This document shows, one piece after another, positions 1 to 64,000 of a stretch of 64,000 bases of DNA (positions are counted from its first letter, which is position 1; the number at the start of each line of letters is the position of its first letter). This DNA is from Alcanivoracaceae bacterium (GTDB taxonomy: Bacteria; Pseudomonadota; Gammaproteobacteria; Pseudomonadales; Alcanivoracaceae), in the NCBI GenBank assembly GCA_029212745.1, contig JARGOL010000010.1, positions 1 to 64,000 of the forward strand, in the 5' to 3' direction. The notes under the pieces were generated by a model that did not search any database, was not told where the DNA came from, and saw only the letters and a list, made by a program, of their open reading frames with translations. The position numbers and the translations under genes are program-made.

Positions 1-53
1 AACCCTCGTATGCAGCTTGGGAAGCTGCCGTTCTACCATTGAACTACACCCGC
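1..53 (-). tRNA. tRNA-Gly (anticodon CCC), 3' part cut by window edge
   Basis: Read on the minus strand, the sequence begins GCGGGTGTAGTTCAATGG, which is a typical tRNA-Gly 5' acceptor and D arm. An anticodon stem GCAGC/GCTGC follows, closing a seven-base loop TTCCCAA, so the anticodon is CCC. The T arm and 3' acceptor strand lie beyond base 1. slyD follows on the same strand side about 20 bases away. Confidence 0.9.
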
Positions 54-73
54 ATTGTGACTGCTGATGGTGG

Positions 74-553
74 TCAGTGCTGGTGGCCGCCGGGGCCGTG
101 GGCGTGCCCGTGGGCCTTTTCTTCGTCGCTGGCGTCACGGACCTCGCTAATACTAATGTGAAAATTCAGGGTTTTACCAGCCAGTGGGTGATTGGCGTCC
201 ACATCCACGGTTTTCAGGCCCACCTTGATCACGGTGACCCAGCGTTGGCCGTCATCGGTTTGTACCGGCACCTGCATGCCGGGACGCAGCTTGCCGGCGT
301 GGCGCAGGTATTTGGCCGAGATGCGCTGGTGCATGCTGTCGTCGCTTTCACCGTAGCCCTGTTCCGGCGTTACCGTGACATCCAGTTCGTCGCCTTCGGT
401 TTTGCCGGACAGCGCGGCTTCCAGGCCCGGGATGATGTTGTTGGCGCCATGCAGGTAGGTCATGGGCGTGTCCTCGGCGGAACGTTCGATTTCGTCGCCC
501 TGTTCATCGCGCAGAATGTAGTGGAAGCGCACCACCTTGCCGTCTTCAATCAT
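74..553 (-). CDS. slyD: FKBP-type peptidyl-prolyl isomerase, SlyD family
   Basis: A 159-residue cytosolic FKBP-type prolyl isomerase and chaperone. The N-terminal FKBP part (about residues 1-70, with GLEAALSGKTEGD and PEQGYGE) is interrupted by the insert-in-flap domain typical of SlyD (about 71-130). The C-terminal tail is short and rich in His and Gly (HGHAHGPGGHQH), a reduced version of the metal-binding tail that supplies nickel in enterobacterial SlyD. Length and domain order match the family. The gene lies alone between a tRNA-Gly and a divergent hydrolase gene. Prolyl isomerase and chaperone activity are known for the family; a role in nickel handling is inferred from the His tail only. 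Confidence 0.9.
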   Translation of the reverse strand: MIEDGKVVRFHYILRDEQGDEIERSAEDTPMTYLHGANNIIPGLEAALSGKTEGDELDVTVTPEQGYGESDDSMHQRISAKYLRHAGKLRPGMQVPVQTDDGQRWVTVIKVGLKTVDVDANHPLAGKTLNFHISISEVRDASDEEKAHGHAHGPGGHQH

Positions 554-704
554 TACTCACTCCTCAGTGGGCGCCGATTATCCGGTGCAGCGGCATTCCG
601 CACAAGCACCTGACCGGGATGCGTCGTGCCGACAAAAGTGGTCATTGCCAGCGGCAGGGCCGGGTGGGTACAACCTGTAGCAACGGTTTCAGCGGGAGCA
701 GACC

Positions 705-1913
705 ATGGCGCACACCCTGGCGCGGGTCCATCAGCAGGATTACGACACGGCGGAATATCCACGTTTTCAGCAGCCCTGGTGGGAGCACCTGCCGGAGGAT
801 TTCTACCGTTACCCGGATGCCTTCGCCATGCCGGCGGCACTTCGGCGCAAGGTGGGCTTTACCGTCGCCCTCGATCAGCTCACCCGAACCGGGCTGGCGT
901 CCCTCGTGGCTGCGGCCTCTTCGCCGGCCATGCTGCTCGGTAATTCCCTGCAGGAGGACCTCCGCCAACAGGACTTCTACGAGAGTCTGCTGGCTTCGGG
1001 GGACCGCTATCAGTTTTTCCGTGAGCCGCAGCCAGTGTCCCATTTTCGCGAGTCGCCGGTGCGCCGTTACCATTTTCATCCCAGTGACGGTGAAAACGTT
1101 ACCGTGCGCTTTGAATCACCGTTCCAGACGGTCAATCCGGCCCTGCGCGAGCGATATGCCGCGCACCGGGAGAATGCCACGGCCTGGGCCCAGCACTGGC
1201 GCCATCACGATGGACCGCGGCCAACGCTGGTGGTGGTGCATGGTTTTGTTGCCGATCCCTACTGGCTCAACGCCCGCTTTCTCGCCTTGCCCTGGTTCTA
1301 CAAGCAGGGTTTTGATGTGCTCCTGTACACCATGCCGTTCCACGGCCGGCGCAAGAGCCGGCTGTCGCCGTTCAGTGGCGCCGAGTTCTTTGCCGGCGGC
1401 GTGTCGCATATCAATGAGGCGTTCGCCCAGACTATCCATGACTTGCGGATATACCTGCGCTATCTGCGCCAGCGTGGTGTTGACCGCATTGGTGCCACCG
1501 GCATTTCCCTGGGTGGCTACACCACCGGGTTGCTGGCGGCCATTGATGACCAGCTGAGTTTCGCCATCCCCAATGTGCCGGTAACCAGCCTGTTTGATCT
1601 CGTTCCTGGCTGGTTTCCGCTGAGTGCCGAGGTGCGGCTGCTGATGCGGCGCGCCGGCATATCATTGAAGGATTTGCGTCATGCCACAGCGGTGCATTCG
1701 CCGCTGACCTGGTCCTGCCAGCTGCCCCGGGACAGGCGATTGATTATCGGTGGAGTGGGCGACCGGTTTGCGCCGCCCAAGCAGGCCTGGATGCTCTGGA
1801 AGCACTGGGAGGAATGTGGTCTGCACTGGTTCCCGGGGAACCATCTCCTGCACCTGGACCAGGGACGCTATCTGCGCGAAATGAGTCAGTTCATGCGTGC
1901 CAGCGGGTTCTGA
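705..1913 (+). CDS. alpha/beta hydrolase family protein
   Basis: A 402-residue cytosolic alpha/beta-hydrolase. The hydrolase core starts near residue 173, where VVVHGF supplies the HG oxyanion motif. The nucleophile elbow GISLG lies at 266-270 with Ser268 as the likely nucleophile, and His residues near 384 (GNHLLH) can complete the triad. The first 160 residues form an N-terminal extension without a recognised domain. A GGGAG ribosome-binding site precedes the ATG. The substrate cannot be read from the sequence; the family includes esterases and peptidases. The gene ends three bases before the convergent histidine kinase gene. Confidence 0.75.
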   Translation: MAHTLARVHQQDYDTAEYPRFQQPWWEHLPEDFYRYPDAFAMPAALRRKVGFTVALDQLTRTGLASLVAAASSPAMLLGNSLQEDLRQQDFYESLLASGDRYQFFREPQPVSHFRESPVRRYHFHPSDGENVTVRFESPFQTVNPALRERYAAHRENATAWAQHWRHHDGPRPTLVVVHGFVADPYWLNARFLALPWFYKQGFDVLLYTMPFHGRRKSRLSPFSGAEFFAGGVSHINEAFAQTIHDLRIYLRYLRQRGVDRIGATGISLGGYTTGLLAAIDDQLSFAIPNVPVTSLFDLVPGWFPLSAEVRLLMRRAGISLKDLRHATAVHSPLTWSCQLPRDRRLIIGGVGDRFAPPKQAWMLWKHWEECGLHWFPGNHLLHLDQGRYLREMSQFMRASGF

Positions 1914-1916
1914 CCG

Positions 1917-4217
1917 CTAGTCGCGCCGACGTGACCCGATGACCTGGAGGCGCTTTTCCAGCCCCAGGGCTGACAGCAGCTTCTGCACCGCGTCCTTGCG
2001 TACCGGCTTGCTCAGGAACTGATCCATGCCGGCATCCGCCATGCGCTTGCGCTGCTCCTGCAACACGTGTGCCGTGAGCGCCACGATGGGGGTGCGCGGC
2101 AGGCCGGCCTCCTGTTCAAGCTGTCGTATCAGGCGGGTGGCCTCGACGCCATCCATGACCGGCATCTCGCAATCCATAAGCACCAGGTCAAAGGCCCCGC
2201 CCGCAGCACGATAGGCAGCCGTGGCTTCCTCGCCGTTGCGGCACAGGACCGGTTGTATGCGCAAGGCACCGAGGATGGCACGAATCACATCACGGTTGAC
2301 GTCATTATCTTCCGCCACAAGGACGCTGAGGTGATCGAAGCGGGCGTGTTCGGTGATCTCCTGCTCCGATTCAGTCTCCGCCTGCTTGCCGGAAGAGAGA
2401 AATGCGCGCAATGCCGATGGTGTCACCGGTTTGTTGAGAAGCGGCAAACCGTCCTGCTTTTCGTCGATGTGGGCAAGTACCGTGACCTTGTCCTTTATGC
2501 GGTTGACCAGCTTGCGGTTGGCATCGCTGGTTGATTTCAGCAGCGCTGCATCAATGAGGATATGTTCGAACCGGTCAGCCATCTCCAGGTAGGAGAAATC
2601 GCTGGCCCGCGTCACCGTGCTGCCCATGAACTCCAGCATGTGCTGTATCGAGTGCTGCTCGGTCTCGTTTTCCATCAGCAGCAGGATGGTCTGTTCCGGC
2701 AGGGGAGCAGCGTATTCATCTTCAATGGCGGGAAGTGGCAGTTCCAGCCAGAAGCAGCTGCCCTTGCCCTGCGTGCTGTTGACGCCAATGCGTCCGGCCA
2801 TCAGCTCGGCCAGCCGGCGGCAGACGGCAAGCCCCAGGCCGGTGCCGCCATACTGGCGCGTAGTTGTCTGGTCAGCCTGGGTGAACACATCGAAGATGCG
2901 TGCCTGCTGTTCTTCAGGGATACCCACACCGGTGTCGTGAATCTCTATGCGAAGGCCCTTGTTGCCGTCTGAAAGGGCGCCTTCAGTGACGCGCAACATG
3001 ACGAAGCCTTCTCGGGTGAACTTCACCGCGTTGTTGACCAGGTTGAGAATGATCTGGCGAAGACGCACAGGGTCGCCATAGACCGAACGCCAGTGGCTCA
3101 GGGTGACGTCCATGATCAGCGTCAGGCCCTGCTGCCGGGCCACGCCGGCGAAGGCAGAGACGCAGTCTTCCACCAGCATCTGGACGTCCACCGGACTATT
3201 GTCCAGCTGTAGCTGGCCGGATTCGATCTTGGAGAAATCAAGAATGTCATTGAGGATGGCCAGCAGGTTCTCGCTGCTGTGCTGCATGAGTTTGACATAG
3301 TGCTGCTGGCGGCCCGGCAGCTCGCTGTTGGCGAGCAGGTCCAGCACACCGATGATGCCGTTCATGGGTGTACGGATTTCGTGGCTCATTGTGGCCAGGA
3401 ATTCACTCTTGGCAATATTGGCACTTTCTGCCCGGATCCGTTTTTCTTCATCACGCAGACGGCGTTCGCGTTCCTCCGCCAGGGCAAGCTCCGCTTCCTC
3501 GCGCTGATGGATGTCATCGCGCAGTGTTTCCCGCATCTGGTTGATGGCGTCGGCAATATCCTGGAGCTCGTCGCGATGATGCTCCGAGCGTGGCAGCTTG
3601 AGTGGGTGATGCAGTCTGGAGATGGACATGCTGCGTGCGTATTCGGCAATGGCACGCAGGTGACGTCCCATCATGTGACGTATCAGCAGGATCACAAGTA
3701 CGGCAATGATAAGGGTCTTGAAGCCCTGGAACAGGACGATGAACGCGGCGTGTTCGCCGACGCGCTGGTACAGCGCGTCGCGGCTGATCTCGACACGCAA
3801 TACACCCAGTTCCTCGCCGCTGCCATCGCGGCGCCTGTAGACAATGGCGAAGTTGTGGACATGGCTGGACTTGGTGTCGGCACGCTCTTCGCCAACACGC
3901 AGGTTGCGTGTTTCCCCGTTCCAGTCCTGCCACTGCACCTCGGCTGCTATCACCTCAGGCAGTCGCAGCAGCGCACCCAGCTGTACCTGCAACTGTTCTT
4001 CGTCGAAGTTCCAGAGGCTGCGCGTAATGCCGGGAAGGGCGGTGAGCTCAATCTGCTCGAGATCGCGTTCCATGTCGGTGACGCCGTCATCATATTCACG
4101 AGCCAGCAGCAACAGGATGGCAATCAGGGTGATGACCGAACTGATCAAAAGGATCGCGCCCATCAGGCGAAAGGCCAGCGGGTTTTCCATGTGATAGCGC
4201 TTCAACCATCCGAGCAT
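1917..4217 (-). CDS. hybrid sensor histidine kinase/response regulator
   Basis: A 766-residue inner-membrane hybrid kinase. Transmembrane helices at about 17-38 and 157-180 bracket a periplasmic sensor of about 115 residues. A HAMP-like linker (185-240) and coiled coil lead to a HisKA domain with His279 in [14 protein letters not shown] and a HATPase domain (N box near 394, G boxes DTGVGIP and GGTGLGLAV). A degenerate receiver-like segment (about 508-610) precedes a full receiver (629-750) with phosphoacceptor Asp682 in [11 protein letters not shown] and a SKP lysine motif. No Hpt domain is present, so the relay needs a separate Hpt protein; the lone Hpt gene at 28.4 kb is a possible partner. 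A periplasmic solute-binding gene lies three bases upstream, which suggests ligand-coupled sensing. Confidence 0.9.
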
Positions 4218-4220
4218 GTA

Positions 4221-4973
4221 TCAAGGCCCTCCCTGAGCCGTTCCAGGTGACACTGCTTCCATCAACGGTGCCAGGTGGCCGTCGTTGCGGAAACACACGA
4301 ATAATTCCTGCTTGGCCAGCAGTTTCTCGTGAAATGTCACCAGGTGACCGACTGTACGTACCTGGCTGTCATGCTCTATCAGCCAGGACAACACGTTCCT
4401 GTCGATTACCGCCATGTCCAGGCGGCCGGAGGCCACCTTGAGTATGTTTTGCTGATCTGCCGTGGTCAGCTCCACCGCCAGGGTGCCGTCGGCCACCAGG
4501 GCATCAAATTCGTCGGTGTTGATGTAGTCCTGCACCAGCCCGATACGGTACTGGCCCAGGTCTTCCAGTCTGTCCCAGCCAATGGCATCGGCCCGTTTGC
4601 GGTGGACCACAAACCCCAGCGGGCTCTCGCCCACCGGCCCGGCGAGGGTGCACCGCTGGCCCAACGCACGGGTGTAATACTCCGGGAAATACCCGTCGTA
4701 GCCGCTGCCGGGGCCGTCCACCACCTTGATGGCGCGGGCCCAGGGCATGAAATCCACGGACAGGGAGTAGCCATTGCTGGACAGCAGCTCCTGCACGGCT
4801 TGCGTTGTGCTGCCCTGGCCCGGCAGGTCAGTGCCGGTGTACGGCGGCCAGAACAGGGAGGCCAGACGGACCTCGCGTTCGGCTGCCATGCCAGGCGGGC
4901 AAAGCGCGCAGAGAAATAACAGCTGCAGCAGCGCAAGTATGCCGACTGATTCTCGGTGAAACCGGGACGGCAT
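4221..4973 (-). CDS. periplasmic substrate-binding protein (SBP_bac_3-like)
   Basis: A 250-residue secreted protein with an N-terminal signal peptide (hydrophobic LALLQLLFLCALC, cleavage near AMA-A of PGMAAE). The mature part resembles the type-3 extracellular solute-binding fold: FWPPYTG and YDGYFPEY near the N-terminus and the two-lobe pattern KVASGRLDMAVID later. The start at 4973 is chosen because GGAGG sits just upstream; a longer reading from 4994 lacks this. No ABC permease genes are nearby, and the gene is followed after three bases by the hybrid kinase. I infer that it is a periplasmic sensor partner of the kinase rather than a transporter component. The ligand is unknown. Confidence 0.75.
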   Translation of the reverse strand: MPSRFHRESVGILALLQLLFLCALCPPGMAAEREVRLASLFWPPYTGTDLPGQGSTTQAVQELLSSNGYSLSVDFMPWARAIKVVDGPGSGYDGYFPEYYTRALGQRCTLAGPVGESPLGFVVHRKRADAIGWDRLEDLGQYRIGLVQDYINTDEFDALVADGTLAVELTTADQQNILKVASGRLDMAVIDRNVLSWLIEHDSQVRTVGHLVTFHEKLLAKQELFVCFRNDGHLAPLMEAVSPGTAQGGP

Positions 4974-5062
4974 CACAGATCCTCCCTGGATCATGCTTTC
5001 TACCTATGCTAAGGCGGGCATTCCATTGCCGCAATTGCTTTTTTCAGTGGCCGGACGACCGG

Positions 5063-6523
5063 TTATTCCTCGCCTACCAGCCGCAGGTGGCGCAGCTTTT
5101 CGGTCTCGATGCGGTCCAGCCGCTGCAGGCACGACCGGAACGTGCGGCTGATGCAGGTGGTGTTGCCGATCATCTCCAGGCGCGGCCAGGTGGCGCGCTC
5201 GCCACTGCGGATGAACTCGCGCACGTCGTCAACGCTGGGATTGCGCAGCACCCGCAGGATATTGCGTGCCTTGCGCTCCGGGATCAGGTTGATGTCGCCG
5301 ATGTACTTCTGCTTGAGCACCGACTCGGCCTTGTCCAGGATCAGGCCCACGTCGTTGGAGCGGACCTGGCGCTGGGCCAGGTTGAGCACGAAACGGGCAT
5401 TCATGGTGAAGTTGCGCAGGGCCAGGTTGCCCAGGGCCGGCAGCGGACGGCCGTTACCCTTGCGGGCCAGGAACGGCACCACATGCGGGTTGGTCTGGCT
5501 GACAATGGCGTGGTTGACGCCGTACAGACGCGCCAGCCGGTGGATCGGCAGGTCGTCCTTGATCGAGCCGTCAACGAACTTGCGGCTCGGGATGTAGGGG
5601 ACTTTCTCGCCCTCGATGTTCTTCGCCCACAGGGTCACCGGCGGGTAGATGCCCGGAATGGCGCAGCTGGCCAGCGATGCTTTTCGAATCAGCACGTTCG
5701 GGGACGTCTTCCAGTTCAGCAACCGGCTGTGTTGGTGGCGGTCGTAGGGGCTGACGGTGATATTGATCTCGCGCCCGGTGCGATGGTACGCCTCCTCGAA
5801 GGTCAGGTCGGCGATGTTCTCCTCCAGGCAGGCTTCCAGGAAGTTGCCGTCAAGGACCGGCTTGCCGCGCATCAGGCCACCCCAGCCAACCACCTTGAAT
5901 GCTTCCAGGTAGATGTTTTCCGGCTCCAGCTTGTGGCGCAGCTCCTCGTCATCGTGGGTGCCCACCACCGAGGCGATGATCGAGCCGGCGCTGGAACCGG
6001 AGATCACCGGCGGCAGCAGGCCTTCTTCCCAGAGTGACTTGGCCACGCCGATGTGGAACAGGCCCAGGGCAGCACCGCCGGACAGCATCAGGCAGCTCTG
6101 GCCAAAGGCCTGGCCGGTGGTCTGGAAGAAGTCCAGTTTCTCCTTGAACCCGAACTCGCTGAACTCGTTGTCGCAGAGGAAATCCAGTGCGGTGCACACT
6201 TCCTGCAGGTAGCGCTCGATCAGTGTCTTGGTGCCGACGCGGGCGACCTGGTAAAGCGCCGGGTTGGAGATGTTGCCGAGGTTGCCGTGCAGGCCCTCAT
6301 GCAGGTGGAACACCAGTTTGTTGACGTCGTTGCGCTCACGGGCCTGGCGGATCTGTGCCAGGCGGTTGCGGATGAGTTCGTAGTCATAGTGCGGGGAGCG
6401 GTCAATGTCCTTCCACTCCTCGGCGCCGGACAGCCTGTCATGTTCCAGGCTGGCTTCACGCCACTCGGCGTAGGTGGTGGCGTTGTCGATGGCTTTCTGA
6501 AGTTGTTTTAGTGCCCGTTTCAT
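5063..6523 (-). CDS. patatin-like phospholipase (DUF3336 type)
   Basis: A 486-residue lipid acyl hydrolase. The N-terminal 140 residues match the DUF3336-type extension found on bacterial and fungal triacylglycerol-lipase-like patatins. The catalytic domain has the glycine-rich oxyanion motif SGGAALGLFHIG (148-159), the nucleophile motif GSSAG (176-180, Ser178) and the dyad aspartate in FVDG (Asp318). It therefore carries the complete Ser-Asp dyad. It likely acts on phospholipids or neutral lipids inside the cell. The AraC-type regulator on the same strand just upstream may control it, but this is only inferred from position. Confidence 0.88.
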   Translation of the reverse strand: MKRALKQLQKAIDNATTYAEWREASLEHDRLSGAEEWKDIDRSPHYDYELIRNRLAQIRQARERNDVNKLVFHLHEGLHGNLGNISNPALYQVARVGTKTLIERYLQEVCTALDFLCDNEFSEFGFKEKLDFFQTTGQAFGQSCLMLSGGAALGLFHIGVAKSLWEEGLLPPVISGSSAGSIIASVVGTHDDEELRHKLEPENIYLEAFKVVGWGGLMRGKPVLDGNFLEACLEENIADLTFEEAYHRTGREINITVSPYDRHQHSRLLNWKTSPNVLIRKASLASCAIPGIYPPVTLWAKNIEGEKVPYIPSRKFVDGSIKDDLPIHRLARLYGVNHAIVSQTNPHVVPFLARKGNGRPLPALGNLALRNFTMNARFVLNLAQRQVRSNDVGLILDKAESVLKQKYIGDINLIPERKARNILRVLRNPSVDDVREFIRSGERATWPRLEMIGNTTCISRTFRSCLQRLDRIETEKLRHLRLVGEE

Positions 6524-6626
6524 TCTCTGGCCCCTGGCTCACTGGTCCATTTTTCACTGACAAGATCACGCAGTATATCGATATGCCAGTATCGGGCCGG
6601 GCCCCTTGTCAGACAATGCAGACGGG

Positions 6627-7655
6627 TCAGGTGCGCGCCTCACGGGAGCGGTATTCCCCCGGTGTCATGCCGTTCTGGCGCTTGAAACTGCGCTGGAATG
6701 AGCGGATGTCGCTGTAGCCAAGGCGCTCGGCGATTTCGGCCTGGGTCATGCGGGTATCCCGCAGGTAACCCTGGGCCAGCTCCTGGCGCAGGCGGTCAAG
6801 AATGGTCTGCCAGCTGGTGCCCTCGTCCTGCAGGCGACGGTGCAGGGTGCGCACGTTGATGCCCAGGTCCTCGGCCACCTGTTCCTTGCGGGGCAGGCGC
6901 TCGTTGATGGAGGCGAGGATGCGGTTGCGCACCTTCTGCGCCAGGGTGGTGTCGATGCCCAGCGACTGCAGTTTCTTGGCCGCATGGGCTTCCAGTGTCG
7001 ACAGCAGCTGCGGGTCCGGCTGGCGCAGCGGGTGTTGCAGGATATCGGGCTTGGATACCAGTGCGGAACAGGTCTGGTTGAACTTCACCTCACAGCCGAA
7101 AATGCGCCGGTAGTCCTCGATCAATTTTCGGTTTTCCGGCGGATCATGCTCGAGCAACACCATTTCCGGGTTCAGGCTCTGGTTATTGGTGAGCCAGCGG
7201 GTGTACAGCACCCAGGAGCCCAGTACGTTCTCGATCAGGTGGCGCCGTGCCGGCTGGCGCTGGTGGCGGCAAATCCAGCGCACTTCCACCATGCCGTTGT
7301 GCATCATGGTTTCGGTGACACCCATGTCGCCGACCAGCTTTTCGTACAGGGCAACCTTGGACAGTGCCTCGAAGATGGTGCTGGCACTCATGGCAATGTA
7401 GCCCATCACCGAATAGCTGCCGGGCTGGACGAACTGTGATGTATGCAGCCCGAACAGGGGGTCGCCAGAGCGTTCGATCAGCCAGATGAGCAGATCCTCG
7501 AACGCCTCGCCGGAGATACGCGCTTCTGCATCGGCAGCCTGCTCGGGGTCGATGCGCGCGACCTGCATGCCGTCGGTGGGGTCAATGCCGCTGGCGCGCG
7601 CACTCTCCAGATACTGGTTCAGTGCTGCCCCGGAAATGGTGCCAAGATCCGTCAT
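6627..7655 (-). CDS. AraC-family transcriptional regulator (Arabinose_bd type)
   Basis: A 342-residue cytosolic regulator. The N-terminal half (about 15-200) corresponds to the Arabinose_bd domain common in Pseudomonas-type AraC regulators such as OruR/ArgR-like proteins. The C-terminal 100 residues form the double helix-turn-helix: VRTLHRRLQDEGTSW for the first and QAEIAERLGYSDIRSFQRSF for the second, followed by MTPGEYR. Neighbours are the DUF3336 patatin downstream and a SIMPL lipoprotein gene upstream, all on the minus strand. Control of lipid metabolism genes is a reasonable inference but no operator was identified. Confidence 0.88.
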   Translation of the reverse strand: MTDLGTISGAALNQYLESARASGIDPTDGMQVARIDPEQAADAEARISGEAFEDLLIWLIERSGDPLFGLHTSQFVQPGSYSVMGYIAMSASTIFEALSKVALYEKLVGDMGVTETMMHNGMVEVRWICRHQRQPARRHLIENVLGSWVLYTRWLTNNQSLNPEMVLLEHDPPENRKLIEDYRRIFGCEVKFNQTCSALVSKPDILQHPLRQPDPQLLSTLEAHAAKKLQSLGIDTTLAQKVRNRILASINERLPRKEQVAEDLGINVRTLHRRLQDEGTSWQTILDRLRQELAQGYLRDTRMTQAEIAERLGYSDIRSFQRSFKRQNGMTPGEYRSREART

Positions 7656-7687
7656 GATGGCCTTACTCTTGTTGTTCTTGCCGTCGT

Positions 7688-8362
7688 TCAGTGCAGCTCA
7701 TAGGTGACGCTGACCCGCGCGGTAACTTTGCTTGTGCCGGCCTGGTAACTGTCCTGTTCCGGCGCGCTGGCCATGGCCCGCATCATGGGAACGCCCGGCG
7801 AGCCGGCCTCGGAGACCGTGATGACCTTGCCCAGGGTCATGTCCGAGGCGTCGGCCAGCACCTGGGCACGGGCGCGGGCATTCTCCATGGCCCGGGCCAG
7901 GGCCTGGTGTTCCAGGGCGGCATGGTCGCTGATCTCGCGCTGGGCGAGGCCGAAGTCATTGACGCCCAGTCGGGCCAGGCCGGTAACCAGTTCAGCATAG
8001 GTGTCGATACTGTTGACGCGGATGGTCACGTCGCGGCTGACCCGGTAGCCGAGCAGACGTTTCTCCGGCTGCCATTGCCATTCGGGTGCCACGGACACGC
8101 TGTCCGCAGTGATGTCCTCTGCCGCGATATCCAGGTCCTCGCCCAGGGCGAGGATGCTGGCCACCTGTTTGTCCACCGAAGTCTTCAGGCCGGCAATGTC
8201 CAGGCCGCGCAGGCTGGCGCTGCCGCGCACGACGTAGACATCAGCGGTGGCAGTGACACTGCCGCTGGCGGAAACGGCCACCTGGCGCGGCTGTGGTTCG
8301 CCGCTACCGCAACCGGCGAGCAGCAGGCACAACCCCAGTGCCAGGGTCAGTGTTCTGGTCAT
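7688..8362 (-). CDS. SIMPL domain lipoprotein (DUF541)
   Basis: A 224-residue envelope protein. The N-terminus is a lipoprotein signal peptide with lipobox LLAGC, so Cys18 would be lipidated. The rest is a SIMPL/DUF541 domain, recognised by VSASGSVTATADVYVVRGS, the ALARAMENARARAQVLAD helix and the final VTARVSVTYEL strand. SIMPL proteins are periplasmic oligomers linked to stress tolerance, but the biochemical role is not established. It lies 32 bases upstream of the AraC-type gene on the same strand. Confidence 0.85.
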   Translation of the reverse strand: MTRTLTLALGLCLLLAGCGSGEPQPRQVAVSASGSVTATADVYVVRGSASLRGLDIAGLKTSVDKQVASILALGEDLDIAAEDITADSVSVAPEWQWQPEKRLLGYRVSRDVTIRVNSIDTYAELVTGLARLGVNDFGLAQREISDHAALEHQALARAMENARARAQVLADASDMTLGKVITVSEAGSPGVPMMRAMASAPEQDSYQAGTSKVTARVSVTYELH

Positions 8363-8564
8363 GATGTTTCTCCCGAGGGGGCGCTGCGCACCCCATTTGT
8401 TTTTCTGACGATTCTGACAAGACTACGTGCTTTTTCTGTCATTTTGCAGAAAACCGGCGGCGGTGCCAGCCCCACGCCCGCAGATTGGAATGGAGGCCGT
8501 GGAATCACTATGATGTGGCGCCTTCAGGAAGGCGATCTCCCGCAAACCCAGACACAGGTGACGC

Positions 8565-9620
8565 ATGAATCCGCAGGCGCTAGAGCAGGCACTGGCATCC
8601 TTGCCGGTGGAAGATTTCCAGCTGGGGTTCGCCGATACCGGTGCCTCCCTGGTCCAGACCGGGCCCTCCGACGTGCTGCTGACCACGGGTTTTCCCTGCG
8701 CCAGCATGGCCGACAGCTACAGTGAGGCCATTGCCGCAGCTCTGCCCGAGCCCTGCACCGTGCGGGTGGAAACCCGGGTTGAACCGCACCGTTGCCAGAA
8801 TGGCATGCCGGCGCTGGACCAGGTCAGCAATATCATTGCGGTCTCGTCGGGGAAGGGCGGGGTGGGCAAATCCACCACCGCCGTCAACCTGGCCCTGGCC
8901 CTGCAGGCCGAGGGGGCTCGCGTGGGCCTGCTGGATGCGGATGTGTTCGGTCCGAGCCAGCCAGTGATGCTGGGTGTGCCCGCAGATACCCGCCCCGAGG
9001 TGCTGGACGGCAAATGGTTCGTGCCGGTGACTGCCCATGGACTGCAGACCATGTCCATGGGCTTCCTGGTGGGCGAGGACGCGCCGGTGGTCTGGCGTGG
9101 CCCGAAAGCCAGCGGGGCACTGCAGCAAATGGTCGCCCAGACCCGTTGGCAAGCGCTCGATTACCTGGTGGTGGACCTGCCGCCAGGCACCGGTGATATC
9201 CAGCTGACGCTGGCCCAGCGGGTACCGGTGGCAGGCAGTGTCGTGGTGACCACCCCGCAGGACATCGCCCTGGCGGATGCCATCAAGGGCATCGAGATGT
9301 TCAACAAGGTGGATGTTGCAGTGCTCGGCATCGTCGAGAACATGGCCGTGCATGTATGCAGCAATTGCGGGCATGCCGAGCACATTTTCGGGAAAGGGGG
9401 CGGCGAGCGCGTGTCCGTGCGTTACGGTGTGCCACTGCTGGGGAGTCTGCCGCTGTCCCGTGGCATTCGCGAGCAGGCCGACGGTGGTTTGCCCACCGTG
9501 CTGGCCGCGCCTGATTCGGCCGAAGCGGCCAGTTACCGCCGCCTGGCGCGGCATACGGCGGCCCGGCTGGCTACCCGGCCCGGCGCGCCGCGTGCCTTTC
9601 CCGCGGTGACGTCGGCCTGA
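8565..9620 (+). CDS. apbC: Mrp/ApbC iron-sulfur cluster carrier ATPase
   Basis: A 351-residue cytosolic P-loop ATPase of the Mrp/NBP35 family that binds and transfers 4Fe-4S clusters to apoproteins. A short DUF59/FeS-assembly-like N-terminus (1-70) precedes the deviant Walker A SGKGGVGKST (95-104), the switch motif DADVFGPSQP and VVDLPPGTGD. The bridging-cluster motif CSNC lies in HVCSNCGHAEH. Length and motif order match ApbC. dcd follows 68 bases downstream on the same strand, an order also known from Pseudomonas. Confidence 0.93.
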   Translation: MNPQALEQALASLPVEDFQLGFADTGASLVQTGPSDVLLTTGFPCASMADSYSEAIAAALPEPCTVRVETRVEPHRCQNGMPALDQVSNIIAVSSGKGGVGKSTTAVNLALALQAEGARVGLLDADVFGPSQPVMLGVPADTRPEVLDGKWFVPVTAHGLQTMSMGFLVGEDAPVVWRGPKASGALQQMVAQTRWQALDYLVVDLPPGTGDIQLTLAQRVPVAGSVVVTTPQDIALADAIKGIEMFNKVDVAVLGIVENMAVHVCSNCGHAEHIFGKGGGERVSVRYGVPLLGSLPLSRGIREQADGGLPTVLAAPDSAEAASYRRLARHTAARLATRPGAPRAFPAVTSA

Positions 9621-9688
9621 ACGACATCAGTCTGGATAAGTTGCCGCGACAGGGCTAGGATGCGGCGATTCGTTTGCGAGGTAGTGTC

Positions 9689-10255
9689 ATGAGTATAAAG
9701 TCAGATCGCTGGATTCGCCGCATGGCCGAAGAGCAGGGCATGATTGAGCCGTTCGAGGCGGGCCAGGTGCGTGAAGGCGCCGACGGCAAGGTGATTTCCT
9801 ACGGTGTCTCCAGTTATGGCTATGACGTGCGCTGCTCGGATGAATTCAAGGTCTTCACCAATATCTATTCCGCCACGGTGGACCCGAAGGCGTTCGACGA
9901 CAAGAGCTTTGTTGATATCAAGGGTGATTACTGCATCATCCCGCCGAACTCGTTCGCACTGGCGCGGACCGTGGAGTACTTCAGGATTCCCCGTTCGGTC
10001 CTGACCATCTGCCTTGGCAAGTCCACGTATGCGCGCTGTGGCATCATCGTCAACGTGACGCCGCTGGAGCCGGAGTGGGAAGGGCATGTCACCCTGGAGT
10101 TTTCCAACACCACCAACCTGCCGGCAAAGATCTACGCCAATGAAGGGGTGGCGCAGATGCTCTTTCTGGAGTCGGACGAGGTGTGTGAAACGTCGTACCG
10201 GGATCGCGGCGGCAAGTACCAGGGCCAGCGCGGGGTCACGCTGCCGCGTACCTAG
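9689..10255 (+). CDS. dcd: dCTP deaminase
   Basis: A 188-residue homotrimeric dCTP deaminase that converts dCTP to dUTP for thymidylate synthesis. Family motifs include [31 protein letters not shown] and the catalytic glutamate stretch [19 protein letters not shown]. The C-terminus [11 protein letters not shown] is typical. The ATG at 9689 is preferred to an upstream TTG (9674) because GAGG lies about seven bases upstream and [12 protein letters not shown] is the conserved N-terminus. Confidence 0.96.
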
Positions 10256-10265
10256 GCCGGTACTA

Positions 10266-10985
10266 TTATTGAGGTTGGTCCGTGCGCATGCTGGGCCCTG
10301 AGTAGCTGCGCATGATCAACTCGCCGAACAGGGCCGCGTTCTCCACGTGTTTTGCCTTGACCACCATGTAGTCCAGTGCCGGTGCCACCCAGAAAAAAGT
10401 TTCCCGTTCGCTGTCGTCCTCACGGATCTTCTGCACCACCAGCGCGTTCATCTCGCCAGCCGGCGTGTCTACCAGTTCCGCGCCTATCACCTGCATCCGG
10501 TGGCTGCGCAGCTTGCGCCCGTAAGCGGACTCTGCCCTGAATTCCTTGTCGCCGGTGGAGAGAACACAACGCGCCTTCAACAGCAGGGTGAGGTCATCAA
10601 GGGTGTCTTCCGAGATGGCATAGTCCTTGATGCCTCTCGGCCCTTCATTGTGCACAGCTGGCGGGTCCCAGCTGAACGTCATGTCGTAGCGACGCCGTTT
10701 GCCGAAGCCGCGAAAGTTGTGCACGTAGGTTTGCGTTTTCGGCTGGCAATCGTTCCAGCGAAAGGTGGAATGCTCCAGGTTGCTGACCAGCAGCGAATCG
10801 ATGGCCAGCTTCATCTCATAGATGTCTTCGTGTGCTTTCACGGCGGCAAGCGAAAGGTCCGCCTTGATGGTGGTCGGGATTTTGGATACGTACAGCCGGT
10901 ACTGGACGCTGAAAGGCTCAAGGCCCTGCGCCTGCGTGATGGCGCAGGAAAAAACCAGCATGATGCTGGCAAGCAATCGCGGCAT
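10266..10985 (-). CDS. DUF3108 domain secreted protein (copy 1)
   Basis: A 239-residue protein with a signal peptide (LLASIMLVFSCAITQAQG, cleavage after AQA or nearby). The mature part is a beta-rich DUF3108 domain; YRLYVSKIP near its start and TFFWVAPALDYMVVKAKH near its end are characteristic. The function of DUF3108 proteins is unknown; a periplasmic or outer-membrane location is expected. It directly follows a second DUF3108 gene (four-base gap) downstream of purN. In Pseudomonas one DUF3108 gene occupies this place, so this looks like a tandem duplication followed by divergence. Confidence 0.82.
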   Translation of the reverse strand: MPRLLASIMLVFSCAITQAQGLEPFSVQYRLYVSKIPTTIKADLSLAAVKAHEDIYEMKLAIDSLLVSNLEHSTFRWNDCQPKTQTYVHNFRGFGKRRRYDMTFSWDPPAVHNEGPRGIKDYAISEDTLDDLTLLLKARCVLSTGDKEFRAESAYGRKLRSHRMQVIGAELVDTPAGEMNALVVQKIREDDSERETFFWVAPALDYMVVKAKHVENAALFGELIMRSYSGPSMRTDQPQ

Positions 10986-10989
10986 GGTT

Positions 10990-11691
10990 CTAGAACTTCT
11001 GAATGTTCAGTTCATGATGATCGCCGTCCTCCACCTGGAGGAGACGAACCAGATTGTAGTCGTGAGAGGGAGAAAACCAAAGCACTGTCTGGCGGCCGCT
11101 GTCGTCATCGCGCTGGCGCTCGACGCGCACAGCCAGCAGTCGGCCGGCCGCAGTTTCCAGCCATTCTTCGCCGGTGCGCTGGTAATGGAACTGCTCTACA
11201 CCGCGCTCGTCAGCCACATCCACCGACAGGTCGGCGTCGCCGCGGGCCAGCTTGCACTGCAGGGAGAGTACGTGTGAGAGCTTGTCAGCCGTGTTGTCGG
11301 GGACGTCATAACTGACCGGTTTGCCGTTGCGGTTGCCGCTGGCGCGCTTGTCATCCGCTACCTTGATGAGCGCCTGCTTTTCGCGGCCGAGCCCCTTGCG
11401 GATGTACCCGTACCGGCGAGTGCTGGCATCACAGCCTTTCCACTCGAACGCGGTACTTTCGCGAATTTCTCCCAGCCAGTTGCTGGCACTGACTTCCAGG
11501 CGCCAGAGCCCATTGCTGTCGCGGGTCAGGGTGCGCTGGGTGCGAATGGAAAAAGGAAAGCCGGAACTGCTGGCGCTGAACTGGTGTGAGAACGGGTGCA
11601 GCTCACCGGCTGCCTGAAGCCACGCGGGGCAGGTCAGCAATGCCAGAGCGCTGATCAAACTGAATGCCGTTTTCTGCCACAGGCGTGTCAT
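10990..11691 (-). CDS. DUF3108 domain secreted protein (copy 2)
   Basis: A 233-residue secreted protein starting MTRLWQKTAF with a signal peptide ending near LQAAG. The mature part carries the same DUF3108 pattern as its downstream neighbour: an internal Cys (EWKGCDAS), a second Cys (LSLQCKLARGD) and the final motif QTVLWFSPSHDYNLVRLLQ. Because purN upstream has shifted frame, an apparent continuous reading from 12291 joins PurN to this protein, but the signal peptide and family boundaries show it is a separate gene. Its first 89 bases overlap the end of purN in another frame. Function unknown. Confidence 0.8.
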   Translation of the reverse strand: MTRLWQKTAFSLISALALLTCPAWLQAAGELHPFSHQFSASSSGFPFSIRTQRTLTRDSNGLWRLEVSASNWLGEIRESTAFEWKGCDASTRRYGYIRKGLGREKQALIKVADDKRASGNRNGKPVSYDVPDNTADKLSHVLSLQCKLARGDADLSVDVADERGVEQFHYQRTGEEWLETAAGRLLAVRVERQRDDDSGRQTVLWFSPSHDYNLVRLLQVEDGDHHELNIQKF

Positions 11692-12291
11692 CAAGAAGTA
11701 CCCCGTCATCGGTCCAGCACAGCCGTTGCTGTGCCCGCCAGCGAAGCACCAGCGGATATAACTGGTGTTCCAGCTGCTGCACTTTCTTTGACAATGAGTC
11801 GGCGCAATCGTTCCTGTCAACGGAAAACGCGCCTGGGCGACCAGAGGGCCGCCGTCCAGCTGTTCGGTGACGAAATGGATGCTACAGCCGTGTTCGCTGT
11901 CGCCGGCGTCCAGGGCGCGGGCATGGGTGTCCAGGCCCCGGTGGCGTGGCAGCAGGGAAGGATGGATGTTGAGCAGACGGCCGTGGTAGTGGCGCACGAA
12001 CGCCGGGGTCAGGATGCGCATGAAGCCGGCCAGTACCACGGTGTCTGCACCGGCGGCATCTATGGCGCTGACCAGGGCACGGTCGAAGCTGTCACGGTCC
12101 GGGTGATCGGCGTTATTGATCACTTGCGTGGCGATGCCGGCCGCGGCTGCGCGTTCGAGGGCAAAGGCACTGGCGCGGTTGCTGATCACGGCCGTAATGG
12201 TGGCCTCCAGGCCGCCATCGGCAATGGCATCGATGATGGCCTGCAGGTTGCTGCCGCTGCCACTGACCAGAACCACCAGCCGGTGTGTCAC
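11603..12291 (-). pseudogene. purN: purN, phosphoribosylglycinamide formyltransferase, frameshifted
   Basis: PurN transfers a formyl group from 10-formyl-THF to GAR in purine synthesis. Frame 1 (12291 to about 11814) gives SGSGSNLQAI, IHPSLLP, and the catalytic Asn108, His110 and Asp146 (in EQLDGGP), then loses homology after residue 160 (FPLTG). The missing C-terminus, SKKVQQLEHQLYPLVLRW and onward, continues in another frame to a stop at 11603. Restoring one base (a T on the plus strand) in CGTTCC at about 11809-11814 would give an intact 229-residue PurN, the usual length. All three catalytic residues precede the shift. It overlaps purM by four bases. Either a real mutation or a one-base sequence error. 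Confidence 0.85.
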
Positions 12292-13334
12292 GCGCGCGAC
12301 CCCTCGATCACGACTTCGGGCGTGTCGTCACCGGCCTCTACCTGACCGATCATCCAGGCGTTTTCACCGGCCGCCTCCAGCACCGCCAGGGCCTGGTCCA
12401 GGTCCGCTTCGGCCACGCCGATGACCATGCCAACACCACAGTTGAAGGTGCGGTACATCTCGGCCGTTTCAACCTGGCCCTCTTTCTGCAGCCAGCGAAA
12501 CACCTCGGGCCACTGCCAGCTGTCGGTATCAATGCGGGCACGGGTACCCGCTGGCATCACCCGGGGCAGGTTCTCGGTGAGGCCGCCGCCGGTAATGTGT
12601 GACAGGCAACGCACCTCTACGGCATCAATCAGGGCCAGTACTGATTTGACGTAAATCCGGGTGGGCTCCATCAGCGCCTCGCGCAGGGGGCGGCCGTCCA
12701 CGCGTGCGTCCGGGTCACTGGCCTGGGCGAGAATCCGGCGGATCAGGGAGTAGCCGTTGGAATGCGGGCCGGAGGCACCCAGGGCAATCAGCCGGTCACC
12801 GGGCTGCAAACGCGAGCCGTCTATGACGCCGTCTTCCTCCACCACGCCGACACAGAAGCCGGCCAGATCGTAATCCTCGCCCTCATACATACCCGGCATC
12901 TCTGCCGTTTCACCGCCGATCAGTGCGCAGCCGGCCTGTTCGCAGCCCTTGCCGATGCCCGCCATCACCGCTGCTGCGGTATCCACGTCCAGTTTCCCGG
13001 TGGCGTAATAATCGAGGAAGAACAGCGGCTCGGCTCCGCCCACCACCAGATCATTGACACACATGGCCACCAGGTCGATGCCGACGGTGTCGTGCACGCC
13101 CTGCTCGATGGCCAGCCGCAGCTTGGTGCCCACACCGTCGGTACCGGCCACCAGTACTGGCCGCTTGTACCCTTCCGGAATGCGGCACAATGCGCCGAAC
13201 CCGCCCAGGCCACCCATTACTTCCGGGCGCAGGGTGCGCTTGGCGACCGGCTTTATGCGCTCCACCAGGGCATTGCCTGCGTCAATGTCTACCCCGGCAT
13301 CGCGGTAACTCAGGGGGCGCTTGCTGTCAGTCAT
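12288..13334 (-). CDS. purM: phosphoribosylformylglycinamidine cyclo-ligase (AIR synthetase)
   Basis: A 348-residue cytosolic ATP-dependent enzyme of the fifth step of purine synthesis, closing FGAM to AIR. Conserved motifs are [13 protein letters not shown] at the N-terminus, [33 protein letters not shown] and [14 protein letters not shown]. The start ATG at 13334 is the family start; the open frame runs further upstream, but that part is antisense to the next gene. The stop overlaps the purN start by four bases, so purM-purN are translationally coupled. Confidence 0.96.
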
Positions 13335-13501
13335 GGTCGGACTCCGGTCAGTGAGGGCGCGTATTCTAGCAACGCCGGCAGGCCCCCGAAACGCTGTATC
13401 TGCCCGGATCGGCAAATCTGTGTGCTTTTTTCGGAACCTTGCCCTTAATTGCGGGGCCTCAACTGTGGATAATGGCGCCTTCGCGACGGGAACCGAATCT
13501 G

Positions 13502-14614
13502 ATGAGACCACTGCTGACTGCCTTGTTGATCGTTTTTTGTGCCACTGCTGGCGCGGCCGAGCTGGGCCGGGTGCTGGAGCCGGTGCCGGATCGCTCGGCA
13601 GGGGAGCGGGAAACGGCCATGGTCGCTGCCCTGGAGAAAGTGCTGGTGCGCTTGACGGGCAACGCCGTGCCGACCCGGTTCGACGGCGTGGACGGCATCC
13701 TGCGCCAGCCCAGCCGCTGGGCCCGCCAGTACTCCTATCTGGAAAGCCCGGTCGACGAAGCCGACGCAGAGGCACCGGCCGACAGCATGCCGGAGCAAGC
13801 GCTGACCCTGGTTGTGGATTTCGATACCGGCGCCCTGACCGCCCGGCTGGAGGCCCTGGGTGCGCCGGTCTGGAGTACCCAGCGACCGGACGTCCTGCTC
13901 TGGGCCGTGCTTCAGCGACCGGCCTATGGCGAGCTGCTGTCGGCGCGTTCCGAGGATGTGGTGGCCCGCGATCTGCTGGCCCAGGCTGATGCACGGGGGT
14001 TGCCGCTGGTGTTGCCGCAAATGGACAGTACCGACCTGGCCCAGGTGTCGCCGGCGGATATTCGCGGCCGCTTTGACCGGGTCATCAGTCGCGCGTCGAC
14101 CCGCTACGAGGCGCCGATTCGAGCCACTGCGATCATTTATACCGGTGAGCCCGTGCAGGTGCGCTGGCGTTTGCTGGATACCGATGCAGACGATGAAGCG
14201 GGTGAATTCAGTGCCAGCAGTGAGCAGGAAGCGGTGTCCGCGCTGGTGGATGCGCTCACGGGTGTGATGGTGTCGCGCTATGCGGTGGCTGGCGGGGTGG
14301 CCAGTGCGCGCACGGTGCGTATTGAAGGCATCGGCACACTGGATGCCTGGCAGGGGGTGCAAAGATACCTGGCAGCCCTGGCAGGTGTGCGCGACGTGCA
14401 TATGAAAGCCGTGGATGGCAAAACGGTGTTCTTCCAGATGATGTTCTCGGGCCCGGCGGCGCAGCTTGAGCAGCTGGTCAGCCTGAACCCACGGCTTCAG
14501 CGCTGTCCTGACAGTGCTGCGGCGCCGGAGGCGCAGCCACAGCCGGCGGCGGATGCGCCGGCAGAAGCGGCGGTAACGCCGGTACTGGCGTTCTGCTGGC
14601 AAGGGCAGCCATGA
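13502..14614 (+). CDS. DUF2066 domain secreted protein
   Basis: A 370-residue protein starting [12 protein letters not shown] with a signal peptide cleaved after GAA of TAGAAE. The body matches DUF2066, a family found next to hda and purM in Pseudomonas and relatives ([25 protein letters not shown]-like region, RPDVLLW). The C-terminal 40 residues are Ala/Pro-rich ([14 protein letters not shown]). The function is unknown; location outside the inner membrane is predicted. The ATG at 13502 is chosen over upstream in-frame starts because it begins the signal peptide. It overlaps hda by four bases. Confidence 0.85.
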
Positions 14615-15306
14615 CACCGTCTGCGCAGCTTCCGCTGCCGTTGCAGCTGCGTGACGCCAGTTCGTTTGCGTCCTGGGAGGCCGGCGATAACCAGCCCATT
14701 GTCGATGGGCTGCGCGGGCTGGCCAGGGCGCGAAAGGGGCAGCTGTTTCTCTGGGGGCAGCCCGGCTCCGGGCGCAGCCACCTGCTCGAAGCGGTGGTGC
14801 GCGAGGCGCTGGACCGTCAGGAGCAGGTATCCATGCTCGCCGGCACCGAACTGCCAGATTTGCCGCCGTCGCTGCTGGAGGGTCTGGAGCACGCAGACTG
14901 GCTGGTTATTGATGATCTCGACCAGGTCGCCGGGCTGGCTGACTGGGAAGAGGGGCTGTTCCACCTCTACAATCGCTGCCTGTCGGCGGGAGTAGCCATG
15001 GTGTTTGCGGCTTCCGGCCCACCGGCCGAGCTCGGGGTGCGGTTGCCTGACCTGGCCAGCCGGCTGGCCGCAGGGCCGGTTTATCGTATCCAGCCCCTGG
15101 CCGACGCAGACCTTGAGAATCTGCTGGTGCGGCGCGCTCGCGGCCGTGGCCTGGAAGTCGGCGCCGATGTGGCCCGCTTCGTGGTGGCCCGATGCGGCCG
15201 CTCACCAGCGGCCCTGATGGCCTGCCTGGCCAATCTCGACCGGGCAGCACTGGCCAGCCAGCGGCGCCTGACCATCCCGTTCGTCAAGCAGGCGTCGGGC
15301 TGGTAG
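14611..15306 (+). CDS. hda: DnaA regulatory inactivator Hda
   Basis: A 231-residue AAA+ protein homologous to DnaA domain III. With the beta clamp, Hda promotes hydrolysis of ATP bound to DnaA and so limits replication initiation. The N-terminus contains a clamp-binding-like QLPLPLQLRD, followed by the Walker A variant GQPGSGRSHLLEA (about 49-61), Walker B WLVIDDLDQV and sensor-type DLASRLAAGPVY. It starts with ATG inside the stop of the DUF2066 gene (ATGA overlap). The neighbourhood DUF2066-hda opposite purM-purN is conserved in Pseudomonas. Confidence 0.92.
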   Translation: MTPSAQLPLPLQLRDASSFASWEAGDNQPIVDGLRGLARARKGQLFLWGQPGSGRSHLLEAVVREALDRQEQVSMLAGTELPDLPPSLLEGLEHADWLVIDDLDQVAGLADWEEGLFHLYNRCLSAGVAMVFAASGPPAELGVRLPDLASRLAAGPVYRIQPLADADLENLLVRRARGRGLEVGADVARFVVARCGRSPAALMACLANLDRAALASQRRLTIPFVKQASGW

Positions 15307-15435
15307 GGGGATTACAAAACTATAACATTTCGCTTGCCACAGAGCGGATAGAATCTGCGCTGGGGCAATATAAGCAATTGTCTGAAAAGACTTTTAAAAA
15401 GAACAAAGACAGGTCGGAGACGGCCGGAGCAAAAC

Positions 15436-18400
15436 ATGCGCCATCGTTTTTCAACTTATTCCGTTGCACTTTTCTGCCTGCTGCTCTCGGGGCTTTCCCA
15501 GGCCACGCGATACACGGTTGATTCCACGGTTGATGCTGTCGGTCCGGACGGCGTCTGTTCCCTGCGTGAGGCCGTCCAGGCGGTGACCACCCAGGCGGCG
15601 GTGGAGGAGTGCGAGGCCGGTGGTCGGTCCAACGTCATCACCCTGACACCCGGTGGCGATTACCAGCTGACCGCCGGCGAACTGGTGCTCGGGGACGGCA
15701 CGGAAACCATGGCGCTGACGATCGATGTGGCCCGAGATGGCCCATTTGATGAAGAGGTCAAGGAAAACGCTGTTATCACTGCGACGTCGGCAGACCGGGT
15801 TTTTTCAGTGCTGGCGTCGGCAACACTGACGCTCAGCAATGTGACCCTTGCCGGGGGTGCCACGGCCATTGCAGGTGACGGCGGGCTGGTCAACGTGCAA
15901 GGCCGTCTCAACACCGAGCTCAACACCATCTTCTCTGGTGGCCAGGCCAACAACGGTGGTGCGCTGTTCCTTTCTGGTGGCGAGGCGATCATCACCATTA
16001 CCGCAAGCCGGTTTACCGGCAACACCGCGACGGGTAACGGTGGTGCAGTGGCCTCGGATGCGACGTTCGACGGCGATGTAGGCTTCCAGAACGTGTACAT
16101 GGATGGCAACAGTGCGGGCGCAAACGGTGGTGCCGTCTATATGTCCAGCGCGCCTGCTGCCACTGGGCGGTCCCTGGATTTTGCCGCCTTCAATTCGACC
16201 TTCTATGACAACAGCGCAGCAAACGGCGCAGCCATATACATTGATGCGCCGGCACGACGCACCACACTCAACAACGTGACCATTGCCGGAAATGATGCCG
16301 CGCCCAATGCAGCACTGGTGTACATGGACCACGTGCCTGTGCCGACTGAAGACCGTGATGGCTTGCTGAACTCCGTCGTGGTGGGCAACGCCGACCTGGA
16401 TTGTTTCTTCTCTGCCAATGCGTCCAACCATGCCTTCCTGAGTTACCTGGTGAGCAATGGTTGTGGTGCCGCCGGTGGCGGCCTGGATGAGGAGCGCCCG
16501 GGCTACAATTCAGACAGTGCCTCTTTTGATGTTCTTCTGGATCCCACCGGTGTCGCCTGTCCGGCGGCCACGGGGCCTGCGGCCTGCGCGCCCAGCACCG
16601 ATTATGAAACCGGATTCGCGGGCTTCTTGCCCAACAGCCTGGCCACCGGCCCGGCCGCCTATAATGCCGGTTCACCGCTTTCTGCGGTGGCTGATCCCTG
16701 CTTCAGCCAGGACCAGCGTGGTGCCGACCGAGCTGACCGCTGTGATGCCGGTGCCTTTGAATTCCAGCTCAGCCAGGGCCTGCGGGACGAGTTTGAGCTG
16801 GTACAGGGCCGGACGGAAGAGATTGATGTGCTTGAAAATGACCAGGGCGATAACCCGATTGACTGCACCGGCGCGTTCACGGTGGCGGTGACCCTGCCTG
16901 TGGTGAATGCAGCGCCGGGTACGCCGGGCGTCAGTGACTGCGTTCAGATTCCCATTGCGCCGCGGGACGGTGACGTCGGCATCAACATCGACGTGGATGG
17001 CTATCCAACGCTGTCTTACCGTTCAGAACCTGCGTTCCATGGCCTGGATAGCCTGCGCTACTCGGTAAGCAAGGATGCCGTGCAAGGGGCCACATTTGCT
17101 GATGGCGACCTGTCTGCACAGGTGAACCTGGTGGTCGAGCCAGCATCCGGTTTCACCGCGAGCGAGAACATTGATGACCTCGGTGGTACGTTTGTCTGGT
17201 GGCAGCTGTTACTGGCGGCCTGTGCTGGCGCGCTGCGTCGTTTCCGGATACTGGTAACCGGTGCGCTGTTTGCGTTCGCGGGTACTGCCCAGGGCGCAGA
17301 TATTACTGTCAATACGACGCTGGACAGCCTCAATTATGGCGATGATCTTTGCTCTATCCGCGAGGCAATTGGCAACTCAGTTGACAGTATTCCGTCGTTT
17401 TCACCGGACTGTGCCTCCGGCGCCACGGGAAGGGACACGATCCTGCTCCCGGCAGGCACCATTTCCCTGTCATCGCCGCTACAGATCGACAACACGGCGG
17501 TGGAGTTCGAGGGTGAGGGCGTTGGTGTAACCATCCTCGAGAGCGGTGGTGCGTTTCGTGTGATAACGGCCACGTCCAGTATCCGCATGCGTTTCCTGAC
17601 CGTCCAGAATGGCAACACCACCGGTTCCGGCGGTGCCATCAGCACAACAGCCAACCTGGCTTTGACATCCGTAGAGTTGATCGGGAACCAGGCGGACGGG
17701 GATGGTGGTGCGATATTCCTTAACTTCAATAGTGATGAGCAGCGGGACGTGTCGTTCAGCTCGGTGCTTTTTCGCGGCAACCAGGCTGCCGTCAATGGTG
17801 GTGCTGTCGCCATGGTGGGGCAGTTCCAGCAGCATGATATCGAGATAGAAGGGGCGACGTTCGATGCCAACACCGCTGGACAGGAAGGCGGCGCCATGGA
17901 CGTCAACCTGGCTGAAGGGGGTTCCCTTAATATTGCCAACACCACATTCACCCAGAATGTGGCCAGCAGCGGTGGTTCCTCCCTTGACCTCAAGGATACC
18001 GAAGCCCCGGTGCGCATCATGAACACTACCTTCCTGAATGAAAACGCGGGAGGCGCGGTGGGCGCTATCGATATGGGCGATACGACAGCGCAAATCCAGA
18101 TGAACCACTCGGTCTACGCGAATGCTGGTAATTGCTCCTCGGGGGCATCCCGCTTTACGACCTCATCCCAGGACAATGTTTTCAGCGCGCCGCGAGACGC
18201 TACCTGTCAGTACGCCGGTGAGTTGTTGCCGCCCGACCCGGGAGCACGGAACCAGACCGCGGACGGTACCGAGATCAGTACGGTTTTAGGGGATACGCTG
18301 GTAGCCGGCGATGGCCTCAAGGATGACTACTACCCGGATCATTTCGCCATTGATCCGTCGGCCAGCGCCAGTCCTGCGTACCCGTTTATCGTGGATGCAG

Positions 18401-19359
18401 GCAAGGAAGGGGATCTGCGGCCGGGCTTTGCCGGTGCGGACCGGTGTCGCCTGGTTGACCTGAGGGATGCGTCCAGGGAGGCGGGGGCCAGATGTGATAT
18501 CGGTGCTTTCGAGCTGCAGATTGCCACGGCTGTCCCTGACGAAGACGACAATAATGGCCGTGACTCACGCACGGTATTGGTGGACGTGCTGGACAATGAT
18601 CTTGCGGGTGAAGGCGGGACCATCCTTTCAGGCACGATTTCCTTTACCTCACTGCCGGCCACCGGCAGCGTGTCGGTTGTGTCGCGGTCGGACGAGGATG
18701 TGCTGTGCGGGACGTTCAATGGTGGCGGTGCAGCGGATGACTGCGTAGTGCTTTATGAGGCGCCGGCTGGGCTTACTTGTGCCGACTTTGAAGATGATCC
18801 TTTCGAGGAAAGCTTCAGTTATGAATTCGACTACACCTCGACTGTGGGGCCGGCGGGGACATCCACTTCCGGCGCGGATAATCCCGGCGACGATATTGTT
18901 ACCGTCAGCGTGGATAACGTTGCCCCGCAAATGAGAGGCCAGACGCGTTACACGGAGGCGGGTATTCCGGTGGTCTTCCCGCTCATCGTCGATGATCCAG
19001 ACAGTGCTGTGGCGCCGTCGAATTTCACCATCACGAAAGAGCCCCAGTTCGCCAAGACCCGGGTGATTGATTTGCCCGAGCCGGATGAAGATATCGTCAC
19101 GGCTGAGGGTGTAGGGGTGGTGATCAATCCGGCGGCCGGTACCGTAACCTACTATCAGGCGGATGTGTCAAAGCGCTTCAGTGATTCATTCCAGCTTGAG
19201 GTTGAGGATGAGTGTGGTACCACCACAACGGCCGTATTCCGCGTTCTTTATAACGTCGAGGACAGCACTGGTGGCGATCTTCTCGGTGGGGGCGGCAGTC
19301 TGCCCCTGTCCGTGCTTGCAGCGATTTTCCTGCTCGGCTATCGCCGCTCACGTCACTGA
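15436..19359 (+). CDS. large secreted CSLREA-domain protein, apparent fusion of two tandem genes
   Basis: A 1307-residue secreted protein. A signal peptide (about 1-23) precedes the first CSLREA motif (Cys41) and a parallel-beta-helix-type region with many NGGA repeats and polymorphic-outer-membrane-like features. At about 580-602 there is a GG-WWQLLLAACAGALRR segment that looks like a C-terminal GlyGly-CTERM-style membrane anchor. It is followed at once by a signal-peptide-like stretch (ILVTGALFAFAGTAQGA) and a second CS(I)REA motif (Cys639). The true C-terminus ends GGGGSLPLSVLAAIFLLGYRRSRH-like, again GlyGly-CTERM-type sorting. Thus two full precursor proteins are read as one. Likely surface-exposed or secreted; function unknown. 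Confidence 0.8.
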   Translation: MRHRFSTYSVALFCLLLSGLSQATRYTVDSTVDAVGPDGVCSLREAVQAVTTQAAVEECEAGGRSNVITLTPGGDYQLTAGELVLGDGTETMALTIDVARDGPFDEEVKENAVITATSADRVFSVLASATLTLSNVTLAGGATAIAGDGGLVNVQGRLNTELNTIFSGGQANNGGALFLSGGEAIITITASRFTGNTATGNGGAVASDATFDGDVGFQNVYMDGNSAGANGGAVYMSSAPAATGRSLDFAAFNSTFYDNSAANGAAIYIDAPARRTTLNNVTIAGNDAAPNAALVYMDHVPVPTEDRDGLLNSVVVGNADLDCFFSANASNHAFLSYLVSNGCGAAGGGLDEERPGYNSDSASFDVLLDPTGVACPAATGPAACAPSTDYETGFAGFLPNSLATGPAAYNAGSPLSAVADPCFSQDQRGADRADRCDAGAFEFQLSQGLRDEFELVQGRTEEIDVLENDQGDNPIDCTGAFTVAVTLPVVNAAPGTPGVSDCVQIPIAPRDGDVGINIDVDGYPTLSYRSEPAFHGLDSLRYSVSKDAVQGATFADGDLSAQVNLVVEPASGFTASENIDDLGGTFVWWQLLLAACAGALRRFRILVTGALFAFAGTAQGADITVNTTLDSLNYGDDLCSIREAIGNSVDSIPSFSPDCASGATGRDTILLPAGTISLSSPLQIDNTAVEFEGEGVGVTILESGGAFRVITATSSIRMRFLTVQNGNTTGSGGAISTTANLALTSVELIGNQADGDGGAIFLNFNSDEQRDVSFSSVLFRGNQAAVNGGAVAMVGQFQQHDIEIEGATFDANTAGQEGGAMDVNLAEGGSLNIANTTFTQNVASSGGSSLDLKDTEAPVRIMNTTFLNENAGGAVGAIDMGDTTAQIQMNHSVYANAGNCSSGASRFTTSSQDNVFSAPRDATCQYAGELLPPDPGARNQTADGTEISTVLGDTLVAGDGLKDDYYPDHFAIDPSASASPAYPFIVDAGKEGDLRPGFAGADRCRLVDLRDASREAGARCDIGAFELQIATAVPDEDDNNGRDSRTVLVDVLDNDLAGEGGTILSGTISFTSLPATGSVSVVSRSDEDVLCGTFNGGGAADDCVVLYEAPAGLTCADFEDDPFEESFSYEFDYTSTVGPAGTSTSGADNPGDDIVTVSVDNVAPQMRGQTRYTEAGIPVVFPLIVDDPDSAVAPSNFTITKEPQFAKTRVIDLPEPDEDIVTAEGVGVVINPAAGTVTYYQADVSKRFSDSFQLEVEDECGTTTTAVFRVLYNVEDSTGGDLLGGGGSLPLSVLAAIFLLGYRRSRH

Positions 19360-19363
19360 AATG

Positions 19364-19385
19364 GCGGGCTGCGTTTGCAGCCCGC
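19364..19385. terminator. GC-rich hairpin after the CSLREA gene
   Basis: A perfect 9-bp stem GCGGGCTGC/GCAGCCCGC closes a four-base loop (GTTT) five bases after the stop codon. There is no T tract, so this is only a candidate transcription stop or mRNA-stabilising hairpin between the CSLREA gene and sthA. Confidence 0.5.
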
Positions 19386-19475
19386 GACACCCTCCGCTTT
19401 ACGCCGGCGCCTGAATTGCGTTTTACTCCCCACTCAGCTGTCGTCATTGAGTCGTTGCATCGGGTGAGTGTGTAG

Positions 19476-20873
19476 ATGGATGTATCACAGGGTTGGGACC
19501 TGGTCATTCTTGGTAGTGGTCCCGGCGGAGAGGCCGCCGCCATGCAGGCCGCCAAGGGCGGTCTTCGTGTTGCCATGGTCGAGAGCAGCGCGCACGTGGG
19601 TGGTAGTTGTGCGCACCTTGGCACTATTCCTTCCAAATCCCTTCGCCACCAGGTTCGCCAGGTGGTCCGCGCCGGTCGTAATCCGTTGTTCCGCGAGTTG
19701 CTGGGCGCCCACAAGGTGCGCTGGGAGCAGCTCGTCACGCGTGCCGCAAAGGTCGTCGAGCAGCAGGTGTATGTGCGAGAGGGTTTCTATCAGCGCAATC
19801 GCGTCACTGTCCTCCATGGTATTGGCCGGCTGGATGGGCCCAATCATGTTGTCGTGGAACAGGCTGGCGAGCCACGCCACCGGCTGGAGACCCGCAACGT
19901 ACTGATTGCCACCGGTTCCAGGCCTTATCACCCGGATGACGTGGACTTTTCAAATCCGCGCATCTATGACAGCGATACCGTTCTTCAAATGCAGCATACG
20001 CCCCGGCACATCGTCATTTACGGCGCCGGGGTCATAGGCTGCGAGTACGCGTCCATATTCTCCGGCCTCGGGATACGTGTGGACCTGGTCAACAGCCGCG
20101 AACACCTGCTGGATTTCCTGGATACCGAGATCACGGATGCCCTCAGTTACCATCTGCGCGAACAGGGCGTCACCATCCGCCACTCGGAGCATTATCGCGC
20201 CGTGGAAGCGGACGATGACGGCGTGTCCCTTTTTCTCGATTCCGGCAAGACCATTCGTGCGGATGCGCTGCTGTGGTCCAATGGCCGTGCCGGCAACACT
20301 GAAGATATAGGCCTGGAAACGACAGGCCTGAGCAGCGACTCTCGTGGCCACCTTTCCGTGAACGAACGATACGCCACCGCGGTTGATGGCATCTATGCAG
20401 TCGGTGACGTGATTGGCTGGCCCTCATTGGCCAGCGCCGCCTACGACCAGGGCCGCTTCTTTTCCGCCACCCTGTGTGGTGACGAGCCACGCCAGGTAAC
20501 AGATGTGCCCACCGGCATCTATACCATCCCCGGCATCAGTTCGGTTGGCGCCAATGAGCAGCAGCTGACAGAGCAGCGCGTGCCTTACGAGGTCGGCCAG
20601 GCATTCTTTCGCAACCTTGCCCGGGCGCAGATCACTGGTGAGCAGGTGGGCATGTTGAAAATCCTGTTCCACCGTAACACCCGCGAGGTGCTGGGCATCC
20701 ATTGTTTTGGTTACCAGGCGACAGAGATCGTTCACGTGGGCCAGGCCATCATGCGCCAGCCAGCGCCCAACAATACGATCGACTATTTTGTGCACACAAC
20801 ATTCAACTACCCGACTATGGCCGAGGCCTATCGGGTGGCTGCAATAAACGGGATGAACAGGATTCGTCGATGA
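19476..20873 (+). CDS. sthA: soluble pyridine nucleotide transhydrogenase
   Basis: A 465-residue FAD flavoprotein that exchanges reducing equivalents between NADPH and NAD+. It has the dinucleotide motif [11 protein letters not shown] (12-22) and the STH signature [17 protein letters not shown]. In dihydrolipoamide dehydrogenases the two redox cysteines lie five residues apart; here only Cys45 is kept and position 50 is Thr, the hallmark of SthA rather than disulfide reductases. The NAD(P) motif [14 protein letters not shown] lies near 185 and the C-terminal dimer domain [17 protein letters not shown] is typical. Its stop overlaps the arsM start by four bases, so the two are probably co-translated. 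Confidence 0.88.
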
Positions 20874-21922
20874 CGGTACATGAGCAGGTCAAGGACTATT
20901 ACGGCAATGTGCTCGGCGGCACGGATGACCTGAAGACATCCGCCTGCTGCACCGCAGATGAGATGCCCGGATGGCTCAAGCCCATCGTATCCAGCCTGCA
21001 CGACGAAGTGCTGGCGCGCTATTACGGCTGCGGACTGGTGGCCCCCGAGCAGCTGCCGGGCCTGTCGGTGCTGGACCTGGGCTCTGGCAGTGGCAGGGAC
21101 TGCTACGTGCTTTCTGCGCTGGTCGGGGAAAAGGGGCACGTCACCGGTGTAGATATGACCGCCGAGCAGCTGGCGGTGGCGCGGCGTCACGAGGACTACC
21201 ACGCGCGCACCTTTGGCCATGGCCGGAGCAATGTTCAGTTCCTGGAAGGGAACATAGACGCGCTGGAGCAACTGGCGCTTGATGATGGCAGTTTTGATGT
21301 GGTCATCAGCAATTGTGTCATCAACCTGTGCCAGGACAAGGCGGGCGTGTTGCGCAATGTCTGGCGTCTGTTGCGTGACGGCGGCGAGATGTATTTCTCT
21401 GACGTATATGCCGACCGCCGGATACCGGCGGACCTGCGCGACGACCCGGTGCTATATGGCGAGTGTCTCAGTGGCGCGCTTTACTGGAACGACTTTCTTC
21501 GCCTGGCGCGAGCAGCTGGCTTTGCTGACCCGCGCCTTGTCAGCAGTCGCCCCCTGACAGTGGACAACGAAGCGTTGGCAGACCGTATCGGGCACATCGG
21601 TTTCTGGTCGGCCACCTACCGTCTGTTCAAGCTGCCGGCACTGGAGTCGGCCTGCGAGGATTACGGCCAGGCCGTCGTCTACCGTGGCACCATCGAACAC
21701 TGCCCGAGGGCATTCGCGCTGGACGGGCATCACTACATGGAGACCGGCAAGGTCTTTCCGGTATGCGGCAACACCTGGATGATGCTGCACGACACACGGT
21801 TTCGTGAGCACTTCGAGTTCATCGGCGACTTTGATACCCATTACGGCATTTTCGAGGGTTGCGGCACGCCGGTGCCGTTCGCGGACACTGCTGCGCCTGA
21901 TGGCAGCGGAAGCTGCTGCTGA
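20870..21922 (+). CDS. arsM: arsenite S-adenosylmethionine methyltransferase
   Basis: A 350-residue class I SAM-dependent methyltransferase that methylates trivalent arsenic. The SAM-binding motif is [14 protein letters not shown] (67-80). The four cysteines expected in ArsM are present in the right contexts: Cys26/27 in SACC, Cys54 in YYGCGL, Cys149 in SNCVINL and Cys199 in GECLSGALY. The last two are 50 residues apart, as in characterised algal ArsM. The C-terminus ends GSGSCC. The ATG at 20870 overlaps the sthA stop. arsS and two arsenosugar glycosyltransferase genes lie 4.2 kb downstream, supporting a methylarsenical-to-arsenosugar pathway. Confidence 0.88.
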
Positions 21923-22510
21923 TCAGGACGTGCGGCCCTTGCTGAAAAATTCCCGGGTCCGCTGGCGCGCGTCTGCTGACTTGCGAAGCAGGACAAAGGT
22001 GGCGCCTGCACCGCCGTACTGGGCCGGCGCGCTATGCCAGGCCAGTACCCGCTCTGATTCATCCAGCCAGTGCAACGTGTAACTCTTCAGCCGCCCCGGT
22101 GTGGGGCTGTGTTGCCCCTTGCCGTGGGTGATGAGCACCGTTCGCAGGCCGCTGCCGTAGCAGTCTTCAAGAAAGTCATAGACCTGGCGTCGCGCCTCGC
22201 GCAGCGTCATGCGGTGCAAATCCAGGCGTGACTGGGCTTCGTACTTGCCCAGACGCAATTTCCGGTAGACCCCTTCCTGCACGCCGTTCTTCTTTCGACC
22301 AACGATATCGGCCGGGTCCACCTGGGGAATTTCGTCCGGGATACTCAGTGGGTTGTTGTCTGTCGGCGCTGCCTGGGCAGCCTGCCTGCGGGCAAGCTGG
22401 GCCGGGCTGGGCCGGGCCCGGCCCGGGAGATGGACCCGGTCGTCTGCCGGAAGTGGGCGTACGCCCTGCATTTCACGCTGGAACAGCTCGTCTTCTTGGT
22501 CGTCGTGCAT
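21923..22510 (-). CDS. Smr domain protein, SmrA-type DNA endonuclease
   Basis: A 195-residue cytosolic protein with a C-terminal Smr domain (about 95-180): LDLHRMTLREARRQVYDFL, then VLITHGKGQHS and the closing GGAGATFVLLR. These are the LDLHG-type and THGKG motifs of MutS2-like Smr nucleases. The N-terminal half is charged and low in structure. The start at 22510 (MHDDQEDELF) is the usual SmrA N-terminus; the longer frame upstream would run through the divergent PilZ gene. It ends directly against the convergent arsM stop. Nicking or RNA-cleaving activity is known for some relatives only. Confidence 0.85.
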   Translation of the reverse strand: MHDDQEDELFQREMQGVRPLPADDRVHLPGRARPSPAQLARRQAAQAAPTDNNPLSIPDEIPQVDPADIVGRKKNGVQEGVYRKLRLGKYEAQSRLDLHRMTLREARRQVYDFLEDCYGSGLRTVLITHGKGQHSPTPGRLKSYTLHWLDESERVLAWHSAPAQYGGAGATFVLLRKSADARQRTREFFSKGRTS

Positions 22511-22585
22511 GGCCCGGCCTCGTTTGCATGGTCTGCGAAAAGCGCCTATACAGATTGTAACAGGGAGAAACAGGGTGGGGTGAAC

Positions 22586-22921
22586 ATGCGCCAGCGAACG
22601 CACAGAGAGCGTCTCAACATCAACATCCCGGCGCGTATGCCGGGTAATCCCGACCCTATCGGGCACGTGGCGGACATCTCGTTAACCGGGCTGTGCATTT
22701 CCGGCAAGGGCGAAGTGCCCGGCGAGCCAATCCGCGTGCTGACCCTGTCACTGCCCTGGACCATTGATGGCTACAGCGCCGTGGAACTGGGGGTGGAGAG
22801 TCGCTGGCAGGAATACACCGGAGACGGTCACTGGCACGCCGGCTTCCGCATCAGTGCGTGCCCGGAAGAGCAGCTGCTGGCCCTGGAACAGCTGGTGCAG
22901 CGATTCGGCGAGAGCAGCTAG
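22586..22921 (+). CDS. PilZ domain protein
   Basis: A 111-residue single-domain PilZ protein. The c-di-GMP motifs are present: an Arg-rich start RQRTHRERL (RxxxR) and [10 protein letters not shown] matching the D/NxSxxG motif. The ATG at 22586 is preceded by GGTGGGG, while a longer reading overlaps smrA upstream. It probably binds cyclic di-GMP and controls a partner protein; the partner is unknown. Its stop overlaps the convergent mgsA stop by four bases. Confidence 0.85.
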
Positions 22922-23388
22922 GCGCCGCTCTCTGGCGGGCGTTCATGGCGGCCACGGTAGGATGAAAAATCCGGTATGGCGCGCGGATAAGCACTGTTCA
23001 TAAGCGGTGAATGGACCATGAAGTCGGCGGTGGCTTCGTTACAGGCCACGGGGATATTCCAGACGGCCGCCAGCCTCAGCAGCGCCCGTACATCCGGGTC
23101 ATGGGGTTGCGCTTCAAGTGGGTCCCAGAAAAAAATCAGGCAATCAATGCGGCCTTCCGCGATGCGGGCGCCGATCTGCTGGTCGCCGCCCAGGGGGCCA
23201 CTCTCCAGGCAGGTGATGGGCAGGCCCAGGCTATCCTGCAGCAGCTTGCCGGTGGTGCCTGTGGCATGCAGGGCGTGCCGGGCGAGGGTGTCGCGGTTGT
23301 GGCTGGCCCACTGCTGCAGGTTTTTCTTGCGGTTGTCATGGGCCACCAGGGCGATACTCTTTCGGGCGGGAGACTCGATGTTGCTCAT
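22918..23388 (-). CDS. mgsA: methylglyoxal synthase
   Basis: A 156-residue enzyme converting dihydroxyacetone phosphate to methylglyoxal, a bypass of lower glycolysis. Motifs are [10 protein letters not shown], the phosphate-binding [23 protein letters not shown], the catalytic [15 protein letters not shown] and [14 protein letters not shown]. All are conserved. The start at 23388 (MSNIES) follows GGACCCACC without a strong ribosome-binding site, but matches family length. The further upstream frame lacks homology. Confidence 0.94.
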
Positions 23389-23480
23389 GGTGGGTCCTTT
23401 AGCGGGTGGTGTGCCAATGACCAATAATAAGGGTATTGAATGACTGTCGCAGCAGGGCACCGGCCAGGGAGTACGGACGC

Positions 23481-24914
23481 GTGGATGTAGCCGATGCGCA
23501 CAGGCTGACAGAGCTTCTCACCGAATACCGGGCTGGCGCGCTGGCCCTGGCCAGCCTGACCCTGGCGGTGCTGGCGTCCCTTCATATCGTACAGCGCAAA
23601 CGCGACCCAAGGGCGGCCGCCGCCTGGCTTGGCCTGGTCTGGCTGGTGCCTTTCCTTGGCTGCGCCCTGTACTTGGTGCTGGGTGTGAACCGCATTCGCC
23701 GGCGTGCCCGACAGTTGACCGGGGGGGAGCTGGAACCGGTGGGCGGCTGGCGTGCGGCTGCCGAGGCAGTGCCCACGGATCCCAATCTGCGTTCGCTGTC
23801 GGCGCTGGTCGGGCAGGTCACGGGACTGCCCCTGACCGCCGGCAATGATGTAGCTGTGCTTGACGCGCCGCAGGCCCATGACTTGATGCGCAAGGCCATT
23901 GATGGGGCTCGCGAGTCGGTCTATCTGGGCAGCTATATCTTTGGCAACGATGCTGCGGGCATCCCTGTTGCTGATGCATTGATCAATGCCCATCGGCGCG
24001 GTGTGCGTGTGCGCGTGCTCGTGGATGGTGTTGGCGCCCTCTATTCCCTGCCCACCATCGTCAGTTACCTGAAGCGTCACGGGGTAGTGGTGCATCGTTT
24101 CCTGCATTCCCTGGCGCCCTGGCGCATGCCGTACATGAACCTTCGCAACCACCGCAAGATCATGGTGGTGGACAGGCAGGTCGGCTTTACCGGAGGCATG
24201 AATATTCGTGCCGGTTACCTGGCAGAGCCGGCCAGCATTCGCGACCTGCATTTTCGCCTTCAGGGCCCGGTGGTGTCGCATCTGCTACGCAGTTTCACCG
24301 CTGACTGGTACTTTGCCTGTCGTGAACTGGTGGATGGCGCGTATCGCGGGCCGGCCATGTGTGGCACGGTCATGGCGCGGGGCATCAGTGGTGGTCCGGA
24401 TGCGGATTTCGACAAGCGCCGGCTGGCGTTGCTGGGCGCCCTTAATCGCGCGGAGCACCGTATCCGCATAATGACGCCCTATTTCGTACCCGACCAGACC
24501 CTTCAGTCGGCGTTGAACCTGGCCCGGTTACGGGGCGTTGAAGTGGACCTGTTCCTGCCGCAGAAGAACAATCTGCGTATTGTGCAGTGGGCGTCCCTGT
24601 TTATCGTGCCCTGGTTGCTGCGCCAGGGCGTGAATGTGTACCTGCTTCCACCGCCATTTGACCACAGCAAGCTGATGGTGGTGGATGACAGCTGGGTAAT
24701 GCTGGGTTCTGGGAACTGGGATGCCCGCAGCCTGACACTGAATTTCGAATTTGATGTCGAATGCTACTGCAGCCGTCTTGGCACGCAGCTGTCTACGTGG
24801 CTGGACCAGCGCCAGCAGCAGGCGCAAGCGCTGGACCAGCGCTGGGCTGATGCGCAGGGTCCCGGCGTCCGGCTGAGAAACGCCATGGCCCACCTGCTGG
24901 AGCCGTATCTCTGA
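23481..24914 (+). CDS. cls: cardiolipin synthase
   Basis: A 477-residue membrane enzyme that condenses phosphatidyl groups to make cardiolipin. The N-terminus has two membrane helices (about 18-35 and 47-66) with the [21 protein letters not shown] pattern. Two phospholipase D HKD motifs are intact: NHRKIMVVD (about 230) and [10 protein letters not shown] (about 400), both followed by GG/GS-N. GTG at 23481 is preferred because AGGGAG lies ten bases upstream; a TTG at 23436 would add 15 residues. Confidence 0.9.
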
Positions 24915-25027
24915 TCACGCAGCGCATGACAAAAAGCTACACCGCCGTCATGTCCGTGGCGGTTGCACTTTGCTAGCATTCGGTCAGGGCACAGGATCGC
25001 TGCCCGGAAATAACAGGGGGATTGGGA

Positions 25028-25783
25028 ATGCGTCTTTTTGCTTGGATGGTGCTGTTGCTGGCCAGCAGTGTTTGGGCCGAGCCCGAACAGGACTGGCAGC
25101 TGGTCACCGACCGTGACGGCATCATGGTCTATATGGCCCACTCCGACGACTCAAAGATAAAGACCTTTCGCGGGGAGGGTGAAATCCAGGCGGACGACTT
25201 CCGCGCCATTGCCAACCAGCTCGATAATTACCCCTTCATCGCCAGCTGGATGCACATGATCTCCGAGCTCCAGGACCTGGGTAGGGAGACGCCCTATGAT
25301 CGGGAAATCCACGTCACCACGCGTCTGCCATGGCCGGTCAGTGACCGTGATGCGGGCATCGAGGTCAGGGTCTACCAGGACCCGGAGACCCTTACCGTGC
25401 TGGTGCCGTTTGTGGCCAGGGACGATATTGTGGCGCCGTCAGACAGTTATGTGCGCATGCCGGAGCTGGAGGGCTATCTGCGCTTCGAGCCGCTGGAACC
25501 GGGCCTGATTTACATGACGTTTGAGGTGGTGCTCGACCCGGGTGGTTACATTCCCGCCTGGCTGGCCAACCTGATTCTGCGCGATATTCCCTACTTCTCG
25601 CTCAAGCGCCTGCGCCGTGTCTCAAACGCGGAGGAATTCCAGGGCAAGAATCCGGGTTATTTCCGCATTCCTCCGGGCTGGCCGGGAGCGGGTACAACGG
25701 CGGCAGAAGCGGCCAAGCGGGGCATTCAACTGGCACCCCCTTTCCCGGCACGCTACCAGCATTTGCGGATACGCCAGCAGTAA
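25028..25783 (+). CDS. START domain protein, secreted
   Basis: A 251-residue protein with a signal peptide (FAWMVLLLASSVWA, cleavage before EPEQ) and a START/SRPBCC-type lipid-binding fold: DWQLVTDRDGIMVYM, FRGEGEIQAD, PYDREIHVTTRLPWPVSDRD and the C-terminal helix IPAWLANLILRDIPYFSLKRLR. Such proteins bind lipids or sterol-like ligands in a hydrophobic groove. The role here is unknown; cls upstream on the same strand suggests an envelope-lipid context. AGGGGGAT precedes the ATG. Confidence 0.82.
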   Translation: MRLFAWMVLLLASSVWAEPEQDWQLVTDRDGIMVYMAHSDDSKIKTFRGEGEIQADDFRAIANQLDNYPFIASWMHMISELQDLGRETPYDREIHVTTRLPWPVSDRDAGIEVRVYQDPETLTVLVPFVARDDIVAPSDSYVRMPELEGYLRFEPLEPGLIYMTFEVVLDPGGYIPAWLANLILRDIPYFSLKRLRRVSNAEEFQGKNPGYFRIPPGWPGAGTTAAEAAKRGIQLAPPFPARYQHLRIRQQ

Positions 25784-25798
25784 CGGCAGGGCATTGAT

Positions 25799-25875
25799 TG
25801 GTACCCCCGGCAGGAGTCGAACCTGCGACCTTCCCCTTAGGAGGGGGACGCTCTATCCAGCTGAGCTACGGGGGC
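25799..25875 (-). tRNA. tRNA-Arg (anticodon CCT)
   Basis: On the minus strand the 77-base cloverleaf starts GCCCCCGTAGCTCAGCTGG. It has a seven-base anticodon loop CTCCTAA (anticodon CCT), a T arm with GGTTCGACTCC and an encoded 3' CCA. All stems pair, with a G-T at the first acceptor position. It lies between the START gene and arsS and shows no sign of an inserted element. Confidence 0.95.
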
Positions 25876-26079
25876 CTCGCGCCCGTTGACGTGATCCGCA
25901 TGCATGTGCTGACACCGTGGTGAAGGCGTCGCCGCGGTTCCGCCACGCCCGGGATTATACAGTTTCAGCGCCGAAAGTCAGGCAGGGCCCGAGCCGCCGC
26001 GAACAGACCGCTTACCCATACGCCTGTGGCACCATTGCTGGCAGACAGCCATGCACGGGCGCTGTGACGAGAGACAACC

Positions 26080-27045
26080 ATGAAAGATTCGCGACAGTTG
26101 ATTATTGGCCAGCAAACGTCGTTCCCGGCACTGCGCAGAGGGGCGCTGCAGACGCTCCAGGTCAACCTGGGCTACCGCTGTAACCTCAGCTGCGTTCATT
26201 GCCACGTCAATGCCGGTCCGACACGCACGGAAGAGATGGACCGGGACACGGTGGCGCTGGTGCTGGATGTTATCGATGCGCACGGCATAAGCTGCCTGGA
26301 CCTGACCGGCGGTGCACCGGAAATGAACCCGCATTTCAGGTATCTGGTGAGCGAGGCGCGCAAGCGTGGTGTCGAGGTCATCGACCGGTGCAATCTCACC
26401 ATCCTGCTTGAGGACGGCCATGAGGACCTGGCCGATTTTCTCGCTGACCAGGGTGTGCGGGTTGTGGCGTCACTGCCCTGTTACCTGGAGGACAACGTCG
26501 AGAAGCAGCGCGGCAAAGGTGTCTACGCGGCCAGCATCGAGGCCATCCGCCGTCTCAATGCGCGTGGCTTTGGCCAGCCCGACGGTGAGCGCGTTCTCGA
26601 CCTGGTGTACAACCCGGTGGGCGCCAGTCTGCCGCCGGCGCAGGCTGCGCTGGAGGCGGACTACAAGCGTGAGCTGGGAGAACGGTTCGGCATCGCCTTC
26701 AACGGTCTGCTGACCATTACCAACATGCCCATCAGCCGCTTCGGCGCGGTACTCACCGCACAGGGACAGTTCGAGGATTACATGGCCCTGCTGCGCGACA
26801 ACCATTCGGACAGCAACCTCGCGTCAGTGATGTGCCGCTCCCTGGTGAGCGTCGATTACCAGGGCTTTCTTTATGATTGCGACTTCAACCAGATGCTGGA
26901 TATTCCCCTCGGCGAGGGGGCGGGCAGGAAGCACCTGAAGGAGCTGCTGGATGCGTCCCTGGAAGGCAATCCTGTGCGGGTGGCCGAGCACTGTTATGGC
27001 TGCACGGCGGGCGCCGGCAGCAGCTGCAGCGGCGCCCTGAACTGA
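26080..27045 (+). CDS. arsS: arsenosugar biosynthesis radical SAM protein ArsS
   Basis: A 321-residue radical SAM enzyme. The 4Fe-4S/SAM motif CNLSCVHC gives Cys34, Cys38 and Cys41, followed by LDLTGGAPEMNP. The C-terminal DUF3641-type region has SLVSVDYQGFLYDCDFNQ and ends with a Cys cluster HCYGCTAGAGSSCSGAL, consistent with auxiliary cluster binding. ArsS is known to act after ArsM, attaching a deoxyadenosyl group to dimethylarsenite on the route to arsenosugars. It heads an operon with two glycosyltransferase-like genes and an Hpt gene. Confidence 0.92.
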   Translation: MKDSRQLIIGQQTSFPALRRGALQTLQVNLGYRCNLSCVHCHVNAGPTRTEEMDRDTVALVLDVIDAHGISCLDLTGGAPEMNPHFRYLVSEARKRGVEVIDRCNLTILLEDGHEDLADFLADQGVRVVASLPCYLEDNVEKQRGKGVYAASIEAIRRLNARGFGQPDGERVLDLVYNPVGASLPPAQAALEADYKRELGERFGIAFNGLLTITNMPISRFGAVLTAQGQFEDYMALLRDNHSDSNLASVMCRSLVSVDYQGFLYDCDFNQMLDIPLGEGAGRKHLKELLDASLEGNPVRVAEHCYGCTAGAGSSCSGALN

Positions 27046-27046
27046 C

Positions 27047-27724
27047 GTGCCGCCCTGGTTGAGCGTGGTTGTGCCGGCCCGCAACGAAGCGCGCAGCATT
27101 GAGCGTTGCCTGGCCCCCCTGCAATCCTGGCGAGCGCGGGGCGTGGAAGTGATCGTGGTGGATGGCGGCAGTGGTGATGACACGGTGGCGCACGCCCAGC
27201 CGCTGGCCGACCGCGTGTGCCGGCATGCGCCCGGGCGTGCCGCGCAAATGAACGCCGGAGCAGCCTGTGCCAGTGGCGGGCTGCTCCTGTTCCTGCACGC
27301 AGATACCTGGCTTGAAGACACCGCAATACAGGCATTGCAGGCCCTTCCCCGGGGCGATGTCTGGGGGCGCTTTGATGTGCGTTTGCGCAGCCGGCATCCG
27401 GTGTTGCGACTTGTCGCGGCGGCCATGAACCTGCGCTCCCGGGCCACTGGCATCGCCACCGGCGATCAGTGCCAGTTTGTCAGCCGCAGTCTGTTCGCCC
27501 GGGTGGGCGGATTCCCGGCACAACCGCTGATGGAGGATGTGGAAATCAGCCGGCGCCTGCTTGGCCTGGTGCGCCCGGTATGCCTGCGCCAGCGGGTGAG
27601 TGTCTCCGCCCGGCGTTGGCGGCAGCGCGGCATTTTCAGGACCATTGTGCTGATGTGGTGGTTACGCTGGCGCTACTGGCGCGGTGACGATCCGGCGGCC
27701 CTGCACCGGATCTACTACCCGTGA
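27047..27724 (+). CDS. TIGR04283-type glycosyltransferase, arsenosugar cluster
   Basis: A 225-residue GT-A family 2 glycosyltransferase starting at GTG one base after the arsS stop. The N-terminus LSVVVPARNEARSIERCL, the metal-binding VDGGSGDDTV and FLHADTWL, and GGFPAQPLMEDVEIS are the family pattern (rSAM/selenodomain-associated transferase 2). It likely takes part in adding or processing the glycosyl group of arsenosugars together with its neighbour. The exact reaction is unproven. Confidence 0.88.
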   Translation: MPPWLSVVVPARNEARSIERCLAPLQSWRARGVEVIVVDGGSGDDTVAHAQPLADRVCRHAPGRAAQMNAGAACASGGLLLFLHADTWLEDTAIQALQALPRGDVWGRFDVRLRSRHPVLRLVAAAMNLRSRATGIATGDQCQFVSRSLFARVGGFPAQPLMEDVEISRRLLGLVRPVCLRQRVSVSARRWRQRGIFRTIVLMWWLRWRYWRGDDPAALHRIYYP

Positions 27725-28380
27725 AGACGGCCATTGCACTGCTGGGACGCAGCCCCGAGCGCGGCCAGGTGAAAACCCGCCTGGCGCGCAGCATCGGCGA
27801 CGACGCGGCCCTGGCGGCCTACCGCGCAATGCTGTTCACCGGTGTCAGTCGCGCAGTCGCCACAGGCCTGGATACCTATCTTTATGCCACCGCCCCGGAG
27901 CACGCCGATATACGGCGTCTGGCCTCTGCCTTTGACGTGCAGCCGGAGCAGCAACCCGAGGGCGATCTGGGTGAGCGCATGGCGTCAGTGTTCCGGCAGC
28001 TTCATCGTCACTACCACCGTGTGCTCCTGGTGGGTACCGACTGCCCCTGGTTGCGGTCTGGCCATTACTGGCAGGCGCTGGGCGCGCTGTCAGCCGCGGA
28101 TGTGGTCCTGCAGGCGGCGGTGGATGGCGGTTATGTACTGATTGGTTCTGCCGACGCAGGTATCTGGGCGCAGCAGCAGCCGTTTGCCGGGGTCCGGTTT
28201 GGCACGGGCATGGCCAGACAGGATACACTGGACGTACTTGCGCGCCGTGGTTGCCGGGTGGCGTGCCCGGGGCGTTCAGGTGATGTGGATACCGTCGATG
28301 ACCTGCGGGCCTGGCAGGCAAGGGAAGGCGGGCAGATAGAGCAGGCAGGGAAATTCTGGGAGCGTAGCCACGATGACTGA
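27721..28380 (+). CDS. TIGR04282-type glycosyltransferase (DUF2064), arsenosugar cluster
   Basis: A 219-residue DUF2064 nucleotidyl/glycosyltransferase-like protein (rSAM/selenodomain-associated transferase 1). Recognised by GRSPERGQVKTRLARSIGDDAALAAYRAML, LVGTDCPWL and VDTVDDL near the end. Its GTG start overlaps the previous stop by four bases (GTGA), indicating coupling. Such genes regularly accompany ArsS and the TIGR04283 transferase, so a role in arsenosugar synthesis is inferred from context. Confidence 0.88.
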   Translation: MKTAIALLGRSPERGQVKTRLARSIGDDAALAAYRAMLFTGVSRAVATGLDTYLYATAPEHADIRRLASAFDVQPEQQPEGDLGERMASVFRQLHRHYHRVLLVGTDCPWLRSGHYWQALGALSAADVVLQAAVDGGYVLIGSADAGIWAQQQPFAGVRFGTGMARQDTLDVLARRGCRVACPGRSGDVDTVDDLRAWQAREGGQIEQAGKFWERSHDD

Positions 28381-28702
28381 CACAATTGTAGATCAGGCGC
28401 TGGTGAGCGAGTTGAAAGATGTCATGGGCGAGGGCTTTTCGGCGCTGGTGGATTCGTTCCGGGCCGATGCGGAGAAACGTCTGGGGGCCCTGGAACAGCA
28501 TCTCGCAGACGCTGATCCGGAGGCATTGGGCCAGCAGGCGCACAGTTTCAAGGGCAGCAGCGGTAATGTCGGGGCGGTCCAGGTGGCAGACCTTTGCCTG
28601 AGCCTGGAGAAGCAGGCGGATGGTGGTGACTTGCAGCAGGCGCCGGCCACCATCAGCGAGTTGCGTGATGCGGTGCAGCGCTATCTGTCCCAGGTGGGCT
28701 GA
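28373..28702 (+). CDS. stand-alone Hpt phosphotransfer protein
   Basis: A 109-residue four-helix Hpt protein. The phosphorylated histidine is His57 in AHSFKGSSGNVGA. It overlaps the end of the DUF2064 gene by eight bases, so it is translated from the tail of the arsenosugar operon even though no biochemical link is evident. It has no attached kinase or receiver. It could serve an unpaired hybrid kinase such as the one at 1917-4217, which ends in a receiver and lacks Hpt; this pairing is inferred. Confidence 0.88.
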   Translation: MTDTIVDQALVSELKDVMGEGFSALVDSFRADAEKRLGALEQHLADADPEALGQQAHSFKGSSGNVGAVQVADLCLSLEKQADGGDLQQAPATISELRDAVQRYLSQVG

Positions 28703-28721
28703 GGCCGGCCAGGCGGCGGGC

Positions 28722-28755
28722 AAAAAAAACCCTCTCCCAACAAGCCAGGAGAGGG
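28722..28755 (-). terminator. rho-independent terminator reading on the minus strand
   Basis: Stem CCCTCTCC (28730-28737) pairs with GGAGAGGG (28748-28755) around a ten-base loop. On the minus strand it is followed by eight T. On the plus strand only two T follow, so it fits minus-strand transcription better, although no annotated minus-strand gene lies directly upstream of it. It may also stop the Hpt transcript weakly. Confidence 0.6.
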
Positions 28756-28938
28756 GGGTTGTGTGCGCTATGTTCCATAGCGCGGGGGGATAGACGTTTC
28801 ACCGAGCGCAATCGGTATTACGTTGTACTCACGAGCCTTACTGAGAAAGTACTATACGGATGTGCCCGCCGGCTTTCTGTAAAAAGCCGGGGCAATTTGT
28901 AAAAACGTGCCTGTCGACACACCCTCCCGCCGCTCCCG

Positions 28939-28956
28939 TGTAAGACATCTCTTACA
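28939..28956 (+). promoter_or_regulatory. GacA-type upstream activating sequence
   Basis: A perfect TGTAAG-N6-CTTACA palindrome (N6 is ACATCT). This is the consensus bound by the response regulator GacA upstream of rsmX/Y/Z genes. Its centre is about 178 bases upstream of the predicted start of the GGA-rich small RNA, the distance usual in Pseudomonas. Confidence 0.85.
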
Positions 28957-29091
28957 AGGCTGTGCGAAAAACTGGTCAATTTCGCCATTCTGGCTGTCGA
29001 CTACCCGGGCGATGTAACGCCAACCTACTGATACACAAAGAAAATAGCGGTCAGTGTGCCCAGTGGCCGGTTGCAGGGCGCCAGGGCGGCC

Positions 29092-29119
29092 CTGACAGGA
29101 GGGGGCTTTTTGCTACCAT
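29092..29119 (+). promoter_or_regulatory. predicted promoter of the RsmZ-like RNA
   Basis: A -35 element CTGACA (29092-29097) and a -10 element TACCAT (29114-29119) are 16 bases apart. They predict a start near 29126, just at the first hairpin of the small RNA. The elements deviate from consensus, as expected for a promoter that needs GacA. Confidence 0.6.
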
Positions 29120-29125
29120 GAATGT

Positions 29126-29245
29126 GTGCACAGGGACGGTTGCACAAGGATCTGCAAGGGATAGCAGACAGGGACGTTGATGTGAGCGCAATCGGGTAAG
29201 GATTACTCGAAACCAAAAAAGGCGGCAGGATGCCGCCTTTTTTCT
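29126..29245 (+). ncRNA. rsmZ: RsmZ/RsmY-family regulatory small RNA
   Basis: About 120 bases with six GGA motifs (at 29134, 29148, 29159, 29072+100=29172, 29200 and 29228). The first is in the loop of a TGTGCA/TGCACA hairpin (29125-29146); another is in the loop of a TCTGC/GCAGA hairpin (29151-29168); one is in the terminator loop. This is the layout of RNAs that titrate the translational repressor RsmA/CsrA. Length, GGA count, GacA box and location beside fdxA (as rsmZ in Pseudomonas aeruginosa) agree. Whether it is orthologous to rsmZ or rsmY cannot be settled by eye. Confidence 0.82.
29215..29244. terminator. bidirectional rho-independent terminator
   Basis: AAAAAA-GGCGGCA-GGA-TGCCGCC-TTTTTT: a seven-base-pair GC-rich stem flanked by A and T tracts on both sides. 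It ends the RsmZ-like RNA on the plus strand and can end fdxA transcription on the minus strand. Its loop carries a GGA. Confidence 0.9.
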
Positions 29246-29305
29246 TTTCTGCTTTCTCTTTCCAGCTTTATTACCCCGTCGTTCAAGCCTGGTGACGGGG
29301 CGCCT

Positions 29306-29632
29306 TCAGCCCATATCCAGCAGTTCGCGTTTGCCCGGCTTGCCGTCCCAGTCTTCTGCGTCCGGCAGCGCGTCTTTCATCTCGGTGATGTTGGGCCACT
29401 TCTCGGACAGGTCCTTGTTCAGTTCCATGAACTCCTGCTGGTCGGCCGGCAGCTCGTCTTCTGAGAAGATCGCATTGACCGGGCACTCCGGCTCGCACAG
29501 GGCACAGTCAATGCACTCGTCCGGGTGAATGACGAGGAAATTCGGGCCTTCGTAGAAGCAGTCCACCGGGCAGACTTCCACGCAGTCAGTGTGTTTGCAG
29601 TTGATGCAGTTTTCGCCTACTACGAACGTCAT
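29306..29632 (-). CDS. fdxA: 7Fe ferredoxin FdxA
   Basis: A 108-residue cytosolic ferredoxin with one 3Fe-4S and one 4Fe-4S cluster. The cysteine pattern is [18 protein letters not shown] followed by [12 protein letters not shown], as in the Azotobacter-type seven-iron ferredoxin. The C-terminal 45 residues form the typical extension ending [12 protein letters not shown]. It is followed downstream by a bidirectional terminator and preceded by mutS on the same strand, the same order as in Pseudomonas aeruginosa. Confidence 0.95.
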
Positions 29633-29759
29633 CAGCCAGATCCTCGTCAGGTGTGTAATTGAGCGGCGCTAGTCTACTGTCTGCGACCGGGGCAGGCAAA
29701 TGACCCGGTCGCCTCCGCGGGTGAAAAACCGGCCAATTTCCATGCACTTGGCGGGGGAA

Positions 29760-32321
29760 TCAACTGTCCTTGTCGTGCAGGGCCTTGAGCTCGTAGAGAC
29801 GTTCCAGCGCCTGCCGCGGCGTCAGCGCATCCGGGTCCAGGGCGTCCAGTGCCTTGTCCACCGGCCCGGGGGCGGCGGCGAACAGGTCAGGCTGGCGGGG
29901 TGCGCCGGCGCTGGCGGCCGGGGCAGGTGCGCCAGCCTCCAGTTCCAGCAGCTTTTCCCGCGCCTGGCGAATGACGGCCGCCGGGACACCGGCAAGCTGG
30001 GCCACCTGCAGCCCGTAACTCTGGCTGGCGGGCCCTTCCTGGACACGGTGCAGGAAGACGATGCCGTCGCCGTGTTCACTGGCTGTCAGGTGGGCATTGC
30101 CGACGCCATCCAGCTGGTCGGGCAGGCGGGTCAGCTCGAAGTAGTGGGTGGCGAACAGGGTAAAGGCATGGACCTGGCGGGCCAGGTGGGTGGCCGCTGC
30201 CCAGGCCAGCGCCAGCCCGTCAAAGGTGCTGGTGCCGCGCCCGATCTCGTCCATCAGCACCAGGCTTCGTGCGGTGGCATTGTTGAGGATATTGGCCGTC
30301 TCGGTCATCTCCACCATGAAGGTGGAACGCCCACCGGCCAGGTCATCGGAAGAGCCGATGCGGGTAAAGATGCGGTCGATGGGGCCGATGCGCGCGCTGG
30401 CCGCCGGGACACAGCAGCCGACATGGGCCATCAGCACGATCAGTGCGGTCTGGCGCATGTAGGTGGACTTGCCGCCCATGTTCGGGCCGGTGATAACCAG
30501 CATGCGGGTGGCCGGGTCCAGGGCCAGGCTGTTGGGCACGAAGGCCTCCTCAAGCACCTGTTCCACCACCGGATGACGGCCATCGGTGATGTCGATGCAG
30601 GGTTCATCCACCAGTTCTGCGGGCACCAGGCCCAGGGCTTCGCTGCGTTCGGCAAAGCAGGCCAGCACATCCAGCTCGGAGGTGGCAGCGGCAGTCTGCT
30701 GCAGGCCGGCCAGGTCCTGATTGAGTGTTTCCAGCAGTTGCTCGTAGAGGCGCTTCTCCAGCGCCAGTGCCTTGCTGGACGCTGACAGCGCCTTGTCCTC
30801 GAACTGCTTCAGTTCCGGGGTGATGAAGCGCTCGGTGTTCTTCATGGTCTGGCGGCGGACATAATCCGCCGGTGCCTGCTCGGCATCCTTGCGTGATAAC
30901 TCGATGAAGTAACCGTGCACACGGTTGTATTTCACCCGCAGGGTGGCAAGGCCGGTACGCTCGCGTTCGCGCTTCTCGATATCCACCAGCACATTACCGG
31001 CGTTTTCACTGATGCTACGCAGTTCATCCAGCTCGCTGTTGAAGCCCTGGGCGATGACGCCGCCGTCGCGCATCAGCACCGGCGGATTTTCTATGATCGC
31101 ACGTTCCAGCAGGGCCACCTGCTCGGGAAATTCCCTGAGGCTGTCGCGAAGCGCGCCCAGCGCACCCTGTTGCGGCAGCCGCTCGCGCATTACCGGCACA
31201 GCCGCCAGGCTTCTGCCCAGTCGTTGCAGGTCACGCGGGCGGGCGGAGCGCAGCGCCACGCGCCCGAGGATGCGCTCCATGTCGCCGACATGGTCAAGGG
31301 TCTCGCGCACCCCTTCAAACAGCCAGCCCTGCCGGAGGCCGGCCAGGCAGTCCATGCGCGCGCCCAGCACGCTGCGGTCGCGCAGGGGATGGGTCAGCCA
31401 GCGTTTCAGCAGCCGCCCGCCCATGGCCGTCACGGTGCTGTCCAGCACCCAGGCCAGGGTGTGGGTGTCGCGCCCGTCCAGGGTTTCCACCAGTTCCAGG
31501 TTGCGGCGTGTGGCGGCGTCCATCTGGATGCCGTCCTCGGCCGACTCGAGCACCATGCCCTGCAGGTGCGGCAGGTCAGTGCGCTGGGTTTCGCGGGCAT
31601 AGGAGACCAGGCATCCGGCAGCAGCGATGGCAAGTGGGCCGGGTTCGCCGAAACCGGCCAGGTCCTGGGTGCCGAACTGCCTGCACAGCAAGCGTTGCGC
31701 GGTCTGCTGGTCAAACTCCCACACCGGGCAGCTGCGCGCCCCCGGGCGTTGGCGCACCGACTCGGGCACCAGCGCATCTTCACTGAAAAGTACCTCCGCG
31801 GGCTGCCAGCGCTGCAGCAAGGCCAGCAGCGGTTCGTGACCTTCCACCTCGGTCACGGTCAGGCGACCTGCCGCCAGGTCCAGGCTGGCGGCGGCGAACT
31901 GATCACCATCGTTGGCCAGGGCACAGAGCAGGGTGTCGCGGCGGGCATCCAGCAGGGCCTCATCACTGACCGTGCCCGGGGTGACGATCCGCACCACACC
32001 CCGTTCCACCGGCCCCTTGCTGGTGGCCGGATCGCCCAGTTGTTCGCAGATCACCACGGATTCGCCCAGGCGCACCAGCCGGCCAAGATAGTTTTCCGCC
32101 GCGTGATAGGGGATGCCGGCCATGGGAATCGGTTTGCCGGCGGACTGGCCGCGCTGGGTAAGGGTGATATCGAGCAGGCGTGCCGCTTTCTCGGCGTCGC
32201 TGTAGAACAGCTCGTAGAAGTCGCCCATGCGGTAGAACACCAGCTGGTCCGGGTGATCGGCCTTGATGCGCAGGTACTGCTGCATCATGGGTGTGTGTTG
32301 CGAAAAATCGTCACTTTTCAT
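29760..32321 (-). CDS. mutS: DNA mismatch repair protein MutS
   Basis: An 853-residue mismatch-recognition ATPase, full length. The N-terminal mismatch-binding motif is [11 protein letters not shown], where Phe and Glu contact the mispair. The clamp and lever domains follow. The ATPase has Walker [11 protein letters not shown] near residue 610 and [18 protein letters not shown]. The C-terminus ([24 protein letters not shown]) matches the beta-clamp/tetramer tail. Its start codon at 32321 marks the last host gene before the integrative element, which begins within about 300 bases. Confidence 0.97.
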
Positions 32322-32623
32322 ATCAAGGCTCTAGGCCAGAAATTTGCCTTAAAATCTAATAAAAACATTAGGTTGCATTGTTTTTCCAGGTTCCGTCATG
32401 GTTCGTGCTTTTCCGTCAAAGGGCGCCCCAAGCCGTAAATCTAGTATAGCTTCTAGTATAGCTTTTTGGGCTTGGCCCAATATGACGTGCTATACTGCGC
32501 TCAACCTATACCGGATTGCCTCTGTGCTGCGCAGTGCCTGATATTCAGCGTTTCGCTTGAAACCACAGGTGTGTGTCAATTCGGGAGTATCTGTTAATCA
32601 AGGTGCGGGAGCATAACAAACCC
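32322..32623. other. intergenic segment at the left boundary of the integrative element
   Basis: About 300 bases between the mutS start and the integrase start. No gene is seen. The part near mutS is AT-rich. It then holds a 12-bp tandem repeat (separate entry), a GGGC/GCCC hairpin at about 32467-32480 and an inverted copy of the repeat core (GCTATACT, 32489-32496). The host-element junction must lie here, but the second att site is outside the window, so it cannot be placed exactly. Confidence 0.5.
32440..32463 (+). repeat. 12-bp tandem repeat upstream of the integrase
   Basis: TCTAGTATAGCT occurs twice head to tail without a gap. Its core AGTATAGC reappears inverted at 32489-32496. Such short repeats next to a tyrosine integrase gene are typical of integrase arm-binding sites or an autoregulatory operator; which one is not known. 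Confidence 0.75.
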
Positions 32624-33955
32624 ATGGCGACCCCTCTATCAGCCCGAGCGATTGAATCCATGCGTCCTGGGGACAAGCCGAAGACAGATGCCGGTGAGAC
32701 TCAGGGACTGAGAGTGACCTGTGCGAAGTCCGGTGTGCGGACGTTCATTTACCGCTATCGCAGTCCCGAGACCGGCAAGCTGGTACAGCTCAAGCTGGGT
32801 CATTACCCGGGGTTGAAGCTGGCTGAGGCCAGAGTGCAGGTTGTCAGGATGAAGGAGCTCCAGAGGGAGGGCGTATGTCCCAAGGCCCAGCAGGAGCGAG
32901 AGCGGGCGGCACAGCGCGAGGAGGAAGAGCGAGCGAGGCGCCAGGAGGAGGCGGATGCTTTCTCGGTGGTCGACTTGATCGAGCTCTATCTGACCGAGGT
33001 GATCGAGGACCGCATGATCAAGGATGCCCGAACCGGCAAGCCAAAGCGATTGCCTGGCTCCAGAAAACCCAAAGGGCAGGCTGAGGTGCGTCGAACCCTG
33101 TACAACGACCCGGTCCGGCTACTCGGCGAGATGCCGGCCGGCGAGATCACCAGAAAACATGTGGTGGATATGATTCGGGAGATATTGGCCCGCGGCGCCA
33201 ACGTCCAGGCGGGGAATGTGCTCAGGGAGCTGACAGCCGCCTACGAGTACGCCATCGCCATGGAGAAACTGCCGGAGGACTTCGCCAATCCCGCCATGCA
33301 GGCCAAAGGCAGCCTGAGAACGGCCAGGGTGAAGCTCAGCTCAGAGAAGGGCCGCAGGGCGCTGTCTGACGAGGATCTGAGAGCCATGCTGGCCTGGTTG
33401 CCCGGCTCCGGGTTTTCCGCAAACCAGAAAAACGTCATCAGGCTGACCCTGTGGACAGGATGCAGGACCGGAGAGGTCTGCGGAGCCGAGTGGAAGGATA
33501 TTGACCTCGGGAAGGGTGTCTGGCACCTGCGTGACTCCAAAAACGGGGCAGAGCGCCATGTTCAGCTGTCCCGGCAGGCGGTTGATTTCCTCCGCCAGCT
33601 GAAGCTGAAAGGCACCACTTACGTGTTCCCCTCTTCGCGCTCCGGGAAGCCAATCCTGCAAAAGTCGCTCAGCGAGGCCAAGTGGCAGTTGAAGCACCCT
33701 GAGCAGGTGCAAAACAGGCGCTTGTACAGGCCAGAGCAGCGCTGGCTGACTACGATTGAGGACTGGTCCCCGCACGATCTGCGCCGAACGGTCAGGACGG
33801 GGCTGTCACGCCTGGGCTGCCCCAGCGAGGTTGCAGAGGCAGTGCTGGGCCACTCCCGCAAGGGTATTGAGGGTACCTACGACCTGCACCGCTACGAGGA
33901 TCAGTGCAGGATCTGGCTGCAGAAGTGGGCGGATCACCTTGATTCGTTAGCCTAG
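32624..33955 (+). CDS. tyrosine-type site-specific integrase with DUF4102 domain
   Basis: A 443-residue recombinase. The N-terminal DUF4102 domain (1-85: DAGETQGLRVTCAKSG, LGHYPGLKLAEAR) binds arm sites. A charged helix (88-112) links to the core-binding domain. The catalytic residues are in place: Arg281 (TGCRTGEV), His384 and Arg387 (SPHDLRRT), His410 (LGHS) and Tyr419. It should integrate and excise the element that fills the rest of the window. ATG 32624 with GGGAG upstream is chosen; a GTG at 32573 would add 17 residues. No tRNA is adjacent, so the target is probably the region upstream of mutS. Confidence 0.92.
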   Translation: MATPLSARAIESMRPGDKPKTDAGETQGLRVTCAKSGVRTFIYRYRSPETGKLVQLKLGHYPGLKLAEARVQVVRMKELQREGVCPKAQQERERAAQREEEERARRQEEADAFSVVDLIELYLTEVIEDRMIKDARTGKPKRLPGSRKPKGQAEVRRTLYNDPVRLLGEMPAGEITRKHVVDMIREILARGANVQAGNVLRELTAAYEYAIAMEKLPEDFANPAMQAKGSLRTARVKLSSEKGRRALSDEDLRAMLAWLPGSGFSANQKNVIRLTLWTGCRTGEVCGAEWKDIDLGKGVWHLRDSKNGAERHVQLSRQAVDFLRQLKLKGTTYVFPSSRSGKPILQKSLSEAKWQLKHPEQVQNRRLYRPEQRWLTTIEDWSPHDLRRTVRTGLSRLGCPSEVAEAVLGHSRKGIEGTYDLHRYEDQCRIWLQKWADHLDSLA

Positions 33956-33960
33956 CTTGC

Positions 33961-34791
33961 TCATTCTTGCTCCCGCGGCATTGATGCTTTCCGGCGTCTC
34001 CTTCCTTTTCGGGGCTCCGTCCTTATCGGCGAGGCCGCGGATTGCCGGGGAGGTGTATCGGATGGTTGTGCTGTGGTCGTCTTTGATGGGGGCTGAGGGC
34101 TTGCACGGAGCGCACCAGTCAGGCGTTCAGCATGAGCTCTAGCTGCGGCCTCTTGTTCCTCGCTTAGGCTGGCGGCTCCCGTCTCCAGCCGCATGTCTGC
34201 GGCTACCAGCTCGTATGCCAGGTTGCTTATCCGCATCCAAAGGCTGTCGACTTCTGACTGTAGCTCTTTGATTTTTCTGTCTTTCTCTTTTGAGATGACC
34301 TTTCCTTGCTTTTTGAAGGCGCTATTTCGGAGAGCCTCCTTCTCCCTCTTGAGGCTCAGCTCGGCATCTCGCTCCAAAGTGCTCTCCCTGGCGATCAGGT
34401 CCGCGATGAGCTCAGGGATGGTCATCTCGCGCCGTTTGCTAAGGCGAACCAAGTGCGCGCGTGTTCCCCTATCCATGTCTATGAACTGGGCGGTAATACC
34501 CGCTTTTTCTTTTTTCTTTCTCGACTTCCTGGAAGCCCAGGCGGACTTCATGTCTGTGTCCAGTTTCGCCAGTTCGCCCTCTGACAGGTCTGAAGACGGT
34601 GAGCAAAGGAAGCCAATCGCATGCTTGAGCGCCGCCCCTCGGAGCTTCTGTTTATCCGGGGTGCTAATGAGCCCCTTCCTTGTCAGATGCTGCAGTGCCC
34701 ACCTGCACTGAGTTTCGTCTGTTAAGTCCAGCCACTGAAGGTATGTGTTCATCCCAAATGTGATCCATCGAGGCAGTTGACCACGTTCCAT
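33961..34791 (-). CDS. unknown protein with long coiled coil
   Basis: 276 residues, no recognised family. The middle (about 85-215) is highly charged and predicted coiled coil. A segment around 100-135 (DRGTRAHLVRLSKRREMTIPELIADLIARES) looks like a ribbon-helix-helix or small DNA-binding motif. The C-terminal 50 residues are Pro/Ser/Arg-rich and end RRRRKAS. It faces the integrase stop five bases away and is divergent from the next unknown gene across an AT-rich 93-bp gap. A role in regulation or DNA handling of the element is a guess from position and charge. Confidence 0.6.
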   Translation of the reverse strand: MERGQLPRWITFGMNTYLQWLDLTDETQCRWALQHLTRKGLISTPDKQKLRGAALKHAIGFLCSPSSDLSEGELAKLDTDMKSAWASRKSRKKKEKAGITAQFIDMDRGTRAHLVRLSKRREMTIPELIADLIARESTLERDAELSLKREKEALRNSAFKKQGKVISKEKDRKIKELQSEVDSLWMRISNLAYELVAADMRLETGAASLSEEQEAAARAHAERLTGALRASPQPPSKTTTAQPSDTPPRQSAASPIRTEPRKGRRRRKASMPREQE

Positions 34792-34884
34792 TTGGATAAT
34801 GAAACGCCAAGATCGAACAATGGTATTGAATAATCACATAGTCAATTGCATAGTAAAAAATAAATTATTAACAGTGGTTCAAAA

Positions 34885-36345
34885 ATGACTATAGGGCAGC
34901 TTGACGCGAAGGATACGCTCGTCGTTTGTGGAATACTGGGCTGGCAGGAAGAGGGCATTGATGCCGCCGCGAAGTACTTCCTGATTCGTGTGTATTGGCT
35001 CTATGGTTGTGACCCAATGCGCCAGACCCTGAAGAAGCTGTCGGGGCGTGTGGGGATGTCCCCAAAGGTGGTTAGTCGCTCGAGAGACTTGTTGCTGGAT
35101 AAGAGTGTCCTGTCTGCTGTGCGTGTTCTGAGTGTGTCCAAGAAGACCGTGGGAGATATGCGCGCTGGCCGCTGCCGCGCAGGGTTCAGGCTCGAGAAGC
35201 AGTCTCTGCAGGCATGGATTACACAGGCCTCGGACAAACTGGAACGACAAGTTCCAGGGCCGCTTCGCTCTGCCGCTCTGGCTGAGCTGTTTTTTGAGCA
35301 GTTGCCTGAAAAGCTGGATCGGCCCGAGCCTGGTCGCCCGGCGGGCCAGGCCCACCACCTTTCACCCGAGAATAAGGTGCTCTTGGGGGTTCTCTGGAAT
35401 CTTGCTGACGAACACGGCGTGGTTCAAGGGGATGGACTCTCTACTCTTGCCGGTCTCTCGGGGCTCTCTATGGTCCAGGTACGCAATCAGATCCGGAAAC
35501 TTGAGCGGTTAGGGCATGTTTTGGGGAGAGTGCCAGGGGCTTCCTGTAAGGGGATGTTCGGTAAAGCGGAGGGCGCGATCTTTTTGGCGCCGCCGCGAAA
35601 GGGAGAGGATTCAGGACTCCGTCCGCCGCTAAAGTTTAGGTGCGCTGTTGGGTTTGACCAGATTACGTTTGCACATAAGCGGGCAGCGGAACTGCGAAAG
35701 CTGGAGCCCTCATCGGTGCCAAAGGATGGCGGCCAGGCCCCCGGACGGTCTAATCGATCCGTATACGAGAAACTGGTGGGTGATCTAAAGAAATCACTGC
35801 TCAGGGCCAGCCCTTATCTGAAGTCGATCCCGGCCCCTAAATCGCCTGGTTCTGAGTCAGCGCGTTCAGGCCCCATTACTATTACCGACCCTGCATGGGG
35901 CTCGTTTCCCAGGCTGGATCAGGTATTGATGGACGATTTTGTAGGTCCGGGAGTGCGCTACATCCGAGCCAAAGTGGTGGCTTATGCGGCAGATATCCTG
36001 AATGAAAGCCAAGACTCCTCCGTTTTTGATACGTTTTGCTATGCGAGGGCGCCTGATCAAGTCTTGAACAGGATTGAGCGGGAGGCGATAACTCCCAAGT
36101 TTCTCAAGGCCTTCTCCCAGCAGCAGGCCTCTGCGCTGGTGGCGCTTCTCTACGGCTGGGCCTGGCATGTGGCAAGAGCTGTCCATGCTGGAGTGAAGCA
36201 TATGCTCGATAAGGTCAGCGCAGATGCTCAGAGAAGTGGGCATTTTGTGATTTTCCCGATTCGCGCCACCGAGGACGTTCAGGTGCTTTACTTTGAAAGC
36301 CACCTGCAGCCCGGGATGCTGGCAATGTCTGATCTCAGGGCCTAA
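34885..36345 (+). CDS. unknown protein with winged-helix-like segments
   Basis: 486 residues, not recognised. Two segments resemble winged helices: about 45-85 (QTLKKLSGRVGMSPKVVSRSRDLLLDKSVL) and about 160-210 (LLGVLWNLADEHG, LAGLSGLSMVQVRNQIRKLERLGHVLGR). Such pairs occur in replication initiators and regulators. The gene sits just inside the element next to the YagK/YfjJ gene, a place often used by regulators of mobile islands. A strongly AT-rich region precedes the ATG. Function unknown. Confidence 0.6.
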   Translation: MTIGQLDAKDTLVVCGILGWQEEGIDAAAKYFLIRVYWLYGCDPMRQTLKKLSGRVGMSPKVVSRSRDLLLDKSVLSAVRVLSVSKKTVGDMRAGRCRAGFRLEKQSLQAWITQASDKLERQVPGPLRSAALAELFFEQLPEKLDRPEPGRPAGQAHHLSPENKVLLGVLWNLADEHGVVQGDGLSTLAGLSGLSMVQVRNQIRKLERLGHVLGRVPGASCKGMFGKAEGAIFLAPPRKGEDSGLRPPLKFRCAVGFDQITFAHKRAAELRKLEPSSVPKDGGQAPGRSNRSVYEKLVGDLKKSLLRASPYLKSIPAPKSPGSESARSGPITITDPAWGSFPRLDQVLMDDFVGPGVRYIRAKVVAYAADILNESQDSSVFDTFCYARAPDQVLNRIEREAITPKFLKAFSQQQASALVALLYGWAWHVARAVHAGVKHMLDKVSADAQRSGHFVIFPIRATEDVQVLYFESHLQPGMLAMSDLRA

Positions 36346-36616
36346 GGGCATAGGTAATATTTTGATTTATCTGGACAGTGGCATATCGGCTTTGTTCTGA
36401 GCGATATCCAGATATCTTGAGGTCCGGGGTGCCGAAGATCGGGTCCTTGCTGTAGGTAATAGATTTATGCGCATTCACCAGCCCACTTGTGAAGGCTGGT
36501 TACACATTGAGATCGCTATTAATCAGAGGCACACAGGGCTGGCCCAAAGCCAGCCACTGAAAGAGTAATTTTTAACCAGCGTGCTGGTTCCTATGAAACA
36601 TTCTTAGGAGCCACAC
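36346..36616. other. intergenic cluster of CCAGC hairpins, candidate origin or operator
   Basis: No gene. Three inverted repeats share one core: ACCAGCC/GGCTGGT (36477-36500), GGCTGG/CCAGCC (36537-36555) and AACCAGC/GCTGGTT (36574-36589). The six half-sites lie within 113 bp directly upstream of the YagK/YfjJ gene. This could be an iteron-like binding array for a replication initiator or a regulatory region. Confidence 0.5.
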
Positions 36617-37318
36617 ATGAAAAAGCGTCACCCTGATAACACCAATATCACACTGCATTACGATGCCACCTGGGAAGGGCTGCCGGTACTGGCAAGGCCT
36701 GACCGGGCCCTGGCAGTAAATTACCTTGGGCCCACCCGATCCGTCCTGGACCGGGCTTTGGCTGAGCATCCCCGGACCTGCGTCATTCACTTCGTTGCGC
36801 GCCTGCCCTATGGCTGGCGGGGGCCTTCTGGTGGATTGGCAAACAGATTCATCAGATCTCTTCGCTCCCAGATCAGATTTGATCTGCAGCGTAAGCGCCG
36901 TCAGGGCAGGCGGGTACATGACTGCCGTGTTCGTCATATCTGGTGTCGTGAGTTCGGAGTAGAAGGGCAGCCGCACTACCACATGGCCATATTGGTCAAT
37001 CGGGACGCCTATTCAGCTCTGGGTCGTATTGCCGGCCAACCTGAGCCCGATTACCCGTGGTGGCTGGAGGAGGAAGAAGTCGTAGCAAATATGGCGGGAC
37101 GGATTCAGCGGGCTTGGTGCAGCGCTCTGGGTATTACCGCGCTTGAGGGCGCGGGGCTGGTGCATTTTCCGCAAAAAGCGGTCCAGCTGATCGCCCGAGG
37201 CTCTCCAATGTTCACTGAGCAGTATGCGCGGGTATTCAGACGCCTGAGCTATATGGCCAAGGTGGAGACCAAATTGTACGACGATGGGCGGCGAAACTTC
37301 GGGTACACCCATGGCTGA
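36617..37318 (+). CDS. YagK/YfjJ domain protein (inovirus gp2-like)
   Basis: A 233-residue protein similar to the C-terminal domain of YagK/YfjJ, also called inovirus gp2 family. Diagnostic stretches are CVIHFVARLPYG, RFIRSLRSQI, the histidine motif EGQPHYHMAIL and MAGRIQRAWCSALG, with FRRLSYMAKVETK near the end. The PHYH motif recalls replication-type HUH enzymes, but a catalytic role is not shown. AGGAG precedes the ATG. Common on integrative islands next to AlpA genes, as here. Confidence 0.78.
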   Translation: MKKRHPDNTNITLHYDATWEGLPVLARPDRALAVNYLGPTRSVLDRALAEHPRTCVIHFVARLPYGWRGPSGGLANRFIRSLRSQIRFDLQRKRRQGRRVHDCRVRHIWCREFGVEGQPHYHMAILVNRDAYSALGRIAGQPEPDYPWWLEEEEVVANMAGRIQRAWCSALGITALEGAGLVHFPQKAVQLIARGSPMFTEQYARVFRRLSYMAKVETKLYDDGRRNFGYTHG

Positions 37319-37376
37319 GGCCGGTAATTTTCTACCTCTGATCGCTATGTCATGAGCGAATGAATAGGAGTAGATC

Positions 37377-37583
37377 ATGCGACTCATGCGATTAAAGGAA
37401 ACCTGCCAGATGGCGGGCATCGAGAAGACCACAGCCTACAAGCTGATGAACGAGGGTGCCTTTCCCAGACCTGTAACCGTTGGGGGGCGAGCCGTCCGAT
37501 GGGTCTCGACGGAAATCGAGGCTTGGATCATGGACCGGATGGAGGAGCGGGATGGTGAGGCAGTTGCCTCTGGCTGCCCATGA
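37377..37583 (+). CDS. AlpA-family transcriptional regulator
   Basis: A 68-residue MerR-like winged-helix protein. The pattern RLKETCQMAGIEKTTAYKLM, then FPRPVTVGGRAVRW and ST(E)IEAWIMDRM matches AlpA, a phage/island regulator that often activates excision. AGGAG lies six bases before the ATG. A small TCGCT/AGCGA repeat precedes it. It likely controls integrase or cargo expression, or acts as excisionase. Confidence 0.88.
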   Translation: MRLMRLKETCQMAGIEKTTAYKLMNEGAFPRPVTVGGRAVRWVSTEIEAWIMDRMEERDGEAVASGCP

Positions 37584-37640
37584 CGAGATCACGTCGGTGT
37601 AGCTTGGGGCGGTGCTCCTGGCGGAACGATTCCTGCTGGA

Positions 37641-37693
37641 AAAGACGACATGACCATGTAATCAGTGATGTCATGTCGCCTGAAAGTACATAT
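37641..37693 (+). promoter_or_regulatory. palindromic operator/promoter A, driving module 1
   Basis: The inverted repeat CGACATGAC (37646-37654)/GTCATGTCG (37670-37678) is followed eight bases later by TACATAT, a possible -10. The same arrangement with identical spacing recurs at 53031-53084: GAAAAGACGACATG, ATGTARTCAGT, CATGTCG, TACATAT. It sits 35 bases before the first gene of module 1. It is probably bound by the WYL regulator at 51.8-52.7 kb. Confidence 0.75.
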
Positions 37694-37727
37694 TCTGATG
37701 TTCAGAGCAACGTACTTGGAGCCCCTG

Positions 37728-38129
37728 ATGTCTGCGTTCTTGGATCGTGGTTTAAGTGACGCCGACTGGTACAAGGTCCAGAAGGCCGCCAAAGACTGGT
37801 CCTCTCAGCTGATCCAGATACAGAACGAGGTCACCTATGTCATTGAGTGTCTCGTAGAGGATTATCGGGCCGAGGCACGGCGGGGTATGAAGGATGCCTA
37901 CGACTGCCTGAGGCAGTCCACACTGCCAGAGAGCTGGCAGGCTCGAATAGAGGAGATGCTGGATGCCGCCGTGCCGCCCCTGAACAGCAGGCATTTGGTG
38001 TCTTGCGCCCGGAAGCTGTCCGCCTTGAGGCGAGTCCTCGCCAACGAAGTAGCATGGTTTAACCAGGTAAAGCTGCCGTACTCGGATGAGCTTTACCCGG
38101 CTCTTGATTCGGTACAAACCCCTTCATGA
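37728..38129 (+). CDS. unknown protein, first gene of module 1
   Basis: 133 residues, helical and soluble, not recognised. Contains RGLSDADWYKVQKAAKDW near the N-terminus and a C-terminal FNQVKLPYSDELYPAL. ATG 37728 is chosen because GGAG lies seven bases upstream; an in-frame start at 37665 would overlap the operator. It begins the operon containing the SbcD/SbcC-like pair and type III genes, 112 bases before the next start. It may be an accessory factor; function unknown. Confidence 0.65.
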   Translation: MSAFLDRGLSDADWYKVQKAAKDWSSQLIQIQNEVTYVIECLVEDYRAEARRGMKDAYDCLRQSTLPESWQARIEEMLDAAVPPLNSRHLVSCARKLSALRRVLANEVAWFNQVKLPYSDELYPALDSVQTPS

Positions 38130-38241
38130 ATCCGCTAGCATACGCCAAAAGTATGAATCTGGCCGCGCTCAGGCTCCCCTGCGGGGGACTGGGATGCCGC
38201 ATTCAGGACGGAACCACCCGGCAATCCAGGGAGACAGGATA

Positions 38242-39366
38242 ATGCCCCGTTTTCTCCATACCGCTGACTGGCAGATTGGTCGGCAGTACCCGCGCTTTGA
38301 TCCAGACGATGCCGTGCCTCTTGCGGAGGCCCGCCTGACCGCGGTCGAGCGCATCGCGGCACTCGCCGCGGAAGAATCGGTAGACGCCGTTTTCGCGGCG
38401 GGCGATGTGTTCGACGCCCAGACCGTATCAGACCGGACTATCAGGCGGCTCTTCAACGCCATGGCAGGGTACACGGGGCCATGGATTCTGCTTCCCGGAA
38501 ACCATGATGCCGCGCTGGCGGAGAGCGTCTGGACCCGGGCCCAGCGTCTGGACGCGGTGCCGGATAACGTCCACCTGGCCCTGTCGGCCGAGCCCATTGA
38601 GTTCAGCGAGCAGGGCTTTGTGGTTCTGCCAGCCCCCCTTGCCCAGCGCCACGCACAGAACGACCTGACCGCCTGGTTTGATCAGGCAGACACCGACAGT
38701 GGCCTGATCCGCATCGGCGTCGCCCATGGCAGTGTCCAGGGCGTACTGGCCGAAGAGATGGAGGCCCACAATCCCATCGCGCCTGATCGAGCCGAGACCG
38801 CAAGGCTGGACTATCTGGCCTTGGGTGACTGGCACGGGGCCAAACAGATCAATGCGCGCACCTGGTACTCGGGCACGCCAGAGCAAGAGCGCTTCAGGGG
38901 CAATGAGCCTGGCCATGTACTGCTGGTAGACATCGCATCTTCCGGTGCCACCCCGGCGGTGATGACCCATTTCGTGGGCCAGCACCAGTGGATTCAGCAT
39001 GAGGCAGCCCTTGCCGTGTCATCCGATGTGGATGCGCTGGTAAGTGCCCTGCAGGAGCTGCCCGAAGGGGCGGTGGTGGACTTGAAGATTGCCGGCACGG
39101 TGGACTTGGAAGGCAAGCAGGCCCTGGACAGGGCAATCTCCGTGGCCAAGGCGCGGTTTCGCAGTCTGACGGTGGACGATGCCGGCCTACGCTTGCAGCC
39201 AAGTGAGGAGGATATCGCCAGCCTCAAGGCAGATGGGTACGTAGGCGCTGTGATTGCCGAATTGCAGGAAGAGCAGTCAGGCGAGAATGGCGAAGTCGCC
39301 AGGGATGCCATGGCTGTCCTAGCCGAAATACTCCTTGACGCACAGGGTCAGGGAGGTGGCGCATGA
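38242..39366 (+). CDS. SbcD/YhaO-like metallophosphoesterase, DNA repair exonuclease subunit
   Basis: A 374-residue calcineurin-like nuclease of the Mre11/SbcD group. Metal motifs are LHTADWQIGR (8-ish, with Gln where the DxH motif of SbcD has His), AGDVFD, PGNHD, GVAHGS and GDWHGA. The Q substitution is usual in the YhaO-like branch. The C-terminal 130 residues form the capping and partner-binding part. It overlaps the ATPase gene by four bases, so the pair should form a Mre11-Rad50-type complex that binds and processes DNA ends. AGGGAG precedes the ATG. Confidence 0.88.
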   Translation: MPRFLHTADWQIGRQYPRFDPDDAVPLAEARLTAVERIAALAAEESVDAVFAAGDVFDAQTVSDRTIRRLFNAMAGYTGPWILLPGNHDAALAESVWTRAQRLDAVPDNVHLALSAEPIEFSEQGFVVLPAPLAQRHAQNDLTAWFDQADTDSGLIRIGVAHGSVQGVLAEEMEAHNPIAPDRAETARLDYLALGDWHGAKQINARTWYSGTPEQERFRGNEPGHVLLVDIASSGATPAVMTHFVGQHQWIQHEAALAVSSDVDALVSALQELPEGAVVDLKIAGTVDLEGKQALDRAISVAKARFRSLTVDDAGLRLQPSEEDIASLKADGYVGAVIAELQEEQSGENGEVARDAMAVLAEILLDAQGQGGGA

Positions 39367-42002
39367 AGTTGTTGCGCGTCAGCGTCAACCAGTTACGGCA
39401 ATTCCGGGACCCGGTTGAGATCCGCGACCTGGAAGACGGCATCAATCTTTTCACTGGCCCAAATGAGTCAGGCAAGAGCACCCTGGTACGTGCCATTCGC
39501 GCGGCCTTCTTCGAGCGCCACAAGTCCTCCAGTGTTGGCGACCTGCAGCCCTGGGGTGACTCTGCCGCCGCTCCCGAGGTAGAGCTTCAGTTTGAGTGGC
39601 AGGGCAAAATCTGGAAGGTGGTGAAGAGCTTCCTGAAGAAAAAGCGCTGCGATGTCTCGGTGGATGGCACCACCTATAGCGGCGATGAGGGTGACGACAA
39701 GCTGGCGGACCTGCTGGGCTTCGATCTGCCCAAGAAGGGGGCCAGCAATGAGAAGCACTGGGGCATACCCGGGCTGCTCTGGATCGAACAAGGCGCAGGG
39801 CAGGAGATCAAAGCCCCGGTGGAGCATGCCGGGCAGCAGCTGAAGGCTGCACTGGGTGAGGATCTTGGCGAAGTCGCCAGTAGTACCGGTGACGAGCTGA
39901 TTGGCCGTGTCAGCAGCGAGCGGAGCAAGTTGCTCACCGGGAGGGGTAAGCCAACAGGCGAGCTCTCAAAGGCCATGGATCAAGAAGAGGAGCTGCAAGC
40001 CGAGCTGCACGATCTGCGTGAGCGCATCCAGCGCTATGCCGACCAGGTGGATCGCCTGGGCCAGTTGAGGGCAGAACAGCAAAAGGCTGATGCCGAGCGC
40101 CCTTGGGAGCAATTCCGGCAGCAGGCACAGCAAGCGCAGCAGGCTCTCGACAGTGTGACGGCTTTGCAGAAGGATCAAGAGCGAGACCAACAGGCGCTTA
40201 GCGACTGCCAGGCCAGCATTGAGACAACCCGCGAGCTGCTCAAGGGCTTTGAGAGCCAGAAAGGCGAACTTGCGGAGCGTGAGCGCCAGCAGCAGGAGGC
40301 AAACCAGAAGCGCACTGAGCTTGAAGCACGGAAGCCGGCTGTTGAAGAGGCGCTTGAGAAGGCCCGCCGGGCACATAAAGGCGCCCGTGAAGCGCTGAAG
40401 CGCGCCGAAAATGCGGAGCGCCGCGAGGAGCTGGAGCGCCAGCAAAAGGATCTTGAGGCCGACCTGAAAAGAGACAGCGACAAGCTGGAGCGCGCCAAAT
40501 CCCTGCATGCCCGTTTGCTGGAAAGTCGCCAGAAACAGCAGGCGCTGGCTCTTGATGCTGACTCTATGAAACAGCTGCAAGAAGCCGTCAGGGCGCTGGA
40601 GCGCCTGGATATTCAACAAAAGGCGGTGGCGACCCGGTTGCAGTATGACCTGCAGGATGACCAGGCCGTTACCCTGGATGGAGAGGCATTGTCCGGGAAA
40701 GGTGAGTCCTTGCTCCTCGAGCCTGGAGAAGTGGCTGTCCGTGGCGTGGGCACGTTGAGGATTCTGCCCGGCGGGGATGATGTCGCTGAAGTGGCACGCA
40801 ACCAGGCGCGACTGACTGACGAGCGAGATGGTCTCCTTCAGTCGCTGGGGGTGAGCTCGCTCGCCGAAGCGGAACAGCGGCTTGCTGAGCATGATGAACT
40901 GGCTCAGGCAATCGAGAAAGACCAGTCCGTCCTCAATGAGCTTGCACCGGAAGGGCTGGACGCCCTGTCTGATGACCTGAAGCTTCGCCAGGATAAGTTG
41001 GAACGGCTGGCCGAGCAGGTTTCGGCACTGCCGGCCCCGCAAGGCGAAGCCCTTTCGGTGACGCGCGCTCAGGCCCAGGTAGAGACCGCAGAAGAGGCGC
41101 TGGAATCAGCAGAAGACGCTTATCAGTCGTACAAAAACGAGATGGCCCTGGCAGATCAGGCATTGGAAAAAGCCAGTCAGGAGCACCGGCGGATCAAGAC
41201 CGCGCTGGAAGACCCGAAGCGCAGCGAGCAAGAGAAGCAGGCGCAGAACCAGCTGCTGGAACGCGGGGCGGCCGAGCGTCGCTTTCAGCAGAGTATTGCT
41301 GAGCGCGACTTGAAAATTCAGGCGGCCAGGCCGGATGCGCTGCAGCAGGATGTGGAGCGCTTCACGCGCAGTGCCGAGGCAGCGGAGCGCCAGCTGGAAG
41401 AGCGAACCAGGGAGCTGGATAAAATACAGGCAGTTCTGGAGACCGTGGGAGCCGAGGGGCTGGGTGAAAAGTGCGCGGAGACGGAGGTCCAGCTTGAGCG
41501 TGCCTCGCGTCGAAGGGCCGAGTTGCAGCGCCGTGCCGATGCCCTGGATCTGCTATTGGAGCGTCTCACAGCGCACAGGCTGGAGCTGACCCGCCGGTTA
41601 CAGGCACCGCTGCAGAAGCATCTCACTCACTACGTCCAGTTGCTGTTCCCTGGCGGCAGCCTGAGAGTGGACGAAAACCTGATCCCGGAGGTGCTCGTTC
41701 GGCAGACGCATGGGGCAGAGGAGCGGGGCAGCTTCGATGACCTGAGCTTCGGCGCGCGCGAGCAAATGGCGTTGATCAGCCGATTGGCATATGCGGATCT
41801 ACTCAGCGAGTCTGGGCAGCCCACGCTGATCATCCTTGATGATGCCCTGGTACACAGTGATGCCGAGCGCCTGAAAGCCATGAAGAGGGTGCTGTACGAT
41901 GCCTCTCAACGGCACCAGATCCTGCTGTTCACATGCCACCCTGAGAACTGGCAGGATCTCGGGGTGGTCGCCCAGAGCATGGAGGCACTGAAGAGCGCAT
42001 AG
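39363..42002 (+). CDS. SbcC/YhaN-like SMC-type ATPase
   Basis: An 879-residue Rad50-like ATPase. The N-terminal Walker A is GPNESGKST (32-40). Long coiled coils (about 180-400 and 480-720) flank a central non-coil segment (420-470, with LEPGEVAVRGVGTLRILPGG). There is no CxxC zinc hook anywhere in the protein, unlike canonical SbcC and Rad50. The C-terminus carries the signature SFGAREQMALISR and Walker B TLIILDDAL. With its SbcD-like partner it should act on DNA ends. Placed before the helicase and type III genes, it may inspect or degrade foreign DNA. Confidence 0.87.
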   Translation: MKLLRVSVNQLRQFRDPVEIRDLEDGINLFTGPNESGKSTLVRAIRAAFFERHKSSSVGDLQPWGDSAAAPEVELQFEWQGKIWKVVKSFLKKKRCDVSVDGTTYSGDEGDDKLADLLGFDLPKKGASNEKHWGIPGLLWIEQGAGQEIKAPVEHAGQQLKAALGEDLGEVASSTGDELIGRVSSERSKLLTGRGKPTGELSKAMDQEEELQAELHDLRERIQRYADQVDRLGQLRAEQQKADAERPWEQFRQQAQQAQQALDSVTALQKDQERDQQALSDCQASIETTRELLKGFESQKGELAERERQQQEANQKRTELEARKPAVEEALEKARRAHKGAREALKRAENAERREELERQQKDLEADLKRDSDKLERAKSLHARLLESRQKQQALALDADSMKQLQEAVRALERLDIQQKAVATRLQYDLQDDQAVTLDGEALSGKGESLLLEPGEVAVRGVGTLRILPGGDDVAEVARNQARLTDERDGLLQSLGVSSLAEAEQRLAEHDELAQAIEKDQSVLNELAPEGLDALSDDLKLRQDKLERLAEQVSALPAPQGEALSVTRAQAQVETAEEALESAEDAYQSYKNEMALADQALEKASQEHRRIKTALEDPKRSEQEKQAQNQLLERGAAERRFQQSIAERDLKIQAARPDALQQDVERFTRSAEAAERQLEERTRELDKIQAVLETVGAEGLGEKCAETEVQLERASRRRAELQRRADALDLLLERLTAHRLELTRRLQAPLQKHLTHYVQLLFPGGSLRVDENLIPEVLVRQTHGAEERGSFDDLSFGAREQMALISRLAYADLLSESGQPTLIILDDALVHSDAERLKAMKRVLYDASQRHQILLFTCHPENWQDLGVVAQSMEALKSA

Positions 42003-42062
42003 GGGAGGGTGTCCGACTCCTCAATTTTCCCCTATTCTCTCAGGTCTGCAGCGGAGATGAGC

Positions 42063-42254
42063 ATGGCAGACGACATCATGACCCTCAAGGAGGTCGCCGG
42101 GTACCTGAAGCTGGCCGAGAAGACAGCCTACCGGCTGGCGGCCGACGGCAAACTGCCGGGGTTCAAGGTGGGAGGCTCATGGCGTTTCCGCAGAGAGGAT
42201 ATGGAGCGATGGATCGCTGACAAGAAAAAAGAGGCCGGAGGCCAACAAGATTGA
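42063..42254 (+). CDS. excisionase-family small DNA-binding protein
   Basis: A 63-residue MerR-like helix-turn-helix (HTH_17) protein: MTLKEVAGYLKLAEKTAYRLAADGKLPGFKV, GGSWRFRREDMERWI. ATG 42063 follows GGAG by six bases. Proteins of this kind often sit just upstream of type III-like helicase operons and probably regulate them; it is also similar to excisionases. It lies in the middle of module 1, so it may adjust the downstream genes independently of the WYL regulator. Confidence 0.85.
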   Translation: MADDIMTLKEVAGYLKLAEKTAYRLAADGKLPGFKVGGSWRFRREDMERWIADKKKEAGGQQD

Positions 42255-42454
42255 TAACTGCCTGCCATGCCAAATACTACGCCCATGAGCTGACCCGCCA
42301 GGCGCCGCCGGGCGCTGCGGATCAGCTTTGTATGCCTGTTTTCGACGTCCTGCTGAGTGTGAATTCAAGCAACATCGAGTCGGACATAGCCTGTCTCAAC
42401 ATGACGTCTTCGCAACGCATCCGCCGGGGCTGGCCAGAAGGAGTTCTCCAGTGA
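42251..42454 (+). pseudogene. decayed N-terminal fragment of an SNF2-type defence helicase
   Basis: A 67-codon reading with HAKYYAHELTRQ and a following VFDVLLSVNSSNIESDIACLN. Intact relatives of this start (KYYAHELTRR, then LxDAxVDLNPHQIxAALFA) belong to SNF2-type helicases of defence islands. Here the homology weakens and ends at a stop beside the next gene. It looks like a remnant left by replacement or deletion; this rests on memory of the family and no alignment. Confidence 0.4.
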
Positions 42455-45400
42455 AGCTGATCTCAAATGCTGGCAGTGACCGGGTTATCGATCACATCGA
42501 GCCCCACCTTGAGAAGGGTTTCCAGCTTGGTGTTGCCAGCCAGGAATTTTCCCTGTTCGCCTTTTCTGCGCTTAGGAAGGCTCTGCTCCAGACCAGTGAG
42601 GCCAAGATTATCCTCCCCGCTGAACCAGATCGACTGGCCTTGCTCGGTGGAGAAGGAGATCGTGCTGGTCGCAATAGTCTGCAATCCCGGTGGCTGGCTG
42701 GCCAGCTGATGTCCTGGCTCACGAAGAAGACCCAAATTCGAGTGGTCTCAGGGCCGGTGCCGCAGGGGGCGGTTGTCCTTAGTGACGAGCAGGGGAGTGC
42801 CAAGCAGGTTGTCATTGGATCGTTCGCTATGACGACGGACGGGCTCGGTCTCACGCCAGGCAATCCAATGACGATGATCCAGGCTACAGAGTCGGATGTG
42901 GAGGCGGAGAGGTTTGCCCAGTGGTTCGCATCCCATTGGGACGCCCTGTCCGATTCACCAGAACATACGGCTGGCCTGGTTGGTGCGCTGGAGGAAATTA
43001 GTCAGCACAAGGACCCGATGGCTATCTACGCGCGGATCTTGCTGTGCTTGTTCCGGCGTGGAGAAGACAGCCTTGATGAAGATGCCATCGTGCGATCTGC
43101 CACGGGCATCCGAAATACGGTTGTATGGAAGAAGCTGTTCAAGTTTCAGCGTGACGGTGTCGTCGGGGCCATTGATAAGCTCAACCGTTTCGGCGGCTGT
43201 ATCATTGCCGACAGCGTCGGCCTCGGTAAAACCTTCGAAGCACTTGCGATCATCAAATACCACGAACTACGTAACGACCGAGTGTTGGTTTTGGCTCCTA
43301 AACGCCTGCGTGACAACTGGACGCTTTACAAGGCGAACGACAAACGCAATCTGCTTTCGGCAGACCGATTCAACTACGACGTGCTCAATCATACCGATCT
43401 AACCCGTCAAGGCGGCATGTCTGGCGATATCGACCTTTCCCATGTGAATTGGGGGAATTACGATTTGGTGGTGATCGACGAATCCCACAACTTCCGGAAT
43501 AAATCCACCCATAAGGGCAAGGAGTCACGCTACGATCGCCTTATGCGCCGAATCATCCGTGAGGGGGTCAAGACTCGGGTGCTTATGCTTTCTGCTACAC
43601 CAGTGAACAATCGTCTCACGGACTTGCGCAACCAGATCGCATTTGTCACGGAAGGTGATGACACTGCGTTGGCAGACCACGGCATTGCCAGTATTGAAGC
43701 AACGACTCGCAAGGCACAGACACAGTTTAATCGCTGGCTGGCCATGGATGAGGAGGATAAGACTCCATCGGCGCTGGTGGAAATGCTGGGCTTTGACTAT
43801 TTCACCTTGCTGGATCATCTCACCATTGCTCGCTCACGCAGGCACGTGGAGAAGTATTACGGCACTTCGGAGACAGGCCGATTTCCTGATCGTCTGCCAC
43901 CGATCAATATAAAGGCAGACATTGATCTGTCTGGCGAATTCCGGTCGATCCGTGACATCAATACGGAAATCCGCCGTTTAACGTTGGCCAGCTATGCGCC
44001 ATTACGCTACGTGCTGCCGCAAAAGCAGGCCGCATACGATGCCAAGTACAGTACCCAGATTCGTGGAGGAGAAAGCTTCTTTCGTCAGGTAGACAGAGAG
44101 GAAAGCCTGATCCACCTGTTACGTGTCAATGTTCTGAAGCGTATGGAAAGTGCCGTCTCATCTTTTCGATTAACCGTGGAACGGCAGTTGAGAGACGTGG
44201 AAGCCACGCTTGAACAGATTGAGGCCCATGCCCATGAGCTTGAGGAGATCGACATCGCTGATGTGGATGTCGATGATCCGGCATTTGAAACACTGCTTGT
44301 GGGGCGAAAGATCAAGGTATTGCTCAATGACGTCGACCTTGTCCGCTGGAGGCAGGACCTGGTTGAAGACCGCAATCGGTTGGCCACCCTGCTTGCAGCG
44401 GCAGAACAGGTTGACCCCTCGCGTGACGCTAAACTGGCAGCGCTTCGTGACATGATCGAGCACAAGTGCAAGACGCCGGTTAATACGCATGAGGGCAACG
44501 GTAACCGAAAAATTATCGTTTTCACGGCGTTCTCAGACACTGCGCATTACCTGTATGAGCAGCTGGCCGACTGGGCGAAAGGCACTCTGGGCATTGACGC
44601 TGCTTTGGTTACGGGGAGTTCCGGCATCAAATGCACAGTGCCAGGGCTGCGCAAGAGCATGAGTGGCGTGCTGTCCGCCTTTGCGCCACGCGCCAAGGAT
44701 CGCCCCGACGAACTGGCCGATGAGGGCGAGATTGATCTGCTGATTGCCACCGATTGCATTTCCGAAGGCCAGAACCTGCAAGACTGTGACTGGCTGATCA
44801 ACTACGACATTCACTGGAATCCGGTGCGGATCATCCAGCGCTTTGGCCGTATTGACCGTATTGGCTCACCAAACGAGTGCATTCAGCTGGCTAATTTCTG
44901 GCCAAACATGGAGCTGGAAGAGTACATCAACCTGGAGCAGCGGGTCAGTGGTCGAATGGTTCTGCTCGACGTTTCGGCCACCGGCGAAGAGAACCTGATC
45001 GAGCAGCAGTCTGGCAATCCGATGAACGATCTGGAGTACCGTCGCAAGCAGCTGCTCAAACTGCAGGACAGCGTCATTGACATGGAGGATCTGTCCACCG
45101 GTGTGTCGATTACTGACCTGACACTGACCGATTTTCGCATTGATCTGGCGGAATACGTAAAGGCGCATCCGGGAAAACTGGAAAACCAGCCCTTGGGGGC
45201 CTTCGCGGTGACTTCCACGCTGGATGCCGATATTCCGCCGGGTGTGATTTTTTGCCTGGAAGCCTGTGGCCCGGCGGCCCACAAGGCGGAAGAATCCGAA
45301 TACCCGCTGGCACCACACTATCTCGTTCACGTCGGTAACGATGGCTCGGTATTACTGCCTTACCCTCAAGCCAAACGCATCCTCGACCGGCTCAAGCGGC

Positions 45401-45660
45401 TTGCCCTTGGTCGGGAACTCCGTGATGCCACCGCCTGCGCGCAGTTCGACAAGGCCACCAAGCAGGGCGAGGACATGCGCCACGCCCAGAAATTGCTGGC
45501 CGCGGCGGTGGCTTCAGTAGTGGGGAAGAACGAAGAGCGGGCCGTCGCCAGTCTGTTTACGCCCGGCGGCACCCATGCCATCAAGGGAGAGTTCGCGGGC
45601 AGCAACGACTTTGAGGTGGTGGCCTTCATGGTGATCCTGCCGGAGAACGAGACGCCATGA
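42451..45660 (+). CDS. phospholipase D-like/SNF2 helicase, defence-type
   Basis: A 1069-residue protein. The first about 190 residues resemble the PLD-like domain of anti-phage helicases, but the expected HxK of the HKD motif is not visible (GAVVLSD and VVIGSFAMTTDGLG in its place), so nuclease activity is doubtful. The SNF2 core has Walker A DSVGLGKT (about 251-258), DESH, SATP and motif VI IQRFGRIDRIG. GTG 42451 is the start, preceded by AGAAGGAG; the open frame upstream has no such signal. It overlaps the DUF4391 gene by four bases. Likely moves on DNA as part of an extended type III restriction system. Confidence 0.85.
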   Translation: MKLISNAGSDRVIDHIEPHLEKGFQLGVASQEFSLFAFSALRKALLQTSEAKIILPAEPDRLALLGGEGDRAGRNSLQSRWLAGQLMSWLTKKTQIRVVSGPVPQGAVVLSDEQGSAKQVVIGSFAMTTDGLGLTPGNPMTMIQATESDVEAERFAQWFASHWDALSDSPEHTAGLVGALEEISQHKDPMAIYARILLCLFRRGEDSLDEDAIVRSATGIRNTVVWKKLFKFQRDGVVGAIDKLNRFGGCIIADSVGLGKTFEALAIIKYHELRNDRVLVLAPKRLRDNWTLYKANDKRNLLSADRFNYDVLNHTDLTRQGGMSGDIDLSHVNWGNYDLVVIDESHNFRNKSTHKGKESRYDRLMRRIIREGVKTRVLMLSATPVNNRLTDLRNQIAFVTEGDDTALADHGIASIEATTRKAQTQFNRWLAMDEEDKTPSALVEMLGFDYFTLLDHLTIARSRRHVEKYYGTSETGRFPDRLPPINIKADIDLSGEFRSIRDINTEIRRLTLASYAPLRYVLPQKQAAYDAKYSTQIRGGESFFRQVDREESLIHLLRVNVLKRMESAVSSFRLTVERQLRDVEATLEQIEAHAHELEEIDIADVDVDDPAFETLLVGRKIKVLLNDVDLVRWRQDLVEDRNRLATLLAAAEQVDPSRDAKLAALRDMIEHKCKTPVNTHEGNGNRKIIVFTAFSDTAHYLYEQLADWAKGTLGIDAALVTGSSGIKCTVPGLRKSMSGVLSAFAPRAKDRPDELADEGEIDLLIATDCISEGQNLQDCDWLINYDIHWNPVRIIQRFGRIDRIGSPNECIQLANFWPNMELEEYINLEQRVSGRMVLLDVSATGEENLIEQQSGNPMNDLEYRRKQLLKLQDSVIDMEDLSTGVSITDLTLTDFRIDLAEYVKAHPGKLENQPLGAFAVTSTLDADIPPGVIFCLEACGPAAHKAEESEYPLAPHYLVHVGNDGSVLLPYPQAKRILDRLKRLALGRELRDATACAQFDKATKQGEDMRHAQKLLAAAVASVVGKNEERAVASLFTPGGTHAIKGEFAGSNDFEVVAFMVILPENETP

Positions 45661-46463
45661 CCGCAAGCTCTGAGTCCATCACCAAGGCGAAAACCATTAT
45701 CCGGGCCCTGTCTTTACCCCAGAGCTGCCGGGTGGATCAGCGTGTGCCCAAGAAACTGCTGCTGGAGAACGGCGCTCCCACGGCGGCGGACAAACGCCTG
45801 ATCACCGAAGCCATTGAAGAGATCCAGTGGGTCGCCGCCCTCAAGCCCAACACCATTGGCGTACCGGATTCCCGGGATGCGGTGCGCGAGTATCTGGAAG
45901 TGGCGGTGCTCACCATCACCCTGAAAGCGGCCATTAAACCGTCTGGCCGTTCCCGCCTCGCCGAGCTGCTCCACCGTGCCGTGCCGTACCCGGTGCTGCT
46001 GCTTATGAGTGACGAGCAGGAGGTGACCTTGTCACTGGCGCACAAGCGCTGGGCGCAAAAGGAGGCGGCCAAAGTAGTCCTCGACGGTGATTTGGTGTCG
46101 GCAGCTTTATCAGCGTCACCCCCTGAAAATGCTGACCAGGCCGATGCTGAGCGAGCTTTTATTGAATCCCTGTCGGTCGCACGACAACCTCAGGCCAGCC
46201 TGCAGGTTTTCTACCAAGGCTGGATGGACCGGATTCATGCTTTACTGGCCGCTCGGCTAACAGGTAGCTATCGGCCAACAAACAACCCGGAACAAGCCGC
46301 CGCGCGTAGACAAGCCCTGATGGAATGCGAGCGCCTGGAAGCAGAAGCCAGCCGCCTCAGGGCACTGGCAGCAAAAGAAAAACAACTGGCCCGCCAGGTG
46401 GAGCTGAACCTGGCGCTGCAGCGTGTTCAGGCAGAACTGATCGCCGCACGCCAACAACTTTGA
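45657..46463 (+). CDS. DUF4391 domain protein
   Basis: A 268-residue protein of the DUF4391 family, which regularly lies between the PLD-SNF2 helicase and the type III mod gene. Motifs: CRVDQRVPKKLLLENG, IQWVAALKPNTIGVP and the C-terminal Arg-rich coiled coil (EAEASRLRALAAKEKQ). Function is unknown; constant co-occurrence suggests an adaptor or complex subunit. It starts within the helicase stop (ATGA overlap). Confidence 0.85.
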   Translation: MTASSESITKAKTIIRALSLPQSCRVDQRVPKKLLLENGAPTAADKRLITEAIEEIQWVAALKPNTIGVPDSRDAVREYLEVAVLTITLKAAIKPSGRSRLAELLHRAVPYPVLLLMSDEQEVTLSLAHKRWAQKEAAKVVLDGDLVSAALSASPPENADQADAERAFIESLSVARQPQASLQVFYQGWMDRIHALLAARLTGSYRPTNNPEQAAARRQALMECERLEAEASRLRALAAKEKQLARQVELNLALQRVQAELIAARQQL

Positions 46464-46504
46464 ATCATCTTGCCTTGAAGATTGACTGAATGATGGAGAG
46501 CAAC

Positions 46505-48544
46505 ATGGAGAAGATCACCGCAACCAGCTCAGAGGCGCAGTCCGCCGATTTGGTGTCCGCCAATATCGAGCAGCTCAAAGCCCTGTTTCCGGAGCTGATT
46601 ACCGAGGGAGCCAATGGTGCTGCGGTGAACGTGGATGTCCTCAAAGCGCTGGTTGGGGATCATTCGGTAACTGATGCGGATGAGAAGTATGGCCTCAACT
46701 GGCACGGCAAGCGGCGCGCTCGCCAACTTGCTCTGACGCCCAGCATGGGCACCTTGCGGCCTTGCCCGGAAGAAAGTGTGGATTGGGATACCACCCAGAA
46801 CCTGATGATTGAGGGCGACAACCTTGAAGTGCTCAAGCTGCTGCAAAAGAGCTATGCAGGCAAGGTGAAGCTGATCTATATCGACCCGCCATACAACACA
46901 GGCAAGGATTTTGTGTACCCGGATAACTTTCAAGACAACATCAAGAACTATCAACAGCTGATGGGATGGCGTGATGACGAAGGTCAGAGGACAAGCTCTC
47001 TCGCCAGGAACAGTGAAGCTAGCGGCCGGTTTCATACTGACTGGCTTAATATGATGTATCCGAGATTAAAGTTGGCCAGAGACCTTCTCAAGGATGATGG
47101 CTTTATCATGGTATCAATTGATGATATTGAGCTTCACAATCTGCGCTTTATCCTGGACTCGATATTCGGCGAGGAAAACTTTGAAGGCTCTTTCATATGG
47201 GAAGGTGGGAGGAAGAACGATTCACGCAGGGTTTCGACGGGGCATGACTACATAGTTGTTTACGCCAAGAGTTCCTCTCTTCTGAAAGAGCTTGATATTA
47301 GGTGGCGGGACCGGAAATCTGGATTGGAAGAGGTCTACGCAAAGGTCGAAGAACTTAAGAACGCATTTAAGGATGACTACATATCTGCATCAAAGGCTCT
47401 TCAACGCTGGTTTAAAAGCTTACCTGAGGGGAGTCCGGCAAAAGAGCACTCTCACTATAAAATGATTGACGCGAAAGGCGCCTGGTACGGAGACAATATT
47501 TCCAGCCCCAACCCCAGAGCCAACCTTACTTTTGAATGGAAGGGGTATCAACCGCCTGCCAATGGTTGGCGTTATGATCGGGATGCGATGAAAAGGTTGG
47601 ACGAAGAGGGGCTCTTGCTGTATCCCGAATCCAAAGAGAGGCGCATTCAGTATAAGCGATACCTACACCTTACAGAAACCTGGTCACCCTCATCGGTTTT
47701 TTACAAGGACAGAAGAGCGGCATCTAAGGATCTAAGTGCCTTGATGGGTGCAAAAATCTTTGATTTTCCGAAGGCCGTAGATGTTATTGCGCGCTTGGTT
47801 AGATTGGCAACCTCCCAGGGCGAGCTAATTATAGATTTCTTCGCGGGATCGGGCGCCACCGGGGAGGCAGTTCTAGATCAGAATCTGTCTGATGGCGAAG
47901 ATCGAAGATTCATACTGGTCCAGCTCCCTGAGCCCCTTGATATCGAAAGCAAGGATCAAAGCGATGCGGCGAAATACTGCGACGAAATTGGCAAGCCTTG
48001 CACCATTGCAGAGCTCACTAAAGAGCGCCTGCGCCGTGCCGCAGCCAAGGTCAAGACCGATAACCCCCTGTTTTCCGGCGATACCGGCTTCCGCGTCTTC
48101 AAGCTTGACCACTCCAATATCCGCGCCTGGAACCCTAGTCCAGCGGATCTGGAAGTCTCCCTGTTCGACCATCAGGATCATCTCCTCGAAGGCCGCTCTG
48201 AGGCTGACGTGCTCTATGAGCTGTTGCTCAAGCTCGGCCTTGATCTCTGTGTGCCCATTGAGCAGCGCACCATCGCGGACTGTGAAGTGCATGCTGTGGG
48301 TGGCGGCGTGTTGATAACCTGCCTCGCTGAGCAGATTGCTCGTGAGCAGGTGGAAACGCTGGCCCAAGGCATTATCGACTGGCACAAGGAATTGCTTTCT
48401 GCTTCAGGCTACGCTAGCCAAGACAAAATAGCTCGCGAAACAACCTGCGTGTTCCGCGATAGTGCTTTTGAGGACGATGTCGCCAAGACCAACCTCGCCG
48501 CTATTCTGGAGCAGTACGGCATTCAGAACGTGCGCAGTTTGTGA
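46505..48544 (+). CDS. type III DNA methyltransferase (Mod)
   Basis: A 679-residue beta-class N6-adenine methyltransferase. The catalytic motif DPPY lies at 127-130 (YIDPPYNTG); the SAM-binding FAGSGATG motif comes much later (about 444-451), the order of the beta class. The region between (about 210-420) is the variable target-recognition domain. AGGAGAG-like GGAGAG before the ATG at 46505 supports this start; ATGs at 46490 and 46493 are alternatives. It modifies the host recognition site and, with Res, forms a type III system. Confidence 0.93.
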   Translation: MEKITATSSEAQSADLVSANIEQLKALFPELITEGANGAAVNVDVLKALVGDHSVTDADEKYGLNWHGKRRARQLALTPSMGTLRPCPEESVDWDTTQNLMIEGDNLEVLKLLQKSYAGKVKLIYIDPPYNTGKDFVYPDNFQDNIKNYQQLMGWRDDEGQRTSSLARNSEASGRFHTDWLNMMYPRLKLARDLLKDDGFIMVSIDDIELHNLRFILDSIFGEENFEGSFIWEGGRKNDSRRVSTGHDYIVVYAKSSSLLKELDIRWRDRKSGLEEVYAKVEELKNAFKDDYISASKALQRWFKSLPEGSPAKEHSHYKMIDAKGAWYGDNISSPNPRANLTFEWKGYQPPANGWRYDRDAMKRLDEEGLLLYPESKERRIQYKRYLHLTETWSPSSVFYKDRRAASKDLSALMGAKIFDFPKAVDVIARLVRLATSQGELIIDFFAGSGATGEAVLDQNLSDGEDRRFILVQLPEPLDIESKDQSDAAKYCDEIGKPCTIAELTKERLRRAAAKVKTDNPLFSGDTGFRVFKLDHSNIRAWNPSPADLEVSLFDHQDHLLEGRSEADVLYELLLKLGLDLCVPIEQRTIADCEVHAVGGGVLITCLAEQIAREQVETLAQGIIDWHKELLSASGYASQDKIARETTCVFRDSAFEDDVAKTNLAAILEQYGIQNVRSL

Positions 48545-48628
48545 GGGGCCAAGGATGACAAATTATCAGGAGAATGAATTTACACGCACGCCAGTGCGCC
48601 CGCAGGGTGGCGTAGAGGGAGTTGCGTC

Positions 48629-51600
48629 ATGAAGCTTCACTTCGAGTCCAACCTCGACTACCAGCTGCAAGCCATTGAGTCCGTCTGTGACCTGTTCCGT
48701 GGCCAGGAGGTGTGCCGGACTGAGTTTACGGTCACTATGCAGGCCCAAGTAGCTGAACATGTACCGGGCTACGAGGAGCCTACCCAGCTTGGCGTTGGCA
48801 ACCGTTTGACCTTGCTGGATGATGAGGTGCACCAGAATCTGGCGGATATCCAGCTCCGTGGTGGCCTGCCGCCGTCAGGCTCACTGGCATCAGGCGATTT
48901 TACCGTCGAGATGGAAACGGGTACTGGTAAAACTTATGTCTATCTCCGCACTATCTTCGAGCTCAACAAACGCTATGGCTTCAGTAAGTTTGTCATTGTG
49001 GTGCCCTCCGTAGCCATCAAGGAAGGTACATACAAGACCCTGAAAATTACTGAAGACCACTTTAAGGCGCTCTACGCCGGTGTGCCTTTTGACTACTTCC
49101 TCTATGACTCCAGCAAACTGGGGCAGGTGCGCAACTTTGCCACTAGTTCTAATATCCAGATCATGGTGGTCACGGTAGGCGCCATCAACAAGAAGGATGT
49201 GAATAACCTGTACAAGGATAGCGAGAAGACCGGTGGTGAGCGCCCCATTGACCTGATCAAGGCAGCTCGGCCTATCGTCATTGTCGATGAGCCCCAGAGC
49301 GTGGACGGTGGCTTGCAGGGTAGGGGAAAAGAAGCGCTGGATGCCATGAATCCCCTCTGCACCCTGCGATATTCCGCCACCCATGTGGACAAACACCACA
49401 TGGTATACCGGCTGGATGCCGTGGACGCGTACGATCGAAAACTGGTCAAGCAGATTGAGGTTGCCTCAGCCACTGTGGAGCAGGCTCATAACAAGCCGTT
49501 TGTCAGGCTGGTTTCTGTCAGCAATAAGCGTGGCGTAATCAGTGCCAAGGTCGAACTTGATGCTGCCACGGCCAAAGGCGTTCGGCGGCAGGAAGTCACT
49601 GTCCAGGATGGCGATGACCTGGAGCAGACTACCCGGCGGCCGATCTATGAGGGTTTCCGCATTGGTGAGATTCGTACTGGTAAAGGCGATCAGTTCATCG
49701 AGCTGCGTTACCCGGGTGGCGAAGTCTTCCTGAAGCCAGGGCAGGCTCACGGCGATGTTGACGCCACGGCCGTGCAGCGGGAGATGATTCGCCGCACCAT
49801 ACGAGAGCACTTGGACAAGGAAAAGCGCCTGCGGCCACTCGGTATCAAGGTGCTGTCACTGTTCTTCATTGATGCCGTGGATAAGTATCGCCAGTACGAT
49901 GCAGACGGCAACCAGGTGAAAGGCGAGTACGCCCTGATATTTGAGGAAGAGTACCGCCGCGCCGCGAGACTGCCCGATTACCAAAGCTTGTTTGCTGAGA
50001 TAGACCTGGACTCTGCGGCCGAGGAAGTGCACAACGGCTATTTCTCGATCGATAAGAAAGGCGTCTGGCAGGACACTGCAGAGAATAACGTGAGTAATCG
50101 CGAAAACGCCGAGCGTGCCTACAACCTGATTATGAAGGAGAAAGAGAAGCTGCTGTCATTCAGCACGCCGCTCAAGTTCATCTTCTCCCACTCCGCCCTG
50201 AAAGAGGGCTGGGATAACCCGAACGTATTCCAGATATGCACCCTTCGCGATATTCAGACAGAGCGTGAGCGCCGCCAGACTATTGGCCGGGGTCTGCGCC
50301 TATGCGTCAACCAGAACGGTGAGCGTGTGCATGGCTTCGAGATCAACACCCTGACGGTCATCGCTACAGAGAACTATGAGGAGTTTGCCGAGAACCTGCA
50401 GAAGGAGATTGAAGCGGATACAGGAATACGATTTGGTATCGTCGAGCAGCACCAGTTTGCTGCCATTACCGTATTCGACGAGGATGGCCAGGCCGAGCCC
50501 CTCGGGCTTGATCAGTCCAAGGCACTTTGGGAGCACCTCAAGACAGCCGGACATATCGACGCCAAGGGCCAGGTGCAGGATTCTCTGAAGGCAGCTCTGA
50601 AGGACGGCTCGCTGGCACTGCCCCCTGAGTTCGACGATCAGAAAGCCCAGATTGCCGAAGTTCTGCGTAAGGTATCTGGACGCCTTGAAATCAAGAATGC
50701 GGACGAGCGTAGGCAAGTGGCACTGCGCAAAGGTGGGGACGGGAAGGCCATTTATCTTAGTGAGGAATTCAAGGCTTTATGGGACCGCATCAAGCATCAG
50801 ACCACCTATCGAGTGGATTTTGACAATGCTGCCCTTATTACCAAGTGCATCGACGCGCTGCAGAAGGCCCCACCCATCAGCAAAGCCCGTCTGCAATGGC
50901 GTAAGGCCGACATAGCCATCGGCCGGGCCGGCGTCGAGGCGACTGAGACGGGCGGAGCCGCCACCATAACGCTGGATGAAGCAGATATTGAGCTGCCGGA
51001 TCTACTTACTGATCTTCAGGATCGTACCCAGCTAACCCGCCGGACCATCACCAGGATACTGGTTGATAGCGGCCGTCTGGAAGACTTCAAGCGTAACCCG
51101 CAACAGTTCATTGAACTGGCCGCTGAGACCATCAACCGCTGCAAGCGCATGGTATTGGTAGACGGCATCAGGTACCAGAAACTGGGTGACCAGCACGTCT
51201 ACGCACAGGAGCTATTCGAAAAGGAAGAACTCACCGGCTACCTCAAGAACATGCTGATGGATACCCAAAAGTCGATCTACGAGCATGTTGTCTACGACTC
51301 CACAACAGAGCGGGATTTCGCAGGCGCCATGGAGAAGAACGACGCCATCAAGCTCTACGCGAAGTTGCCTGGTTGGTTCAAAGTGCCAACGCCGCTGGGG
51401 TCATATAACCCGGATTGGGCCGTGCTGGTAGAGGATGACGGCGCGCAACGGTTGTATTTCGTTGTTGAGACCAAGAGCAGCTTGTTTGAGGACGACCTGA
51501 GAGACAAGGAGAGCGCCAAGATTAAGTGCGGGGAGGCTCATTTCGCCGCATTGGCCTCGGAATTTGAAGGCGTTGGTGAGCAGCCAGCTCACTATATTAC

Positions 51601-51655
51601 GGCCCGTGATATCAATGACTTGCTGACGAAAGCCGAAGCAAATAAGAGTGGGTAA
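48629..51655 (+). CDS. type III restriction endonuclease subunit (Res)
   Basis: A 1008-residue ATP-dependent restriction subunit. Helicase motifs: Walker A METGTGKT (97-102 for GTGKT context), IVDEPQS, LRYSATH and the C-terminal helicase stretch RRQTIGRGLRLCV. The nuclease is a PD-(D/E)xK domain near the end: NPDW (927-930, Asp929) and VETKSS (Glu947, Lys949). All key residues are kept. It needs Mod for sequence recognition and cuts unmodified DNA after translocation or sliding. AGAGGGAG precedes the ATG; the gap from mod is 84 bases. Confidence 0.94.
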   Translation: MKLHFESNLDYQLQAIESVCDLFRGQEVCRTEFTVTMQAQVAEHVPGYEEPTQLGVGNRLTLLDDEVHQNLADIQLRGGLPPSGSLASGDFTVEMETGTGKTYVYLRTIFELNKRYGFSKFVIVVPSVAIKEGTYKTLKITEDHFKALYAGVPFDYFLYDSSKLGQVRNFATSSNIQIMVVTVGAINKKDVNNLYKDSEKTGGERPIDLIKAARPIVIVDEPQSVDGGLQGRGKEALDAMNPLCTLRYSATHVDKHHMVYRLDAVDAYDRKLVKQIEVASATVEQAHNKPFVRLVSVSNKRGVISAKVELDAATAKGVRRQEVTVQDGDDLEQTTRRPIYEGFRIGEIRTGKGDQFIELRYPGGEVFLKPGQAHGDVDATAVQREMIRRTIREHLDKEKRLRPLGIKVLSLFFIDAVDKYRQYDADGNQVKGEYALIFEEEYRRAARLPDYQSLFAEIDLDSAAEEVHNGYFSIDKKGVWQDTAENNVSNRENAERAYNLIMKEKEKLLSFSTPLKFIFSHSALKEGWDNPNVFQICTLRDIQTERERRQTIGRGLRLCVNQNGERVHGFEINTLTVIATENYEEFAENLQKEIEADTGIRFGIVEQHQFAAITVFDEDGQAEPLGLDQSKALWEHLKTAGHIDAKGQVQDSLKAALKDGSLALPPEFDDQKAQIAEVLRKVSGRLEIKNADERRQVALRKGGDGKAIYLSEEFKALWDRIKHQTTYRVDFDNAALITKCIDALQKAPPISKARLQWRKADIAIGRAGVEATETGGAATITLDEADIELPDLLTDLQDRTQLTRRTITRILVDSGRLEDFKRNPQQFIELAAETINRCKRMVLVDGIRYQKLGDQHVYAQELFEKEELTGYLKNMLMDTQKSIYEHVVYDSTTERDFAGAMEKNDAIKLYAKLPGWFKVPTPLGSYNPDWAVLVEDDGAQRLYFVVETKSSLFEDDLRDKESAKIKCGEAHFAALASEFEGVGEQPAHYITARDINDLLTKAEANKSG

Positions 51656-51758
51656 ATGTCCATTTTTCGCTCGGGTGTTAAGGATTCCTCAGCACGAATC
51701 GGATCTCACCCCGCTACAGAGTTGGCCGAGGTCTGATCATGCGTCGCTGGTCCCGTAT

Positions 51759-52652
51759 TCACCTAAGCGGCATGTTGGTGAGGAGCCAAGGGTCTGTCTC
51801 TTGGGTATTTGAAACCACAATTTGTTGTGCCTCTGGAGGGCTTTTAGCGGTAGAGGGGTCGACGCGTAGCTGCTGCAGGATGTAGCTGACCAGTGCACCT
51901 CGGGTGGTGATGGTGAGCGTGCCGTTCTCCATCCCGTAGTCTCTTGCCACCAGCTGCTGCTGGGCTTCGCTGAGTCTGGGGTCCGGCACCAGTTTGATGG
52001 CCACCTCCGTTTGCCAGGCAGCGTCGTCAGCTGCGGTTTTCTCCGCCGGCAGCACAATCTCGGGCTCATCACTGATCCGGCTGAGCACAAAGTCCCGGAA
52101 ATCACTGTTCTTCTCACACCAGGCCCTGACGTGCCAGCGGTAGCCTGAATGAACGACGGTGTGGGGCTGGATCACACGGTATTCAGGTTCCGGGTTAGCC
52201 AGAGAGGCATATTCGATCTCGACGCGCTTCTGCTCCCTGCAGGCCTGCAGGATGGGGCGCAGGATATTAGGCCGCAAGTCACGGGCAGGAGGAAGCAGCA
52301 CCTCTGTATTCAGCTCCCGCACGGCCAGCTCCTCAAACCGGCAGGCCAGGTCTTCCCGTGTGTGCATCATGTGCAGGTATTCATCGGCAACGCCGCGGGT
52401 AAATTTGGGATCGAACGTGGTGGTGGGCTTGTAGCCTTTCAGAAACCGGTCATACACCAGGTTGTCAGGGCCGTGTTCGGCCAAGTAGGTGTTTATGTCC
52501 TTGGAGGCTTGCTGGCGGCCGATGCCAAATGCCCGCATCAGGTGGTTCGTGGTGAGGCGCCCCTCCCACAGGCTGATCACTTCGATCAGCCGATAGCGTA
52601 GGAGGAGGTCCCACCGAAGGGGCCAGGGTGAAGCAGGTTTCGGGTTTGCCAT
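51759..52652 (-). CDS. WYL-domain transcriptional regulator, BrxR/CapW-like
   Basis: A 297-residue regulator. The N-terminal winged helix (about 12-75: LLLRYRLIEVISLWEGRLTT, FGIGRQQASKDINTYL) is followed by a WYL domain (about 120-195: VEIEYASL, VVHSGYRWHVRAWCE, FRDFVLSRI) and a WYL C-terminal extension (200-290). This is the layout of BrxR/CapW, defence repressors that release DNA on sensing a ligand. It is followed by no gene on its strand and preceded by a 102-residue partner. The twin palindromes at 37.6 and 53.0 kb are its likely targets, the second in its own divergent promoter region. Confidence 0.9.
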   Translation of the reverse strand: MANPKPASPWPLRWDLLLRYRLIEVISLWEGRLTTNHLMRAFGIGRQQASKDINTYLAEHGPDNLVYDRFLKGYKPTTTFDPKFTRGVADEYLHMMHTREDLACRFEELAVRELNTEVLLPPARDLRPNILRPILQACREQKRVEIEYASLANPEPEYRVIQPHTVVHSGYRWHVRAWCEKNSDFRDFVLSRISDEPEIVLPAEKTAADDAAWQTEVAIKLVPDPRLSEAQQQLVARDYGMENGTLTITTRGALVSYILQQLRVDPSTAKSPPEAQQIVVSNTQETDPWLLTNMPLR

Positions 52653-52673
52653 GTCCTGACTCCCTTGTTCGGC

Positions 52674-52982
52674 TCAGCTTCTGAACGGGTCGACTGCTTT
52701 GAACCCGAATACGCAGTATCCAGAGAGGCCCGCATCGACGGAAATGATGACGTCCACTCCGGTGGTGATCTCGTCAGGGGTGGCCTCCGGGTCGATGTTC
52801 GCCACCAGCATCCTGTCCCCCAGGGCCGTATCGTATTCGCCAGCATCGCCGTAGAAGGCGAAGATCAGGCTTGGGTCACCCACATTTAGGCCATCAGACG
52901 TGGCATTTTCCGTGCACTGGCCGGTAAAGGGCGAGTAGCAGAGCGGTTTGTCTGACTTGAGCTGAATGCGCTGTACGGTCAT
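52674..52982 (-). CDS. unknown small protein beside the WYL regulator
   Basis: 102 residues, not recognised, probably cytosolic and beta-rich (VDVIISVDAGLSGYCVFGFKAVDPF at the C-terminus). It precedes the WYL gene by 21 bases on the same strand and shares its divergent promoter region (operator B). It may modulate the regulator or belong to the defence module; no function can be assigned. Confidence 0.6.
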   Translation of the reverse strand: MTVQRIQLKSDKPLCYSPFTGQCTENATSDGLNVGDPSLIFAFYGDAGEYDTALGDRMLVANIDPEATPDEITTGVDVIISVDAGLSGYCVFGFKAVDPFRS

Positions 52983-53030
52983 GTGTACTCCTGAATCACA
53001 TCACGGTTGTTGGTTCTGCTTGTATGGTTG

Positions 53031-53084
53031 AAAAGACGACATGTTCATGTAGTCAGTCTAACCATGTCGTCATTAAATACATAT
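53031..53084 (+). promoter_or_regulatory. palindromic operator/promoter B, divergent region of module 2
   Basis: Inverted repeat GACGACATG (53035-53043)/CATGTCGTC (53063-53071), then TACATAT eight bases after CATGTCG. It matches operator A over about 54 bp with the same spacing. It lies between the WYL-partner gene and the divergent 53180 gene, so it can control both directions, including autorepression. Confidence 0.75.
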
Positions 53085-53179
53085 ATTGGGTGTCAGGCAA
53101 GAGGGGGGTTTTGGCCTGCCACCGGTCAATCTTAGCCCCGGTCATTAACTGCCACTGTCGAATTGCCCCGGGAGGAACC

Positions 53180-53458
53180 ATGAAGCAACTGCCAGAGGCG
53201 CTCATTGGCAAGCGCATAGAGGGAGCGGTATTGCGCGAGCATCGCGACTTGCGTCGCCGCCCCCGGTGCCAGCTGATCCTGTGCTTCGACGACGGCACAA
53301 GCTTTGAGTTCTGGTGCGGCGAAGACGAGATTCACCCTGCCGGAGGATTTGACAAGTATTCAGTCGATACAGTGCAGTCGTATATGGGCGATGTGATGAA
53401 GGTGGTACGCCAGATTCCGGCGCAGGGAGATTTTGGGGGCTCTGGCGCGGACGGGTAA
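53180..53458 (+). CDS. unknown protein, first gene of module 2
   Basis: 92 residues, no recognised family. Charged N-terminal part (RIEGAVLREHRDLRRRPR) followed by CFDDGTSFEFWCGEDEI and a C-terminal Gly-rich tail. ATG 53180 is preceded by GGAGG; longer readings overlap operator B. Immediately followed by the next unknown gene with a zero-base gap. Probably cytosolic; function unknown. Confidence 0.65.
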   Translation: MKQLPEALIGKRIEGAVLREHRDLRRRPRCQLILCFDDGTSFEFWCGEDEIHPAGGFDKYSVDTVQSYMGDVMKVVRQIPAQGDFGGSGADG

Positions 53459-53920
53459 GTGGAGACGGCCCGTGGAGCCTGGTTAGTTGGGGGAGCGGCG
53501 TTTCTCGCCCCAGAAGGAGGCGTTATCGATACCTTGGAAACCTATTCGTACACGGTGGATGGCTTGAAGTACGAGCTCTACATCGACGAGGACCACAGAA
53601 TTACCTTGGCCCTCACAGGTGGCCAATCGCCGGTGTTCAGCCCAGCCTATGACCCCTTCGACTGGGACTACAGGCCCGCATTGACCGACGATTTGGGCAA
53701 CTCCCGGTTTCCGGTCACCGTACTCAGGCATGCCTATCGCTACATTGAGGATTGGATGCGCAGGGAGAGGCCGGGCTATTTCTATTTCTCGGCCCTCACG
53801 GAGAAGCGGAAATCAGTGTACCGCCGCGTTGCAGCGGTGATGACCAGGCGGTTCCCGTATCACTGGGCGAAACAGGGTGGCCGATTCCATTTTTATCGGC
53901 TAAAGAGAGAGCAGGGCTGA
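53459..53920 (+). CDS. unknown protein of module 2
   Basis: 153 residues, not recognised. Starts with GTG directly after the previous stop. Contains YSYTVDGLKYELYIDEDHRITL and a C-terminal basic part (RRVAAVMTRRFPYHW, FHFYRLKREQG). An internal GGAGG at 53516-53520 could indicate a later start that cannot be fixed. Tight spacing with both neighbours shows it belongs to the same transcript. Function unknown. Confidence 0.6.
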   Translation: METARGAWLVGGAAFLAPEGGVIDTLETYSYTVDGLKYELYIDEDHRITLALTGGQSPVFSPAYDPFDWDYRPALTDDLGNSRFPVTVLRHAYRYIEDWMRRERPGYFYFSALTEKRKSVYRRVAAVMTRRFPYHWAKQGGRFHFYRLKREQG

Positions 53921-53925
53921 AAAAC

Positions 53926-54564
53926 ATGACGCGTAGTCTGAGAAGCGAATTGATACTTCGGCTCCTGCAAACCAGCCATGTTGATGTGCTCAGGAGTATG
54001 GGATACCGGCAACCTGCTCAGAAGGAGGTGGCACGGCTTGAAAATGTCATCGCTTCTGAGGATCTGGGCCTCGCCAGTGGCGGCTTTGATTTTCGGTTCA
54101 GCGATGAGGAATTCCTCAAAGCGCTCTGTGCTCAGTTGGGAATCGGCGATGAGCTGGTGGATGCAGCGGTGCAGAATATCCGCGAGGCGTTAGCAGCAGA
54201 GAAAGCGGCATTCAAGCCCTGGCTATGGGTGGAGACGGGGTTCCGGCGAACCAGCCAACCGGTGTTCGCTTTGTCGCTGTGTGAGCCGTTAAGAAGGCTC
54301 AGGCTGGAGGAGAACCTGTGGCAGCTGCCGTTTGATGAACAGATCCTCAGGGCTGGCCATCGCATCCGAGAGCATATGGCCGAGACAGGCGGTGAGCTGG
54401 ACATGTGGGGCGTCATCCAGCAGTACTGGTTCTTTTACGCGCCGGAGAAGTCCCTGGTCATGAGCCGCAACGGCGATGTGATTGGTGAGCGCGAGGGGCC
54501 AGAAAGTAGCCGGGCCAGCACCACGGCTGACCTGCCCAGTGGACAAGACAAAGATAAACCCTGA
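53926..54564 (+). CDS. unknown protein of module 2
   Basis: 212 residues, largely alpha-helical, not recognised. Contains LILRLLQTSHVDVLRSMGY, FRFSDEEFLKALCAQLG and a conserved-looking FFYAPEKSLVMSRNGDVIG near the end, before a low-complexity tail (PSGQDKDKP). It starts five bases after the preceding stop and ends 54 bases before the phosphatase gene. Function unknown; membership of the module is inferred from spacing. Confidence 0.6.
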   Translation: MTRSLRSELILRLLQTSHVDVLRSMGYRQPAQKEVARLENVIASEDLGLASGGFDFRFSDEEFLKALCAQLGIGDELVDAAVQNIREALAAEKAAFKPWLWVETGFRRTSQPVFALSLCEPLRRLRLEENLWQLPFDEQILRAGHRIREHMAETGGELDMWGVIQQYWFFYAPEKSLVMSRNGDVIGEREGPESSRASTTADLPSGQDKDKP

Positions 54565-54618
54565 AGGGGCAGCCGAGTTGGCCCCTGGAGCAGTGGGGCT
54601 GGAATCAGCGGGAGTAAC

Positions 54619-55548
54619 ATGTACGACATCATTGGTGACATCCACGGCTTCCTGGAGCCGCTTGAAAGACTGCTGACCAAGCTGGGCTATCAGGAAAAGG
54701 GCGGGGTTTGGCGCCATCCTGAGCGCAAGGCCCTGTTTCTGGGAGATTTCGTGGACCGTGGGCCGGACCAGCCGGAGGTGGTCGCTCTGGTGAGGGCCAT
54801 GGTGGAGCAGGGTGAGGCGCTTGCCATCATGGGTAACCATGAATTCAATGCGGTGGCCTTCGCGACCCCCCATCCGGACAAGCCCGGCGAGTACCTGCGG
54901 CCGCACACAGACAAGAACCGCCGGCAACACCAGGCCTTCCTGGATCAGGTGGGGGAGGGCTCAGCATTGCACCAGGACATCGTGGGCTGGTTTCGCACCT
55001 TGCCGTTATATCTGGATCTGCCGGAGTTTCGTGCGGTGCACGCGTGCTGGCACCCTGAAGCCCTGCAAGCGGTGCTGCCAATGCTGGACGAAGAGGGCCG
55101 ACTCACACCCCAGGGGTGGTTGCCAGCCGCGGAGAAGGGCGACCCTGTTTTCGAGGGTGTCGAGACGTTACTCAAAGGGCTGGAGATATCCCTGCCCGAG
55201 GGCGTTGGCTTTCATGACAAGGACGGCAACCCGCGCAGCAATATCCGCACCCAGTGGTGGATGCAGGGCGATTTCACCTACCGGGATCTGGCCATCGTGC
55301 CCCCGGATGTCATCGAGCGTATCCCGCACACACCGATACCGGGCGACATCCTGCCGGGGTACGACGACGACAAACCGGTATTTGTGGGCCACTACTGGCT
55401 CACCGGTGAGCCCGAGCCACTGGCAGACAACGTTGCCTGTCTGGACTACAGCGTGGTCAACAGGACGCATGGCAAGCTCGTGGCGTACCGCTGGGATGGT
55501 CAGCCTCTGAGTAAGGCCGGCTATTGCTGGGTGGAGAGTGCCGGATGA
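54619..55548 (+). CDS. PPP-type metallophosphoesterase
   Basis: A 309-residue calcineurin-like phosphatase. All PPP metal motifs are present: GDIHG (6-10), GDFVDRGPDQ (about 42-51) and GNHE (about 73-76), with downstream GHYW as the fourth ligand site. This is the serine/threonine phosphatase or ApaH-like diadenosine-tetraphosphatase branch, not the SbcD branch. In a defence cassette it could act on a nucleotide signal or on phosphoproteins; neither is shown. It ends module 2 on the plus strand. Confidence 0.85.
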   Translation: MYDIIGDIHGFLEPLERLLTKLGYQEKGGVWRHPERKALFLGDFVDRGPDQPEVVALVRAMVEQGEALAIMGNHEFNAVAFATPHPDKPGEYLRPHTDKNRRQHQAFLDQVGEGSALHQDIVGWFRTLPLYLDLPEFRAVHACWHPEALQAVLPMLDEEGRLTPQGWLPAAEKGDPVFEGVETLLKGLEISLPEGVGFHDKDGNPRSNIRTQWWMQGDFTYRDLAIVPPDVIERIPHTPIPGDILPGYDDDKPVFVGHYWLTGEPEPLADNVACLDYSVVNRTHGKLVAYRWDGQPLSKAGYCWVESAG

Positions 55549-55584
55549 GGGCGGTAGTGTGGTCAGGCTTGGTGAATGGCTGGA

Positions 55585-56052
55585 TTAATCAGATTTGAAG
55601 GCCTCCACCTCATGCACGGTAGCGGCCTCGCCGAGCGAAACGCAGTCTGCCAGGGAGATTGGGGTTCTTTGGCTAGTGCTGAGCTCGGCTACGAGCACCT
55701 GGACGTCTCCTGCATGGCTGTGACGATCCGACTCAGATGTTGCCCAGCCGGCGATCAGTGATCGAGTAGGCTCATTGAGCGATGAGCAGGTAATCGACCA
55801 ACCATTGACGGGGCCGCCCCGGGCGTAGTGCCGAAGCCGGATAAAGCCGCTCTCAAGGGCCCGGTTAATGAGCGCAGTACGCGCCTTGCCCTCGAGCCCA
55901 AGGGGTTCATTGAAGTGGGCGTAGGCGTCGCGAACCGCCTCGGCAGACAGGTTGAAGGCCTCGGGGACATCAATAATGGCCCGGACATGGCTGCTACGGG
56001 TAACATCGAGAAGCTGGCCTGTCGGTGAGAGCCAGTAACCTTTTGATTTCAT
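55585..56052 (-). CDS. unknown protein divergent from module 3
   Basis: 155 residues, not recognised. N-terminal MKSKGYWLSPTGQLLDVTRS and IIDVPEAFNLSAEAVRDAYAHF, then a mostly hydrophilic part. The first two segments resemble a small phage or island family in which GxWLxPxG is common, but I cannot name it. Its start lies nine bases from the alternative ATG of the neighbouring gene, so promoters must overlap coding parts. Function unknown. Confidence 0.6.
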   Translation of the reverse strand: MKSKGYWLSPTGQLLDVTRSSHVRAIIDVPEAFNLSAEAVRDAYAHFNEPLGLEGKARTALINRALESGFIRLRHYARGGPVNGWSITCSSLNEPTRSLIAGWATSESDRHSHAGDVQVLVAELSTSQRTPISLADCVSLGEAATVHEVEAFKSD

Positions 56053-56094
56053 GAGATATGAATGAGTTCGGTTGTTGATATTAAGGATAAGAAT

Positions 56095-57810
56095 ATGGAA
56101 CGGCCGGTTGCCAAAGATGGCTCAAGTTTTGACCGCGATACCTGCCGCAATGGCGTCTACACCGTAGGTGAGAAAGGCAAAGAACGTCAATTCAAGGACT
56201 ATGAGGAGGCGCTCGCCTTCCTGCGTGAGATGGCTGTAGCCAAGTGGCGGCGGCCGAATTCCACCGGCCACTGGGGCATTGTTCGGGCGGTACGCTGGGC
56301 CAGTGACGATGAAATCAGAGAGGGACTGCGGATGGACGAGGCGGATGCTATTGGGGGGGCGGAATTGGATGATGCATTTGCACGAATCCGGGAAGCGAAG
56401 ACGCTCAGGCAGCTGAATGACTTTCTCACCAAAAGTATGGCTCAGCAAAAGATCCAGGGCGTCATTAAGGCAGAGAATCTGGACCGGGTGCTGGATGCTG
56501 TCATGGCCCTCACGGCTTCGGAAGCAGGAACAGATGAGAGCGCAGCGCTGATCGGTGCTGCCATGCTGGGCCGTCTGGCAGCGGTAGCACGCGCAAGAGA
56601 GTCGGTGGTCTTTTCCCGCGTGCCTGAGCTTTTGCCCCAGATGCCTGTTTCTCTGGAAGTGCTGGCGGATGGGGACGAGAAGTATTACGCCGCGCTGAGT
56701 ATCCAGAGTGCTGAGGCACCCTGGGTGCAAAATTACTGCTGCCGTGAGGCGGTGGCTCTGGATACCGCAGAGAAGGCACGACGTGTCCTGCTGAATGCGG
56801 TTCTCAAGCGCTCAGGCAGCCTTGCCGACTTTTGGCAGAGCCTGCTTGAGGTGGATGATGCTGTGTTGTCCGCAATTGATAGCAATGAAGGCCGGTATAA
56901 GCGTATCCGGCGGGTATCCTCGGCTGCGAATGAGGTAGTCAGAGCCTGGGACGGTGAGGTCGGAGATGAAGCGGGCCCGCGCCTGGCAGAGTGGCTTGTG
57001 CGCCTGTATCGATCTCCTTTCAAGGGAGTTGAAGCAGAGGTGCTTGCCAATATCCTGGACGACGCGTTGTCCATGCTCCTCAGGGTAGTGGAGCTCCGCT
57101 TCTCCAATGCCTTGCTGGCGCCTACCTATTCTGTTCTCGAGCGTGCTCGGCGTTCTTTGGGCTCAGACACTTGGGCCGCTGTAATCCGTGAATCAAATAA
57201 CCTTGAGAAGATGAGAACGTGCCTTAAGGAGGCCGCACTTGTGCTGGCGCGGCAGCGTCGTACTGACAAGGACATGATGGATGCCCTGTGTTCTGCCTAC
57301 TACTCGCGGGCTCAGGTGATGCCAGCGGTGGCGGCTCACTTTGCGTCTGCCCAAGAGCTCGACCCGGACATTCGTGAATGGTGGGAAAAGGCAGGCGTCG
57401 TAAAAGACAGTCAGCGTAAGGCTGAGCACAAGGTCGGCAATACGGAGGATCAGCAGATCGGTTCATTGCTGATCAATGTGGAAGACAGCAAACCAGTGAT
57501 GGATAAGCTGAAAAGTGCCGTGGTGCCCTTCCTGGAGATATCAGACCCACCGTTGGCAGAGACGGTCAAGAAAGTGGCCGCAAGCTATCACGAAATCGAA
57601 ATTGCAGCCCGGCAGCTCGCTACCATGCGGAGGCTGAGGAACATGGGGCTCAGCGGCGAAATTATTGAATACAACCCGATGCAGCACGATATGTTGGGCG
57701 GCCATCAACTTGGCGTGCGAACTGTCAGGGTTGAACGGGATGGAATACAGAAGGATTTCGGCGGCAAGATCAAAGTCTTGGTCAAGCCCAGGGTTATCCC
57801 TGAAGAATAA
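56095..57810 (+). CDS. unknown protein with GrpE-like C-terminus, first gene of module 3
   Basis: A 571-residue protein (583 if started at 56062). The N-terminal 80 residues (NGVYTVGEKGKERQF, GHWGIVRAV) and the long helical middle are not recognised. The last about 90 residues, with IIEYNPMQHDMLGG, VRTVRVERDGIQKDF and VLVKPRV, resemble the C-terminal beta part of GrpE-type nucleotide exchange factors. Because an Hsp70-like ATPase is next, a role as its exchange factor or co-chaperone is plausible. AAGGATA before the 56095 ATG supports that start. Confidence 0.6.
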   Translation: MERPVAKDGSSFDRDTCRNGVYTVGEKGKERQFKDYEEALAFLREMAVAKWRRPNSTGHWGIVRAVRWASDDEIREGLRMDEADAIGGAELDDAFARIREAKTLRQLNDFLTKSMAQQKIQGVIKAENLDRVLDAVMALTASEAGTDESAALIGAAMLGRLAAVARARESVVFSRVPELLPQMPVSLEVLADGDEKYYAALSIQSAEAPWVQNYCCREAVALDTAEKARRVLLNAVLKRSGSLADFWQSLLEVDDAVLSAIDSNEGRYKRIRRVSSAANEVVRAWDGEVGDEAGPRLAEWLVRLYRSPFKGVEAEVLANILDDALSMLLRVVELRFSNALLAPTYSVLERARRSLGSDTWAAVIRESNNLEKMRTCLKEAALVLARQRRTDKDMMDALCSAYYSRAQVMPAVAAHFASAQELDPDIREWWEKAGVVKDSQRKAEHKVGNTEDQQIGSLLINVEDSKPVMDKLKSAVVPFLEISDPPLAETVKKVAASYHEIEIAARQLATMRRLRNMGLSGEIIEYNPMQHDMLGGHQLGVRTVRVERDGIQKDFGGKIKVLVKPRVIPEE

Positions 57811-57835
57811 CAGTAGTAAAGGAAAGGTTGTGATA

Positions 57836-59584
57836 ATGGAAGAGATTGAAGCACGGATTCTGCTGAAGAACCTGGTTAAACGGATAAAAAAAGACGGTGA
57901 TGGTTTCAGGCTGGATGGGCCGCTCACCGACGATGAGTTTGAGGCGTTGAATTATGCAGTGGGTGCTTTGGGCGGGGAGCCCCCGGGCGCGCCAGTGGCC
58001 AGCATGAAGGTGCTCACTACCCCGGAGGGCGAGGGGCCGTCTCAACGGGTAAATGACGACAGCTCTGGCGCCAGGATAGAAGGCTCTGAAATTTCTGTAA
58101 ACGACGCGTCAAAAGAGCCCTCTGTATACCTGCACATGTCGGCGCTTGAGCTTTCTCCGGCGCCATCTGATCGGCGAGTGTGTATGGATTTTGGTACGGC
58201 CATGTCCAAGGTTACGTTCATTCGAGACATCAACGAAGCGCGGGACTTCGAAGAGATTGATGTGCTGACCTTGGGTATTCCGGGGGATCAGGAAGAAATT
58301 AGCGAAACCATGCTGGTGTCATCTGTGTACATTGATCTTGAGGGTCAACTGCACTTTGGTAATGAGGCAGTACAGTACTCGCAACTTGAAGGTCAAGATG
58401 GCTCCCGCCAGCGCATTGATAACGTAAAGCGGTTCTTGTCTGAGGAAGGACTCGAGAGCCAGGTTTCCCATGTTTTCAATCCGACCGACATCGCCGTTAC
58501 CTACGGCGATATGGTGCTGGCATATTTGACCTATCTCACCTGGGCGGTGAACCAATGCCTTGAAGACTTTGGGGAGCCAGCTAATACAATGAGGCGCTTT
58601 GCTTTGCCCTGTTTTTCCGGCGTCAAAGCCAAAAATGCTGAGAAAGTTATGAGGGAGATGCTCGGCCAGGCTCAGGTTCTATCAGATACGTTTGGCGATA
58701 AGCTGCCAAGCGGTCTTTCTCTGAATGATTTCTCGAGCGCAGCGAAGGCTGTGCGTGAGATTGATTTGAAGTGCGATTTCATAAAAGAAGAAGTGACCGA
58801 ACCCCTCGGCGCTGCCGGCTCTATTCTGAGCTGGCATGAAGACATGAACTCCTTCCAGTCGCTTGTCATGGTAATCGACGTCGGTGCTGGTACTAGTGAC
58901 TTCAGTATGTTCAAAATGGGGTATGACCGTAACAATAAAAAGAGTCATGCGGCGCCAGTCGCCAGGTCCTCCCGGGGTATTACAGAGGCTGGTAACCACC
59001 TTGATAAGTTGCTCAAGGGCCTGATTCTAAGAGAGGCCGGAGTCGACTCAAATCATGAGTATTGGATCAACATCCAGGGAAAGCTCGAGCTGGAGCTGCG
59101 CGACTACAAAGAACGGTTGTTCATTGACGGCAGTGTTACGGTGCCGCTATTCAATAACCAAATCGTTACCATAGAGCTTTCTGAATTCATGAGTTTGCCT
59201 CAGGTCCAAGCATTCAGTGAGTCTCTGCGCCAGACTAGGGATGATATTCTCAACGATATTAACGAGAGCTTTATTCATGGCGCTCCAAGGGATGTCTTAA
59301 GTATTGCTCTGACCGGCGGCGGCGCGTCATTGCCAATGGTTAAGGCCCTTGCGGAAGGCTCGGTACTGGTAAAGGGTAAGCAACTTTCTCTGGTGCAGAC
59401 CAAGGATTTCCCCGAGTGGCTGGCTGAAGAATACTATGATCTCGAGTCGGACTACTCGAGGATCGCGGTTTCATTAGGCGGCGCGCGTAAGTCTATTATT
59501 ACTGGCGGGAGAGAGGTGAGTGTGACAGCAGGGGACCTGAAGGCGTCGCCAAAACTTGAAGGCTATTATACCAAGGGTGGTTAG
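57836..59584 (+). CDS. Hsp70-like ATPase without obvious substrate-binding domain
   Basis: A 582-residue actin/Hsp70-fold ATPase. The phosphate-1 motif DFGTAMSKV is at 118-126, phosphate-2 VIDVGAGTSD at about 345-354 and the adenosine motif LTGGGASLPMV near 494. The first 115 residues are an extra, partly low-complexity region. After the ATPase domain only about 50 residues remain, so the usual Hsp70 substrate-binding domain is missing. It may sense or remodel proteins with its neighbours, the GrpE-like and ankyrin proteins. Start 57836 follows AAAGGAAAGG. Confidence 0.82.
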   Translation: MEEIEARILLKNLVKRIKKDGDGFRLDGPLTDDEFEALNYAVGALGGEPPGAPVASMKVLTTPEGEGPSQRVNDDSSGARIEGSEISVNDASKEPSVYLHMSALELSPAPSDRRVCMDFGTAMSKVTFIRDINEARDFEEIDVLTLGIPGDQEEISETMLVSSVYIDLEGQLHFGNEAVQYSQLEGQDGSRQRIDNVKRFLSEEGLESQVSHVFNPTDIAVTYGDMVLAYLTYLTWAVNQCLEDFGEPANTMRRFALPCFSGVKAKNAEKVMREMLGQAQVLSDTFGDKLPSGLSLNDFSSAAKAVREIDLKCDFIKEEVTEPLGAAGSILSWHEDMNSFQSLVMVIDVGAGTSDFSMFKMGYDRNNKKSHAAPVARSSRGITEAGNHLDKLLKGLILREAGVDSNHEYWINIQGKLELELRDYKERLFIDGSVTVPLFNNQIVTIELSEFMSLPQVQAFSESLRQTRDDILNDINESFIHGAPRDVLSIALTGGGASLPMVKALAEGSVLVKGKQLSLVQTKDFPEWLAEEYYDLESDYSRIAVSLGGARKSIITGGREVSVTAGDLKASPKLEGYYTKGG

Positions 59585-59585
59585 T

Positions 59586-60287
59586 ATGTCTGAAGAGCCA
59601 ATTCTGGATAAGGTCGAGGAGGTTCTCGCGGCCGAGAGAAAGGCTTTCGAAGGCCTGAATCTGGATCAGCAGGATTCTGATGACTACACGGCGCTCATGG
59701 TTGCCACACTACGGAACGATCTCTCGGCAGTGGAAATGCTTCTCCGATTAGGGGCGAACCCGGATCTGGAAGAGGAATCCGGCCAAACAGCGCTAATGAT
59801 GGCAATTGAAGAACATCACTACGCCGTTGTACGGACGCTTACCCACTACGCAGACATTAACTACGAAAATAAGTTTGGCGACAACGCCTTAGGGCATGCC
59901 CGATTCCACCGCGCTGAGTACATTGCGGATTTACTCATCCATGAGGGCGCGGAAGAAACCGGCAGGCCGACAAAGATGGAGCGAGATAACCAGGCGCTCC
60001 GCCAGGGGTATTTGGATAATACGGTGAGCTTTGCATCAATATTTCCGTATAGAGAAGCCCATCCGCTGTTTGAGAAGATGGCAGTCTTGTATCCGCCTCA
60101 TAACTGTGACCAATTGAGATGTTCTACCTGCGGTGGGATTTTATTTCATATTCAAAAGAATATGACTGACGAACTGCGAGATGAGATATCTGCATTTCAG
60201 CGTGATCATTCTGATGCTGAATTGGAAAAGTTTGGCACATCAGCTGACCAGCTATCCCGTCTTATCCAGATGGCGGGCGCACTATGA
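59586..60287 (+). CDS. ankyrin-repeat protein with zinc-finger-like tail
   Basis: A 233-residue soluble protein. Residues about 30-130 hold three to four ankyrin repeats (DYTALMVATLRNDLSAVEMLLRLGANPDLE, SGQTALMMAIEEH, GDNALGHARFH). The C-terminal part has CDQLRCSTCGG, a CxxC-type zinc site (Cys residues near 184, 189 and 192). It starts one base after the Hsp70-like stop and overlaps the next gene by four bases. Ankyrin repeats suggest protein binding, perhaps as substrate adaptor for the ATPase; inference only. Confidence 0.8.
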   Translation: MSEEPILDKVEEVLAAERKAFEGLNLDQQDSDDYTALMVATLRNDLSAVEMLLRLGANPDLEEESGQTALMMAIEEHHYAVVRTLTHYADINYENKFGDNALGHARFHRAEYIADLLIHEGAEETGRPTKMERDNQALRQGYLDNTVSFASIFPYREAHPLFEKMAVLYPPHNCDQLRCSTCGGILFHIQKNMTDELRDEISAFQRDHSDAELEKFGTSADQLSRLIQMAGAL

Positions 60288-60598
60288 GCAGCTACAGGGA
60301 CGGGTCTCCATGGGATGATGTTTTGGAGTTAGAGTGCCTTTTGATATTCAAGGTGCTTGAGAATGAGCGATTCCCACGTGGGAGACAAAAGGAACTTGTG
60401 GAAGATCTTGCTGGAAGATCGGGCTTGTCGTGGGGAAGTGCCAGCGCCAAGGTGTCTAATTTCAAGTCGTTGGCAGGAAAAAATGGCGCGTCAAATGCGT
60501 CGAAGAACAGCATTCGGATCTTTGAAGCTTATGGTCATTTTGATGCCGATGAGATAAGGCGGCATTTGGACAGGATGAAAGAAAAAAATACGGATTAG
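60284..60598 (+). CDS. small McrA-N-like protein, last gene of module 3
   Basis: 104 residues. WDDVLELECLLIFKVLENERFPRGRQ, then the GLSWGSASAKVSNFKSL motif and FEAYGHFDADEI resemble the small N-terminal domain found on McrA/HNH-type restriction proteins (GRS-x-SV-x-K-x-NF-type). No nuclease domain follows. It could bind DNA. The ATG overlaps the ankyrin stop by four bases, so it is part of the operon. Assignment from a remembered pattern; moderate confidence. Confidence 0.65.
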   Translation: MSSYRDGSPWDDVLELECLLIFKVLENERFPRGRQKELVEDLAGRSGLSWGSASAKVSNFKSLAGKNGASNASKNSIRIFEAYGHFDADEIRRHLDRMKEKNTD

Positions 60599-60616
60599 GT
60601 ATTCCCTTGATTGGCA

Positions 60617-60647
60617 CCGCCGGCCAAAAGGCCGGCGGCAGGTTTTC
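60617..60647 (+). terminator. rho-independent terminator after module 3
   Basis: Stem CCGCCGGCC (60617-60625) pairs with GGCCGGCGG (60630-60638) around AAAA, followed by CAGG and TTTT. It lies between two convergent stops and closes the Hsp70-like operon. Confidence 0.8.
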
Positions 60648-60649
60648 TG

Positions 60650-60994
60650 TTAGTACTCCCAGGTCCAATCGCCCATATCGGTCACCACGGTCACCTCTGA
60701 CGCACTACAGGGGCCTCCGAACGTGAAAGACGCAGACTGACCAAAATTCAGGGTCTTTGGCACCGTCCTCCCGCCAAGCTTCTCTGCGATTTTTTCGAGC
60801 TTGCAGTTGCCACGATTGACGATGATGTCCTGTACCTCGACACCGTCAGTTCTCGCAATGACATTCACCTCGACATACTCGACGCCGAAGATCTGGTTAT
60901 CCCGGTCATAGGTCTCGATTTCAAAGGGCGGTTCGCCTTGGCTGCAGGCGGTGAGCGCGGTCAAGGCCAGAGTGGCCAGTATGGTTCTAAGCAT
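60650..60994 (-). CDS. small lipoprotein of unknown function
   Basis: 114 residues with a lipoprotein signal peptide (LATLALTALTAC, Cys17 at the lipobox). The mature part is beta-rich with two more cysteines (NRGNCKLEKI, GPCSASE) that may form a disulfide. Similar small lipoproteins with a TVPKTLNFGQ-type motif occur on integrative elements of the SXT group. Envelope location predicted; function unknown. Confidence 0.68.
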   Translation of the reverse strand: MLRTILATLALTALTACSQGEPPFEIETYDRDNQIFGVEYVEVNVIARTDGVEVQDIIVNRGNCKLEKIAEKLGGRTVPKTLNFGQSASFTFGGPCSASEVTVVTDMGDWTWEY

Positions 60995-61114
60995 ATTCAG
61001 GGTTCCCTTTTTTGGTTGGTGAAATAACGAGCTTGCCTGGGCGGTAGAGGAGTCAGTCGATAGGATCGGCGACGTCGTCGCCTACGTTCTCGTCACACCT
61101 ATCGATCTGCCCTA

Positions 61115-62011
61115 CTAGCCGACTGCTTGTTGGCGTTGCGCCAGTTTCGCGCCCAAGTCTCCTTTCTGGGGCTTCTGCGGGCCCTGCCCAGACTCTGGCC
61201 CAGCGGGTGCCTCCGGCATGAATTCCTCGACCACCTGTGCTCCCTCATCCTCTTCGAAGTCGAAGAGTGCAAGCCCAAAGCCCGCCCGGGCTGCGTCGTC
61301 CAGTGCCGCCTGATCAATGCCCCGTTCCTTGCGCTCTCGCGCCACGACCCGGGCCCCGAGAATGGCGTCCTCCAGGGTTTGATCTTCCCGGGTGGTCAGG
61401 TCCACGTAGTAAATGGGTGTCCGGTGGCTCTGGGTGGTGCTCTTGCCCCTGAGCTTCAGTGCCAGCGGCAAGGCCGCCAGCACGCCCCCGGACAGTGCCT
61501 GGTAGTAACGCAGGCGGGCGGCGAGGGTGCGGATGCTGTTGTATCCGGTGGTCCGGAATACGAACACCCCCACATCCTCGTCGTCGCCCACGCGCACGCT
61601 CAGGCGCCCGTAGGGTTTGCAGGCGCCGTTGGCGGCCAGCGGGCACTTGTCGGAGCTCGGGCAGGGCAGGGTCTGGATGCCTTCTTCAGTCTGCCGGCGG
61701 CAGGTCTCCCCATCGCCAACGCACAGTGGACGGCCGTTCTGGCGGTCGAACAGGGTGTATTCGGCCCGGAGGTTCAGATCTGGGTCGTCGAAAAGCATCC
61801 GTACCGGGATTGAACGAAGCTTGCCGCCGGGGGTGTCCTTGCGCAGCTGCTCGTCCAGCGGGTGAAGCAGCCAGCCGTCCCGTGTCTGAATCTGGGTGGT
61901 CAGGGTGAACTGATCATCCTTCTCTGGCAGGCGCTTGCCGTTTTTCTCGACTACGCGGCCGATGCTGATCCGCCCCACTATGGGCGGAGTAATAGCCAGG
62001 TTCTTGATCAT
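61115..62011 (-). CDS. 'hydrolase or metal-binding protein' family, mobile-element recombination module
   Basis: A 298-residue protein of a family found on integrative elements beside YqaJ-type recombinases. The Cys-rich segment CVGDGETC, LPCPSSDKCP, NGACKPYGRLSVRV (about 104-140) suggests metal binding. The N-terminus (IKNLAITPPIVGRISIGRVVEKNG) and the RTTGYNSIRTLAARLRYYQALSGG stretch are conserved-looking. The start 62011 is chosen because GGAG lies seven bases upstream. DNA-recombination role inferred from context. Confidence 0.75.
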   Translation of the reverse strand: MIKNLAITPPIVGRISIGRVVEKNGKRLPEKDDQFTLTTQIQTRDGWLLHPLDEQLRKDTPGGKLRSIPVRMLFDDPDLNLRAEYTLFDRQNGRPLCVGDGETCRRQTEEGIQTLPCPSSDKCPLAANGACKPYGRLSVRVGDDEDVGVFVFRTTGYNSIRTLAARLRYYQALSGGVLAALPLALKLRGKSTTQSHRTPIYYVDLTTREDQTLEDAILGARVVARERKERGIDQAALDDAARAGFGLALFDFEEDEGAQVVEEFMPEAPAGPESGQGPQKPQKGDLGAKLAQRQQAVG

Positions 62012-62193
62012 AGGTATCTCCAAAGTGATTGAGCTGGGGTGCAGGCCGGTAGGTCGAACGTAAGTCCGCTGTACCGACGGGTTCGTTAAATGGGGTCGTT
62101 GCCCTGTGGATAACTTTCTGGGTTGGTCAACTTTCGTGCTCTACAATCAGCGCAATATTTGTTGCCGAAGATTTTTATCAGGGGCGGTTGGCT

Positions 62194-62529
62194 ATGATTT
62201 ATTCCGGAAAGCTTTGGGTGTCAGATGGCGCAGGCGCGGAGTGGCGGTACGACGTGAAACGCTGCACTCATCATGAAGACGCCCTGAAGCTGGACTACAC
62301 AGGCGTAAAGCAAGGTGCACCTTTTACTGGCAGTGCTGAATTGTTTGGTTCTGATAGTGACCAGTTCTCTGGGCAGGACACTTTTCTCTATGATGGCTAC
62401 GACGAACCCAGCATCGGTACGGTGAGCCTCAAGGTGAGTTATATCGACGGCTTTCTTTCTCTGGAAGGAAAGTGGGTTGGGGAGGGCAAAGAGTATTCGG
62501 TTGAGGGGGACCTCGAGCCACTGGCTTGA
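62194..62529 (+). CDS. unknown small protein
   Basis: 111 residues, probably a small beta-rich soluble domain (KLWVSDGAGAEWRYDVKRC, then alternating strands ending WVGEGKEYSVEGDLEPL). GGGGCGG precedes the ATG. Not recognised. It lies alone on the plus strand inside the recombination region of the element. Confidence 0.6.
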   Translation: MIYSGKLWVSDGAGAEWRYDVKRCTHHEDALKLDYTGVKQGAPFTGSAELFGSDSDQFSGQDTFLYDGYDEPSIGTVSLKVSYIDGFLSLEGKWVGEGKEYSVEGDLEPLA

Positions 62530-62647
62530 TACCGGCCGTCTCGGCGGCCGAATGGCGTTCTCGGGCCAAGCCTATCGGTGGATGCGCCCATATGCGTTCT
62601 GTGTTCCCGAACATGCCAGGCATCGGACGAAGACTGGGAAAACAGTC

Positions 62648-63148
62648 TCACTCCTCTCGTGCTAACTTCCTTAAAGTGGTCAGTGCTTCTTGAGACAAGC
62701 CTGCCTCGCCAATCTCATCCCACAAGTCCAGATGTGTTACCTGTTCGAAGACTGTCAGGGCAATGAGCTGGTCCAGATTATCAACCATGTATGCCAGGTC
62801 GAGTTGCTTCTTCCGTATGTACGAATCGACTCGGCTGGCATCTCCCCAATAGATGTTCTGATCTATCGGCATTTCAAGAAGGTGGGCATGTTGAAAACTA
62901 TCGGTCAGTCCGAGAACGTCAAGACTTGTTCGTGTTGCGCTGTTTAACGCGGTTAGAAGCTCCGACAGAGTGACAGAATCATTCCTGAAACGTCTCACGC
63001 CGATCGCCGTCAGGAGAGGCCGTCCCCGCCACATCGTCTGATCAACTCTGAGACATTCCGTGCCCAATATCTCCCGGGAAAGGCGGCCCAGCGTAAGCCG
63101 GTCCGACGAGTCAATGAGAGCGGTTTCCGGTGTGCGCCAGTCGACCAT
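62648..63148 (-). CDS. unknown protein
   Basis: 166 residues, helical and acidic, not recognised. ATG preceded by GGAGG-like AGGAGGAAAAT on the minus strand, which supports the start. Contains LSREILGTECLRV and a C-terminal LTVFEQVTHLDLWDEIGEAG. It lies between two recombination genes on the same strand side and may be cargo. Function unknown. Confidence 0.6.
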   Translation of the reverse strand: MVDWRTPETALIDSSDRLTLGRLSREILGTECLRVDQTMWRGRPLLTAIGVRRFRNDSVTLSELLTALNSATRTSLDVLGLTDSFQHAHLLEMPIDQNIYWGDASRVDSYIRKKQLDLAYMVDNLDQLIALTVFEQVTHLDLWDEIGEAGLSQEALTTLRKLAREE

Positions 63149-63244
63149 ATTTTCCTCCTGAAAGGAATTATCGAAGGTCTGACCGACAGTAATTGTCGCC
63201 GCCAGGTGCGCTGGAAGACGTACTGCCTCCCAGCGACACAGGGT

Positions 63245-64000
63245 TTACGAGGCTGGCCTCACCAGAAAGCGACGGGAGCCGGGCCTGCTGATGCCGTACT
63301 GGCTGAGAAGATCAGGCTGATCCTGCAGCAGGCGTTTGGAGTCCAGCACCGTGCTGTCCTGGCTGCGCTTCCAGGATACTTCGCCGCTCGGGAACACCGC
63401 CTTGCTTGCGTCACCCATGCACTGCTGGATGCGCTGCTTGAGGGTGGACTCCCGGGTTTGCAGGCGGCTGAGCCGCTCGCGGATATCCAGCAGCTCGTCG
63501 AAGTCACCGCAGAGCGAGTTGTCCCCGGACAGGTCCAGCACTGTGCCGGTGTCGCGGGGGTAGAGCGCCTGCAGGGCGCGCCCCGCTGAATCGCTACCGT
63601 CCGCCTCTGGCGGGGTGTCCGTCTCCACGTGATCCCAGAAAGCACGCTCCAAAGCGATCAGGCGCTCGATGACCTCCTCGTCGCGCTCGATCCGGAACAC
63701 CTGCAAGTCCTGCCCACAGAGCAGCACGCAGACGTCTGCTGCCTGCTTGCCGGTGACTGCCAGCTGGTGCTGCACCTGACACTGGATGTACTCAGGCACA
63801 CCATCGCGCCACAGGCGGGCGCCGAACTCGCCGGCTGTCTTGCACTCGAGGATCTGCACCGAGTCGTTACCGACCACGGTGTAGTCCAGATTGGCCAGCA
63901 TCCAGGCCTTGTCCGGGTCCGGGTGCTGCAGCACGCTATTCAGCCGGCGGACCTTGTTGCCGGTCTTGCGGGCATAGTGCTCGGCCACCACCGGCTCCAG
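63245..64000 (-). CDS. YqaJ-type viral recombinase/exonuclease, N-terminus cut by window edge
   Basis: At least 251 residues of a lambda-exonuclease-like protein; the frame stays open to base 64000, so the N-terminus is missing. The nuclease core shows ANLDYTVVGNDSVQILECKTA (Asp...ECK motif) and YIQCQVQHQLAVTG, the QVQHQ helix typical of YqaJ. The C-terminal part (SGEVSWKRSQDSTVLDSKRLL) is also seen in this family. It degrades one strand of double-stranded DNA for strand annealing. It forms a recombination module with the gene at 61.1-62.0 kb. Confidence 0.85.
   Translation of the reverse strand: MEPVVAEHYARKTGNKVRRLNSVLQHPDPDKAWMLANLDYTVVGNDSVQILECKTAGEFGARLWRDGVPEYIQCQVQHQLAVTGKQAADVCVLLCGQDLQVFRIERDEEVIERLIALERAFWDHVETDTPPEADGSDSAGRALQALYPRDTGTVLDLSGDNSLCGDFDELLDIRERLSRLQTRESTLKQRIQQCMGDASKAVFPSGEVSWKRSQDSTVLDSKRLLQDQPDLLSQYGISRPGSRRFLVRPAS

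What the first reader, a model, noticed from the sequence alone, without database searches (positions are those of the whole stretch)
37641..53084. One palindromic operator repeated before two defence-like operons, near a WYL repressor
The segments 37641-37693 and 53031-53084 share GAAAAGACGACATG, ATGTARTCAGT, CATGTCG and TACATAT with identical spacing, although 15 kb apart and between otherwise unlike sequence. One precedes the SbcD/C-type III operon, the other the WYL regulator's own divergent region and the second cassette. This suggests that 37.7-55.5 kb is a single regulon held by one BrxR-like repressor. WYL regulators of BREX/CBASS systems are known to bind inverted repeats; that this protein does so is inferred.
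Basis: partly seen in the sequence, partly recalled or inferred. Interest (0 to 1): 0.85.

Follow-up and report, generated by a model that had tools for sequence, protein, structure and literature searches.

The report
Shared promoter-operator for island defence operons
Two defence-type operons 15 kb apart on a bacterial genomic island start from the same unusual 60-base switch, and that switch is found in other bacteria almost only beside one kind of regulator gene, so a single regulator probably controls both operons.

Summary
The 60-nt block is the largest direct repeat listed in 28-64 kb, its flanks are unrelated, and the genome search found only these two copies. It behaves as a footprint of the WYL gene between the operons: 22 of 24 family genomes with a close WYL homologue have it, 0 of 22 without. 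A DNA-pattern scan of genome contigs gave 29 stretches, 27 with that WYL gene; outside the family, 9 of 11. The WYL protein is BrxR-like. The 17-bp dyad spacing ranks first of 38 in 23 distant WYL upstream regions lacking the recognisable core; the 23-bp spacing does not. Downstream genes vary (Zorya, BREX, type I/III restriction), and 6 of 30 family loci have extra copies in the island. Best reading: a BrxR-clade regulator coordinates several defence operons through near-identical operator-promoters. Binding and repression were not tested. Two BrxR boxes in one island are published (pEFER), so this is a new variant.

The parts
37633..37696 (+). operator-promoter 1: dyads O_A 37633-37651 (6/8 to ATGT-N11-ACAT), O_B 37656-37674 (7/8), O_C 37673-37691 (8/8); -35-like ATGTCA 37668-37673; -10-like TATTCT 37691-37696; predicted start about 37703
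   Evidence: promoter elements and start are predictions
53024..53087 (+). operator-promoter 2: dyads O_A 53024-53042 (7/8), O_B 53047-53065 (7/8), O_C 53064-53082 (8/8); -35-like TAACCA 53059-53064; -10-like TATATT 53082-53087; predicted start about 53094; also lies 5' of the leftward j102-WYL genes
   Evidence: promoter elements and start are predictions
51759..52652 (-). WYL regulator, 297 aa, BrxR-like; the presumed binder
   Evidence: Pfam WYL 4.3e-17; BrxR 7t8k E=1.5e-64, CapW 7tb6 1e-44; fold match 7t8l 1.9e-26; only match in own genome at E <= 0.001
52674..52982 (-). j102, 102-aa ORF of unknown function between operator 2 and the WYL gene; no homologue at E <= 1e-5 in 40 loci of relatives
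37728..38129 (+). first gene of operon 1, 133 aa, no family found; a homologue (64%) lies at the WYL-divergent site of G011 (L069)
   Evidence: start codon chosen by eye (GGAG upstream)
38086..39366 (+). Mre11/SbcD-like metallophosphoesterase
39363..42002 (+). Rad50/SbcC-like ATPase
42009..42254 (+). small excisionase-type HTH protein, just above the NCBIfam cut-off for MAD1 (81.9 vs 80)
42328..45660 (+). SNF2-type helicase (PADLOC C3a139, 1.2e-113)
45657..46463 (+). DUF4391 protein
   Evidence: 3.6e-74
46490..48544 (+). type III methyltransferase
48629..51655 (+). type III restriction enzyme
53180..55548 (+). second cassette: 92-aa, 153-aa and 270-aa ORFs without family matches and a PrpE/ApaH-like phosphoesterase (54619-55548)
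   Evidence: homologues of the phosphoesterase have the block within 1.5 kb in G018, G021, G032 (contig 56), G041 and G043

Best explanation
The 60-nt block is the operator-promoter of a BrxR-clade WYL regulator encoded between the two operons. WYL dimers bind BrxR-geometry dyads laid over a sigma70-type promoter: O_C covers the -35/-10 spacer, O_B covers the -35, O_A lies upstream. They hold the Mre11/Rad50-type III operon (site 1), the phosphoesterase cassette (site 2) and probably their own j102-WYL transcript (site 2, other strand) low. A signal sensed by the WYL/WCX domains, possibly single-stranded nucleic acid made during infection, would release all at once. Shown here: the block, its link to the WYL gene, family membership, promoter-like spacing, dyad geometry. 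Inferred: binding, repression, autoregulation, the inducer, and that each operon is one transcript.
For: With the window's own 19-base motif alone (up to 3 mismatches), 20 of 29 WYL loci from other genomes have a hit (a similar 18-mer is expected 0.89 times per 64 kb by chance). With the pattern then widened on those loci, 22 of 24 family genomes with a close WYL have the block and 0 of 22 without, Fisher 3.5e-11, and the block lies within 70 bp of the start of the WYL match in 29 of 29 further family loci, pointing away from it. Genome-contig scan: 27 of 29 stretches hold the WYL gene, 9 of 11 outside the family (Aeromonas, Ferrimonas, Simiduia, a Spongiibacteraceae MAG), with WYL identity down to 45%; alpA is in 3 of 29 and the small HTH in 1 of 29. 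Logo of 23 site clusters: TnGnCA, 17 bp, TAnnnT, plus C and A just 5' of the -10 that a promoter does not explain. BrxR arginine 38 contacts G and T at positions 7 and 6 of each half-site (PMC9122589, passages), the geometry of ATGT-N11-ACAT. In 29 upstream regions not used for the logo, spacing 17 ranks 1 and 23 ranks 2 of 38. ATGT beats its 11 permutations, gap 11 is best of 15, and 0 of 200 letter shuffles reach the observed score. In 23 regions without the core at up to 4 mismatches 17 still ranks 1 of 38. G043 has three sites round one WYL, one heading a same-strand run that includes Mre11/Rad50/HTH/SNF2 genes. BrxR and CapW are repressors (PMC9122601, PMC9122588; passages).
Against: No binding or expression data. 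The wider patterns were made from family WYL loci, so the family counts are partly by construction. O_A is the weakest dyad (6/8 and 7/8); the 23-bp spacing falls to rank 12 of 38 in the strict set, the triple (17,17) outranks (23,17), and a fourth centre at 12 scores nearly as high as O_A (5.3 vs 6.0). O_B and O_C share a CATG, so two dimers cannot both bind fully. BrxR residues S37, K46, R47 and H59 are not conserved, and R47A removes specific BrxR binding. Two BREX-linked WYL relatives (41-43%) have no ATGT dyads but GTAAA-type repeats, so the grammar is that of a clade, not of all BrxR. Both promoters match consensus weakly (-35 4/6 and 3/6; -10 4/6 and 5/6), which an activator would also fit. 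Eight of 11 fetched WYL loci of other families (51-59% identity) have no block at up to 5 mismatches by the WYL start. PPase cassettes in G002 and G032 contig 67, with a close WYL about 15 and 11 kb away, have no site.
Confidence: 0.75

Rival explanations
1. Same protein and sites, but the WYL regulator activates: it recruits RNA polymerase to weak promoters after DNA damage or infection, as PafBC and DriD do.
For: WYL activators are known (PMC10693628, PMC11804915, PMC12340889: titles and abstract starts in listings); PafBC and DriD appear in the fold search; -35/-10 matches are weak; O_A and O_B lie upstream of or over the -35.
Against: The nearest relatives by sequence and fold are the repressors BrxR and CapW; O_C, perfect in both window sites, covers the -35/-10 spacer.
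Confidence: 0.17
2. The block is bound by another protein of mobile islands (AlpA or the MAD1-like HTH protein) and is near the WYL gene only because all sit in the same islands.
For: alpA lies directly upstream of site 1 and the small HTH gene is in operon 1.
Against: Of 29 block-bearing stretches, 27 have the WYL gene, 3 an alpA homologue and 1 the small HTH homologue; the block lies within 70 bp of the WYL match in 29 of 29 family loci.
Confidence: 0.04
3. A variant of the main reading, not exclusive of it: the only operator is the short dyad GACATGnnCATGTARTC; the remaining conservation is just promoter.
For: It is the strongest perfect short dyad in the logo (my reading).
Against: Its half-site spacing does not match BrxR; some distant relatives lose it but keep ATGT-N11-ACAT dyads 17 bp apart; C and A 5' of the -10 are conserved without a promoter reason.
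Confidence: 0.2
4. Site 1 is a relic carried along with a cassette that once stood next to the WYL gene and is not functional.
For: In G002 the Mre11/Rad50 pair is divergent from the WYL gene with the block between them (one small ORF lies between block and Mre11).
Against: O_C is 8/8 and O_B 7/8, as at site 2, while flanks have diverged to 25-30%; extra sites are kept in 6 of 30 family loci.
Confidence: 0.07

Closest known systems
BrxR of Escherichia fergusonii pEFER (PMC9122601)
   Same: WYL regulator of a defence island with two related sites (R-BOX1, R-BOX2) in one island, repressor, family found near many defence systems (passages read)
   Different: R-BOX IR1 halves align poorly there; here the two blocks agree at 47 of 67 positions, with two or three dyads in fixed register over the promoter, and the block recurs beside WYL relatives in several families
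BrxR of Acinetobacter NEB394 (PMC9122589; 7t8k, 7t8l)
   Same: nearest solved relative; RQQ, R11, K64 and Y66 conserved; G/T contact geometry equals ATGT-N11-ACAT; its site at -51 to -27 overlaps the -35 (passages)
   Different: one 25-bp dyad there versus a ladder here; the WYL gene leads the BREX operon on the same strand there, divergent from its neighbours here
CapW of CBASS (PMC9122588; 7tb5, 7tb6, 9c5g)
   Same: divergent from its operon, bidirectional repressor, palindromes overlapping the promoter (passages); a CapW has been solved bound to single-stranded DNA (entry title)
   Different: one operon, bound palindrome at the -10
RptR (PMC12255303)
   Same: a defence-island repressor whose binding site is conserved across genomes beside it (abstract and one section read)
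   Different: 79-aa non-WYL protein, TAGCTA repeats, mainly type I restriction

Membership tests
BrxR family of WYL regulators | sequence relative along wHTH, WYL and WCX | tested here: met
   phmmer to 7t8k E=1.5e-64 over residues 14-270 of 297
BrxR family of WYL regulators | same fold | tested here: met
   model mean pLDDT 78.5; top four Foldseek hits are Acinetobacter BrxR chains, best 1.9e-26, TM by query only 0.53-0.56
BrxR family of WYL regulators | base-contacting residues R11, S37, R38, Q39, Q40, K46, R47, H59, K64, Y66 | tested here: inconclusive
   R11, R38, Q39, Q40, K64, Y66 conserved; S37, K46, R47, H59 not (alignment, residue list)
BrxR family of WYL regulators | inverted repeats near its own gene start | tested here: met
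BrxR family of WYL regulators | association with defence systems | tested here: met
   window; chosen proteins of relatives
BrxR family of WYL regulators | binds the repeats and represses | not testable with these tools
   needs bench work
CapW | divergent from a CBASS operon | tested here: not met
   no CBASS family among those listed for the 10 window proteins scanned with PADLOC (for three of them only the best 25 families or fewer were shown)
PafBC/DriD-type activators | nearest relative by sequence or fold | tested here: not met
   absent from the phmmer list at E <= 0.01; fold E 1.1e-8 or worse against 1.9e-26 for BrxR

The most novel reading that the evidence does not exclude
This BrxR clade is a plug-in control system for defence islands: a WYL gene plus a portable operator-promoter built as a ladder of CATG half-sites 17 bp apart (with one 6-bp step), present in front of unrelated defence operons (Zorya, BREX, type I and III restriction, Mre11/Rad50 and phosphoesterase cassettes), so that newly arrived systems join one island-wide switch; shared half-sites would make WYL dimers compete or assemble along the promoter, giving a graded or all-or-none release.
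Probability: 0.5. Interest if true: 0.7.

Novelty: new variant of a known kind. Interest (0 to 1): 0.55.

Why it matters
How bacteria switch whole defence islands on and off together is largely open. Picton et al. report inverted repeats upstream of many BrxR homologues; the passages I read give no shared operator. If right, this gives a readable operator for one BrxR clade across several families, a way to predict which operons belong to an island's regulon from sequence alone, and a specific test (changing G/C at -7/+7 of each dyad). It also suggests that defence modules can be exchanged under a constant regulator.

Tried and rejected
AlpA or the MAD1-like HTH protein as binder: rejected on co-occurrence. 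The simple 2-bp-spaced palindrome as the whole operator: downgraded after distant relatives without it kept the 17-bp dyad spacing. Recent duplication of a segment: rejected, flanks 25-30% identical. Further sites elsewhere in the genome: none at the limits used. Attachment-site repeats: none convincing by eye among the 20 direct-repeat families shown of 27. Known RNA elements: only a tRNA in 25-64 kb at gathering thresholds. Viral contigs: no exact match to the 29-bp pattern. Phage records: two Acinetobacter records encode a relative at E <= 1e-20. The search 'Alcanivorax' + 'WYL' gave nine papers, none relevant by title.

Rows dropped or limits: element statistics use 41 distinct sites reduced to 23 at 85% identity (42 to 22 with longer flanks). 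The test set of 31 loci was reduced to 29 by similarity; some of the 29 (for example L199-L201, L204, L216) plainly carry variants of the block, which is why the strict set of 23 was also scored. Of 30 close family WYL copies outside the own genome, 29 were fetched; the truncated copy of G045 was not. Downstream genes were called by a greedy longest-ORF script that misses some. PADLOC was run on 50 chosen proteins of relatives (10 each), with E cut-offs of 1e-15, 1e-10 and 1e-40. The chance figure of about 4 for one search is my own equal-base estimate. The shuffles keep single-letter content only. The random-position control drew on loci that contain the block.
Full report
OBSERVATION. The 39-base pattern occurs exactly at 37640 and 53031, both on +, nowhere else in the window at up to 3 mismatches and never in 100 shuffles. 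The genome searches give only these two. The pair heads the direct-repeat list of 28-64 kb. Identity is 70% over 67 bp and 25-30% in each of four flanking 100-bp blocks.

SURROUNDINGS. The integrase (32573-33955), a YfjJ-type gene (36617-37318) and alpA (37377-37583) suggest a CP4-57-like integrative island (the likeness rests on Pfam names). Site 1 precedes a 133-aa gene without family match, Mre11/SbcD-like, Rad50/SbcC-like, small HTH (MAD1-like by a narrow margin), SNF2 helicase, DUF4391, type III methyltransferase and type III nuclease genes, all on + with gaps under 100 bp. Site 2 lies between leftward j102-WYL and a rightward cassette of three ORFs without family match and a PrpE/ApaH-like phosphoesterase.

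THE BLOCK GOES WITH THE WYL GENE. A first look with the window's own 19-base motif at up to 3 mismatches hit 20 of 29 WYL loci from other genomes, L004-L032 (a similar 18-mer is expected 0.89 times per 64 kb). The pattern was then widened on these loci, so the family counts that follow are partly by construction; the absences are not. Close WYL homologues (E below 1e-80) are in 24 of 46 family genomes (my count). Of these 22 have the block at up to 3 mismatches and two do not: G030 has a 4-mismatch copy, and G045's match starts at residue 90 of the query. None of the 22 other family genomes has it; Fisher P = 3.5e-11. Outside the family nine genomes have a 3-mismatch hit: two (G089, G165) by a WYL gene, seven (G051, G052, G144, G162, G168, G180, G192) not, which look like chance; the reversed-pattern control gave 9 hits in 193 genomes. 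In the 29 family WYL loci fetched at 20 kb (L063-L091) the block (up to 4 mismatches) lies within 70 bp of the start of the WYL match in 29 of 29, pointing away from it. Of 11 loci from other families (L092-L102), 3 have it at up to 5 mismatches by the WYL start (L092, L093, L101) and 8 do not. A genome-contig scan with a DNA pattern alone gave 29 stretches; 27 contain the WYL gene. Eighteen are from the family; of the other 11, 9 have it. The two without are a Desulfocapsaceae contig (probably chance) and an Aeromonas media contig where the block lies at the contig end. WYL identity falls to 45% in Aeromonas. A bare half-site ladder gave 21 exact matches in 46 family genomes, of which 20 are block sites already known and one (G025, a genome without WYL match) is not; controls 0.

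IT IS NOT TIED TO THE CARGO. Of 13 Mre11-like homologues outside the own genome, one (G002) has the block in the fetched stretch, one (G043) lies in a same-strand run that starts at a block about 7 kb upstream, and 11 have none. By the coordinates those 11 are not near a close WYL gene; G024's has a 29-31% WYL relative about 12 kb off. Of 9 PPase homologues of about 60% identity or more with fetched loci, 5 have the block within 1.5 kb and 4 do not; one of the 4, in G002, has a close WYL about 15 kb away. A tenth, on G032 contig 67 (not fetched), has a close WYL about 11 kb away and no site near it. What follows the block differs by genome, by PADLOC on chosen proteins: Zorya I (L069, L078), type I restriction (L064, L066, L070, L072, L090), BREX I (L074, L087), a BrxA-like protein (L067), DrmD-like helicase with type III methyltransferase (L083), BrxHI/DrmD-like helicases (L064, L065, L085), a PDC-S37 candidate (L080), a weak RT-protease match (L071). 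Scanned proteins of L079, L084, L091 and L092, among others, gave no family at the cut-offs used.

EXTRA SITES. Beyond the WYL-adjacent copy, 6 of 30 family loci (29 plus the window) have further copies, 7 in all: L064, L065, L067, L068, L073 (two) and the window; L093 of another family has one. In the relatives' loci an ORF of at least 75 aa on the same strand starts 13-78 nt after the predicted transcript start in 6 of 7; L093 has none. In the window the script picks in-frame starts too far upstream; I take 37728 and 53180 from their Shine-Dalgarno-like sequences. L065 and L068 have near-identical sites and like cargo, so these are not all independent. G043 is the best parallel: its WYL-adjacent site precedes the l153/m270/phosphoesterase cassette, a second leads a 432-aa gene, and a third heads a long same-strand run with Leo-like genes, Mre11, Rad50, the HTH protein (74% identical), a SNF2 helicase and a type III methyltransferase.

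HOW THE BLOCK IS BUILT. The logo of 23 clusters (pos 0 = G of GACATG) shows TnGnCA at 21-26, 17 bp, then TAnnnT at 44-49, a sigma70-type promoter (consensus recalled). Acinetobacter BrxR contacts G and T 7 and 6 bp from the dyad centre through R38 (PMC9122589, passages), i.e. GT-N11-AC. In the block ATGT-N11-ACAT dyads centre at 18, 35 and -5, the three best centres (mean scores 7.1, 6.7 and 6.0 of 8; a fourth at 12 has 5.3; mean over all centres 2.1). Relative to the predicted start they lie near -38, -21 and -61. Both window sites have a perfect O_C (8/8).

INDEPENDENT TEST. In 29 upstream regions of WYL relatives not used for the logo, spacing 17 ranked 1, 23 ranked 2 and 40 ranked 3 of 38; the triple (23,17) ranked 2 of 676 (z 4.1), behind (17,17). 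Without the three plasmid loci the triple ranked 3 (z 3.6) and 40 fell to rank 11. ATGT scored best of 12 permutations, gap 11 best of 15, and 0 of 200 letter shuffles reached the observed scores. In 23 regions without the 20-bp core at up to 4 mismatches, 17 was still rank 1 but 23 was rank 12. So O_B plus O_C is well supported and O_A moderately. Two Pseudomonas plasmids and one Enterobacter plasmid (47-54% WYL identity) show the 23/17 register directly; a Vibrio and an Acinetobacter BREX plasmid do not, having GTAAA-type repeats.

THE REGULATOR. BrxR of Acinetobacter is nearest by sequence (1.5e-64) and CapW next (1e-44); the predicted fold agrees, with modest TM-scores of 0.53-0.56 by query length. 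R11, R38, Q39, Q40, K64 and Y66 of BrxR are shared; S37, K46, R47 and H59 are not. The own genome has one match at E <= 0.001.

MECHANISM. Most likely WYL dimers occupy O_C and/or O_B, blocking polymerase at both promoters and at the divergent WYL promoter, and release on a nucleic-acid signal. Repression rests on BrxR and CapW (passages) and on a BrxR homologue that appeared to repress Shield II protection (PMC10270631, passages). The signal is speculative; a CapW entry is titled as bound to single-stranded DNA.

NOVELTY. Two BrxR sites in one island (R-BOX1/2) and BrxR relatives near many systems are published (PMC9122601, passages). The searches listed no paper that, by title and abstract start, describes this operator; most subscription-journal papers are missing from the library. 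I therefore call it a new variant of a known kind.

Noticed in passing
window 54619-55548 with 53459-54564: The PrpE/ApaH-like phosphoesterase, with relatives of the 153- and 270-aa ORFs in G043 and of the 270-aa ORF in G064 and G163, recurs as a cassette and may be an undescribed defence or accessory module.
   Followed up: partly
window 52674-52982: A 102-aa ORF (j102) lies between operator 2 and the WYL gene; none of the 40 relatives' loci searched has a homologue.
   Followed up: no
window 38086-42254: Mre11-like, Rad50-like and a MAD1-like small HTH gene stand together here and in G043 (L178), perhaps a composite defence unit related in part to MADS.
   Followed up: partly
window 32573-37583: Integrase, YfjJ-type protein and AlpA next to mutS: a CP4-57-like integrative element; no attachment repeats recognised among the listed families.
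   Followed up: partly
window 59556-62023: Ankyrin-repeat protein (59556-60287) and a Gp3-like recombination-directionality protein (61115-62023) beyond the defence genes.
   Followed up: no
L193 251-8895: Aeromonas media plasmid: WYL gene divergent from ADP-ribosylglycohydrolase, NUDIX, DUF262, SNF2 and DUF4391 genes; the SNF2-DUF4391 pair resembles the window's operon 1.
   Followed up: no
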